Positions 1-35,245 of a stretch of DNA of 35,245 nt are shown in pieces (the first letter of the stretch is position 1; each line of letters begins with the position of its first letter). The DNA lies in assembly GCF_000708755.2 (NCBI RefSeq), contig NZ_JGVU02000008.1, positions 1 through 35,245 of the forward strand, in the 5' to 3' direction. This DNA comes from Metabacillus indicus LMG 22858 (GTDB taxonomy: Bacteria > Bacillota > Bacilli > Bacillales > Bacillaceae). Position numbers and translations under genes: made by a program. The notes under the pieces are model-generated. The model had not been told where the DNA came from. It searched no databases and worked only from the letters and a program-made list of their open reading frames with translations.

Positions 1-2
1 TT

Positions 3-77
3 GCGGAAGTAGTTCAGTGGTAGAACACCACCTTGCCAAGGTGGGGGTCGCGGGTTCGAATCCCGTCTTCCGCTCCA
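3..77 (+). tRNA. tRNA-Gly (anticodon GCC)
   Basis: A full cloverleaf is visible. The acceptor arm GCGGAAG pairs with CTTCCGC, followed by discriminator T and an encoded CCA at 75-77. The T-arm carries the GGTTCGAATCC core. The anticodon stem-loop has GCC at 35-37, which reads GGC/GGU glycine codons. It lies 5 bases before a tRNA-Ala, so it is probably the tail of a larger tRNA or rRNA-tRNA cluster that begins outside the window. Confidence 0.97.
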
Positions 78-82
78 TATTC

Positions 83-155
83 GGGGCCTTAGCTCAGCTG
101 GGAGAGCGCCTGCCTTGCACGCAGGAGGTCAGCGGTTCGATCCCGCTAGGCTCCA
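83..155 (+). tRNA. tRNA-Ala (anticodon TGC)
   Basis: The acceptor GGGGCCT pairs with AGGCTCC (one G-U pair), with discriminator A at 155. The anticodon TGC is at 116-118 and the T-arm contains GGTTCGATCC. Unlike the preceding tRNA-Gly, the CCA end is not encoded (TCT follows), so it must be added by CCA nucleotidyltransferase. It is the last gene of the tRNA cluster, since a terminator follows at once. Confidence 0.96.
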
Positions 156-160
156 TCTTT

Positions 161-192
161 AAACCTAAGACTATATGGTCTTAGGTTTTTTT
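161..192 (+). terminator. Rho-independent terminator of the tRNA cluster
   Basis: AAACCTAAGAC and GTCTTAGGTTT form an 11-bp perfect stem with a short loop, followed by a run of T. It lies 5 bases after tRNA-Ala. Confidence 0.9.
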
Positions 193-247
193 GTTTTCCA
201 AAAATGGTTCGGAGGAGTTATTGAGTCATTTATTTAACAGAAAACTC

Positions 248-261
248 TGTATATATATACA
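248..261. promoter_or_regulatory. 14-bp palindrome upstream of the rocF promoter
   Basis: TGTATATATATACA is a perfect palindrome about 14 bp upstream of the candidate -35 of rocF. It could be a regulator site or simply an AT-rich alternating tract. I do not recognise it as a canonical ARG box or RocR site. Confidence 0.25.
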
Positions 262-274
262 TAATTTTGTCGAG

Positions 275-304
275 TTGAGTCATCTCCCTTTTTGAACGTA
301 CAAT
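275..304 (+). promoter_or_regulatory. Candidate sigma-A promoter of rocF
   Basis: TTGAGT (275-280), an 18-base spacer, then TACAAT (299-304), about 35 bases before the arginase start. I saw no -24/-12 sigma-L type element. In B. subtilis rocF belongs to a RocR/SigL-controlled rocDEF operon; here rocF stands alone. Confidence 0.4.
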
Positions 305-339
305 AGAGGCACAGGCTTCTAATAAGGGGGATGATTGAG

Positions 340-1239
340 ATGAAAGAAAGAATATCAATTATTGGAGTACCAATGGATCTTGGACAAATGCGCCGCGGTG
401 TCGATATGGGGCCGAGTGCGATTCGATATGCCGGTGTTGTTGAGAGATTAGAAGGGCTCAGCTATAAGATTGAAGATAAGGGCGATATTGAGATTGGTCG
501 TGCGAACAGAGAAGAAGAAGCAGCCAATAACCTGAGAAATTTGAAAGCGGTGTCAGAGGCCAGTGTGAAGCTTTCAGATCAGGTGGATGAAGCGATCAAA
601 TCGGGTTCTTTTCCACTTGTTTTCGGCGGAGACCACAGCATTGCAATCGGGACGCTTGCAGGGGTGTCAAAGCACTATGAGAATCTCGGAGTCATCTGGT
701 ACGATGCCCATGGCGATTTAAACACTGGAGAAACGTCACCATCAGGCAATATTCATGGTATGCCTCTTGCTGTCAGCATTGGAATCGGTGATGAGGCACT
801 CACGAGAATTGGAGGCTACACACCTAAAGTAAAGCCTGAGAACATTGTGATTATAGGTGCCAGGTCGCTTGATCAGGGTGAGAAAGAGCTGATTAAGGAA
901 AAGGGAATCAAAGTATATACCATGCATGAAATTGACCGCCTTGGTATGACGAAGGTGATGGAGGAAACCATCGAGTATTTGAAGGAACGTACGGATGGAG
1001 TTCATCTATCATTGGATCTTGACGGACTTGACCCTCATGATGCACCTGGTGTCGGAACACCTGTTATTGGCGGCATCAGCTACAGGGAAAGCCATCTTGC
1101 CATGGAAATGCTTGCAGAATCAGAGATTATCACATCAGCAGAGTTTGTTGAAGTAAATCCGATTCTTGATGAAAAAAATAAAACCGCAACAGTTGCTGTT
1201 GCTTTAATGGGCTCTTTATTCGGAGAGAAGCTCAAATAA
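340..1239 (+). CDS. rocF: Arginase
   Basis: This enzyme hydrolyses L-arginine to ornithine and urea in cytoplasmic arginine catabolism. The 299-residue protein has the three di-manganese motifs of the ureohydrolase fold: GGDHS at residues 96-100, DAHGD at 122-126 and SLDLDGLDP at 224-232, and it has the usual arginase length. The start at 340 is preferred over an in-frame ATG at 331, because the Shine-Dalgarno run AAGGGGG (324-330) abuts 331 but sits 9 bases before 340. It is monocistronic, between its own candidate promoter and a strong terminator. The usual roc partners rocD and rocE are absent here, so it may be regulated differently from B. subtilis. I infer arginase rather than agmatinase from overall resemblance to RocF. 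Confidence 0.95.
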   Translation: MKERISIIGVPMDLGQMRRGVDMGPSAIRYAGVVERLEGLSYKIEDKGDIEIGRANREEEAANNLRNLKAVSEASVKLSDQVDEAIKSGSFPLVFGGDHSIAIGTLAGVSKHYENLGVIWYDAHGDLNTGETSPSGNIHGMPLAVSIGIGDEALTRIGGYTPKVKPENIVIIGARSLDQGEKELIKEKGIKVYTMHEIDRLGMTKVMEETIEYLKERTDGVHLSLDLDGLDPHDAPGVGTPVIGGISYRESHLAMEMLAESEIITSAEFVEVNPILDEKNKTATVAVALMGSLFGEKLK

Positions 1240-1250
1240 TAACGGGTACA

Positions 1251-1290
1251 AAAGGCATAGCCGATTGAGGCTATGCCCTTTCCATTTTTA
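1251..1290 (+). terminator. Terminator after rocF
   Basis: The stem GGCATAGCC/GGCTATGCC closes a 6-base loop and is followed by a T-rich tract. It separates rocF from the sigW promoter. Confidence 0.85.
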
Positions 1291-1384
1291 CGGGATTCTT
1301 TTAAGATAGATTTAAGATAAACCTCCTCAAAAGCCATCTACAGGACACCTAAAATTTGTTAAACTATTTTTATGTGAAAAAAAA

Positions 1385-1411
1385 TGAAACCTTTTATTCG
1401 GCTTATACGTA
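1385..1411 (+). promoter_or_regulatory. SigW-type ECF promoter (autoregulatory)
   Basis: TGAAAC (1385-1390) and CGTA (1408-1411) are separated by 17 bases, matching the known sigma-W consensus (TGAAAC, N16-17, CGTA). It lies about 40 bases before the sigW start, as expected for a sigma factor that drives its own operon. Confidence 0.85.
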
Positions 1412-1451
1412 ATAAGGGGAATCCGCGATTTGTGCGGAGGTAAGGGGTATC

Positions 1452-2015
1452 ATGGAGACGATCGTAAAAAACAGAATTAAACAAGTGAAAAAAGGCGACC
1501 AGAATGCATTTGCCGAAATTGTAGATCTGTACAAGGACAAGATTTATCAGCTTTGCTACCGCATGCTTGGGAATTCTCATGAGGCTGAGGATATTGCTCA
1601 GGAAGCGTTTATACGGGCATACGTCAATATTCACAGCTACGATATGGATAAAAAGTTTTCAACATGGCTGTACCGCATAGCAACGAACCTGACAATTGAC
1701 CGGATCAGAAAGAAAAAGCCCGATTACTATCTGGATGCAGAGGTCGCCGGAACAGAGGGGCTCACTATGTATTCCCAGGTTGCAGCGGATGTTGCGCTGC
1801 CTGAGGATCAGGTTGCGACAATGGAACTTCAGCAAATGATTCAGAAAGAAATTTTAAAGCTCCCTGATAAATATCGGTCGGTCATCGTATTAAAGTATAT
1901 AGATGAGCTTTCTTTAATTGAAATCAGTGAAATTCTCAATATGCCGATCGGGACGGTAAAAACAAGAATTCACAGAGGACGGGAAGCTCTCAGAAAGCAA
2001 TTAAGGCATTTATAA
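1452..2015 (+). CDS. sigW: ECF RNA polymerase sigma factor SigW
   Basis: SigW directs RNA polymerase to the envelope-stress and antimicrobial-resistance regulon in Bacillus. The 187-residue protein has sigma region 2 at about residues 10-90 (including RMLGNSHEAEDIAQEAF and TWLYRIATNLTIDR) and region 4 at about 137-184, whose helix-turn-helix includes IEISEILNMPIGTVKTRI. Length and sequence agree closely with B. subtilis SigW. A GGAGG Shine-Dalgarno (1436-1440) precedes the ATG. It is followed after 16 bases by its anti-sigma gene, and the two share a SigW-type promoter, giving a positive feedback loop held off by RsiW. Confidence 0.97.
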   Translation: METIVKNRIKQVKKGDQNAFAEIVDLYKDKIYQLCYRMLGNSHEAEDIAQEAFIRAYVNIHSYDMDKKFSTWLYRIATNLTIDRIRKKKPDYYLDAEVAGTEGLTMYSQVAADVALPEDQVATMELQQMIQKEILKLPDKYRSVIVLKYIDELSLIEISEILNMPIGTVKTRIHRGREALRKQLRHL

Positions 2016-2031
2016 GTAGAGGTGATGTTAA

Positions 2032-2643
2032 GTGAAATGTTCAGAGGAAATGATCGAGCGGATTCATCAGTATCTTGATCATGATATTAAGCAGGCGGAT
2101 GAAAGGATCCTCAGAGAACATCTTCAGTCATGCACTGAATGTGCACAGCACCTGCATGAACTGGAGAAATCCATCGCCCTGGTGCAAAGCACCTCACATA
2201 TTGAAGCTCCGTCTAATTTCACGCAGGCAGTTATGAACAGCCTTCCTGAAGAAAAGAAGCGAGTAGGCGTTGGCAGGTGGCTTAAAGGTCATCCGATGCT
2301 TGCGGCTGCCTCCCTGTTTGTGCTGCTGATGACAGGAAGCCTGTTTTCTTCCTGGTCGGGAGATTCAGACTTCAGTGTATCCAAACAGCCGAATCTGGTT
2401 GTTGAAAATAATACGGTTATCGTTCCTGAAGGCGAAACGGTTCAGGGAGATGTAACAGTCAAGGGCGGTACATTGAAGATCGAGGGAAAAGTAGAGGGAG
2501 ATGTGACTGTCATTAACGGTGAGCGGTATATGGCTTCAGCCGGCCAGGTGACAGGCAAAGTTGAAGAAATTGATGAAGCCTTTGAGTGGATCTGGTTTCA
2601 AATGAAGTCTCTTGCAAAAGAGGTCGTCGATATTTTTCAGTAA
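2032..2643 (+). CDS. rsiW: Anti-sigma-W factor RsiW
   Basis: This single-pass membrane protein sequesters SigW until regulated proteolysis releases it (site-1 protease PrsW, then RasP in B. subtilis). The cytoplasmic N-terminus carries the zinc anti-sigma motif H30-x3-C34-x2-C37. A membrane segment covers about residues 88-104 (MLAAASLFVLLMTGSLF), and an extracytoplasmic domain follows with alternating VEGDVTV-type strands. Total length is 203 residues. The start codon is GTG, supported by AGAGGTGAT at 2018-2026. It is the second gene of the sigW operon. Confidence 0.95.
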   Translation: MKCSEEMIERIHQYLDHDIKQADERILREHLQSCTECAQHLHELEKSIALVQSTSHIEAPSNFTQAVMNSLPEEKKRVGVGRWLKGHPMLAAASLFVLLMTGSLFSSWSGDSDFSVSKQPNLVVENNTVIVPEGETVQGDVTVKGGTLKIEGKVEGDVTVINGERYMASAGQVTGKVEEIDEAFEWIWFQMKSLAKEVVDIFQ

Positions 2644-2644
2644 T

Positions 2645-2666
2645 GGGCCCCGGCGGCCTTTTTTTA
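2645..2666 (+). terminator. Short terminator-like hairpin after rsiW
   Basis: A 4-bp GGCC/GGCC stem with a 5-base loop is followed by seven T. The stem is short but all GC, so it is a plausible weak terminator of the sigW-rsiW transcript. Confidence 0.45.
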
Positions 2667-2756
2667 TTGTCTGAAAGGGGTGCCGTGATATATGGACTCT
2701 GGAGCGCAGGCTGTCCGTCCTTAAATGACTACAATACGGTTTAATTGCAGATTATA

Positions 2757-2765
2757 TGATATAAT
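2757..2765 (+). promoter_or_regulatory. Extended -10 promoter of the cdaA-cdaR-glmM operon
   Basis: TGA directly precedes TATAAT (2760-2765), a perfect extended -10. No good -35 is visible 17 bases upstream, as is common for extended -10 promoters. The cdaA start is about 50 bases downstream. Flanking it, GACTACAATACG (2727-2738) and CGTAGTTATAGTC (2768-2780) form an imperfect inverted repeat. Confidence 0.55.
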
Positions 2766-2816
2766 ATCGTAGTTATAGTCCTGTGCAAATGACTAAAACT
2801 GATGGAGGAAGAGAAT

Positions 2817-3638
2817 ATGGCACTTGAGGATTTTCCATTCTTGCACTACCTCGGCATCGCCGTTGATATTCTCCTGGTTTGGTTCGTTATATATAAGTTG
2901 ATTATGGTGATACGGGGCACGAAGGCCGTTCAGCTTTTAAAAGGCATTATCGTGATTATCCTCGTTCGGACACTCAGCCAGTATTTAGGGCTGCAAACAT
3001 TGCAATGGCTCATGGACCAAGCGTTAACATGGGGTTTTCTTGCGATTATTATTATTTTCCAGCCTGAGCTGCGGAGAGCACTGGAGCAGCTGGGACGGGG
3101 AAAACTTTTCTCAAGAAGCGGGGCCCCAGAGGAGGAAGAACAGCAAAAAATTATTGATGCCATCCTGAAAGCAACGGATTACATGGCAAAACGCCGTATC
3201 GGCGCACTCGTAACAATTGAAAAAGAAACAGGGATGAGCGATTACATAGAAACGGGCATACCGCTTCACTCAGCTTTATCTTCTGAGCTTTTAATCAATA
3301 TTTTTATCCCGAACACTCCGCTTCATGACGGAGCTGTCATTCTTCAGAAAAACCAGATTGCAGCAGCAGCCTGCTACCTGCCTCTTTCTGAAAGTCCGTT
3401 TATTTCAAAAGAGCTTGGAACGAGGCACCGCGCAGCAGTCGGCATCAGTGAAGTAACAGACAGTATTACAATCGTTGTATCGGAGGAAACCGGAAGTATT
3501 TCGGTAACGAGAAACGGCGAGCTTCACAGAAATTTGACGGTTGAAGCTTTGAGTGAGATACTCGTTTCGGAATTTGGAAAACAGGCGAAAGCCGCTTCTT
3601 CAAACCTGTGGCAGTGGAGGGGGAAGAAGAATGGATAA
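2817..3638 (+). CDS. cdaA: Diadenylate cyclase CdaA (c-di-AMP synthase)
   Basis: CdaA condenses two ATP into c-di-AMP, the essential second messenger for potassium, osmotic and cell-wall homeostasis. The 273-residue protein has about three N-terminal membrane helices (residues 10-32, 40-58, 70-82) and then a DisA_N cyclase domain with the catalytic DGA at 171-173 and RHR at 203-205. The start at 2817 is chosen over the in-frame ATG at 2802 because GGAGGAAG (2804-2811) can serve as Shine-Dalgarno only for the later codon. That choice also gives the length I remember for B. subtilis CdaA. Its 3' end overlaps cdaR by 8 bases, so the two are translationally linked. CdaR and GlmM, encoded next, are known to bind and modulate CdaA. 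Confidence 0.96.
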   Translation: MALEDFPFLHYLGIAVDILLVWFVIYKLIMVIRGTKAVQLLKGIIVIILVRTLSQYLGLQTLQWLMDQALTWGFLAIIIIFQPELRRALEQLGRGKLFSRSGAPEEEEQQKIIDAILKATDYMAKRRIGALVTIEKETGMSDYIETGIPLHSALSSELLINIFIPNTPLHDGAVILQKNQIAAAACYLPLSESPFISKELGTRHRAAVGISEVTDSITIVVSEETGSISVTRNGELHRNLTVEALSEILVSEFGKQAKAASSNLWQWRGKKNG

Positions 3639-4899
3639 GATGATAAACAATCATTGGGTCATGAGAATCATCGCGCTGCTTATGGCGCTTATGCTCTATA
3701 TATCTGTCAACATCGAATCTCCTGCACCAAAGAAGCAGACGACAGGACCTGTTACATCTGTCTTCCCTTCTGCACCTTCTCAATCATCTAAAGGGACAGA
3801 GACCATTCAGGATGTAGAAGTAAAGACGTATCAGGACCAGGACAATGTGGTGATAACAGGTGTTCCGGAGACCGTCGATGTCACATTAAGCGGGCCGACC
3901 AACTCCCTTTTGAAAGCAAAGCAGCTGAAGGACTTTGAAATTTATGCCGAGCTGTCTGACCTTTCAATCGGCTCACACAGAATTGAACTGAAGCATAAAA
4001 ATATAGCGGATAACCTGGAAGTGAATTTAAATCCTTCGGTCATTACGGTGAATGTAGAAGAAAAAGTAACACGTGATTTCCCGGTTGAAGTGGATTTTAT
4101 TAATAAAAACCAGATAGTAGCCGGATATACGGCACAGGATCCGATTGTAAAGCCAAGTGTTGTCAGGGTAACAGGATCCAAAACCCTTATTGACAGCATT
4201 GCGCTGATCAAAACAAGAGTGAACCTGCAAAATGCGAATGAAACATTGGAGCAGGAATCAAAGGTGACGGTGTACGACGAAGACGGCAATATCCTTCCTG
4301 TTGAAGCCTATCCGTCCGTTGTAGACGTGACGGTGCCGATTACAAGCCCGAGCAAAAAGCTGCCTTTAAACATTAAAAATGAGGGCGAGCTTGGTGAAGG
4401 AATCAGCATAGCGAGCATTGAGGCTGTGCCGAATGAAGTGACCGTCTATGGTCCGCAGGATGTTCTGAATCCTCTTGAATTTATTGACGGGGTGACAGTG
4501 GACCTGAGCAAGATCAAAGATGACACCGTACTGGATGTTGATATCCCCGTTCCTGACGGTGCGACTAAAGTAAGCCCGGAAAAAATACAAATTAAAGTTG
4601 ACGTTGATAAGGAAGAAGAGCGCGTATTTGAGAATCTGCCTGTCCGGATCAGAGGACTTGGTGAAGGGAAAATCCTTCAGTTTACAGATCCTGAATCAAG
4701 GGAGCTTGATCTGAGTGTAACAGCAGCGCCGAACGTCCTTGAGAAGATGAAGGCTTCCGACCTCGAGCTTTTCATCAATGTGAATGACCTGTCGGACGGT
4801 GAACACGACGTGAAAGTTGAAGTGAACGGACCTCAGGACATTAAGTGGAGCCTGCCGCAAGAGCAAGTGAACGTAAAGATTTCTTCTAAGCAATCATGA
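3631..4899 (+). CDS. cdaR: CdaA regulatory protein CdaR (YbbR-domain protein)
   Basis: CdaR is a membrane-anchored extracytoplasmic protein that tunes the cyclase CdaA. One N-terminal membrane helix covers residues 10-26 ([17 protein letters not shown]). A short linker follows, then four YbbR-type beta repeats, visible as recurring patterns such as [17 protein letters not shown] and [16 protein letters not shown]. Length is 422 residues. An ATG further upstream is unlikely, because the start at 3631 has a GGAGGGGG Shine-Dalgarno (3616-3623) and leads straight into the helix. The ORF overlaps the end of cdaA by 8 bases and is followed after 32 bases by glmM. Confidence 0.94.
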
Positions 4900-4931
4900 T
4901 GATTGAAACAGTCAAAAGGAGCGATACTAGA

Positions 4932-6278
4932 ATGGGAAAGTATTTTGGAACTGATGGTGTAAGAGGCGTTGCAAACAGTGAGCTGACACCTGAACTGGCA
5001 TTTAAAATCGGACGCTTTGGAGGATATGTTCTGACAAAGGATTCAACACGTCCAAAAGTGCTGATTGGAAGAGATACACGCATTTCGGGACACATGCTTG
5101 AAGGTGCCCTTGTAGCGGGACTTCTTTCAATCGGAGCAGAAGTTATGCGTTTGGGAGTCATTTCAACTCCAGGCGTTTCATATTTGACAAAAGCACTTGG
5201 AGCCCAGGCTGGCGTGATGATTTCAGCATCCCACAATCCTGTTCAGGATAACGGCATTAAATTCTTTGGCCCGGACGGATTTAAATTGTCAGATGACCAG
5301 GAGTTTGAAATCGAAGGACTGATGGATCAGGCAGAAGATACACTTCCAAGACCTGTAGGATCAGATTTGGGACAGGTAAACGACTATTTTGAAGGCGGCC
5401 AAAAATATCTGCAGTTCCTGAAGCAGACAGTTGATGAGGACTTTACAGGTCTTCACGTTGCGCTTGACTGTGCACACGGAGCGACTTCATCCCTTGCAAC
5501 GCACCTTTTTGCAGACCTTGATGCAGATGTTTCCACAATGGGAACAACGCCGAACGGCCTGAATATCAATGACGGTGTAGGATCTACTCACCCTGAAGCA
5601 CTTGCTGCCTTCCTGAAAGAAAAAGGAGCGGATGTTGGACTTGCATTCGACGGCGACGGCGACCGCCTTATCGCTGTTGATGAAAAAGGCGATATCGTCG
5701 ATGGCGATCAAATCATGTTCATCTGTGCAAAATTCCTTAACGAACATGGCAGATTGAAAAAAGAAACGGTTGTATCAACGATTATGAGTAACCTTGGTTT
5801 CTACAAAGCAGTTGAGGCGAACAACATGAAGAGCGCTCAAACAGCTGTTGGTGACCGCTACGTTGTAGAAGAAATGAAAAAAGGCGATTATAACCTGGGC
5901 GGAGAGCAGTCAGGGCATATCATTTTCCTTGACCATAATACAACCGGCGACGGCCTTCTTACAGCAATCCAGCTTGTAAATATCATGAAAGTAACCGGAA
6001 AATCTCTATCTGAGCTGGCTTCAGAAATGGCGAAATTCCCGCAGCTTCTGATTAATGTGAAAGTGACAGATAAGCATGCAGTTACAGACAACATGAAAGT
6101 AAAACAGGTCATTGCTGAAGTGGAACAGGAAATGAACGGAGACGGCCGCATCCTGGTGCGTCCTTCCGGTACAGAGCCACTGGTCCGCGTGATGGCTGAA
6201 GCTCCGACTGCAGAGCTTTGCGAGCAATATGTGTCACGCATCGTGGCTGTAGTAAAAGCTGAAATGGGAACAGAATAA
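4932..6278 (+). CDS. glmM: Phosphoglucosamine mutase GlmM
   Basis: GlmM interconverts glucosamine-6-phosphate and glucosamine-1-phosphate on the route to UDP-GlcNAc for peptidoglycan. The 448-residue protein has the phosphoserine loop SASHNP with Ser100, the Mg-binding DGDGDR at 240-245, and a C-terminal RPSGTEP phosphate-binding loop. The start MGKYFGTDG at 4932 fits the family N-terminus and has AAAAGGAG (4914-4921) upstream; the in-frame ATG at 4896 overlaps cdaR and lacks that support. The motif I remember as DCANGA reads DCAHGA here (residues 179-184), a minor change. In B. subtilis GlmM binds and inhibits CdaA, which fits its place in this operon. Confidence 0.97.
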
Positions 6279-6290
6279 GCACGTAAATGG

Positions 6291-6322
6291 AAAAGACCTG
6301 CCGGCACTGGCAGGTCTTTTTT
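6291..6322 (+). terminator. Terminator of the cdaA-cdaR-glmM operon
   Basis: A 12-bp perfect stem, AAAAGACCTGCC/GGCAGGTCTTTT, with a 6-base loop and a trailing T run lies 12 bases after the glmM stop. Confidence 0.93.
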
Positions 6323-6493
6323 AACTAAAATTCACAGACATAATCGATACATTTGCTGCCCCATACTAAATATACCTCATTGTCTCCTCCCGACAGGTTT
6401 GAAAAACCGGATGAACAGGGTATGAAAGCGGGGGAACAATCTTTTTCATAATTCATATACTAAAGGGTGCATCTTTCTGAATCACAAAACGAA

Positions 6494-6522
6494 TTGACGA
6501 TTTGATTGTCGTATAGTAAGAT
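6494..6522 (+). promoter_or_regulatory. Candidate sigma-A promoter of glmS
   Basis: TTGACG (6494-6499), a 17-base spacer, then TAAGAT (6517-6522), about 60 bases upstream of the ribozyme cleavage site. In the 170 bases between the glmM terminator and this promoter I see no other feature. Confidence 0.5.
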
Positions 6523-6571
6523 TACTTTTGTGTTTTGATTTTAGACAGAGAAAGGAGCATAGTTAGTACGT

Positions 6572-6736
6572 TTTACGAAAAGCGCCTGAACTAAGCAGAT
6601 CGAAAAAAGCTTAGTTGACGAGGATGGAGGATTATCGAAAGTTCGGCGGATGCCTCCCGGTTGACGATTACAGCCGCAAGCTCTCTCCTGAAAACAAAGA
6701 GGCAACTTTTTGCACAAAGGGAAGAACGTAATCACC
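6572..6736 (+). ncRNA. glmS ribozyme-riboswitch
   Basis: This is the self-cleaving RNA activated by glucosamine-6-phosphate, which destabilises glmS mRNA when amino sugar is plentiful. The conserved core can be read directly: AAGCGCC with cleavage expected between A6581 and G6582, then GTTGACGAGGA, TTATCGA, TTCGGCGGATGCCTCCCGG, a CAGCCGCAAG segment, and the distal GAACGTAATCACC. The arrangement matches the ribozyme in front of B. subtilis glmS, and the glmS coding region follows. Confidence 0.96.
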
Positions 6737-6757
6737 TAAAAATATAGACATGTGTGA

Positions 6758-6797
6758 GGGGACAGATTAACAGGTCCCCGAGACTTGGCCTGTCCCC
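6758..6797 (+). promoter_or_regulatory. Alternative hairpins between glmS ribozyme and start codon
   Basis: GGGGAC (6758-6763) can pair with GTCCCC (6774-6779), or, as GGGGACAG, with CTGTCCCC (6790-6797). The two pairings exclude each other and neither has a T tract. They lie just upstream of the GGGAGG Shine-Dalgarno (6806-6811) of glmS, so they may affect translation or RNA decay. They may instead be a small dispersed repeat. Confidence 0.45.
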
Positions 6798-6821
6798 CGC
6801 CTAATGGGAGGATACTTTAGT

Positions 6822-8624
6822 ATGTGCGGAATCGTTGGATATATAGGACAAAAGGATACAAAGGAAATTTTGCTTCGCGGTCTTGAAAAGCTTGAGTACC
6901 GCGGTTATGATTCAGCTGGTATTGCTGTAATAAATGAAGACGGAGTTCATGTGTTTAAAGAAAAAGGCCGCATCGCCATTCTTCGCGAAGAAGTAGATGC
7001 GAATGTTCTTTCTACAGCTGGAATCGGTCACACCCGCTGGGCGACTCATGGCGCCCCTAGCAAACGCAACTCACATCCCCATCAAAGTGCTTCAAGCCGT
7101 TTTACGCTTGTTCACAATGGTGTCATTGAAAACTATTCAAGCCTTAAACGTGAATACCTTCAGGACGTAGCTCTTGCAAGTGACACAGACACAGAAGTTG
7201 TGGTACAGGTTATTGAGAAGTTTGTAAACCAGGGTGCAGATGTTGAAGAAGCGTTCAGCAAAACACTGTCGATCTTAAAAGGCTCTTACGCCATTGCCCT
7301 TTTAGATGAGCAAAATCCGGAAACAATCTTTGTTGCAAAAAACAAAAGCCCGCTTCTAGTCGGTCTTGGTGACGGCTTCAATGTTGTTGCATCAGATGCA
7401 ATGGCTATGCTGCAGGTTACAGACCAATTTGTAGAGCTAATGGATAAAGAAATCGTCCTTGTAAAACGCGAAGCTGTTACGATTAAGACCCTTCAGGGTG
7501 AAGTTATTGAGCGTGCTCCATATACAGCTGAGCTTGACGCAAGCGATATCGAAAAAGGAACATACCCTCACTACATGCTTAAAGAAATCGATGAGCAGCC
7601 GCTTGTTATGCGGAAGATCATTCAAAAATATCAGGACGACCAAGGCAAGCTGTCGATGGACCCGGCTATTGTCGATGCAGTGAATGCTGCTGACCGCCTT
7701 TACATCGTGGCGTGCGGAACAAGCTATCATGCCGGACTTGTCGGTAAACAGTTCATTGAAAAATGGGCAAAGAAACCTGTTGAGGTTCATGTTGCGAGTG
7801 AATTCTCTTACAACATGCCGATTCTTTCTGAAAAGCCGCTGTTTATCTTTATTTCACAAAGCGGTGAAACAGCAGACAGCCGTGCTGTACTTGTTCAAAT
7901 TAAAGAGCTTGGCTACCAGGCACTAACGATCACTAACGTACCTGGTTCTACGCTTTCACGTGAAGCAAACCACACGCTTTTGCTTCATGCAGGACCTGAA
8001 ATTGCCGTTGCTTCTACAAAAGCATATACTGCGCAATTAGGCGTACTTGCGATCCTTGCAGCAGTTACAGCTGAAGCAAGAGGCATTGACCTAAGCTTTG
8101 ATATCGTAAAAGAAATGGGTATTGTCGCAAACGCAATGGAAGTCCTTTGCGATCAAAAAGAAGAAATGGAATACATTGCACGCGAATACCTTTCTACAAC
8201 ACGCAACTGCTTCTTCATCGGCCGTTCAGTCGACTACTATGTAGGACTTGAAGGCGCCCTGAAGCTGAAAGAAATCTCCTACATTCAGGCAGAAGGTTTT
8301 GCCGGAGGAGAGCTTAAGCACGGAACGATCGCACTAATTGAAAACGGCACGCCGGTTATCGCGCTTGCAACACAGGAGCATGTTAACCTAAGCATCCGCG
8401 GAAACGTGAAAGAAGTAGCAGCACGCGGAGCCAACCCATGCATTATCGCCCTTAAAGGCTTAGAAGAAGAAGACGACCGTTTCGTTCTTCCTGCTGTACA
8501 CGAAGAACTGACGCCGCTTGCTTCTGTCATTCCGCTGCAATTGATCTCTTACTACGCAGCTCTTCACAGAGGTTGTGACGTGGATAAACCGCGTAACCTT
8601 GCTAAGAGTGTGACGGTTGAGTAA
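6822..8624 (+). CDS. glmS: Glutamine--fructose-6-phosphate aminotransferase (isomerizing) GlmS
   Basis: GlmS makes glucosamine-6-phosphate from fructose-6-phosphate and glutamine, the first committed step of amino-sugar synthesis. The 600-residue protein starts MCGIVGYIG, so Cys2 becomes the N-terminal nucleophile of the class-II glutamine amidotransferase domain once Met is removed. HTRWATHG and NGVIENY are also seen in that domain. Two SIS sugar-isomerase domains follow ([20 protein letters not shown]; the C-terminal KSVTVE). The start at 6822 is fixed by the required Met-Cys and by GGGAGG 10 bases upstream; an in-frame ATG at 6804 would bury the catalytic Cys. It is controlled by the upstream ribozyme and ends in its own terminator. 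Confidence 0.98.
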
Positions 8625-8644
8625 ATCATACAGATAAATAAATG

Positions 8645-8682
8645 AAAACGGAGAAGGTCATTAAGACCTTCTCCGTTTTTTG
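8645..8682 (+). terminator. Terminator of glmS
   Basis: A 15-bp perfect stem, AAAACGGAGAAGGTC/GACCTTCTCCGTTTT, with a 5-base loop and trailing T run. Confidence 0.95.
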
Positions 8683-8736
8683 TTTAGTGGAACTTCTGTC
8701 ACCTATTTTCGTCTAACTGAGTAAGGGGGAGTTGGT

Positions 8737-9156
8737 ATGAAATTACATAAGCTTATCTTCATTTTGACAATAGGGGTTTTATTTTTTCTAACAGGATGTG
8801 CAGAGGATCCTGACTATGAAGAACAATATATTGAAGTTGAAAAATGGGCAGGCGATGATAACATTTATAAAGTTGATAGAGAAATTACCAGCACTAAAGA
8901 GGTTGATGAGGTCAGAAAAGCTGTGGATCAAGCTGATTGGACAACAGCGAAAGCAAGCATGGCGCGTCCTGCTGATTACAGGTTTACCTTTCAATTTACG
9001 GATCGCAGAATCGACGCAAAAGCTGTTCTTTACGAGCTTTGGATAAGTCCTGATAAAGACAGAGTGGAACTCGTTATAGACGCTGAGAGCAAGTATGCTC
9101 AATTAAATAAGAAGGATTCCGCTGTGGTGATTGAGATCGTGACTGGAGATGAATAA
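8737..9156 (+). CDS. Small lipoprotein of unknown function
   Basis: This 139-residue protein has a lipoprotein signal peptide: MKLHKL, a hydrophobic run, and lipobox L18-T19-G20-C21, so Cys21 should be lipidated and the protein held on the outer face of the membrane. The mature part is acidic and has an ELWIS...YAQLNKKDSA segment that reminds me of the YhfM-like lipoprotein family of bacilli; I am not certain of that link. AAGGGGGAG (8723-8731) serves as Shine-Dalgarno. It is monocistronic, between the glmS terminator and a bidirectional terminator. No function can be assigned. Confidence 0.8.
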   Translation: MKLHKLIFILTIGVLFFLTGCAEDPDYEEQYIEVEKWAGDDNIYKVDREITSTKEVDEVRKAVDQADWTTAKASMARPADYRFTFQFTDRRIDAKAVLYELWISPDKDRVELVIDAESKYAQLNKKDSAVVIEIVTGDE

Positions 9157-9177
9157 GAAACTTTCTTCAAATATACA

Positions 9178-9218
9178 AAAAAGGAGCGGGGCTTGAATGA
9201 AACCCCTGCTCCTTTTTT
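9178..9218. terminator. Bidirectional terminator between lipoprotein gene and guaC
   Basis: AAGGAGC plus GGGG pairs with CCCC, a bulged T and GCTCCTT. A-rich and T-rich tracts flank the stem, so it can serve both converging genes. Confidence 0.85.
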
Positions 9219-9221
9219 CTA

Positions 9222-10205
9222 TTAATAAACCTTATCCCCATTAAAGATCGAATTTTTCACAACGACGTAATCCACCGTGCGGATGGCATCAAGTTTCGTT
9301 CCGCCTGCATAGGAGATTGATGACTGCAGATCCTGCTCCATTTCAGTGAGCGTGTCCTTCAATGAGCCCTTGTGTTCAACGTACATTTTTTTGCCTTCGA
9401 CGTTTTTCTTTTCGCCTTTTTGGAATTCAGAAGCTGATCCGAAGTATTCTTTGAAAAGCTTTCCGTCCATTTCGATGGTTTCACCAGGAGACTCCTCGTG
9501 TCCTGCGAACAGGGAGCCGATCATGACCATGGATGCTCCGAATCGAACAGACTTCGCAATGTCACCATGTGTGCGGATGCCGCCGTCTGCGATGATTGGC
9601 TTAGTTGCCGCCTTTGCACACCAGCGAAGTGCAGCAAGCTGCCAGCCGCCTGTTCCAAACCCTGTCTTGATTTTCGTGATGCACACTTTGCCCGGTCCGA
9701 TTCCGACTTTTGTAGCGTCAGCGCCGGCGTGCTCAAGCTCTCTCACTGCTTCAGGAGTTCCAACGTTGCCTGCGATGACAAAGCTTCCAGGAAGATGTTT
9801 CTTAATATGTTTGATCATTTCGATGACCGCGTTTGAATGACCGTGGGCGATATCAATTGTAATATAATCAGGCACCAGATTCTCAGCCGCAAGTTCTTCA
9901 ATAAAGCCGTACTCTTCCTCTTTAACACCGACGCTGATTGAAGCAATCAGGCCGCGTGATTTCATATCCTGGATGAACGCGCTTCTTTTCTCAGGCTGAA
10001 AACGGTGCATGATGTAGAAGTAGCCGTTTTCTGCAAGGTTTACAGCAATTGTTTCATCAATAATCGTCTGCATATTGGCAGGTACGACAGGAAGTTTGAA
10101 TGTATGGTTTCCAAGGGCAATGGTTGTGTCACACTCAGAACGGCTGTTCACAACACATTTTGCAGGTATTAATTGAATATCTTCATAATCGAATACATTT
10201 TCCAT
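9222..10205 (-). CDS. guaC: GMP reductase
   Basis: GuaC reduces GMP to IMP with NADPH and release of ammonia, returning guanine nucleotides to the shared purine pool. The 327-residue protein is an IMPDH/GMPR TIM barrel with the catalytic loop GPGKVCITK (Cys175), the mobile-flap region after TGFGTGGWQ, and the phosphate-binding [12 protein letters not shown] and MIGSLFAG. It lacks the CBS domains of IMP dehydrogenase and matches the short GuaC type known from B. subtilis. The start MENVFDYED at 10205 has AGGGGTG about 9 bases upstream; an in-frame extension to 10265 would run through the likely promoter leader. A strong promoter and a PurR-box-like site lie upstream. Confidence 0.96.
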
Positions 10206-10251
10206 GTAAAATACACCCCTAAATACGAATGTTATTGTTAAGTTAACTTTT

Positions 10252-10263
10252 AATTGTTCGTCC
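10252..10263 (-). promoter_or_regulatory. PurR box-like site upstream of guaC
   Basis: On the minus strand this reads GGACGAACAATT, whose ACGAACAAT matches 8 of 9 bases of the PurBox core CCGAACWWT I remember. It lies just downstream of the candidate -10 of guaC. A second CGAA on the opposite strand (10225-10228, minus-strand TTCG) is 27 bases away rather than the usual 16-17. PurR control of guaC is known in B. subtilis, so the site is plausible but not standard. Confidence 0.45.
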
Positions 10264-10270
10264 ATTTGGT

Positions 10271-10299
10271 ACTTTACATCATTTGTATGGTTATGTCAA
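10271..10299 (-). promoter_or_regulatory. Sigma-A promoter of guaC
   Basis: On the minus strand a perfect TTGACA (10299-10294) is followed by a 17-base spacer and TAAAGT (10276-10271), about 65 bases before the guaC start. Confidence 0.75.
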
Positions 10300-10386
10300 A
10301 GATTTTTAGAGAAAAAAACGAAGATTAATAGGGTGAATTTCAAAGTTAAGTAAACCTTTTCAATGGGAAAAAGGAGGTGTCAGCGT

Positions 10387-10452
10387 ATGAGAAGTGCTGT
10401 GAAATGGGGGTTGCAGCGGATGGGGAAGTGGGATGGAAAGATCGTGCAGTAA
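10387..10452 (+). CDS. Possible 21-residue microprotein with ideal Shine-Dalgarno
   Basis: This ORF encodes MRSAVKWGLQRMGKWDGKIVQ, a basic, tryptophan-containing peptide. It is preceded by AAGGAGGTG (10371-10379) with 7 bases to the ATG, a near-perfect anti-16S match not expected by chance in a gap. Its 3' half runs into the 52-bp tandem repeat array and its stop TAA lies in the first well-formed unit. I recognise no family. It might be translated, be a leader peptide, or be the rest of a decayed gene. Confidence 0.35.
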   Translation: MRSAVKWGLQRMGKWDGKIVQ

Positions 10453-10722
10453 AGCTGAGTTAGCAGCACAAATCAGTTATCCGGCTCAGCTGAAAATGCG
10501 GTAAACATGAGTTAGCAGCACAAAAGGGGAATCCGGAGCAGCCGAAAGAGCGGTAAAACAGAGTTAGCAGCACAAACCAGGTATCTGGAACAGGAGAAAG
10601 TGCGCTATACATAAGTTAGCAGCATAAACCAGGGAGCCGGAACTGCCGAAAGTGCTGTAAAACCGAGTCAGCAGCACAAACAAAGGAACCGGAACAGCCG
10701 AAAGTGCGCTAATGTTTTGCAG
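10391..10722. repeat. Tandem array with 52-bp period (hairpin-linker units)
   Basis: GAGTTAGCAGCACAAA or a close variant recurs at 10457, 10509, 10561, 10613 and 10665, exactly 52 bp apart. The companion segment GAAAGTGCGGTAAAACA and variants recurs with left arms at 10444, 10496, 10548, 10600, 10652 and 10704. A degenerate leading copy starts near 10394. Each junction can fold as a short GTGC...GCAC hairpin of 4-6 bp around a roughly 10-base loop, with a 26-base linker beginning AAA and ending GAAA. It occupies most of the 673-base gap between guaC and the LysM-CAP gene. No cas genes are near. Confidence 0.9.
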
Positions 10723-10878
10723 GCAGGACCTCGGCGGATTCGGTTACTGCTTCGATCGCCGATGTGATGCACTTCATTCCTCCTGCTGACTGACTAATCA
10801 AGTGCCGCTAGTCAACCCCTTTTTTTCGGTAAAAACTACCGCTATTCTTGCAAACTAGTATTCGTATAAAATAAAGCT

Positions 10879-11499
10879 ATGAAAACACTTAAATCTTTTT
10901 CTCTTATGTTGTTGGTTGTCGCTCTAGCCTTTGGATTCAGCAGTCAAGCAAGTGCTGCAAGTACATACACAGTTAAAAGCGGGGATACGATGTGGAAAAT
11001 CGCATCGAAGTATCAGGTTGGCGTTTCTGAATTGATTAAAGCCAATCCAAATGTTAAGAATGCTAATATGATCTATCCAGGACAGTCTCTTAACATCCCT
11101 TCTGGAAGCGCTTATCAAAGCATGGAAAGCGAAGTGGTTACGCTTGTAAATAAAGAGCGTGCCAAATACGGTTTAAAGCCGCTTGCCGCCAACTGGGAGG
11201 TTGCCCGTGTTGCACGGTACAAATCAGAAGATATGCGTGACAAAAACTACTTCAGTCACACATCGCCTACATACGGCTCTCCATTTGATATGATGAAGAG
11301 CTTCGGCATTCAGTATAGCTATGCAGGTGAGAACATTGCTGCCGGACAGACTACAGCTCAAAGTGTTGTAACTGCCTGGATGAACAGTGAAGGACACCGC
11401 AAAAACATTCTGTCTTCTAATTTCAAGGAAATCGGTGTTGGGTACGCCAAAGGCGGATCTTACGGCCACTATTGGACGCAGATGTTTATCAGCAAATAA
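10879..11499 (+). CDS. Secreted LysM-CAP domain protein
   Basis: This 206-residue exported protein has a signal peptide (residues 1-27, cleavage likely after SQASA-A), one LysM peptidoglycan-binding module (30-73, YTVKSGDTMWKIASKY to PGQSLNIP) and a CAP/SCP domain (87-203) with HTSP and GENIA...W...GHRKNIL motifs. It resembles YkwD/SafA-type cell-wall proteins; the biochemical role of bacterial CAP domains is poorly known. No Shine-Dalgarno precedes the ATG at 10879: the upstream bases are TATAAAATAAAGCT, which look more like a -10 element. The message may be leaderless or very poorly initiated. The next in-frame ATG (codon 10) also lacks a ribosome site and would cut into the signal peptide. 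Confidence 0.9.
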   Translation: MKTLKSFSLMLLVVALAFGFSSQASAASTYTVKSGDTMWKIASKYQVGVSELIKANPNVKNANMIYPGQSLNIPSGSAYQSMESEVVTLVNKERAKYGLKPLAANWEVARVARYKSEDMRDKNYFSHTSPTYGSPFDMMKSFGIQYSYAGENIAAGQTTAQSVVTAWMNSEGHRKNILSSNFKEIGVGYAKGGSYGHYWTQMFISK

Positions 11500-11516
11500 T
11501 GGACAAGGAGGAGACA

Positions 11517-11547
11517 GGGCAATCCGTTTACGGGTTGTCCTTTTTTA
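11517..11547 (+). terminator. Terminator of the LysM-CAP gene
   Basis: GGGCAATCCG and CGGGTTGTCC form a 10-bp stem with two G-T pairs around TTTA, followed by six T. Confidence 0.88.
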
Positions 11548-11608
11548 TGCTTTGAAAAACTTCTTATCATAAGCGGGAGTTCTGTTTTCATTTTTTTAAA
11601 AAACCCAC

Positions 11609-11614
11609 TATAAT
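11609..11614 (+). promoter_or_regulatory. Candidate -10 of the AI-2E family gene
   Basis: A perfect TATAAT; the expected -35 position (about 11586-11591) is poor. Transcription starting here, near 11621, would begin at or before the in-frame ATG at 11623, which favours the later start at 11662. Confidence 0.4.
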
Positions 11615-11661
11615 AAGCTTAGATGAAATTTAGAGTGCATAGAGAGAAATGGAGGACACTC

Positions 11662-12807
11662 ATGAAGCAGGCAAGCCCGAGAGTAGGTACGTTTAAGAGG
11701 TTTATCCTTAACAATAGATTTGTTCTGTTTCTTCTGATTCTGCTTTTGATTGGATTAAACATTCTTGTTTTTATGCAGGTATCGTTTATCTTTACACCGA
11801 TTGAAGTGCTGATTAAAACCATTCTTCTGCCCATCATCATGGCAGCGATTGTCTATTATCTGCTGAATCCCGTGGTGGATTTTTTTGAACGGAAAGGCGT
11901 ACGGAGAATTTATTCTATTTTGCTCCTGTTTGTTGTGATTGCAGGGCTGCTGACCATCCTGATTGTGTCGGTCATTCCGTTTTTAAAAGCGCAGGTTCTG
12001 AGTTTGATTGAAAGTTTTCCTCAATATACAAAAGATGTAGAGCTGCTTGTCATGCAGGTGGTCGGCAGCGATTTTGTTGATCAGGCACAGAAAACGCTGA
12101 ATATTAATGTTGCGGATCTGTCAAAGCAGGTGTCTGACCAGGCTTCCACAATCATCAATAATATGTTTGCGGGAATCGGGAATATTGTAGGAATCGTAAA
12201 AGACTTCATCCTGGCGATTGTGACACTGCCGTTCATTTTGTTTTATCTGTTAAAGGACGGAAAAAAACTTGGGCCATATGTTCTTAAATTTTTGCCCGTC
12301 AACCTCAGAAGTTCTACATTTAAAGTGATGCATGAAATGAATCAGCAGATCAGTTCATATATCCGCGGACAGATTATTGTCAGCTTCTGCATTGGCGCGC
12401 TTATGTATGTTGGCTTTTTAACGATCGGTCTTGAGTATGCTTCCCTGCTTGCCCTGATTGCGGCATTTACAAGCGTTGTTCCGTATCTTGGTCCGGCAAT
12501 TGCCATTACACCGGCTTTTATCATTGCGCTTGTCACATCACCGTTAATGGTTTTGAAGCTGATCATCGTATGGACTATTGTTCAATTGATTGAAGGGAAG
12601 TTTATTTCGCCTCAGATTATGGGACGGAATCTTCATATTCATCCGATTACCATTATTTTCGTGATATTGACGGCTGGGAATCTGTTTGGAGTAGTGGGGA
12701 TTATCCTTGCAGTACCGGGATATGCCGTGCTCAAGGTCATTGTGACCCACCTGTTTGAATGGATGAAAATCCGCAGCAATATGTATGAACAGAAAGGGAT
12801 TGAATGA
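11662..12807 (+). CDS. AI-2E family membrane transporter
   Basis: This polytopic membrane protein of 381 residues belongs to the AI-2E/PerM family (TqsA- and YdbI/YueF-like), with about seven to eight hydrophobic helices. Two lie near the N-terminus, then comes an amphipathic cytoplasmic-type region (about residues 100-180, with [16 protein letters not shown]), then the conserved C-terminal [30 protein letters not shown] and [12 protein letters not shown]. Substrates vary: AI-2 export, or Na+/Li+:H+ antiport in some bacilli. The start at 11662 has GGAGG 6 bases upstream; an ATG at 11623 is too close to the -10. It is monocistronic with its own terminator. Confidence 0.88.
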
Positions 12808-12842
12808 AGCATTTCTTCTTTAGAGAAGAGATGCTTTTTTGC
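12808..12842 (+). terminator. Terminator of the AI-2E family gene
   Basis: A 12-bp stem, AGCATTTCTTCT/AGAAGAGATGCT (one G-T pair), around TTAG, followed by T6. Confidence 0.92.
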
Positions 12843-12852
12843 ATACTCAAAC

Positions 12853-12877
12853 GAATAAACTTTTCAATAAAGGGTAT
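12853..12877 (+). promoter_or_regulatory. Possible sigma-B promoter of ohr
   Basis: GAATAA (12853-12858), a 13-base spacer, then GGGTAT (12872-12877). The -10 is a perfect sigma-B element and the -35 matches GTTTAA at 4 of 6. In B. subtilis ohrB is sigma-B dependent, which supports this reading. Confidence 0.45.
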
Positions 12878-12922
12878 ATAAAAAAGAGCAGGAAAGTTTG
12901 AATACGAAAGGGAGTATGAAAC

Positions 12923-13348
12923 ATGTCAGAAGCATTATTTACTACATCGGTTACAGCAGTAGGCGGACGGGAAGGGAAAGTACATTCATCAAATGACGTC
13001 ATCAACATGGATATTGCCATGCCGGGCTCACCGAGAGCGGACAGAGTGCCGAATGCAACAAATCCTGAGCAGCTCTTTGCAGCGGGATATGCGGCCTGCT
13101 TTGACGGAGCCCTTCAGCATATGGCAAGAAAAGAAAAAGTGAAGTTTGATTCTGAAGTAACGGCCAATGTCAGCTTCCTGAAAGACGAGTCCGACGGAGG
13201 CTTCAAGCTCGCGGTAAAACTCGACGTAAAGGGAACCGGCATTGAAAAGGACAAGCTTGAAGACCTCGTTCATAAAGCTCATGAATTCTGCCCGTATTCA
13301 AAGGCGACAAGAGGGAATATTGATGTGACGCTTGAAGCGCAGGCTTAA
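12923..13348 (+). CDS. ohr: Organic hydroperoxide reductase, Ohr/OsmC family
   Basis: Ohr reduces organic and fatty-acid hydroperoxides in the cytoplasm with a pair of reactive cysteines. The 141-residue protein carries both in their usual contexts: FAAGYAACFDGAL (Cys59) and HEFCPYSKATRGN (Cys123), so it is Ohr rather than OsmC type. AAAGGGAG (12907-12914) is the ribosome site. No ohrR repressor gene is adjacent, and the sigma-B-like promoter suggests a general-stress OhrB-type role rather than the peroxide-induced OhrA. It is followed by a long stable terminator. Confidence 0.95.
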   Translation: MSEALFTTSVTAVGGREGKVHSSNDVINMDIAMPGSPRADRVPNATNPEQLFAAGYAACFDGALQHMARKEKVKFDSEVTANVSFLKDESDGGFKLAVKLDVKGTGIEKDKLEDLVHKAHEFCPYSKATRGNIDVTLEAQA

Positions 13349-13356
13349 ATTCTTAT

Positions 13357-13397
13357 GAAAATGGTGCTTACTCAATTGAGTAGGCGCCATTTTTTTG
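13357..13397 (+). terminator. Terminator of ohr
   Basis: AAATGGTGCTTACTC pairs along its length with GAGTAGGCGCCATTT (two G-T pairs) around AATT, followed by T7. Confidence 0.95.
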
Positions 13398-13434
13398 CCC
13401 TGTCGAAACAGCAGTGCCGTTATTTAGGTCAATG

Positions 13435-13463
13435 TTGACAATCAGCAGAAAATACCTTAAAAT
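13435..13463 (+). promoter_or_regulatory. Sigma-A promoter of mhqO
   Basis: TTGACA (13435-13440), a 17-base spacer, then TAAAAT (13458-13463). The MhqR-type operator begins at the next base. Confidence 0.85.
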
Positions 13464-13481
13464 TATCTTGAATTCGAGATA
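13464..13481. promoter_or_regulatory. MhqR-type operator upstream of mhqO
   Basis: TATCTTGAATTCGAGATA is a near-perfect 18-bp palindrome matching the operator I remember for the quinone-responsive MarR-type repressor MhqR (TATCTCGAATTCGAGATA). It directly abuts the -10, so repressor binding would block initiation. It is the exact reverse complement of the operator at 17668-17685. Confidence 0.88.
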
Positions 13482-13541
13482 TCAACTCATGTTTATATAG
13501 ATAAAGGAAAGAGAAACTATTTTTAAAGGAGAGATGTTTCA

Positions 13542-14465
13542 ATGAAAACAGCGGGTATTCACCACATTACGGCCATTGTCGGCCATCCGCAGGAAAACGC
13601 TGATTTTTATGCGGGAATTCTTGGGCTTAGATTAGTGAAACAAACGGTTAACTTTGATGATCCTGGGACGTACCATCTTTATTTCGGAGATGAAGGGGGA
13701 AATCCTGGAACGATTATTACTTTTTTCCCTTGGCCGGATGCGTATCAGGGCACGATTGGAGACGGCCAGGTCGGTGTAACGTCTTATGCTGTTCCAAAAG
13801 GAGCTCTGCCGTTTTGGGAAGAAAGACTTGGGAGATACGGCGTGCCGTTTGAAAAAATGGGGCGGTTTGGCGAGTCATTTCTTGTGTTTGACGATCCTCA
13901 TGGACTGCATCTTGAGCTTGTTGAGAGGGAAGAAGGAAAACAGAACGCATGGGAGTTTGGCGGTGTAACAGCCAATGTTGGGATAAAAGGTTTCGCAGGT
14001 GCAACTCTCCTGTCCTCACGTCCTGAAAAAACGGCAGAACTTCTTGAAAAGGTGATGGGATATGAAAAAGTGGCCGAAGAGCGGGACTTTATCCGTTTTC
14101 GTTCAACGGCTGATATCGGAAACATCATTGATTTGAAGATGACTCCGATTGGACGGGGAAGAATGGGAGTAGGCACCGTTCATCACATTGCTTTCCGGGC
14201 AGAGGATGACAGCAATCAGCTTCAATGGCAGCAGCATGTCGCAAGGAGCGGCTATCAGGTGACACCTGTGCAGGACCGTCAGTATTTTAATGCGATCTAC
14301 TTCAGGGAGCACGGTGAGATCCTGTTTGAAATCGCAACAGATCCTCCAGGCTTTGCGCATGATGAAGAGGTGCTTGGTGAAAAACTTATGCTGCCGGAGC
14401 GGTATGAGCCTCAGAGGGACAAGATTGAGAAGGTGCTTGCACCGTTTGAAATAAGAGAAGTGTAA
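13542..14465 (+). CDS. mhqO: VOC-family ring-cleaving dioxygenase, MhqO type
   Basis: This predicted extradiol dioxygenase of the vicinal-oxygen-chelate fold is thought to open catechol or hydroquinone rings during detoxification. The 307-residue protein has two VOC modules (about residues 4-125 and 150-275). Plausible metal ligands are His8 (GIHHITA), His215 (TVHHIAF) and Glu263 (EILFEIATD). It matches B. subtilis MhqO closely in my memory (e.g. TYHLYFGDEGGNPGTIITFFPW). A strong promoter and MhqR operator lie upstream; AAAGGAGAG (13526-13534) is the ribosome site. In B. subtilis mhqO is part of an mhqNOP operon; here it is alone, with a terminator directly after. Confidence 0.93.
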   Translation: MKTAGIHHITAIVGHPQENADFYAGILGLRLVKQTVNFDDPGTYHLYFGDEGGNPGTIITFFPWPDAYQGTIGDGQVGVTSYAVPKGALPFWEERLGRYGVPFEKMGRFGESFLVFDDPHGLHLELVEREEGKQNAWEFGGVTANVGIKGFAGATLLSSRPEKTAELLEKVMGYEKVAEERDFIRFRSTADIGNIIDLKMTPIGRGRMGVGTVHHIAFRAEDDSNQLQWQQHVARSGYQVTPVQDRQYFNAIYFREHGEILFEIATDPPGFAHDEEVLGEKLMLPERYEPQRDKIEKVLAPFEIREV

Positions 14466-14473
14466 AAACCAAA

Positions 14474-14506
14474 AAAACCCCGACTCTGCATGAGTCGGGG
14501 TTTTAC
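14474..14506. terminator. Bidirectional terminator between mhqO and the GNAT gene
   Basis: A 13-bp perfect stem, AAAACCCCGACTC/GAGTCGGGGTTTT, with a 5-base loop. It is symmetrical, with A and T tracts on both sides, so it serves both the plus-strand mhqO and the minus-strand four-gene unit. Confidence 0.95.
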
Positions 14507-14512
14507 ACATTT

Positions 14513-15010
14513 TTAAAGAAACAGCACCATATGCTCTTCATCAAAATAGATGCCGTTCGCTTTAAGGGCTCTTTTTTCATAGCCATATACTGAAAAGCCA
14601 AGAGAGGAGTAGAGATGCCGTGCAGACTGGTTGCTGCTGACAACAGAAAGCTGCAGCTGCTCTGTGTCTTCAAGCTGACCGGCATGGTTAATAGCCGACG
14701 TCATAAGCTTCCTGCCGATTCCCTTTCCCCGGTAAGCAGGAGAGACAAACATCGCGAAGATAGAGGCTTTATGTTTGAGTTTCGCTTTCGTTTCAGGGAC
14801 AAGCGTAACAACCCCTGCAAGTGCATCCCCGTCAAAAGCGCCAAACGTAAATGTATGCTCAGCATCAAGTCTTGCTTTAAAGAAGTCGATTGTATAAAGC
14901 TGCTCTTCTTCATAGCTTGAGCCAAACGCTTCGGGGCTCGATTTCAGGCCTTCAAGGCGGATGCCGCGGTATGCGGCGGCATCATGTCCGTTTAGAATCC
15001 GGATATTCAT
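14513..15010 (-). CDS. GNAT family N-acetyltransferase
   Basis: This 165-residue single-domain GNAT protein shows the acetyl-CoA pyrophosphate loop SPAYRGKGIGRKLM (residues 90-103, with the R/Q-x-x-G-x-G/A element) and the C-terminal NQSARHLYSSLGF signature (127-139). The substrate is unknown; the family acetylates amines on antibiotics, polyamines, peptides and proteins. The start at 15010 has GGAGG 5 bases upstream (plus-strand 15016-15020). It is the last gene of a minus-strand run (AAA ATPase, TPR protein, DUF4385 protein, this gene) with no terminator between members and 53 bases after the DUF4385 stop, so it is probably co-transcribed. Confidence 0.88.
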   Translation of the reverse strand: MNIRILNGHDAAAYRGIRLEGLKSSPEAFGSSYEEEQLYTIDFFKARLDAEHTFTFGAFDGDALAGVVTLVPETKAKLKHKASIFAMFVSPAYRGKGIGRKLMTSAINHAGQLEDTEQLQLSVVSSNQSARHLYSSLGFSVYGYEKRALKANGIYFDEEHMVLFL

Positions 15011-15063
15011 AGGTTCCTCCAATAATGATTTTAAGTAAGATTGCAGCGCCTGAACGATTTCAT

Positions 15064-15510
15064 TCAGCCATACTTCTTCTGATGCTCTTTCTTCAATTTT
15101 AAATAGTCTTCATCTTCTCTGATTTTAATCCATTTCTCTTTGAAAATAGAAGCAGATTCCGCTTTTTCATCGTCAATGTCACGCTCGTGAAGGTCGCCGT
15201 CCTCCTTATACTTTCGACCGCCTTTATAATTGGCGTAGCGTCTGGCACGGGTGTAGCCCATCTGGATGAATTTCCGCGCCATGTCCATACCGACAAAATC
15301 GCCTTTTTCTTTGTACTCCTCATACATCGTGTAAATCGTTTCCGAAGATTCCCTCGCAATCACAGGCGTTTTAAACCGCCAGTGGGGAAGGATTTCTCCT
15401 TTATAAGGTTCAACAAGCAAAACGCCCTGCTCTCCTCTGCCGACCCGGTACTTTTCGGGATTCTTGCGAAAATCCGTATGTTCGAAGTCCTCATCATAAT
15501 TAAATGCCAT
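15064..15510 (-). CDS. DUF4385 family protein
   Basis: This 148-residue soluble protein is unusually rich in charged and aromatic residues (RKNPEKYRVGRGEQGVLLVEPY, LPHWRFKTP, RKFIQMGYTRARRYAN). I recognise it as the DUF4385 family, found in bacteria and some phages and lacking a known function. The start MAFNYDED at 15510 is chosen because AGAGGTG (plus-strand 15518-15524) lies 7 bases upstream; an in-frame ATG two codons earlier would be too close. There is no signal peptide or membrane segment. It follows the TPR-membrane gene by 40 bases, so it may belong to the same transcript. Confidence 0.82.
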   Translation of the reverse strand: MAFNYDEDFEHTDFRKNPEKYRVGRGEQGVLLVEPYKGEILPHWRFKTPVIARESSETIYTMYEEYKEKGDFVGMDMARKFIQMGYTRARRYANYKGGRKYKEDGDLHERDIDDEKAESASIFKEKWIKIREDEDYLKLKKEHQKKYG

Positions 15511-15550
15511 GTCCATCACCTCTGTACTCTTTACCCGAAAACAAAGAATG

Positions 15551-16510
15551 TTATCTGAAAATGGCAGCATACAAACCGGTCAAAACAAGTGCGGCAAACA
15601 TGACGGCTGCGACAGCCTTCCTCCTGCTGAATTCAGGTTTGGGTTTTTTATAGCCAATCTTCCGGCTGACAAGTTTACCGGCTGTGAAATGGCTGATGTA
15701 ATAGGGAACAAGAATGACGATCACATACAGCCAGAAAAGCGGATTGAACACAATGAAGAAAAAAATGAACACCGGCCAGAAAAGAATTCCGGCTGTTCTT
15801 CTGATGAAAGAATGAGTCTGCAGGATACGAAGCAAATACCTGTGCAGAGCATATTCCGTTTTCAGCATGTCGAGGTATTGCTCTCTGTAATCCTGATCTT
15901 CAGGGTCAATTGCAGCAGCGCTGCGGCTCAGCTCTCTTGCCTGCTTGAAATCGCCGCGGTTGAAGGCCGTATTGGCCAGAGTATAGTAGACGTAGGGATT
16001 ATCCTCATTGCTTTTCAAAGCCATCTGCTCGTATTCTTTTGATTGTTTCTTTTTCCCTGCAAGCAGGAGAAGGTTGCTGTACGCTGCAAGGTATGTGGCC
16101 TCTTCGGTTTCATGAACAAGTGCAAGCTCCATGAGCCCCAACGCCTTCTTCCGTTTATTCTTTTGCAGGGCTCTGAGCGCTTTAAGATAATAGAGGTGCG
16201 CAGTGTCCGGGTAGAGGTTGAGAGCACTTTCTGCAGCCGCATCAAATGCTTTCCATTCCCCAAGATTGAACAGGGCCATAACAAGCATGAGGTGACCAGT
16301 AAAGTCTTCCGGATCTTTACTGAGGGCTTCCTTTGAAAAATGGACTGCTGCGGGATAATCTTCCTTATCAGCATAGATCCTGGCAAGAAGTGAAAACGAA
16401 CGGGCATCCTCCGGATTTGACGCAATAAGGGCATGTGCTTCCTCAATCGCCTGGCTGTAACTTTTCCAGTCTGTCAGTTTGCGGATCCTCTCCTCATAAA
16501 AGCTGAACAT
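15551..16510 (-). CDS. TPR protein with C-terminal membrane anchor
   Basis: This 319-residue protein has a helical TPR region (about residues 15-210). Repeats are visible as ...NPEDARSFSLLARIYADKEDYPAAVHFSKEA..., ...NPYVYYTLANTAFNRGDFKQARELSR... and similar. Strong hydrophobic helices follow at about 241-256, 257-275 and 298-316, with basic residues between. TPR stretches normally bind partner proteins, so it could recruit something to the membrane. Its ATG overlaps the stop of the upstream AAA ATPase gene in a TGATG junction, which indicates translational coupling and a likely 1:1 functional link. I do not recognise a named family. Confidence 0.85.
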   Translation of the reverse strand: MFSFYEERIRKLTDWKSYSQAIEEAHALIASNPEDARSFSLLARIYADKEDYPAAVHFSKEALSKDPEDFTGHLMLVMALFNLGEWKAFDAAAESALNLYPDTAHLYYLKALRALQKNKRKKALGLMELALVHETEEATYLAAYSNLLLLAGKKKQSKEYEQMALKSNEDNPYVYYTLANTAFNRGDFKQARELSRSAAAIDPEDQDYREQYLDMLKTEYALHRYLLRILQTHSFIRRTAGILFWPVFIFFFIVFNPLFWLYVIVILVPYYISHFTAGKLVSRKIGYKKPKPEFSRRKAVAAVMFAALVLTGLYAAIFR

Positions 16511-17457
16511 CAGCGGATGCCATGTGCTTTCATATAGTCCAGAACGTGCTGATAATCCTTATTTGTATCGCTGAACGTTGCATAGTTCTTGGCGGTTGAA
16601 AACCATTCAAGCGTCGTAGGGTTCCGGTTCTTTGCGGCTTTTAGGAGATCTGCATGCGACATTGGCTGCAGGGAGCCCTGTTCGAGTGAGCGTTCAATGG
16701 CTTTTGATACGGCATCATCCACAACCTGAGTCAGATCAGCGCCTGAGAAGTGCGAGGTTGCCTTAGCCACTTTCGATAAATCAAGTTTTTCCTGTGGTTT
16801 ATCTTTTGTTTTGAGCGTCAAAATCAGCTCGCGCTCATCCTGTGAGGGAGGCGGGATGAAAATGAGAGAGTTGAACCTTCCCGGTCTCCGCAGCGCCGGG
16901 TCAAGATACCAAGGCGTGTTCGTCGCCCCGATGATGTAAACCTGTTCGTTGAACGACTGCAGTCCATCAAGCTCCAAAAGAAGCTGATTGACAATCATCC
17001 GGTCGTGGTGCTGACTCATGCGGTGCCGGTTTCCCCCAAGGGCGTCAAGCTCATCAATGAACAGCACACAAGGCTTCTGCTCCCGTGCTTTCTCAAAAAC
17101 ATCATGCAGATTGTGCTCGCTCTGGCCGACATACATGGAAAGGATCGCCTGCAGCTCAAGGTGGATAAAGCTTGCATTGATTTCTCCTGCAATCGCTTTT
17201 GCCAAAAATGTTTTCCCGCATCCCGGAGGCCCGTAAAGCAGAAGGCTGCCGCCGCTCTTTTTACCAAAAGCCTGAAAAAACTCAGGCGACTGGATCGGCA
17301 TAATAAAATCCATGCGAATCCGCTTTTTTACATCCTCAAGTCCGCCGACATCATCAAATGTCTCCTTCGGCTGAACCGTCTCAACCAGGCTGTTTTTATC
17401 CTTATCAAACTGAATCACTTTCAAATTTCTGCGCTTTTTATCATCATCTGAGCTCAC
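16510..17457 (-). CDS. AAA family ATPase (single-domain, Cdc48/FtsH-like)
   Basis: This classical AAA ATPase of 315 residues has Walker A GPPGCGKT (76-83), an aromatic pore loop MYVG (108-111), Walker B VLFIDELDAL (131-140), sensor-1 GATN (177-180), arginine fingers in DPALRRPGRF (186-195), and a small C-terminal lid with FSGADLTQVVDDAV. The N-terminal extension is only about 35 residues, with no protease or membrane domain, so it probably remodels substrates for a partner. The start is a GTG at 17457, because AGGAGG (plus-strand 17465-17470) is 7 bases from it but only 1 base from an in-frame ATG at 17463. It is coupled to the TPR-membrane gene by a TGATG overlap. Confidence 0.9.
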   Translation of the reverse strand: MSSDDDKKRRNLKVIQFDKDKNSLVETVQPKETFDDVGGLEDVKKRIRMDFIMPIQSPEFFQAFGKKSGGSLLLYGPPGCGKTFLAKAIAGEINASFIHLELQAILSMYVGQSEHNLHDVFEKAREQKPCVLFIDELDALGGNRHRMSQHHDRMIVNQLLLELDGLQSFNEQVYIIGATNTPWYLDPALRRPGRFNSLIFIPPPSQDERELILTLKTKDKPQEKLDLSKVAKATSHFSGADLTQVVDDAVSKAIERSLEQGSLQPMSHADLLKAAKNRNPTTLEWFSTAKNYATFSDTNKDYQHVLDYMKAHGIR

Positions 17458-17494
17458 AACCATACCTCCTGTACTGAACAATCATTCTTCTTTG

Positions 17495-17523
17495 ATACTA
17501 GCAAAATATGAAAGTATTTCCAA
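17495..17523 (-). promoter_or_regulatory. Candidate promoter of the AAA-TPR-DUF4385-GNAT unit
   Basis: On the minus strand TTGGAA (17523-17518) is followed by a 17-base spacer and TAGTAT (17500-17495), about 38 bases before the GTG start. Confidence 0.5.
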
Positions 17524-17572
17524 GATGAAGAATACCTGGTTGGGGAGGGAGTTAAAACGACCGGGAATGCAT

Positions 17573-17607
17573 GATTTACATCCAACTATTGCAGATTTAC
17601 AGCCAAC
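17573..17607 (+). repeat. Direct repeat with 21-bp spacing upstream of the second dioxygenase promoter
   Basis: GATTTACATCCAAC (17573-17586) and GATTTACAGCCAAC (17594-17607) match at 13 of 14 bases and lie exactly 21 bp apart, two helical turns, ending 21 bases before the -35 at 17629. The spacing suits side-by-side binding of a dimeric regulator. This is inference only. Confidence 0.5.
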
Positions 17608-17628
17608 ATCCTATCAAATCCCAAATCA

Positions 17629-17657
17629 TTGACATCTGCCTGCAGCGGGTGTATAGT
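17629..17657 (+). promoter_or_regulatory. Sigma-A promoter of the second VOC dioxygenase
   Basis: TTGACA (17629-17634), a 17-base spacer, then TATAGT (17652-17657). The MhqR-type operator lies 10 bases downstream of the -10, around the expected start of transcription. Confidence 0.85.
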
Positions 17658-17667
17658 AAATCTATAA

Positions 17668-17685
17668 TATCTCGAATTCAAGATA
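17668..17685. promoter_or_regulatory. MhqR-type operator upstream of the second dioxygenase
   Basis: TATCTCGAATTCAAGATA is an 18-bp near-palindrome of the MhqR type and the exact reverse complement of 13464-13481. It covers the likely transcription start. Confidence 0.88.
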
Positions 17686-17704
17686 ATTTTATGGAGGGAT
17701 TTAC

Positions 17705-18682
17705 ATGCTGCCGTTAAAAGGGATTCACCATGTATCAGCCATTACAGCAAAAGCACCTCAAAACTATGAGTTTTATACGAAAACACTTGGTCTTCGGTTA
17801 ATTAAGAAAACAGTTAATCAGGACGATGTATCTGTGTATCATTTGTTTTACGGGGATGAAAAAGGAAACCCGGGCACGGAGCTGACGTTTTTTGAAATCG
17901 CCAATGCAGGCAGAGTCCACGAAGGAGTCAACAGCATTTCCGCCACATCGCTCCGCGTGAAAAGCGATGCGGCACTAACCTACTGGAAGCAGCGCTTTGA
18001 GGAGCACAATGTGGAGCACGGAGACATTGCCGAAGCATTTGGCCGCCTGACTCTTCCTTTCAGAGATTTTGAAGGGCAGCGCCTGATTCTGGTATCTGAT
18101 GAGAACAATTCGGGAGTTACCGCCGGAACCCCTTGGGACAAGAGCCCGGTCCCGGCTGAATATGCGATTACCGGACTTGGTCCAGTCAGGCTGACAGTGG
18201 CCGTTGCCGAAAGAACAATAGAAATTCTGACAGACATTCTCGGTTTCCGGGCGAAAGGCAGTTATCCGTCCGAGGCACCCGGCCAGCCGGACATTCAGGT
18301 GTTTGAAACAGGAGAAGGCGGCACGGGAGCAGAGGTTCATATTGAAGAGCGCCTTGATCTGCCGCAGGAGCGTCTCGGTCGCGGAGGTGTTCACCACGTG
18401 GCATTCCGCGTTGAAAATGAAGAAGAGATGCACAAGTGGATTGAGAAACTGAAAGCTGAACGCATACCGAGTTCAGGATTTGTAGACCGTTTTTACTTCC
18501 GTTCCCTGTACTTCCGCGAGCCGAACGGCATCCTGTTCGAGCTTGCAACAGATGGCCCGGGATTTGATACGGATGAGGAACTTGAGCATCTCGGCGAAGC
18601 ACTCGCTCTTCCTCCATTCCTTGAGCCGCGTCGTGCTGAAATTGAAGCAAAGCTGAAGCCCCTGGATACATCACTCAGCTGA
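17705..18682 (+). CDS. VOC-family ring-cleaving dioxygenase, MhqA/MhqE type
   Basis: A second predicted extradiol dioxygenase, 325 residues, with two VOC modules. Candidate metal ligands are His9 (GIHHVSA), His231 (GVHHVAF) and Glu279 (GILFELATD). It differs clearly from the mhqO product at 13542-14465 and looks like the MhqA/MhqE branch; I cannot decide which of those it is. GGAGGG (17693-17698) precedes the ATG. It shares the promoter-operator design of mhqO, so both genes are probably induced together by quinones, diamide-like electrophiles or catechol. No mhqR gene is in the window, so the repressor must act from elsewhere. Confidence 0.9.
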   Translation: MLPLKGIHHVSAITAKAPQNYEFYTKTLGLRLIKKTVNQDDVSVYHLFYGDEKGNPGTELTFFEIANAGRVHEGVNSISATSLRVKSDAALTYWKQRFEEHNVEHGDIAEAFGRLTLPFRDFEGQRLILVSDENNSGVTAGTPWDKSPVPAEYAITGLGPVRLTVAVAERTIEILTDILGFRAKGSYPSEAPGQPDIQVFETGEGGTGAEVHIEERLDLPQERLGRGGVHHVAFRVENEEEMHKWIEKLKAERIPSSGFVDRFYFRSLYFREPNGILFELATDGPGFDTDEELEHLGEALALPPFLEPRRAEIEAKLKPLDTSLS

Positions 18683-18687
18683 CACAG

Positions 18688-18724
18688 TAAAACCCCGGCC
18701 TGATTTTCAGGACCGGGGTTTTAG
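18688..18724 (+). terminator. Terminator of the second dioxygenase gene
   Basis: AAAACCCCGG pairs with CCGGGGTTTT around a 14-base loop that itself has TGA/TCA complementarity; T-rich sequence follows. Confidence 0.9.
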
Positions 18725-18770
18725 GTTTATTCATTAACTGTACAATAAAAACTTAAAGGACAAGGTCTCA

Positions 18771-18788
18771 ATTAAACGTTTGTTTAAT
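18771..18788. promoter_or_regulatory. Palindromic operator-like site upstream of the YqcI/YcgG gene
   Basis: ATTAAACGTTTGTTTAAT has perfect 7-bp arms (ATTAAAC/GTTTAAT) around GTTT. It looks like a TetR-family operator. No adjacent regulator gene is present. It lies 86 bases before the start codon. Confidence 0.5.
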
Positions 18789-18873
18789 ATTTATTTAATG
18801 GATTAAAGCACTTGATTGCAGGGTATGGAAAGAGAGACAAGATGCTGTTCACAATCTATTAAGGAGTGAAACG

Positions 18874-19602
18874 ATGATCACGGTGCCTAAATATTTGCTT
18901 GAAAAAGAAGATATGACCAATCCTGAAATCGTTCCCGAATGGGTCATCAGGGAATATCAGAATTTCAGAAGTGTCGTCACAAATAAAACCTTTCCGTGCT
19001 ACTTCGGCATGGCAGCCGAAAAAAAAGGAGAGCTGAGATATGCGTACATATCAAAAGAAGACTGGTCCAATCTGCCGGAAGCCCTGATTGCGTTTAAAAA
19101 GCTGTTTGATGAAGCCGAGAAGCTCATTCGCCATGGTCTGTTCGTGTTCGTTGAACCGGAGGAGGACGAGAAATCGATTCCGTACTACCGGGAGTATTTC
19201 TGGAATGTGCTTCAGTACCTTCATGATATCGACAAAGAGCCTTGGCCGAAGGATTACCCGCAGGATCCGGATCATCATCTTTGGGCATTTTCGTTTGCCG
19301 ATGAGCCGTATTTCGTTTTTGGAAATGCCCCCGCCTACAAGCAGCGGAAAACAAGAGACCTCGGGGCAAGCTTAGTGCTTGGTTTCCAGCCGCGCCGCAT
19401 TTTTGAAGGGCTTGAAGGCACGTCAGAGGGAGGCAGCATGTCCCGCGAAAAAGTGAGAGAGCGGGTAGAAAAGTGGGATCAGCTTCCAAAGCACCCGAAC
19501 ATCAGCCACTACGGGGACCCGGATCACAGAGAGTGGAAGCAGTACTTCATCGGAGATGACATTGAACCCATACAGGGCAAATGCCCTTTTCACCATAAAT
19601 AA
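18874..19602 (+). CDS. YqcI/YcgG family protein (possible heme-dependent N-oxygenase)
   Basis: This 242-residue soluble protein carries FPCYFGM near residues 47-53, a HLWAFSFADEPYFVFGNAP core, RDLGASLVLGFQPRRIFE, and a C-terminal CPFHH. I recognise the YqcI/YcgG family. From memory, relatives in this family include heme-dependent N-hydroxylases of guanidino compounds (GntA, DcsA), in which conserved His/Cys residues hold heme. Whether this protein binds heme is unproven. AAGGAG (18860-18865) serves as ribosome site for the ATG at 18874. A palindromic operator-like site lies upstream and the gene is monocistronic. Confidence 0.82.
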   Translation: MITVPKYLLEKEDMTNPEIVPEWVIREYQNFRSVVTNKTFPCYFGMAAEKKGELRYAYISKEDWSNLPEALIAFKKLFDEAEKLIRHGLFVFVEPEEDEKSIPYYREYFWNVLQYLHDIDKEPWPKDYPQDPDHHLWAFSFADEPYFVFGNAPAYKQRKTRDLGASLVLGFQPRRIFEGLEGTSEGGSMSREKVRERVEKWDQLPKHPNISHYGDPDHREWKQYFIGDDIEPIQGKCPFHHK

Positions 19603-19605
19603 TAA

Positions 19606-19641
19606 GCAGAAGCTGCCCGGCATTTGCCGGGCAGCTTCTGC
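19606..19641. terminator. 16-bp perfect hairpin between converging genes
   Basis: GCAGAAGCTGCCCGGC and GCCGGGCAGCTTCTGC pair perfectly around ATTT. No T run follows on the plus strand; the minus strand has only TTATTATTT. It is a very stable stem and probably a shared terminator or RNA-end stabiliser for the YqcI/YcgG and MFS genes. Confidence 0.75.
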
Positions 19642-19660
19642 ATGCTGGAGTTCTAATCAC

Positions 19661-20902
19661 TTACCTGTACTTCCTCAAATCCTTCAGACAGAACCACCCG
19701 ATCAGACCGATGATCGTAAGAAGTAAACCGCAAATAAGGAGCACGCGGCCGCCGCCAAAGATATCGGTGAAAAACGAAGCTGCAGCGAGGCCCGCAGGAG
19801 GAAAAACACTCGTAAGAGCACCGATTGTTCCGAACACTCTTCCCTGCATGCTGCTCGTTACCTCAAGTCTGAGTATGACATGTATGAGCAGGGTACTGAA
19901 TGAAAATAAAAATCCGACCAGCAAAATGACGGGAATCCCAATCACAGCCGAGTCAATTTTTCCAAGAATGGCATAGAGCGGACCGAGGGCGATTGTACTG
20001 CCAAGAATAATCATGCCTCTATGAACCAATTTCTTTTCAAATGCCATAATCAGTCCTGCCCCGGCCATGTAACCAAGGGGGATGCTTGCTTCAATCAGGC
20101 CGAATTCAGCAGGGGATGCTTTCCACTCTTTAATGGCAATTACCTGAATGATCATTAGCGATGTGGTAAAAAACAAAATGAGAACAGGAGATAGAATGGT
20201 AATTGCCCGTGCGAACGGTTCTTGCCATATATATGTGAATCCAGTGAGCAAATCCTGCTTAAACGTTGTTTTTTCTGCATAGGTCCGCTTGTGTTCTGGG
20301 AAATTTTTCACCGCGAGTACGAGAATGACAGATACAAAGAACATAAGCGCATCAATTAAAATAGCCGCAACACCGCCATAAGCAGCCACAACAATTCCGC
20401 CAGCTGCAAACCCCAGTGTTCTTGCAATATTGTCTGCAAGACTCATAGCCCCTGTTGCTGCCTGGATTTTCTCTTTGCCGACCACATCAGTGAGCGAAGC
20501 GTTAAAAGCAGGAGCCTTGAACAGCCCGGAAAGGGCCGTGCCTGCAGTAAGAAGGATGATGACCCAGAACGGAGTTTCCACCGCAATTGCTGCGGCAAGG
20601 CAAACCACAAGCAGAGCCCTTATCAAGTCTGATATCCACATCATTTTTTTCCGGTTCATCCTGTCTGCCGCCGTGCCTGCTATGGAGGCAAAACACGTGG
20701 TCACAAGCATATGGGTAATCAGGACGGCAGACATAAGGGAGGCGCTGTCATAGGTTTTCAGCACCCAGATATTCAGGGCGATCGTATGGAACGTCCCTCC
20801 AAAAATGGAAAGGGTATAAGCGGTGAAAAGAGACAAAAAGGTTTTGTTTGACCATAAGCTTTGCTTTTGCAGCAAGACGTGAGCAGACTGAGGTTCAGCC
20901 AT
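19661..20902 (-). CDS. MFS efflux transporter (DHA3/MFS_3-like)
   Basis: This 413-residue major-facilitator protein has about twelve hydrophobic helices and the loop 2-3 motif GTAADRMNRKKMM (a variant of G-x-x-x-D-R-x-x-R). It resembles the MefA/enterobactin-exporter group (LFKAPAFNASLTDVV, SLADNIARTLGFAAGG), which exports macrolides, siderophores or other small molecules; the substrate is unknown. AAAGGGG (plus-strand 20912-20918) lies 9 bases before the ATG. It is divergent from the methyltransferase-cupin pair, with two identical palindromic operators between, so the three genes are probably controlled by the same regulator. Confidence 0.9.
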   Translation of the reverse strand: MAEPQSAHVLLQKQSLWSNKTFLSLFTAYTLSIFGGTFHTIALNIWVLKTYDSASLMSAVLITHMLVTTCFASIAGTAADRMNRKKMMWISDLIRALLVVCLAAAIAVETPFWVIILLTAGTALSGLFKAPAFNASLTDVVGKEKIQAATGAMSLADNIARTLGFAAGGIVVAAYGGVAAILIDALMFFVSVILVLAVKNFPEHKRTYAEKTTFKQDLLTGFTYIWQEPFARAITILSPVLILFFTTSLMIIQVIAIKEWKASPAEFGLIEASIPLGYMAGAGLIMAFEKKLVHRGMIILGSTIALGPLYAILGKIDSAVIGIPVILLVGFLFSFSTLLIHVILRLEVTSSMQGRVFGTIGALTSVFPPAGLAAASFFTDIFGGGRVLLICGLLLTIIGLIGWFCLKDLRKYR

Positions 20903-20918
20903 TATGTTCAGCCCCTTT

Positions 20919-20936
20919 ACTTAATCGTTTAAGTTA
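20919..20936. promoter_or_regulatory. Operator copy 1 between MFS and methyltransferase genes
   Basis: ACTTAATCGTTTAAGTTA contains the palindrome ACTTAA-TCGT-TTAAGT. The same 18 bases recur at 20977-20994. This copy sits next to the MFS ribosome site. Confidence 0.75.
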
Positions 20937-20976
20937 CGCTGGTTTACAATCTGTTTAAAAGACGAGTAAAGAACTA

Positions 20977-20994
20977 ACTTAATCGTTTAAGTTA
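20977..20994. promoter_or_regulatory. Operator copy 2 between MFS and methyltransferase genes
   Basis: Identical in all 18 bases and in orientation to 20919-20936, with start points 58 bp apart. Paired palindromes in a divergent promoter region point to a TetR- or MarR-type repressor encoded elsewhere. Confidence 0.75.
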
Positions 20995-21107
20995 AGAATA
21001 TGCAGTTTCATCCCAGCTGTCAATCTCTCTTTTTTGGGGCGGGGATTGTTTACAATCATCTAATTGGTGATAAAGATAAGAAAAAGACGGAAATAGAGGT
21101 GCGGAAC

Positions 21108-21719
21108 ATGTTTTCAGCATTCACAAAAAATTTCAGCAGGCCAAAAGGTTTCTTAGGAATTGTAGCAGGCAAAATCATGGCACTTGAAAACACAACGATT
21201 AATAAATGGACAATCGGCAAACTGAAGATAAGGCCTGGGGACCGCGTTCTGGAAATTGGATTTGGTCCGGGCTACAGTATTGGTTTCATGCTGAAGCATT
21301 ATCGCAGAGTCATTATAGACGGAGTGGATGTTTCTGAAACGATGAAGGAACAGGCAGAAAAGCAGTTCAGCACCTATGTGAAAAATGGACGCGTGAAAGT
21401 AATGAAGGCCGATGCCGAAACAGTCGAACTTCCTGCGAACACGTACGACAAGCTGCTTTCAGTCAACAATTACACGATTTGGAATGACCCGAGAGCAGGG
21501 CTTGAAAATCTTACGAAGTCCCTGAAGCCCGGAGGAATGGCCGCGATCACGATGCAGCCCAGGGAAGAAGATGCATCAGCCGAAAAAACAAAAATGTTCG
21601 GCAGGCAGATCCGCGATGATATGCTCGCCTGCGGATATGAAGATGTAAGGGTATCCTTTAAAAAAGTGCGTCCTGAGCTGACTGTCTGCGTGACAGGCAT
21701 CAAAAAAGGAGGAAGATGA
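21108..21719 (+). CDS. Class I SAM-dependent methyltransferase
   Basis: This 203-residue Rossmann-fold methyltransferase has SAM-binding motif I VLEIGFGPG (47-55), an acidic IDGVDVSETM strand-2 end, a DAETVELP motif II region and LKPGGMAAITM. It is of the UbiE/small-molecule type; the substrate is unknown. The start at 21108 is chosen because GAGGTG (21096-21101) lies 6 bases upstream; the reading frame is open back to 21000, but there the ATG overlaps the operator region and lacks a ribosome site. The stop is followed directly by the cupin ATG, so the two form an operon opposite an MFS exporter. Confidence 0.88.
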   Translation: MFSAFTKNFSRPKGFLGIVAGKIMALENTTINKWTIGKLKIRPGDRVLEIGFGPGYSIGFMLKHYRRVIIDGVDVSETMKEQAEKQFSTYVKNGRVKVMKADAETVELPANTYDKLLSVNNYTIWNDPRAGLENLTKSLKPGGMAAITMQPREEDASAEKTKMFGRQIRDDMLACGYEDVRVSFKKVRPELTVCVTGIKKGGR

Positions 21720-22217
21720 ATGAACATCCAGCATGAGCTGTTTGAAGGAGATGGAACGATACCGAACAACACAGAGCTTCCGCTGCTCGTCTACAAAACC
21801 GCTTTTTCTGAAAAAGAGGAATTTGAAAATGCCCTAAAAAAGAACAGCTGGAACGGAGCCTGGGTCAACGGAGTCTACAGCTATCATCATTTTCACAGTT
21901 CCGCGCATGAAGTGCTCGGCGTACTCAGCGGAAGGGCTGAGGTTCTTTTTGGAGGGGAGGATGGACGCAAACTTCTATTGGAAAAGGGCGATGTGGCTAT
22001 CATTCCGGCCGGAGTAGGCCATAAGTGCCTGCAAAAAGATGCGGACTTCCAGGTCATGGGGGCCTATCCGGACAATCAGGAAATGGATATGTGCACCGGA
22101 AAACCGGAGGAATATGAGAATGCCTTCAGCCGGATTAAGCAGGTTCCGTTGCCTTTAAATGACCCTTTTTTCGGGAGAGATGGACCTCTGTTTGAGTACT
22201 GGAAAGCTGGTGAATGA
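21720..22217 (+). CDS. Cupin-domain protein, YjlB-like
   Basis: This 165-residue single-cupin protein has YHHFHSSAHEVLGVLSGRAEVLFGGE (cupin motif 1, candidate metal ligands His57, His59, His63) and GDVAIIPAGVGHKC (motif 2, His101), so a metal site is likely. It resembles B. subtilis YjlB, an uncharacterised cupin. AAAGGAGGAAG (21706-21716) is an excellent ribosome site, placed inside the end of the methyltransferase gene; the ATG begins at the base after that gene's stop. The 3' end merges into the 53-bp palindromic repeat array. Confidence 0.88.
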   Translation: MNIQHELFEGDGTIPNNTELPLLVYKTAFSEKEEFENALKKNSWNGAWVNGVYSYHHFHSSAHEVLGVLSGRAEVLFGGEDGRKLLLEKGDVAIIPAGVGHKCLQKDADFQVMGAYPDNQEMDMCTGKPEEYENAFSRIKQVPLPLNDPFFGRDGPLFEYWKAGE

Positions 22218-22382
22218 CGCCACAACGCTGGGCGCATCATAAGGGAAAGTGGCGCAACTCGCCGGAATGACGCCACTTTTCTGATTGCATCGTAAAAGAA
22301 TGTGGCGCAACTCGCCGGAATGACGCCACAAATCCCACAGCATCATAAGAGAAAATGGCGCAACTCACCGGAATGACGCAAA
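22212..22382. repeat. Tandem array with 53-bp period (palindromic units)
   Basis: GAATGACGC begins at 22212, 22265, 22318 and 22371, exactly 53 bp apart. Full hairpins GTGGCG...CGCCAC occupy 22249-22276 and 22302-22329, with a degenerate third at 22355-22382. The shared loop reads CAACTCGCCGGAATGA. Linkers are 25 bases, beginning with AAA or a related T-rich variant and ending in A-rich GAAA-like sequence. The first unit starts at the stop codon of the cupin gene and has lost its left arm. The array fills most of the 255-base gap before the aldehyde dehydrogenase gene and may end cupin transcription. Confidence 0.92.
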
Positions 22383-22393
22383 GTGTTTAAAGT

Positions 22394-22423
22394 TTGACAC
22401 GATCACGTCAAATCATGTACTAT
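22394..22423 (+). promoter_or_regulatory. Sigma-A promoter of the aldehyde dehydrogenase gene
   Basis: TTGACA (22394-22399), an 18-base spacer with TG just before the -10, then TACTAT (22418-22423). GTTTATGAGATTAAAC (22426-22441), a GTTTA/TAAAC inverted repeat, follows and could be an operator. Confidence 0.75.
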
Positions 22424-22472
22424 ACGTTTATGAGATTAAACATATAAACAATTAAAAGGCGGTAATAATAAT

Positions 22473-23843
22473 ATGGACAACATACACTCCATTCTTGCGG
22501 CCCAAAGAGAGTATTTTTTAAAAGGACATACAAGAAAACTCGAAGACCGCAAAAAAAACCTGGTTCGTCTCCGCAAGTCGATAAAAAGAAACGAGCAGGC
22601 CATTATAGATGCACTGAATAAAGACTTAAACAAATCTGAGTTTGAGGCTTATACAACGGAAATCGGGATCCTTCTTGAAGAGATCTCTTTTGCCGGCAAA
22701 CATTTAAAAAAGTGGGCAGCTCCTGAAAAAGTAAAAACGGCGGTTACCCATATCGGCACGAGAGGAAGAATTGTTCCTGAACCTTATGGAACCGCGCTGA
22801 TTATCGCCCCGTGGAACTATCCCTTCCAGCTTGCTTTATCGCCGCTTGTCGGTGCCATATCGGCAGGGAATACGGCCGTATTAAAACCTTCTGAATTCGC
22901 TCCTGCTGTATCCGGCCTGCTGAAACGTATGATTGAAGAGACGTTTCCAAAGGAGTACATCGCCGTTATTGAAGGCGGAATTGAAACCAATCAGCAACTG
23001 CTGGCAGAGAAATTTGATACGATTTTCTTTACCGGCAGCGTGCCGGTCGGCAAAATTGTGATGGAGGCAGCATCGAAGCATCTGACACCTGTTACTCTTG
23101 AACTTGGCGGGAAAAGTCCATGTATTGTCCACAATGACGCTGACCTTAAGCTCTCAGCCCGCAGAATTGCTTTCGGAAAATTTACAAATGCAGGTCAAAC
23201 CTGTATTGCACCTGACTATTTAATGGTTCATGAAGACATAAAAGAGGAATTTATGACCCTACTCAAGTCAGAAATTGAGCAAATGTTCGGCAAGGATCCT
23301 CTCCAGAATGAAAAGTACAGCCGAATGATCAGCGAAAAGCATTTTGACCGTCTGACAGAGTTCATCAAGGAAGGGACCATTCTTTATGGAGGCGGGTCAA
23401 AGAAAGAGACGCTTACTATTGCTCCGACCATCCTTGGGGATGTAAGCACAGATTCTCCTGTCATGCAGGAGGAGATCTTCGGACCGGTTTTCCCTGTACT
23501 CCAGTACAGGGAGCTTGAAGAAGCCATCTCTTTTATCCAGGCACGTCCTAAACCGCTTGCGCTTTATTTATTTACTTCAGGCAAGGAGACAGAAGAGCAG
23601 GTGGTCAGCAGGGTTTCTTTTGGAGGAGGCTGCATCAATGATACGCTCATGCATATCGCAACTCCGCACCTGCCGTTTGGAGGAGTAGGAGAAAGCGGAA
23701 TGGGCAACTATCACGGCAAATTCAGCTTCGATGCTTTTTCTCACTATAAAAGCGTTCTGAATCAGACAACCAGATTTGATTTTAGCTTCCGTTATCCGAA
23801 TGCGAAAAACAGCTTGAAGATTGTGAAGCGGCTATTGAAATAG
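22473..23843 (+). CDS. ywdH: Aldehyde dehydrogenase, class 3 type (YwdH)
   Basis: This NAD(P)-dependent oxidoreductase of 456 residues oxidises aldehydes to acids. Catalytic residues are visible: Cys244 in NAGQTCIAPDY and Glu210 in TLELGGKSP. FFTGSVPVGK gives the cofactor-binding turn and IIAPWNYPFQL the conserved active-site Asn. The short form without an N-terminal extension and the C-terminal LPFGGVGESGMGNYHG agree with class 3 fatty-aldehyde enzymes and with B. subtilis YwdH. AAAAGGCGG (22454-22462) is the ribosome site. It has its own promoter and terminator. Substrate is not determinable, but medium- or long-chain and aromatic aldehydes are typical. Confidence 0.93.
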   Translation: MDNIHSILAAQREYFLKGHTRKLEDRKKNLVRLRKSIKRNEQAIIDALNKDLNKSEFEAYTTEIGILLEEISFAGKHLKKWAAPEKVKTAVTHIGTRGRIVPEPYGTALIIAPWNYPFQLALSPLVGAISAGNTAVLKPSEFAPAVSGLLKRMIEETFPKEYIAVIEGGIETNQQLLAEKFDTIFFTGSVPVGKIVMEAASKHLTPVTLELGGKSPCIVHNDADLKLSARRIAFGKFTNAGQTCIAPDYLMVHEDIKEEFMTLLKSEIEQMFGKDPLQNEKYSRMISEKHFDRLTEFIKEGTILYGGGSKKETLTIAPTILGDVSTDSPVMQEEIFGPVFPVLQYRELEEAISFIQARPKPLALYLFTSGKETEEQVVSRVSFGGGCINDTLMHIATPHLPFGGVGESGMGNYHGKFSFDAFSHYKSVLNQTTRFDFSFRYPNAKNSLKIVKRLLK

Positions 23844-23844
23844 A

Positions 23845-23875
23845 GGCGAACCTTTTTTAAGGTTTGCTTTTTTTC
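23845..23875 (+). terminator. Terminator of the aldehyde dehydrogenase gene
   Basis: GCGAACCTT/AAGGTTTGC (one G-T pair) around a T4 loop, followed by a run of T. Confidence 0.9.
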
Positions 23876-23885
23876 TGCAAAAAAT

Positions 23886-23901
23886 AAGTGATTACTCACT
23901 T
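23886..23901. promoter_or_regulatory. TetR-type operator 1 of the ABC exporter operon
   Basis: AAGTGATTACTCACTT is a palindrome with arms AAGTGA/TCACTT around TTAC. It overlaps the -35 of the operon. The same sequence, inverted, occurs at 23931-23948. Confidence 0.8.
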
Positions 23902-23928
23902 TACAAAACGTCCTCTGTGTCATATATT
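23900..23928 (+). promoter_or_regulatory. Sigma-A promoter of the ABC exporter-TetR operon
   Basis: TTTACA (23900-23905), a 17-base spacer, then TATATT (23923-23928). It is flanked on both sides by the paired operators. Confidence 0.8.
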
Positions 23929-23930
23929 AT

Positions 23931-23948
23931 AAGTGAGTAATCACTCAC
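23931..23948. promoter_or_regulatory. TetR-type operator 2 of the ABC exporter operon
   Basis: AAGTGAGTAATCACTCAC contains GTGAGT-AATC-ACTCAC. Its reverse complement shares 15 consecutive bases, AGTGATTACTCACTT, with operator 1, so the two sites face each other across the promoter. It covers the likely transcription start. Confidence 0.8.
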
Positions 23949-23971
23949 ATGTAAAGATCGGAGGGGAAACG

Positions 23972-24697
23972 ATGAGTGAACCAGCTATCGTACTTCAGTC
24001 TGTTTCAAAGTCATTCGGAAAGAAAGAAGTTATTCAAGATGTAACATTTAAAGTCGATAAAGGGGAGATCTTCGGACTGCTCGGACCATCCGGTTCAGGA
24101 AAAACAACAATCATCAAAATGATTGTGGGAATTGAAGAGCCAACCAATGGAGAGGCAAGTGTCCTTGGCGTCCGAATGCCGGATTTGAATATGCTTAAGA
24201 ATATAGGATTTATGGCGCAGTCAGATGCTTTGTACTCTGAGCTTACCGGAAAAGAGAATGTGTCCTTTTTTGCTTCGTTAAGCGGACTGAGAGGAAAGAA
24301 CAAAAAGGAAAGAATTGAATACGTGCTTGATCTTGTCAATCTTGCTGAGCATGCCGGAAAGCGGACCGGAGACTACTCGGGAGGAATGAAGCGCCGGTTA
24401 TCGCTTGCTATTGCCATGCTTAATGAACCGCAGGTTTTAGTTCTTGATGAACCGACCGTTGGAATTGATCCGATTCTAAGGCAGTCCATATGGGAGGAGC
24501 TCGAGCGGATCAGGCATTCCGGTACGGCTATTGTCGTGACTACGCATGTGATGGATGAAGCAGAAAAATGCGGCAGAATCGGTTTTGTGAGAGATGGAAA
24601 GCTTATTGCAGCGGGTACGCCAGAAGAACTGAAAAGCGAAGCAAAAACGGCGACCATAGAAGGGGCATTTTTAGCATACGGAGGTGAGCGCAAATGA
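23972..24697 (+). CDS. ABC transporter ATP-binding protein
   Basis: This 241-residue ATPase of an ABC-2 type drug exporter has Walker A GPSGSGKT (38-45), signature YSGGMKRR (135-142), Walker B LVLDEP (156-161), and the switch His in VVTTHVMDEAE. The start at 23972 has GGAGGGG (23960-23966) upstream; an in-frame ATG-like extension to 23933 would lie in operator 2. Its stop overlaps the permease start by 4 bases (ATGA), so the two are coupled. Repression by the TetR gene two positions downstream is inferred from the paired operators. Confidence 0.94.
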   Translation: MSEPAIVLQSVSKSFGKKEVIQDVTFKVDKGEIFGLLGPSGSGKTTIIKMIVGIEEPTNGEASVLGVRMPDLNMLKNIGFMAQSDALYSELTGKENVSFFASLSGLRGKNKKERIEYVLDLVNLAEHAGKRTGDYSGGMKRRLSLAIAMLNEPQVLVLDEPTVGIDPILRQSIWEELERIRHSGTAIVVTTHVMDEAEKCGRIGFVRDGKLIAAGTPEELKSEAKTATIEGAFLAYGGERK

Positions 24698-25707
24698 GAG
24701 TGATGGCCATTGTGATCAGAATCATTCAGCAGTTTTTCCGCGATAAGCGGACACTTGCGCTTATGCTTGTGGCGCCCCTGTTTATCTTGACGCTGATGCA
24801 CTTTATTTTTGACAGTGAAGCCTATACGCCGAAAATCGGAGTGCATGGAGCTCCTGAACAGCTTGTCGCTGCTTTGGAGAAAAATGGCGCAGAGGTGGAG
24901 GAGTTCAGCAAAAATGCAGGCAAAGACTACATCGAAGAGAAAGATCTTGATGCATTTCTTGGTGTTGATCAAGGGAAACAGGAGATATTGGTTGAGGGAT
25001 CAGATCCAAGCGTCAGTAAGTCTGTACTCGGGCTGATACAAAAAAGCGCACAGCCCGGACAGCAAGGGAAGGCAGACATTTCATACGTGCATGGATCAGA
25101 GGAAATGTCTTCTTTTGATTACATTGGTCCGGTTCTAATTGGTGTCTTTATTTTCTTCTTTGTCTTTTTAATTTCAGGTGTTTCGTTTCTGCGCGAACGC
25201 ACAAGCGGGACACTCGACCGGATTATGGCAACGCCGCTTAAACGCTATGAGCTTGTCCTTGGTTATGTGATAGGGTTTGGTATCTTTACAACCTTTCAGG
25301 CGATCCTGATTTCCGCTTTCTCGATCAGTGTTCTGGATATGATGATGGAAGGCTCTTACTTTTACGTGCTTCTCATAACCTTCTTGCTTGCCATGACCTC
25401 TTTGACGCTCGGCACGCTCCTTTCTGCGTTTGCCGGCAATGAGCTGCAGATGTTTCAGTTCATTCCGCTGATCATCGTCCCGCAGGTGTTCTTTTCAGGT
25501 CTGTTTAAGCTTGAAACCATGGTGGAGTGGCTTCAGGCAATCAGTTACGCTATGCCTCTGAAATATGGGGCCGATGCCCTGCAGGAAATCATGATCAGGG
25601 GAAATGGCTGGGAGCATATTGCGAATGATGTATATGTGCTGCTTGGATTTGCCGTTTTATTTCTTGTTCTGAACATCTTTGCTTTGAAAAAAGTGAGAAG
25701 ACTGTAG
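24694..25707 (+). CDS. ABC-2 type transporter permease
   Basis: This 337-residue membrane subunit has one helix near the N-terminus (RTLALMLVAPLFILTLMHFIF), a soluble external domain (about residues 40-145), then five hydrophobic helices, including FFFVFLISGVSFLRERTSGTLDRIMATPLKR, which holds the E-R-x-x-G-T-L coupling motif of ABC-2 exporters. It acts with the preceding ATPase; drugs, antimicrobial peptides or lipids are typical cargo. A 4-base ATGA overlap couples it to the ATPase, and AGGTGAG precedes the start. Confidence 0.92.
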   Translation: MRVMAIVIRIIQQFFRDKRTLALMLVAPLFILTLMHFIFDSEAYTPKIGVHGAPEQLVAALEKNGAEVEEFSKNAGKDYIEEKDLDAFLGVDQGKQEILVEGSDPSVSKSVLGLIQKSAQPGQQGKADISYVHGSEEMSSFDYIGPVLIGVFIFFFVFLISGVSFLRERTSGTLDRIMATPLKRYELVLGYVIGFGIFTTFQAILISAFSISVLDMMMEGSYFYVLLITFLLAMTSLTLGTLLSAFAGNELQMFQFIPLIIVPQVFFSGLFKLETMVEWLQAISYAMPLKYGADALQEIMIRGNGWEHIANDVYVLLGFAVLFLVLNIFALKKVRRL

Positions 25708-25761
25708 TGACTGCTCATTTTCAGATATAATAAATGTATTGATGAATGAGGAGTTTTTTAA

Positions 25762-26418
25762 ATGAGTGAACACTTTTCCATTGAAGAGCTATTGAGGCTG
25801 ACCGATGAAGATGTGAAAATGAGCGATAAACAGAAAAAGGTCGTGGAAGCGGCCATTGAAATATTTGCCGATAAAGGATTTGCAGCTGCATCAACAAGTG
25901 AAATTGCGAAGAAAGCCGGTGTCGCAGAGGGCACAATCTTCAGGCATTATCAGACGAAAAAGGATCTGCTGTTTGCAATCGTAAAGCCAACGATCACCAA
26001 ATTTGCAGCTCCGTTTCTCGTGAAGAACTTTATCGGAGAGATTTCTAAGCAAAAGCATGAAGATCCCGAGCAGCTCATGCGATTTATCCTGGAGAACCGG
26101 TATGAATTTGTGAAAAAAAATCAGCCTGTCGTAAAAATTCTTCTTCAGGAAGTATTCTTTCACGAAGAATTTAGAGGGGAAATCAGAAAAGTTATTGAAA
26201 CACACGCCATGGAAAAGCTGAAGGAGCTTATCGTTTTCTTTCAGGAAAAAGGGGAAATGGTTAAAATGCCGCCTGAAACGGTGCTGAGGATGATTGTGAC
26301 CAGCATTATGGGCTTTTTGTTTGCAAGGTTTATTCTTCTTCCGGATTTGGATTGGGATGATGAGGCGGAAAAAGAATATACCATTCAGTTTCTGCTGTAT
26401 GGATTAATGAAAAAATAA
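25762..26418 (+). CDS. TetR/AcrR family repressor of the ABC exporter operon
   Basis: This 218-residue TetR-type regulator has a helix-turn-helix at about residues 24-70 (VEAAIEIFADKGFAAASTSEIAKKAGVAEGTIFRHYQTKKDLL) and a helical ligand-binding C-terminal half. It follows the exporter genes by 54 bases, so it is probably a co-transcribed autorepressor acting at the paired operators at 23886-23948. GAGGAG (25747-25752) is the ribosome site. A TATAAT at 25726-25731 without a good -35 could give some independent expression. The last two bases of the stop TAA are followed by, and its final A is part of, an inverted-repeat element, so the native C-terminus may have been changed when that element arrived. 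Confidence 0.92.
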   Translation: MSEHFSIEELLRLTDEDVKMSDKQKKVVEAAIEIFADKGFAAASTSEIAKKAGVAEGTIFRHYQTKKDLLFAIVKPTITKFAAPFLVKNFIGEISKQKHEDPEQLMRFILENRYEFVKKNQPVVKILLQEVFFHEEFRGEIRKVIETHAMEKLKELIVFFQEKGEMVKMPPETVLRMIVTSIMGFLFARFILLPDLDWDDEAEKEYTIQFLLYGLMKK

Positions 26419-26605
26419 AAAGAGGCTGGGACAAAACCCTCCTCTGAACTGAAAAAGCCGGTGACATTTTACGAGGAGTAAAATGTCACCGGCTTTTATA
26501 CTTTTTAAATTAAAATATGAAAATTCACTGCCAACCACTAAGGCAGCAGGGTGAATTCCTGAATAACACAGAAAAAGGTGAATTATTCGAAGCCCAGCCT
26601 CTTTT
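26418..26605. repeat. 188-bp structured element with 13-bp terminal inverted repeats
   Basis: AAAAGAGGCTGGG (26418-26430) and CCCAGCCTCTTTT (26593-26605) are perfect inverted repeats, flanked on each side by ATA (26415-26417 and 26606-26608), a possible target duplication. Inside lie a 20-bp perfect hairpin (26453-26497, arms ending CCGGC...) and a second imperfect hairpin, AATTCACTGCC against GGCAGCAGGGTGAATT (26522-26557). The whole folds as a multi-branched cruciform. GAGGCTGGGACAAAA reminds me of a motif dispersed in many Firmicute genomes. It has no coding capacity of its own, is MITE-like, and probably also terminates the tetR transcript. Confidence 0.8.
26453..26500 (+). terminator. 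20-bp hairpin, probable terminator after tetR
   Basis: AAAAGCCGGTGACATTTTAC pairs perfectly with its complement at 26478-26497 around GAGGA. The arm ends in TTTT. It forms the inner stem of the 26418-26605 element. Confidence 0.85.
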
Positions 26606-26608
26606 ATA

Positions 26609-27018
26609 TTTGACCATATGGTGTTACCAATTCGATTATCTTTTTTACATTAAGAAGAAAAAATCACCATTCAATATTGATTATTTTTTTCTGGAAATAA
26701 CCGGACTGGATAGTATTTTGTATACCTAAAACAATGAAAGCCCTACCTCTCTTTCATCCTTACGGCTCCTTGTCCGCGCCAGTGTGAGTCAGGATTGCAA
26801 AAATCAAGCGACTATTTTATCGAGTTTTTGATGAAACTTCAAACGTTCGTAAAAGAAATTAAAAAAATAGAAATGGATTAGATTGCAGAAATAACAAAAG
26901 AGGTGAATGCTCTAATAGTGAGCTGAAGAAGTGGGCTGTTTTTGAATAGATTTGCTTTTAATAGTAATCATATTCCCGTAAGATTCAGGAAGTTGTATGA
27001 CATTACCTATAATCAGCC
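26609..27018. other. AT-rich gap with possible gene relic, no intact gene
   Basis: I see no supported gene in these 410 bases. Base composition is clearly more AT-rich than in the neighbouring genes. Reading plus-strand 26817-26930 in one frame gives FIEFLMKLQTFVKEIKKIEM, then D, a stop, IAEITKEVNALIVS and another stop, which looks like a helical protein broken by stop codons. AAAGAGGTG at 26898-26906 has a start codon after it that reads only two codons. It may be decayed foreign DNA. Family unknown. Confidence 0.3.
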
Positions 27019-27480
27019 TTAACAGAAACTATTTATTTGATGATCAGTGATCCCTTTAATGACTCCCAGTTCACTAATCAAAAATTCATGTGCGTTATCC
27101 AGCATTTTTTTTTCGCTTGTATTAAGTGCTTTTTCTTTCTTCATACGCATTAAATCACGTATAACTTCAGCACCTTCTTGTATGTTGCCAGTTTTAATTT
27201 TGTCCGTGTTTACTTTATATCTTTGTTTCCACGTCAGTAATCTATCTGATTCTCCATGCTGAAAAATGTGTATGATGTGCTTTAATGCAAGTATGTCAGT
27301 AACTGGGCGTATACGTGAACTCAGTATTTTATCCGTAGGAATCATGACTTGCATATTGCCTATTAACATATTTATGACATAATATTGCTGGTTTTTCCCT
27401 GATATTTCCTTATCTTCTATAGCTTTAATGATACCGACTCCGTGCATTGGATAAACAATGTTATCGCCAATTTGAAACAA
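27019..27480 (-). CDS. CarD/CdnL-family transcriptional regulator, YdeB-like
   Basis: This 153-residue protein has an N-terminal CarD/TRCF RNA-polymerase-interacting domain (FQIGDNIVYPMHGVGIIKAIEDKEI...YYVINM...VMIPTDK, residues 2-60) and a helical C-terminal domain (KEKALNTSEKKMLDNAHEFLISELGVIKG). Such proteins bind the RNA polymerase beta subunit and stabilise open promoter complexes. B. subtilis YdeB is the nearest I recall. I place the start at a TTG (27480), because GGAGGTG (plus-strand 27487-27493) lies 6 bases before it and this yields the family N-terminus; an in-frame ATG at 27495 overlaps the ribosome site. It is AT-rich compared with its neighbours and is preceded by a strong promoter. 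Confidence 0.87.
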   Translation of the reverse strand: MFQIGDNIVYPMHGVGIIKAIEDKEISGKNQQYYVINMLIGNMQVMIPTDKILSSRIRPVTDILALKHIIHIFQHGESDRLLTWKQRYKVNTDKIKTGNIQEGAEVIRDLMRMKKEKALNTSEKKMLDNAHEFLISELGVIKGITDHQINSFC

Positions 27481-27548
27481 ATAATCCACCTCCATATATG
27501 GTAACCTTCTAAAGCTTAACATATAGATTATTTTTTATCAAATTTTTA

Positions 27549-27578
27549 ATGATATCATAAATTTATTTTTGGTGTCAA
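27549..27578 (-). promoter_or_regulatory. Sigma-A promoter of the CarD-like gene
   Basis: On the minus strand TTGACA (27578-27573), an 18-base spacer, then TATCAT (27554-27549), about 68 bases before the TTG start. Upstream, GCAGGAAA (27616-27623) and TTTCCTGC (27656-27663) form an 8-bp inverted repeat of unknown role. Confidence 0.7.
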
Positions 27579-27670
27579 CTACTTTTTCCTTTGAAGATCA
27601 AAAAAAGAAAATGCAGCAGGAAACGTGTCGGATTACCAATAAAGGGAAGGTGGATTTTCCTGCGAATATC

Positions 27671-27709
27671 AAAAAAAAGCATACTAATTTCTATGCAAAT
27701 TAGTATGCT
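27671..27709 (-). terminator. Terminator of the SAM-riboswitch-controlled transporter
   Basis: A 13-bp perfect stem, AGCATACTAATTT/AAATTAGTATGCT, with a 6-base loop. The eight A at 27671-27678 read as a T run on the minus strand. Confidence 0.93.
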
Positions 27710-27753
27710 GATTGATATATGATTTACCGTGTTATTTAGGACGCTGTTTTTTC

Positions 27754-29043
27754 TTACGCTGCTTTTCTTTTAAACCGCGGAAACTGTATCAAAATCGCCA
27801 CAATACCACATAGAGCAATCAGTACCGGATAAAAGGAGTACGGCAGAATGCTTGTCGGGGAGATGGAAGCAAATTCAGCCGCTGAAAGCATCTGCGCACC
27901 GTATGGGATCAGTCCCTGGATGCTGCATGAGAAGATATCGAGAAGACTTGCTGATTTACGTTTATCGATTTCATACTTGTCCGCCATATCTTTGGCAAGA
28001 GGGCCCGTTGCAATAATCGAGATTGTGTTGTTTGCCGTTGCAAGGTTCGTAGAGCTGACAAGGCCCGCAATCGCAAATTCTGCCCCTCTTTTAGAAGAAA
28101 TACGCTTCGTCATGGTTTCAAGAATGAAGTGAATGCCGCCGTTTCGCTTGATCAGCTCTACCATACCGCCAATCAGGAGCGAAAGAATGACAAGCTCAGC
28201 CATTCCCATGATGCCGTCTGTTATTTTCTGCAGAAACGCTGTTAGTGTGTAGCTTCCGTCTGCCATTCCAATAACTCCGCCGAGGATAATGCCTCCTGCT
28301 AAAACAGCAATGACATTTACTCCAAGCAGTGCTGCTGCAAGAACCCCGATGTATGGAAGCATTTTTACCCAGCTGTACGCTTCAGGTGTAACTGGTGCCT
28401 GTCCGCCCAGTGTGATGACGACAAGCACAATGCACGTAATAATGGCTGCGGGCAGCACGATAAAGAAATTTGCTTTGAATTTGTCCCGCATTTCTGTTTG
28501 CTGTGTTCGGACAGCTGCAATAGTTGTATCCGATATGAACGACAAGTTATCTCCGAACATGGCTCCGCCAATAATGGCACCCATTGCAAGAGCCACTGAA
28601 ATGTCTGCCTCTGTACTTATTCCGACTCCAATCGGAGCAAGAGCGGCAATCGTACCTGTAGAGGTACCCATCGCAAGCGAGATAAACGCGCCGATGATGA
28701 ACAGCCCTGCAATCAGCAGGCTCTGAGGCAGGAAGGACAGTGCCAGGTTAACCGTCGACTCAACGGCGCCCATTCCTTTTGCCACTTCCGAAAAAGCACC
28801 CGCAAGAATAAAGATAAAGACCATGATCATTAAGTCAGGGTGTCCCGCTCCTTTTGAGAAACTCTCCACTTTTGATGTGAAGCTTTCTTTCCGGTTCATG
28901 ATAAGGGCTGCTGCTGCGGCAACAAGGATTGCCACAAGGATCGGCATTTTATAGAAGTCTCCTGTGATGATGCCCGATCCCACAAATAGTCCGATGAAAA
29001 TAACGAGGGGCAAAAGTGCCCAGCCGTTAGCTTTTGTCTTCAT
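27754..29043 (-). CDS. NhaC-family transporter, predicted methionine transporter (MetT-like)
   Basis: This 429-residue membrane protein has about eleven hydrophobic helices. By sequence it belongs to the Na+/H+ antiporter NhaC superfamily (FISLAMGTSTGTIAALAPIGVGIS, GGAMFGDNLSFISDTTIAAVRTQQTEMRDKFKAN, SSTNLATANNTISI). A SAM-I riboswitch and terminator lie in its leader, so it is expressed when S-adenosylmethionine is low. From comparative-genomic work I recall, S-box-controlled NhaC relatives (MetT) are predicted methionine transporters, so I infer methionine or a precursor as substrate rather than protons. The start at 29043 has AAAGGTGG 5 bases upstream; an in-frame GTG at 29052 lies inside that site. 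Confidence 0.88.
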   Translation of the reverse strand: MKTKANGWALLPLVIFIGLFVGSGIITGDFYKMPILVAILVAAAAALIMNRKESFTSKVESFSKGAGHPDLMIMVFIFILAGAFSEVAKGMGAVESTVNLALSFLPQSLLIAGLFIIGAFISLAMGTSTGTIAALAPIGVGISTEADISVALAMGAIIGGAMFGDNLSFISDTTIAAVRTQQTEMRDKFKANFFIVLPAAIITCIVLVVITLGGQAPVTPEAYSWVKMLPYIGVLAAALLGVNVIAVLAGGIILGGVIGMADGSYTLTAFLQKITDGIMGMAELVILSLLIGGMVELIKRNGGIHFILETMTKRISSKRGAEFAIAGLVSSTNLATANNTISIIATGPLAKDMADKYEIDKRKSASLLDIFSCSIQGLIPYGAQMLSAAEFASISPTSILPYSFYPVLIALCGIVAILIQFPRFKRKAA

Positions 29044-29110
29044 AATAACCACCTTTCGTTTCTTCCGTAATCATAGTGTTCCGCTCTCTGCAGATAAAAA
29101 CTGACTGCAT

Positions 29111-29145
29111 AAAAAAAGATCTCTTCTTGATAACAAGAAGAGATC
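29111..29145 (-). terminator. Riboswitch expression-platform terminator
   Basis: On the minus strand GATCTCTTCTTG and CAAGAAGAGATC form a 12-bp perfect stem around TTAT, followed by T7. CTCTTCTT of its 5' arm can instead pair with GAGAAGAG, the 3' strand of aptamer helix P1, giving the antiterminator. Confidence 0.92.
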
Positions 29146-29164
29146 CTATATCCGGAATGGAAAT

Positions 29165-29285
29165 AAGCTCTTCTCATTTTTCAAGCGCATGGCTTGCTGG
29201 AATTGGCACAGCACTCACAAGGATTGCGAGTCCGCTGCCGAGGCATCACAGGGCCAGTCCCTCTGCCTCTCTTAATAAGAAGATG
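29165..29285 (-). ncRNA. SAM-I (S-box) riboswitch aptamer
   Basis: On the minus strand the conserved S-box core is plain: TATTAAGAGAGGCAGAGGGA, CTGGCCC, TGTGATGCCTCGGCAGC, a P3 stem-loop with GTGAGTGCTGTGCCAATTCC, GCAAGCC, then P4 and the closing P1 strand GAGAAGAG. S-adenosylmethionine binding should stabilise P1 and free the downstream terminator, switching off the transporter gene. The order aptamer-terminator-gene matches transcriptional S-box control. Confidence 0.95.
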
Positions 29286-29326
29286 ATATGTGTGTTTTAA
29301 AAAATACCTTTACTACATTAAGGGGT

Positions 29327-29355
29327 TGCGGTGCAAAAGTCAAATGGCAGTTTTT
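29327..29355 (-). promoter_or_regulatory. Candidate promoter of the riboswitch-transporter transcript
   Basis: On the minus strand a TTGACT is followed by 17 bases and TAATGT, about 45 bases before the aptamer. The -10 is weak (3 of 6), so the assignment is tentative. Confidence 0.35.
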
Positions 29356-29378
29356 ACTCAATTTATAATCAAAATTGT

Positions 29379-29421
29379 TTGAATTTTTCACTGTGTATGG
29401 AATAATATGGACTATATAGTC
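29379..29421 (+). promoter_or_regulatory. Promoter and palindromic operator of the TetR-GNAT operon
   Basis: TTGAAT (29379-29384), an 18-base spacer, then TAATAT (29403-29408). GACTATATAGTC (29410-29421), a perfect 12-bp palindrome, covers the likely transcription start. This fits autorepression by the TetR protein encoded next. Confidence 0.55.
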
Positions 29422-29451
29422 GGTTTTATAAAAAGGAAGGGCGGGCTGCAT

Positions 29452-30078
29452 GTGGCTCCAATTGTATCAGAGGAATATAAGGAGAAGAAGAAGCGGCATA
29501 TTCTGGACAGCTCTCTGAAGGCATTCGGGGAAAAGGGATTTCAGCTGGCCACCATCGATGACATTGTAGCTGAATCCGGATTGAGCAAAGGAGCCATCTA
29601 TAACTATTTCAAAAGCAAGGAAGACATTTATCTGCAGCTGATGCAAAGGAAGACAGAAGAGAATATAGCAGGGCTAAAAGAACGTTTCCGAAAAAAGGAA
29701 ACGGCCGAAGAGAAACTCAGACAGTTCTTCGAAAACTATCTGGAAATCAAGCTTTCACCGGACTGGCAGCGGATGATCGGCGTTCACCTTGAGTTTTGGA
29801 TTCATTCAGGACGGGATGAAGAGCTGAAACGGGTGATGACTGCACGATATGAAGAGGTTTACCGGACGCTGCTGATGGAGATTTTGCAGGAAGGAATTGA
29901 TCAGCTGGAATTCCGGCCGGATGCGGACCCTGCTATTATCTCGTCATTGGTATGGGGAACAATTGACGGCACCTGCCTTCATTATTCTGTCATCGGAAAC
30001 GATTATCCGTTCCGGGAACAGATGAAGACACTTGAAGAAATGGTGTTTATGTACGTAAGAAAAGGGGAGAGAGAATGA
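29452..30078 (+). CDS. TetR/AcrR family transcriptional regulator
   Basis: This 208-residue regulator has an N-terminal helix-turn-helix at about residues 12-58 (HILDSSLKAFGEKGFQLATIDDIVAESGLSKGAIYNYFKSKEDIY) and a helical ligand-binding domain with FWIHSGRDEELKRVM, resembling the YfiR/YerO-type group. I place the start at GTG 29452, because the in-frame ATG at 29407 overlaps the candidate -10 and would precede the transcription start. AGGAAGGGCGGG upstream is a loose ribosome site. The stop overlaps the GNAT start by 4 bases (ATGA), coupling the two genes. The palindrome at 29410-29421 is its likely operator. Confidence 0.88.
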   Translation: MAPIVSEEYKEKKKRHILDSSLKAFGEKGFQLATIDDIVAESGLSKGAIYNYFKSKEDIYLQLMQRKTEENIAGLKERFRKKETAEEKLRQFFENYLEIKLSPDWQRMIGVHLEFWIHSGRDEELKRVMTARYEEVYRTLLMEILQEGIDQLEFRPDADPAIISSLVWGTIDGTCLHYSVIGNDYPFREQMKTLEEMVFMYVRKGERE

Positions 30079-30947
30079 TTACATGTAAACGGCTGTCCCA
30101 ATGTACACTTCAAGATGCATTGATTGCATGGAACAAGGGGTTTGAAGGCTATGATTTTGATATGACTCTCACACTTGAAGCCTTTCTGAACAGACTTGTA
30201 TTTGAGAATCTTTCACCCGCGTTGTCCATTGTGGCTTTTGACGGAACCGAACCCGTCGGACTGATCTTAAACGGCGTCAGGTCCATTGACGGCAAAAACG
30301 TCTCCTGGAACGGAGGCACCGGAGTTGCCCCTGCATACCGGAGCAAAGGCGTCGGGAAAAAGATGATGGAAGAAGTCCTGTCCATCTATGAAAAAGAAGG
30401 AGTCCACACGGCTACACTTGAAGCACTTTCGCATAATAACCGGGCAATCAAGCTGTACGAGAAGATGGGATATCAGACGGCAGATCAGCTTGTTCACCTC
30501 GGATATTCGGCTCCATTGACACTCGATCCGCCCGCTCTAACGCATGATATTCACTGGGAAAAGCCGCATAATTTAGCGGAGCACTCTTTTTGCAGCAGGC
30601 TAATTCCATGGCAGGTGCAGTGGCAGAACATTCGTGACGGTGAAGCGCTGCTTGCGGTTGAGAACGGAAAAACGATTGGCTATGCCCTTTCAAAACGCAA
30701 ATACGATGAAGAAGGAAAGCTTTCCGGGATTCTCCTGTTTCAGTGCGAAGCTCACCCTGAGCATGAAAACAAAGAAGATGTCCTTAAATCTTTGCTGCAC
30801 GAAGCATTTGCGTTTTCAAATAAAGCTGACATCAGCAGGACAGCCGTGAATTTCCCGAGAGCTCATTCTGTCTGCGGCATTCTTGAAGACGAGGGATTCA
30901 TCGTAAAAGCAGAGCAGGTCTTTATGGTAAAAGAGATGACTGCATAA
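30075..30947 (+). CDS. Two-domain GNAT acetyltransferase
   Basis: This 290-residue protein contains an N-terminal GNAT domain (about residues 3-145) with APAYRSKGVGKKMMEE (85-100) and SHNNRAIKLYEKMGYQ (119-134). A second, degenerate GNAT-like half (about 155-287) has NGKTIGYALSKRK but lacks a clear acetyl-CoA loop. The substrate is unknown. It overlaps the tetR stop by 4 bases, so the regulator and the acetyltransferase are co-translated; this arrangement suggests a drug- or metabolite-induced modifying enzyme. GGGGAGAGAG upstream is the ribosome site. Confidence 0.88.
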   Translation: MITCKRLSQCTLQDALIAWNKGFEGYDFDMTLTLEAFLNRLVFENLSPALSIVAFDGTEPVGLILNGVRSIDGKNVSWNGGTGVAPAYRSKGVGKKMMEEVLSIYEKEGVHTATLEALSHNNRAIKLYEKMGYQTADQLVHLGYSAPLTLDPPALTHDIHWEKPHNLAEHSFCSRLIPWQVQWQNIRDGEALLAVENGKTIGYALSKRKYDEEGKLSGILLFQCEAHPEHENKEDVLKSLLHEAFAFSNKADISRTAVNFPRAHSVCGILEDEGFIVKAEQVFMVKEMTA

Positions 30948-30996
30948 AGTTCAGTCCTCTGCAGACCCTATGAGAAAAAGAAAGCGGGTGCTGCAC

Positions 30997-31314
30997 ATGA
31001 ACCGGATCCTTATTCTTCTGCTTCTATGTCTTCCGGCCGTTCTTGTTCAGGAACAGACTCAAGCCTCGGCTGAAGCTCACGTTCAGTCGTACGAAGAGTA
31101 CGGAAGAGTAGCTATGAAAAAAACGATGGAAAAATACCCCGGTGCACAGATCACCGATTATCTTCATGTCGGGAAGAAGACAAAAGGCATCATCTCAACA
31201 GAAACCTTCAAGCTTGTTCTTAAGGAGCGGGGCAAAACGTTTGAGATTTTCGTCTATGTGGAGTACAGCGAAAAGACGAAAAAGGTAACGAACGTAACAT
31301 TCAAAGACGCATAA
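30997..31314 (+). CDS. Secreted DUF3889 family protein
   Basis: This small exported protein has a signal peptide (MNRILILLLLCLPAVLVQEQTQASAEA, cleavage after about ASA). The mature domain of about 80 residues has YEEYGRVAMKKTMEKYPGAQITDYLHVGKK and TFEIFVYVEYSEKTKKV, which I associate with the DUF3889/YqzG family of unknown function. Two starts are possible: 30997 (105 residues, GGGTG 6 bases upstream) or 30970, which adds the basic MRKRKRVLH but has no ribosome site. The first is preferred. It follows the GNAT gene by 49 bases without a terminator, so it may be co-transcribed. Confidence 0.78.
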   Translation: MNRILILLLLCLPAVLVQEQTQASAEAHVQSYEEYGRVAMKKTMEKYPGAQITDYLHVGKKTKGIISTETFKLVLKERGKTFEIFVYVEYSEKTKKVTNVTFKDA

Positions 31315-31353
31315 AAGAAACGGATGGCAAATGCCTCCGTTTCTTTTTTTTTT
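31313..31353 (+). terminator. Terminator after the DUF3889 gene
   Basis: AAAGAAACGGA plus GGC pairs with GCC and TCCGTTTCTTT around AAAT (one bulged T), followed by a run of T. Confidence 0.93.
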
Positions 31354-31386
31354 GCCTATATTTATTGAAAAAGTTTACAAATAAGT

Positions 31387-31416
31387 TTGACAATGATTGC
31401 CAATATGATATATAGT
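31387..31416 (+). promoter_or_regulatory. Sigma-A promoter of the GntR-ABC operon
   Basis: TTGACA (31387-31392), an 18-base spacer, then TATAGT (31411-31416). The -10 overlaps the operator palindrome at 31415-31432. Confidence 0.75.
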
Positions 31417-31432
31417 TAATTACATAAGTAAC
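31415..31432. promoter_or_regulatory. GntR/YtrA-type operator
   Basis: GTTAATTACATAAGTAAC is an 18-bp imperfect palindrome (7 of 9 pairs). It overlaps the -10 of an operon whose first gene encodes a YtrA-subfamily GntR regulator, so autorepression is likely. Confidence 0.6.
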
Positions 31433-31467
31433 TAACCAATGAACAGACAGGAAGAGGGGTCAGTCAC

Positions 31468-31845
31468 ATGAATCCATTTTTAGACACTGACAGGCCGATA
31501 TTTCAGCAGATTGCAGAACAGGTTGAAGACGATATCATCAATGGCTTAGTGCAGGAAGGAGAAAGGGTGCCGTCAACGAATGAATTTGCAGCGCACTATC
31601 AGATCAATCCTGCAACTGCAGCAAAAGGAATTAATCAGCTGGTTGAAAAGGGCATTCTTTTTAAGAAAAGGGGAATTGGGATGTTTGTAGCAGACGGGGC
31701 AAAGAGCAAGCTGGTTCATCAGCGCAAGGAGCAGTTTTTTGAAGCCTATATCCTGCCGCTGAAATCCGAGGCGCAAAAGCTGAATATCAGTGTGAGCGAT
31801 TTGAAAGAAATGCTTGAAAAAGGGGGCGGAGCAAATGAACGTTAG
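31468..31845 (+). CDS. GntR family regulator, YtrA subfamily
   Basis: This 125-residue repressor has a winged helix-turn-helix (residues 9-77, PIFQQIAEQVEDDIINGLVQEGERVPSTNEFAAHYQINPATAAKGINQLVEKGIL) and only a short C-terminal dimerisation tail, typical of YtrA-type regulators paired with ABC transporters in envelope or antibiotic stress. GAAGAGGGG (31451-31459) precedes the ATG at 31468. It overlaps the ABC ATPase gene by 11 bases. It probably represses its own three-gene operon through the palindrome at 31415-31432. Confidence 0.92.
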   Translation: MNPFLDTDRPIFQQIAEQVEDDIINGLVQEGERVPSTNEFAAHYQINPATAAKGINQLVEKGILFKKRGIGMFVADGAKSKLVHQRKEQFFEAYILPLKSEAQKLNISVSDLKEMLEKGGGANER

Positions 31846-32704
31846 CATCACGGGATTAACAAAAGAATATGGGAAAAAGAAAGCATTGGACGCCATTACA
31901 ATGCAACTCGAAGGGAATAAAATCTACGGCCTTCTCGGCAGAAATGGAGCAGGCAAAACCACGCTGATGCAGATTCTTGCAGGGCAGGTCATGCCTGATG
32001 GCGGCGAGGTTCTGATCGGCGGCCAGAAGCCGTTTGAAAATCAGGCAATTACAGAATCGATCTGCCTTATCAATGAAAGCGAAAATTTTAAAAAGGGAAT
32101 GAAAATCGGCGACATCTTCAAGTTTGCCGGGTACTTTTACCCGAACTGGAGCCTTGAAACAGCTGAAAAACTCCTTGAGGAATTTTCACTGGATAAGAAA
32201 ATGAAAGTTAAATCGCTGTCAAAAGGAATGGAATCTGCGCTCGGAATTACCGTAGGACTCGCAAGCCGCTCGCCTATCACCATCTTCGATGAACCGTATA
32301 TCGGCCTTGATGCTGCAGCCAGAAGCAGATTTTACGATCTTCTTCTGGAAGAATATGAGGTCTGGGAAAGAACGTTCATCCTTTCCACACACCTTATCGA
32401 TGAAGTCAGCAGGCTGCTTGAAGAAGTGCTGATTGTTTCGGACGGAAAGCTTTTGATGCAGAAAAATGCCGATGAGCTTCGCGAGGAATCGTTCATCGTA
32501 AACGGCCCTAGATCAGATGTATCCGCATTTACAGCAGGAAAGAATGTCATTCACCGGAAAGCATTCGGCAGCATGGAACAGGCGGTGCTGTACGGGGAAA
32601 GCAAATCAGAGGCACAAAAAGCAGGACTCAAAGTAGAGCATGTGCCTGTGCAGGAATTGATGGTTTACTTGACAGAAAAAACGAAAGGCGGGGTATCAGC
32701 ATGA
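31835..32704 (+). CDS. ABC transporter ATP-binding protein (YtrB-like)
   Basis: This 289-residue ATPase has Walker A GRNGAGKT (35-42), a degenerate signature LSKGMES (128-134) in place of LSGGQ, Walker B ITIFDEP (148-154), and a switch His in LSTHLIDEV. The C-terminal extension of about 80 residues is typical of the YtrB/EcsA-type ATPases. The start at 31835 uses GGGGGCGGAG (31822-31831) and lies inside the end of the gntR gene; the stop overlaps the permease start by 4 bases (ATGA). The altered signature is common in this group and does not itself mean inactivity. Confidence 0.92.
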   Translation: MNVSITGLTKEYGKKKALDAITMQLEGNKIYGLLGRNGAGKTTLMQILAGQVMPDGGEVLIGGQKPFENQAITESICLINESENFKKGMKIGDIFKFAGYFYPNWSLETAEKLLEEFSLDKKMKVKSLSKGMESALGITVGLASRSPITIFDEPYIGLDAAARSRFYDLLLEEYEVWERTFILSTHLIDEVSRLLEEVLIVSDGKLLMQKNADELREESFIVNGPRSDVSAFTAGKNVIHRKAFGSMEQAVLYGESKSEAQKAGLKVEHVPVQELMVYLTEKTKGGVSA

Positions 32705-33399
32705 TCAGACAGTGCCGCGGCATACTGTTGTTTGAAGTATTGGACATCCGTAATTCCCTTGCGATCTTCTGGAGTATTCTCATTGCATGTATGGCTTTAT
32801 CCTACGGAATTCAGTTATCAACTGGAGGCAATTTGACAGTTTCAAGCGGAATGGCGGTTTACATTTTCAGCTCGATTGCCGGTTTCCTGACAGTAAAAGA
32901 AACGTATCCGTTCAGCATCAAAATGGGCGCGACAAGACGGAATTATTATGTGACGACAAGCTTGTTCCTGCTGATGCTTGCATTGTTTATGGCTGCTTCC
33001 CATACGGTATTGATTATGGTGCTCGAAGCGATGGAAGCCTTTGGACCAGGCGAGCTGAAATTGTTCTACCTATCGATGATCCTTGAAAGTGAGTTCCCGT
33101 ATTTGACGAATTTTTATGTGGATACTGCCATTTGCTTCTTTCTTCAGGCCATGTTCTTTGTGCTTGGAAGTATTTTTTACCGCTTTGGCCTCCTTGGCGG
33201 ATATGCTGCTATTGGTCTTGCTGCAGTCCTTCTGTTTATTCCGGCCGTTCGGGATGAATTTATCGCAGTAATATTCAAATTTGGAGGAGAACAGGCGCTT
33301 GCATACCACGGAGGCCTGATGGGGGTTGGAGCACTTCTATTAGTGTTAGGATGGTTTATTCTCATAGGTGCCGCTGCCAAATCAGTAATGACAAGATAA
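32701..33399 (+). CDS. ABC transporter membrane subunit, six-helix
   Basis: This 232-residue hydrophobic protein has six predicted membrane helices (e.g. SLAIFWSILIACMALSYGI, GMAVYIFSSIAGFL, YVTTSLFLLMLALFMAASHTVLIM, YAAIGLAAVLLFIPA, GGLMGVGALLLVLGWFILIGA). The motif VKETYPFSIKMGATRRNYY between helices 2 and 3 recurs in bacillar ABC permeases that work with YtrB-type ATPases. ATGA overlap with the ATPase gene and the shared terminator show that it is the last gene of the gntR operon. Cargo is unknown; envelope-stress related export is an inference from the GntR-YtrA context. Confidence 0.88.
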   Translation: MIRQCRGILLFEVLDIRNSLAIFWSILIACMALSYGIQLSTGGNLTVSSGMAVYIFSSIAGFLTVKETYPFSIKMGATRRNYYVTTSLFLLMLALFMAASHTVLIMVLEAMEAFGPGELKLFYLSMILESEFPYLTNFYVDTAICFFLQAMFFVLGSIFYRFGLLGGYAAIGLAAVLLFIPAVRDEFIAVIFKFGGEQALAYHGGLMGVGALLLVLGWFILIGAAAKSVMTR

Positions 33400-33403
33400 A
33401 GAG

Positions 33404-33432
33404 AAAGCAGACCGTTTCCGGTTTGCTTTTTT
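33404..33432 (+). terminator. Terminator of the GntR-ABC operon
   Basis: AAAGCAGACCG and CGGTTTGCTTT (one G-T pair) around TTTC, followed by T6. Confidence 0.93.
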
Positions 33433-33529
33433 CAGTTTTTAAGAGATTAGAGGAAGAGGAACAAGCATATATATGTGTGAAAGGCTTGGCCGCACAGGCT
33501 GCTGAAATATGAAGAGAAAAGGAGCCATT

Positions 33530-34129
33530 ATGAAGGAGCTAATTTACTCACTGCTTGAGACGCTTGCAGATCTTGGTTATTACGGGATTGCGCTCGGTTT
33601 GATGATTGAAATCATTCCGAGTGAAATTGTGCTTGGCTACGGAGGATATTTGATTTCACTCGGCCGGGTAGACTTTACAGGTGCTGTGATCGCCGGCGTA
33701 GTTGGCGGAACCTTAGCGCAGCTGTTTCTTTATTGGATGGGGTATTACGGAGGAAGACCTTTTCTTGAGAAGTTTGGAAAATACCTTTTCATCAGCGGCC
33801 ATCATCTGGATCTATCTGAAAAATGGTTTGAAAAATACGGAGCTGGGGTTATTTTCACGGCAAGATTTATCCCAGTTGTGAGGCACGCCATCTCCATTCC
33901 TGCCGGGATTGGGAGAATGCCGCTGTGGAGATTCACCGTGTACACGGTGGCAGCCATGATTCCCTGGACCATTTTCTTTTTATATATGGGCATTCAGCTT
34001 GGCACGAATTGGACGCAAATTAAAGAAGCCGCAGAGCCGTTTGTGCTGCCGATGATACTCATTATGACGCTTGCTGGCATTGGCTATTACTTAATGAAAA
34101 AAAATGAAGCAGGAGAAAAAAGAATGTAA
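33530..34129 (+). CDS. DedA family membrane protein
   Basis: This 199-residue inner-membrane protein has four to five helices and the DedA signatures IEIIPSEIVLGYGGYL (residues 26-41), GYYGGRPFLEKFGKYL and FTARFIPVVRHAISIPAG, with the conserved arginines of the family. DedA proteins move or recycle lipid carriers such as undecaprenyl phosphate or flip phospholipids, and some are needed for pH and antibiotic tolerance; which one applies here is open. The start at 33530 has AAAAGGAG (33517-33524) 5 bases upstream; an in-frame ATG at 33509 has no ribosome site. Confidence 0.92.
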   Translation: MKELIYSLLETLADLGYYGIALGLMIEIIPSEIVLGYGGYLISLGRVDFTGAVIAGVVGGTLAQLFLYWMGYYGGRPFLEKFGKYLFISGHHLDLSEKWFEKYGAGVIFTARFIPVVRHAISIPAGIGRMPLWRFTVYTVAAMIPWTIFFLYMGIQLGTNWTQIKEAAEPFVLPMILIMTLAGIGYYLMKKNEAGEKRM

Positions 34130-34134
34130 GCGAA

Positions 34135-34154
34135 TTAAACAAACGTTTGATTAA
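34135..34154. promoter_or_regulatory. Palindromic operator-like site upstream of a methyltransferase gene
   Basis: TTAAACAAACGTTTGATTAA is a 20-bp palindrome with one mismatched pair and a perfect CAAACGTTTG core. It lies 63 bases before the methyltransferase start. It resembles a TetR-family operator; no regulator gene is adjacent. It shares AAACGTTTG with the site at 18771-18788. Confidence 0.55.
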
Positions 34155-34216
34155 ATGTATGTTGGATGCGTTTAGGGCTATTAATAATAGTAGAATGCGC
34201 GGCAAGGGGGATGTGA

Positions 34217-34975
34217 ATGTTCAGCCAGTACAGCAAGCTAGCAACAGAAGTATATGATATAGACAAACCGGTGGGCCATTCCTTTGGCGATCTGGAGTTT
34301 TACCGGGAACGTCTGCGAGAAGTGCAGGGAAGAATTCTTGAGCCGGGAGCGGGTTCTGGAAGAGTGTACATTCCTTTGCTTGAGGACGGATTCGCCATCG
34401 AGGGCATCGATACCTCGGCACATATGCTTGACTCATGCAGAAAACGCTGCGAGGAAAGAGGACTTCGCCCTGTGCTCACAGAAGCAAGCATGAGTGAATT
34501 CAAGCTTCCGGGAAAATTTGACGCGATTATTTTGCCTGCAGGCACTTTTCTGCTGATTGAAGACCGGAGGGAATCTGTCCATGCGCTGAAGAATTTTTAT
34601 GACCATTTAACAGAGGGCGGCCGTCTCATTCTCGATCTTGACCTGCAGCCGGAAAAACAGCTGAATCAAGTGTTCACCAGCACGTGGGAAACGCCCGATC
34701 AGCACATCATCACAATGGAGGCAAAGCAGGTTGAGTACAGCGTGCTAGAGCAGTATTCCGTGACCTATCTGAAGTATGAAAAGTGGAAAGACGGAAAGCT
34801 TTCAGAAACCGAGCTTCAGAGGTTTGCCATGAGGTGGTACGGAGTGAAGGAATTTAAGCTGGTACTAGAACGCCTCGGCTTTACAGACATTGTAATTTCT
34901 GCGGACTATACATATGGAGCAGCACCGGAGCATGACCGGCAGACGATTACGTTTGAAGCTGTAAAACCGGAATGA
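34217..34975 (+). CDS. Class I SAM-dependent methyltransferase
   Basis: This 252-residue methyltransferase has SAM motif I ILEPGAGSGRV (40-50), the acidic residue of IEGIDTSAHML at the end of strand 2, FDAIILPAGTF (motif II region) and LTEGGRLILDLDL (motif III). The C-terminal half carries aromatic and acidic residues typical of small-molecule acceptors. I do not recognise a named subfamily. AAGGGGG (34204-34210) lies 6 bases before the ATG. The palindromic site at 34135-34154 probably regulates it. No terminator is visible directly after the stop. Confidence 0.87.
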   Translation: MFSQYSKLATEVYDIDKPVGHSFGDLEFYRERLREVQGRILEPGAGSGRVYIPLLEDGFAIEGIDTSAHMLDSCRKRCEERGLRPVLTEASMSEFKLPGKFDAIILPAGTFLLIEDRRESVHALKNFYDHLTEGGRLILDLDLQPEKQLNQVFTSTWETPDQHIITMEAKQVEYSVLEQYSVTYLKYEKWKDGKLSETELQRFAMRWYGVKEFKLVLERLGFTDIVISADYTYGAAPEHDRQTITFEAVKPE

Positions 34976-35117
34976 TGAAAAGGGAAGAGGGCTGAAGGGC
35001 GGTACTGGTTAAAGTCCCGGAAAATTGGTGCCTCGGTGGTTTTTGCTGACAGTTGATTGATTACAGTTTTTAGCCAATACATCCAGAAAATAAAGTGGAC
35101 TGAATCGGAAGGCACTT

Positions 35118-35245
35118 GACTCCTTGTCCAGCTGCAGCGCTCAGGCTCCTCTGTCAGAACAAAATCCCCCAAAAAGTCAAAACCGGACTTTTCGGGTGAT
35201 TTCTTATCTGACTGCCGGAGCAAAACGGGCGCTTCCGCTTTTCTA
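35118..35245. repeat. Dispersed Bacillaceae-type intergenic repeat, cut by the window end
   Basis: TTGTCCAGCTGCAGCGC near the start and GGGCGCTTCCGCTTTTCT at the end are the two flanks of a repeat I remember from many Bacillus genomes. The right flank resembles the reverse complement of the left (GGAGC...GCGCT..GC.GCT). Between them lies an imperfect hairpin, TCAGAACAAAATCCCCC against its complement ending TCTGA. No gene is present in 34976-35245. The element may continue beyond the window. Confidence 0.55.

Follow-up and report, generated by a model that had tools for sequence, protein, structure and literature searches.

Tandem arrays of constant 52–53-bp period and unrelated sequence in Metabacillus indicus: candidate sites for a postulated DNA-binding protein

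The window analysed in the present study, a stretch of 35,245 nucleotides from Metabacillus indicus LMG 22858, contains two tandem arrays that fall into a known class, described in print for Bacillus-like bacteria as 52-nt "constant size, variable sequence" repeats. Across the families of such arrays the sequence differs and the period does not. We consider it an even chance (probability about 0.5) that they are tandem sites for a postulated DNA-binding protein, set at a pitch of approximately five helical turns, which would carry protein assemblies and turn over by unequal exchange.

Two tandem arrays in the window

Both arrays, with the periods of 52 and 53 given in an earlier note on this DNA, were recovered by TRF (Table 1). 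At a score of at least 40 no further tandem array was found in the window, the third TRF row being array 1 at double its period, and 50 shuffles of the window (2-mers shuffled inside 500-base blocks) yielded no array of period ≥30 at score 30. The earlier note had treated positions 10444–22382 as one interval of shared architecture; it does hold both arrays, separated by ~11.5 kb of ordinary genes. The common layout also stands: GTG...CAC spans 26 bp in array 1 and 28 bp in array 2 (core pattern GTGGCNNCAYT-N6-ARTGNNGCCAC), and the linkers measure 26 and 25 bp, respectively, but the framing words vary. The right arm of array 1 runs into AAA in all five units (GCACAAA in four, GCATAAA in one), while array 2 has the exact CCACAAA only once, beside CCACTTT, CCACAAC and a decayed unit, once each. 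On the left, array 1 shows GAAAGTG three times, GAAAATG and GAAAGAG once each and GATCGTG in its first unit, and array 2 shows GAAAGTG, GAATGTG and GAAAATG once each. At other loci the type-2 arrays have the consensus AAAGTG...CACAAA and the type-1 arrays AAAGTG...GCANAAA. The additional half-site GAATGACGCCAC includes the TGA stop codon of the gene upstream of array 2. Among the flanking genes, the one to the left of array 1 is presumably guaC-like, and we take the LysM + CAP protein to be YkwD/SafA-like.

Table 1 Arrays, dyad cores and neighbouring genes in the window
Feature	Position	Strand	Description	Basis
IMP dehydrogenase/GMP reductase family gene	9222-10265	-	left of array 1	Pfam PF00478
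Decayed type-1 unit(s)	10390-10443	+	left edge of array 1	reading of sequence
Array 1	10444-10712	+	type 1, period 52, 5.2 copies, 76% matches	TRF
Array 1 dyad cores	10444-10469, 10496-10521, 10548-10573, 10600-10625, 10652-10677	+	five, 26 bp each	TRF and unit listing
Array 1 terminal left half-site	10704-10712	+	after fifth core	
LysM + CAP domain protein	10879-11499	+	right of array 1	Pfam PF01476, PF00188
Cupin-domain protein	21720-22217	+	left of array 2	Pfam PF07883
Extra type-2 right half-site GAATGACGCCAC	22212-22223	+	overlaps end of upstream gene at 22217	
Array 2 (TRF interval)	22234-22379	+	type 2, period 53, 2.8 copies, 82% matches	TRF
Array 2 dyad cores	22249-22276, 22302-22329, 22355-22382	+	28 bp; third decayed	TRF and unit listing
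Aldehyde dehydrogenase family gene	22473-23843	+	right of array 2	Pfam PF00171

Period and sequence families across the genome

Profile models located type-1 and type-2 arrays at ~35 loci of this genome. Among arrays preselected at a TRF period of 51–54, with one M. idriensis array entered twice (L047 = L087), 93 of 95 unit-to-unit intervals in type 1 measured 52 bp; of the 194 intervals in type 2, 187 measured 52 or 53 bp. The period is thus kept, a point on which the earlier note had asked for a check, and the different families do not bring unrelated periods with them. A 400-kb sample of the same genome, not picked for arrays, contained 10 arrays of period 52/53 (those of L178–L197; L171–L175, fetched as presumed counterparts of arrays in the relative G006, were not counted), none of any other period within 25–110, and four of period 122–125 (all at TRF score ≥50). 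Nine of these 10 arrays belong to neither type 1 nor type 2, and a third family of the same period (B) was found in unselected stretches. By consensus, array L122 of G006 is of type 1 and array L174 of the present genome is of family B.

These properties place the arrays in the class described by Subirana & Messeguer (IJMS 2021, PMC8161180), which has a period of 51–53, several unrelated, species-specific sequence families, dozens of arrays per genome, and short signals together with their reverse within one repeat. Here too the repeat length is 52 ± 1 nt, several unrelated families of equal length (type 1, type 2 and B) share one genome, and the arrays are non-coding and occupy many loci; nothing was found that separates the window arrays from the class. 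That study includes B. indicus, with a mean of 90 arrays of which 96.6% are of 52 nt (its Table 1), and shows for B. coagulans that array positions are partly conserved between strains (PMC8161180). One of its B. indicus families, 7_52_18, agrees with array L190a of the present genome in 44 of 47 positions. The published search took four repeats as its minimum for an array; copy numbers are 5.2 in array 1, 2.8 in array 2 and 5.6 at the array-2 locus of G006. To the published class we add the core/linker anatomy, the dyad geometry, a compensation test, empty sites, differing types in one gap of close species, a type-2-linked terminator and a RAYT test. The published accounts that we searched yielded no mention of core/linker anatomy, non-compensation, empty sites, type switches behind enolase or the type-2 terminator.

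A conserved dyad core and a linker of fixed length

Units of types 1 and 2 consist of a conserved dyad core of ~34 bp and a locus-specific linker of ~18 bp whose length is fixed. Linker identity is 0.79–0.81 within arrays and 0.31–0.33 between loci, compared with a core identity between loci of 0.70; because the arrays were gathered by core similarity, this contrast is partly ascertainment, although the linker result is unaffected. Edge units resemble the array consensus less than inner units do (41 arrays), and where the left edge of array 1 is decayed, G006 has a more regular unit. A host origin of the linker, taken up from sequence already present where the array inserted, was set aside; by eye, the array-1 linker is absent from the empty sites compared.

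The compensatory stem changes envisaged in the earlier note did not materialise: in 18 type-1 and 39 type-2 array consensuses, no variable pair was complementary more often than in shuffles. Pairing is therefore not what is conserved, and the units are not hairpins evolving under pairing; variable dyad positions that do not compensate are expected of protein contacts. A dyad at p ≤ 0.05 was present in 14 of 25 published family consensuses tested (the table holds 27), and in 13 of these 14 the arm centres lie 15–17 or 25–28 bp apart, two classes one helical turn from each other, with windows picked after the data were seen. In single array consensuses, a weak test, the dyad was significant in 21 of 95, with spacings of 15–18 in nine and 20–25 in 12, so that the one-turn quantisation was not reproduced there.

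Gain, loss and exchange of arrays among relatives

Four further species of the genus lack an array at the places that match the two window arrays. Behind enolase, six of seven species carry an array (type 1 in four, type 2 in two), and the type differs within both closest species pairs. Type-2 arrays are frequently accompanied by a common terminator hairpin. Arrays of unrelated sequence in one gap of relatives suggest that these are DNA sites for a postulated protein. For the idea that the two window arrays are one family evolving in type, the types do share gaps in close species, but any homology between them is putative, and family B has the same period. At the locus of array 1 the 5.2 copies here compare with 8.7 in G006, and the copy number at the array 2 locus is likewise higher in G006. 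The related species G005 gave no match to any of the three models and no array in a 100-kb sample.

Type-1 and type-2 arrays lie in convergent gaps in 13 of 36 cases against 3.5 expected. The 400-kb sample, with five of its 10 arrays in co-directional, four in divergent and one in a convergent gap, shows no convergent bias. A bias by replication direction was set aside, array orientations in G006 appearing mixed.

Proposed mechanism and alternatives

We infer that each core would be bound, as double-stranded DNA, by the dimer of a sequence-specific protein; this may be one protein throughout or a small set of paralogues, each serving one array type. Since units 52–53 bp apart are separated by five helical turns, dimers on adjacent units would sit on one face of the DNA and could touch. 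Lying between genes, such assemblies might act as nucleoid anchors or insulators that bridge DNA or hold it in place. The reading draws on the fixed spacing beside a free linker, the period shared by unrelated families, the non-compensating dyad, the arm spacings of the published consensuses, edge decay, the convergent excess of types 1 and 2, the empty sites and the differing types in one gap; the ascertainment in the core contrast, the few significant dyads in single arrays and the lack of convergent bias in the 400-kb sample speak against it. The arrays would grow, shrink and homogenise via unequal exchange, with decay at their edges, and would be gained and lost between close species, type 2 often arriving together with a terminator hairpin. 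The earlier note was right on layout and is partly supported on mechanism, its dedicated binding protein being one that we likewise only postulate.

The arrays could instead be selfish or neutral satellites without a job for the cell, their period set by the array-making process (recombination, replication or repair acting on a five-turn length). This is a possibility to be taken seriously, though on balance doubtful. Variable presence between close species, G005 with neither model matches nor arrays in its sample, the rapid size change at array 1 and the edge decay all agree with it, but a conserved core beside a randomised linker, and a dyad kept in sequence, would be unexpected, and a process copying in 52-bp steps is not known to us. 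A role as transcribed RNA, with folded units making the arrays function as small or 3' UTR RNAs, is distinctly unlikely. In its favour, individual cores are able to fold (−8.5 and −12.3 kcal/mol), Subirana & Messeguer put it forward as one of their two ideas (PMC8161180), and B. coagulans transcribes 52-nt arrays (PMC8161180, PMC8625621); this transcription and the capacity of type 2 cores to form an RNA hairpin were counted against protein sites. Given 28 type-1 units, RNAalifold returned no consensus structure; with 11 type-2 units it gave five pairs, none showing a compensatory change. The larger set of consensuses lacks covariation too, arrays in co-directional gaps occur in both orientations relative to the genes (by reading of lists), and no Rfam family matched the window arrays at gathering scores.

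A function as backup or bidirectional transcription terminators appears improbable. Along one strand, type 2 presents a stem and then T3–T5, and after the cupin gene at the array 2 locus 3 + 1 relatives have a hairpin-like stretch where this genome has the array only; against this, type 1 stems are weak, several loci have an ordinary terminator-like hairpin ahead of the array (by reading), and the fixed period is left unexplained. Mobilisation as REP/BIME-like palindromes by a Y1 (RAYT) transposase is scarcely credible. REP palindromes are also palindromic, often lie behind genes or between convergent genes, and come in several types per genome (PMC3733652), as intergenic arrays do here, and a Y1 transposase gene occurs once in this genome and twice in the relative G003. 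However, the domain (PF01797) is absent from the array carriers G001, G002, G004 and G006, in a search whose control was positive in five of 14 known genomes, E. coli included; the units form head-to-tail arrays of fixed 52–53-bp period, not single or paired palindromes, and their stem is not maintained by compensatory changes. RAYT is refuted as the mover of arrays across these genomes in general, barring a diverged RAYT missed by Pfam.

Other known systems compare as follows. CRISPR, with its unique spacers, was rejected, linkers being 79–81% identical within an array. Tyrosine-recombinase core sites such as dif measure 28 bp (11-6-11); these were rejected as well, since the central six bases vary between units of one array, which makes strand exchange within an array unlikely. 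The MIRU-VNTR of Mycobacterium tuberculosis are likewise dispersed intergenic tandem repeats of 50–100 bp and varying copy number, but, unlike the 52-nt arrays, they have related sequences and several unit lengths. BOX elements possess a repeated middle module and form a sequence family with end modules. In Streptococcus pneumoniae they too are dispersed small repeats nearly missing from most relatives (PMC3049150), but have no constant period over unrelated sequences.

Implications

With protein sites as the preferred reading, the present anatomy turns a class in print since 2020–2021 into a bench question, offering a defined dyad core, a linker that matters by length only, and two close species that differ in type at one slot. 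The 52-nt repeats were reportedly first described by Subirana and Messeguer in the Journal of Bacteriology in 2020. M. idriensis strain DSM 19097 is obtainable from a public collection. A further step, which we regard as unlikely, is that every array type has a DNA-binding protein of its own, drawn from one set of paralogues, and that these proteins build five-turn-pitch assemblies at fixed intergenic slots of the chromosome, where the type is replaceable between close species and slot and pitch stay. An analogy is the CENP-B box of primate alpha satellite, a short protein site that is kept while the rest of the tandem unit drifts, although it belongs to another domain of life and the protein partner of the 52-nt arrays is only postulated. 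If the assignment of one paralogue to each type at fixed slots were true, these arrays would be a bacterial counterpart of the satellite/box-protein turnover at eukaryotic centromeres.

Tandem arrays in the window and across the genome

The window is contig C8 of the 4.13-Mb M. indicus genome (G000), and its two arrays, array 1 (type 1) and array 2 (type 2), were recovered by TRF with periods of 52 and 53 where the earlier note had placed them. They are the only tandem arrays in the window at score ≥40, and 50 block shuffles of the window gave no array with period ≥30. The layout had been read well: GTG...CAC spans 26 bp in array 1 and 28 bp in array 2, with linkers of 26 and 25 bp respectively. 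The framing words said to be shared are present but missing from some units, the exact CCACAAA occurring once in array 2. The genes around array 1 are divergent, those around array 2 co-directional. A 21-codon open frame (10387-10452), preceded by a ribosome-site-like GGAGG, stops within array 1, in its first unit; it is probably due to chance, since a related Metabacillus genome, G006, has no ATG at that place.

Such arrays are published as a class. Subirana & Messeguer 2021 (PMC8161180) surveyed 176 Bacillus genomes, B. indicus included, described 1886 arrays with a repeat length of 51-53 nt and several families per species, and proposed a polymerising protein or small RNAs; PMC8625621 describes 52-nt arrays as transcribed in B. 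coagulans. Array L190a of G000 agrees with the published B. indicus consensus 7_52_18 in 44 of 47 positions, against 26 for the best of 2000 shuffles. A literature search of main texts, in which subscription papers were thinly covered, returned no account of a mechanism, of one type replacing another, of the dyad geometry or of a terminator linked to the arrays.

Sequence-only profile models of 28 type-1 units (R1) and 11 type-2 units (R2) gave at least 75 and at least 89 matches in G000 at E≤0.001, with 150 of about 1,500 candidates scored for each; the match coordinates define at least 14 type-1 and at least 21 type-2 loci. The proposed 52-53 bp period is kept: type 1 shows 52 bp in 93 of 95 intervals and type 2 shows 53 (139) or 52 (48) in 194, counts that come from arrays preselected at TRF period 51-54 and include a Metabacillus idriensis array twice. 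Without preselection, 400 kb of G000 in 20 stretches not picked for arrays (TRF score ≥50, period ≥15) held ten arrays with period 52 or 53, four with 122-125, seven with 18-24 and no array with any other period in the range 25-110.

One of those ten arrays is type 1, none is type 2 and nine are other. Five of the nine fit a third superfamily, B, by a pattern test allowing two substitutions; the remaining four, of which L190 holds two and L191 and L193 one apiece, were assigned to B by eye only. B units run 10 bp, ~17 bp, 10 bp inverted and ~15 bp, with half-sites resembling TGACCCTTCA, GTACCCTCAA or GTGCCATCAA, and stretches retrieved for unrelated purposes contained further B arrays (L161, L165, L171, L174, L175). 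The earlier note caught a real and general pattern, and its case for one shared system is strengthened.

G000 and G006 also carry a second dispersed tandem family; its period is 122-125 bp, and it contains the words GTCCAGCTCC and TTCTGACAG.

Features and their positions
Feature	Sequence	Position
Array 1 (type 1)	window	10444-10712
Array 2 (type 2)	window	22234-22379
glmS ribozyme	window	6570-6735
BsrC sRNA	window	26721-26807
SAM riboswitch	window	29171-29281
Hairpin CCGRACTA..TAGTYCGG-T4 within 260 bp of array, examples	L024, L027, L034, L038	
122-125-bp family	G000 L180	3773-4079
122-125-bp family	G000 L192	8005-8511; 15116-15494
122-125-bp family	G000 L196	10623-10922
122-125-bp family	G000 L030	4616-4900
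122-125-bp family	G006 L159	19383-19844
122-125-bp family	G006 L169	8857-9236

Distribution and change of type between species

Under stricter filters, R1 matches occurred in 6 of 80 family genomes, comprising 6 of the 7 Metabacillus genomes and none of the 73 others; R2 matched five of the seven and the B model (R3) two, G000 and G006. Scanning the GTDB collection, from which the window genome's own records may have been excluded, for the type-2 pattern gave one stretch, which belongs to M. idriensis DSM 19097. Arrays of period 52/53 were absent from 100-kb stretches each of G005 (same genus) and of G077, G062 and G008 (other genera of the family). B-type matches lie at 67016-67430 and 101416-101517 of G006 contig C2, the small second contig of a two-contig genome and possibly a plasmid.

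Both window arrays are present in G006, with 8.7 (array 1) and 5.6 (array 2) copies. In G001, G002, G004 and G005, 63-65 bp replace the 482-bp array-1 segment and array 2 is missing; G003 falls outside both comparisons: the left gene is its only match around array 1, and around array 2 it has none. G004, empty at the array-1 site, has a long type-1-like array on the opposite side of the LysM/CAP gene (C19:14236-14581). The slot behind enolase (Pfam PF00113, PF03952) holds type 1 in G000, G001, G003 and G004, type 2 in G006 and G002, and no array in G005; the two closest pairs by enolase identity, G000/G006 (98.3%) and G002/G004 (98.5%), each differ in type.

For 31 G000 arrays, both flanks could be anchored in the G006 DNA that was fetched; nine others lacked such a pair of anchors, and L170 was left out because it duplicates L018. 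G006 carried the same type in 20 slots, another type in three (L018, 1 vs 2; L021, 1 vs B; L171, B vs 2) and no TRF array in eight, fractions biased by the fetching of G006 stretches because of their arrays, L171 in particular having been located through the G006 match to which it corresponds. Among the slots without a TRF array, L024 and L033 retain decayed type-2 units, L031 has at least one R2 match, and L034, L038 and L035 showed no units on reading; at L027 a 122-bp element occupies the slot of the 52/53-bp array, and L030 lacks the 53-bp array and keeps a 122-bp element also found in G000. Different types in one gap would also result from reuse of a few permissive gaps, or if one half were lost from a mixed array such as L032, a single locus where a type-2 array adjoins a type-1 array.

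Gene context and a linked hairpin

Based on simple gene calls, with expectation by number of gaps, 48 arrays fell 26 in co-directional, 15 in convergent and 7 in divergent gaps (expected 33.4, 4.6 and 9.9; convergent p = 2.7e-5). The convergent excess lies with types 1 and 2 (20, 13 and 3 of 36; 3.5 convergent expected, p = 1.6e-5); the 12 B arrays gave 6, 2 and 4, and the ten arrays of the 400-kb sample, mostly B, 5, 1 and 4.

A terminator-like hairpin, CCGRACTA..TAGTYCGG-T4, lies ≤260 bp from 12 of 20 type-2 vs 4 of 30 other G000 arrays (p = 0.0014), and near 8 of 18 type-2 and 2 of 15 other arrays in G006. It occurs once in the 400-kb G000 sample and four times in 259 kb of stretches from G006, and it accompanies neither window array. 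GAGGCTGGGAC or its reverse complement was seen near 4 of 20 type-2 arrays, both near two of these. At L034, L038 and L030 the hairpin is inside the segment missing from G006, which has another terminator-like hairpin there, as judged by eye; at L171 the same hairpin is common to G000 (B array) and G006 (type-2 array, L080). Because of these segments and the sharing at L171, type 2 may spread in segments that combine terminator and array and are overwritten later.

Unit anatomy and dyad symmetry

Across 16 type-1 (86 units) and 20 type-2 arrays (87 units) of G000, linker identity is 0.79/0.81 (type 1/type 2) inside arrays and 0.31/0.33 across loci; linker length is therefore kept while its sequence is lost. 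Core identity is 0.87/0.86 inside arrays and 0.70 across loci, a figure inflated, where the linker figure is not, by the finding of arrays through core similarity. Edge units resemble the array consensus less (0.88 and 0.87) than inner units (0.92; 41 arrays, p = 1.3e-6), as unequal exchange predicts.

The type-2 core is a dyad, GTGGC-NN-CAYT-N6-ARTG-NN-GCCAC; that of type 1 is weaker, with arms GTGYT-NN-TAA-like. With 400 shuffles each, 25 of the 27 families in Table 1 of PMC8161180 were tested, and a 10-bp dyad was found in 14 at p≤0.05 and in 11 at p≤0.01. In 13 of these 14 (exception 21/31) the spacing between arm centres on one side is 15-17 or 25-28 bp, windows chosen post hoc with the values already seen; about one helical turn separates the two classes, and the spacings on the two sides of a unit add up to five turns. 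Among 95 single-array consensuses of the genus the same test was significant in only 21, and the two classes were not clean.

The compensatory stem changes for which the earlier note proposed a check were not borne out: among 18 type-1 and 39 type-2 consensuses no variable pair was complementary above 1000 shuffles (smallest p 0.27 and 0.85). RNAalifold gave no type-1 consensus structure and, for type 2, five pairs without compensatory change. Core symmetry is conserved as sequence, not as pairing, and for this reason it points to a candidate protein on double-stranded DNA.
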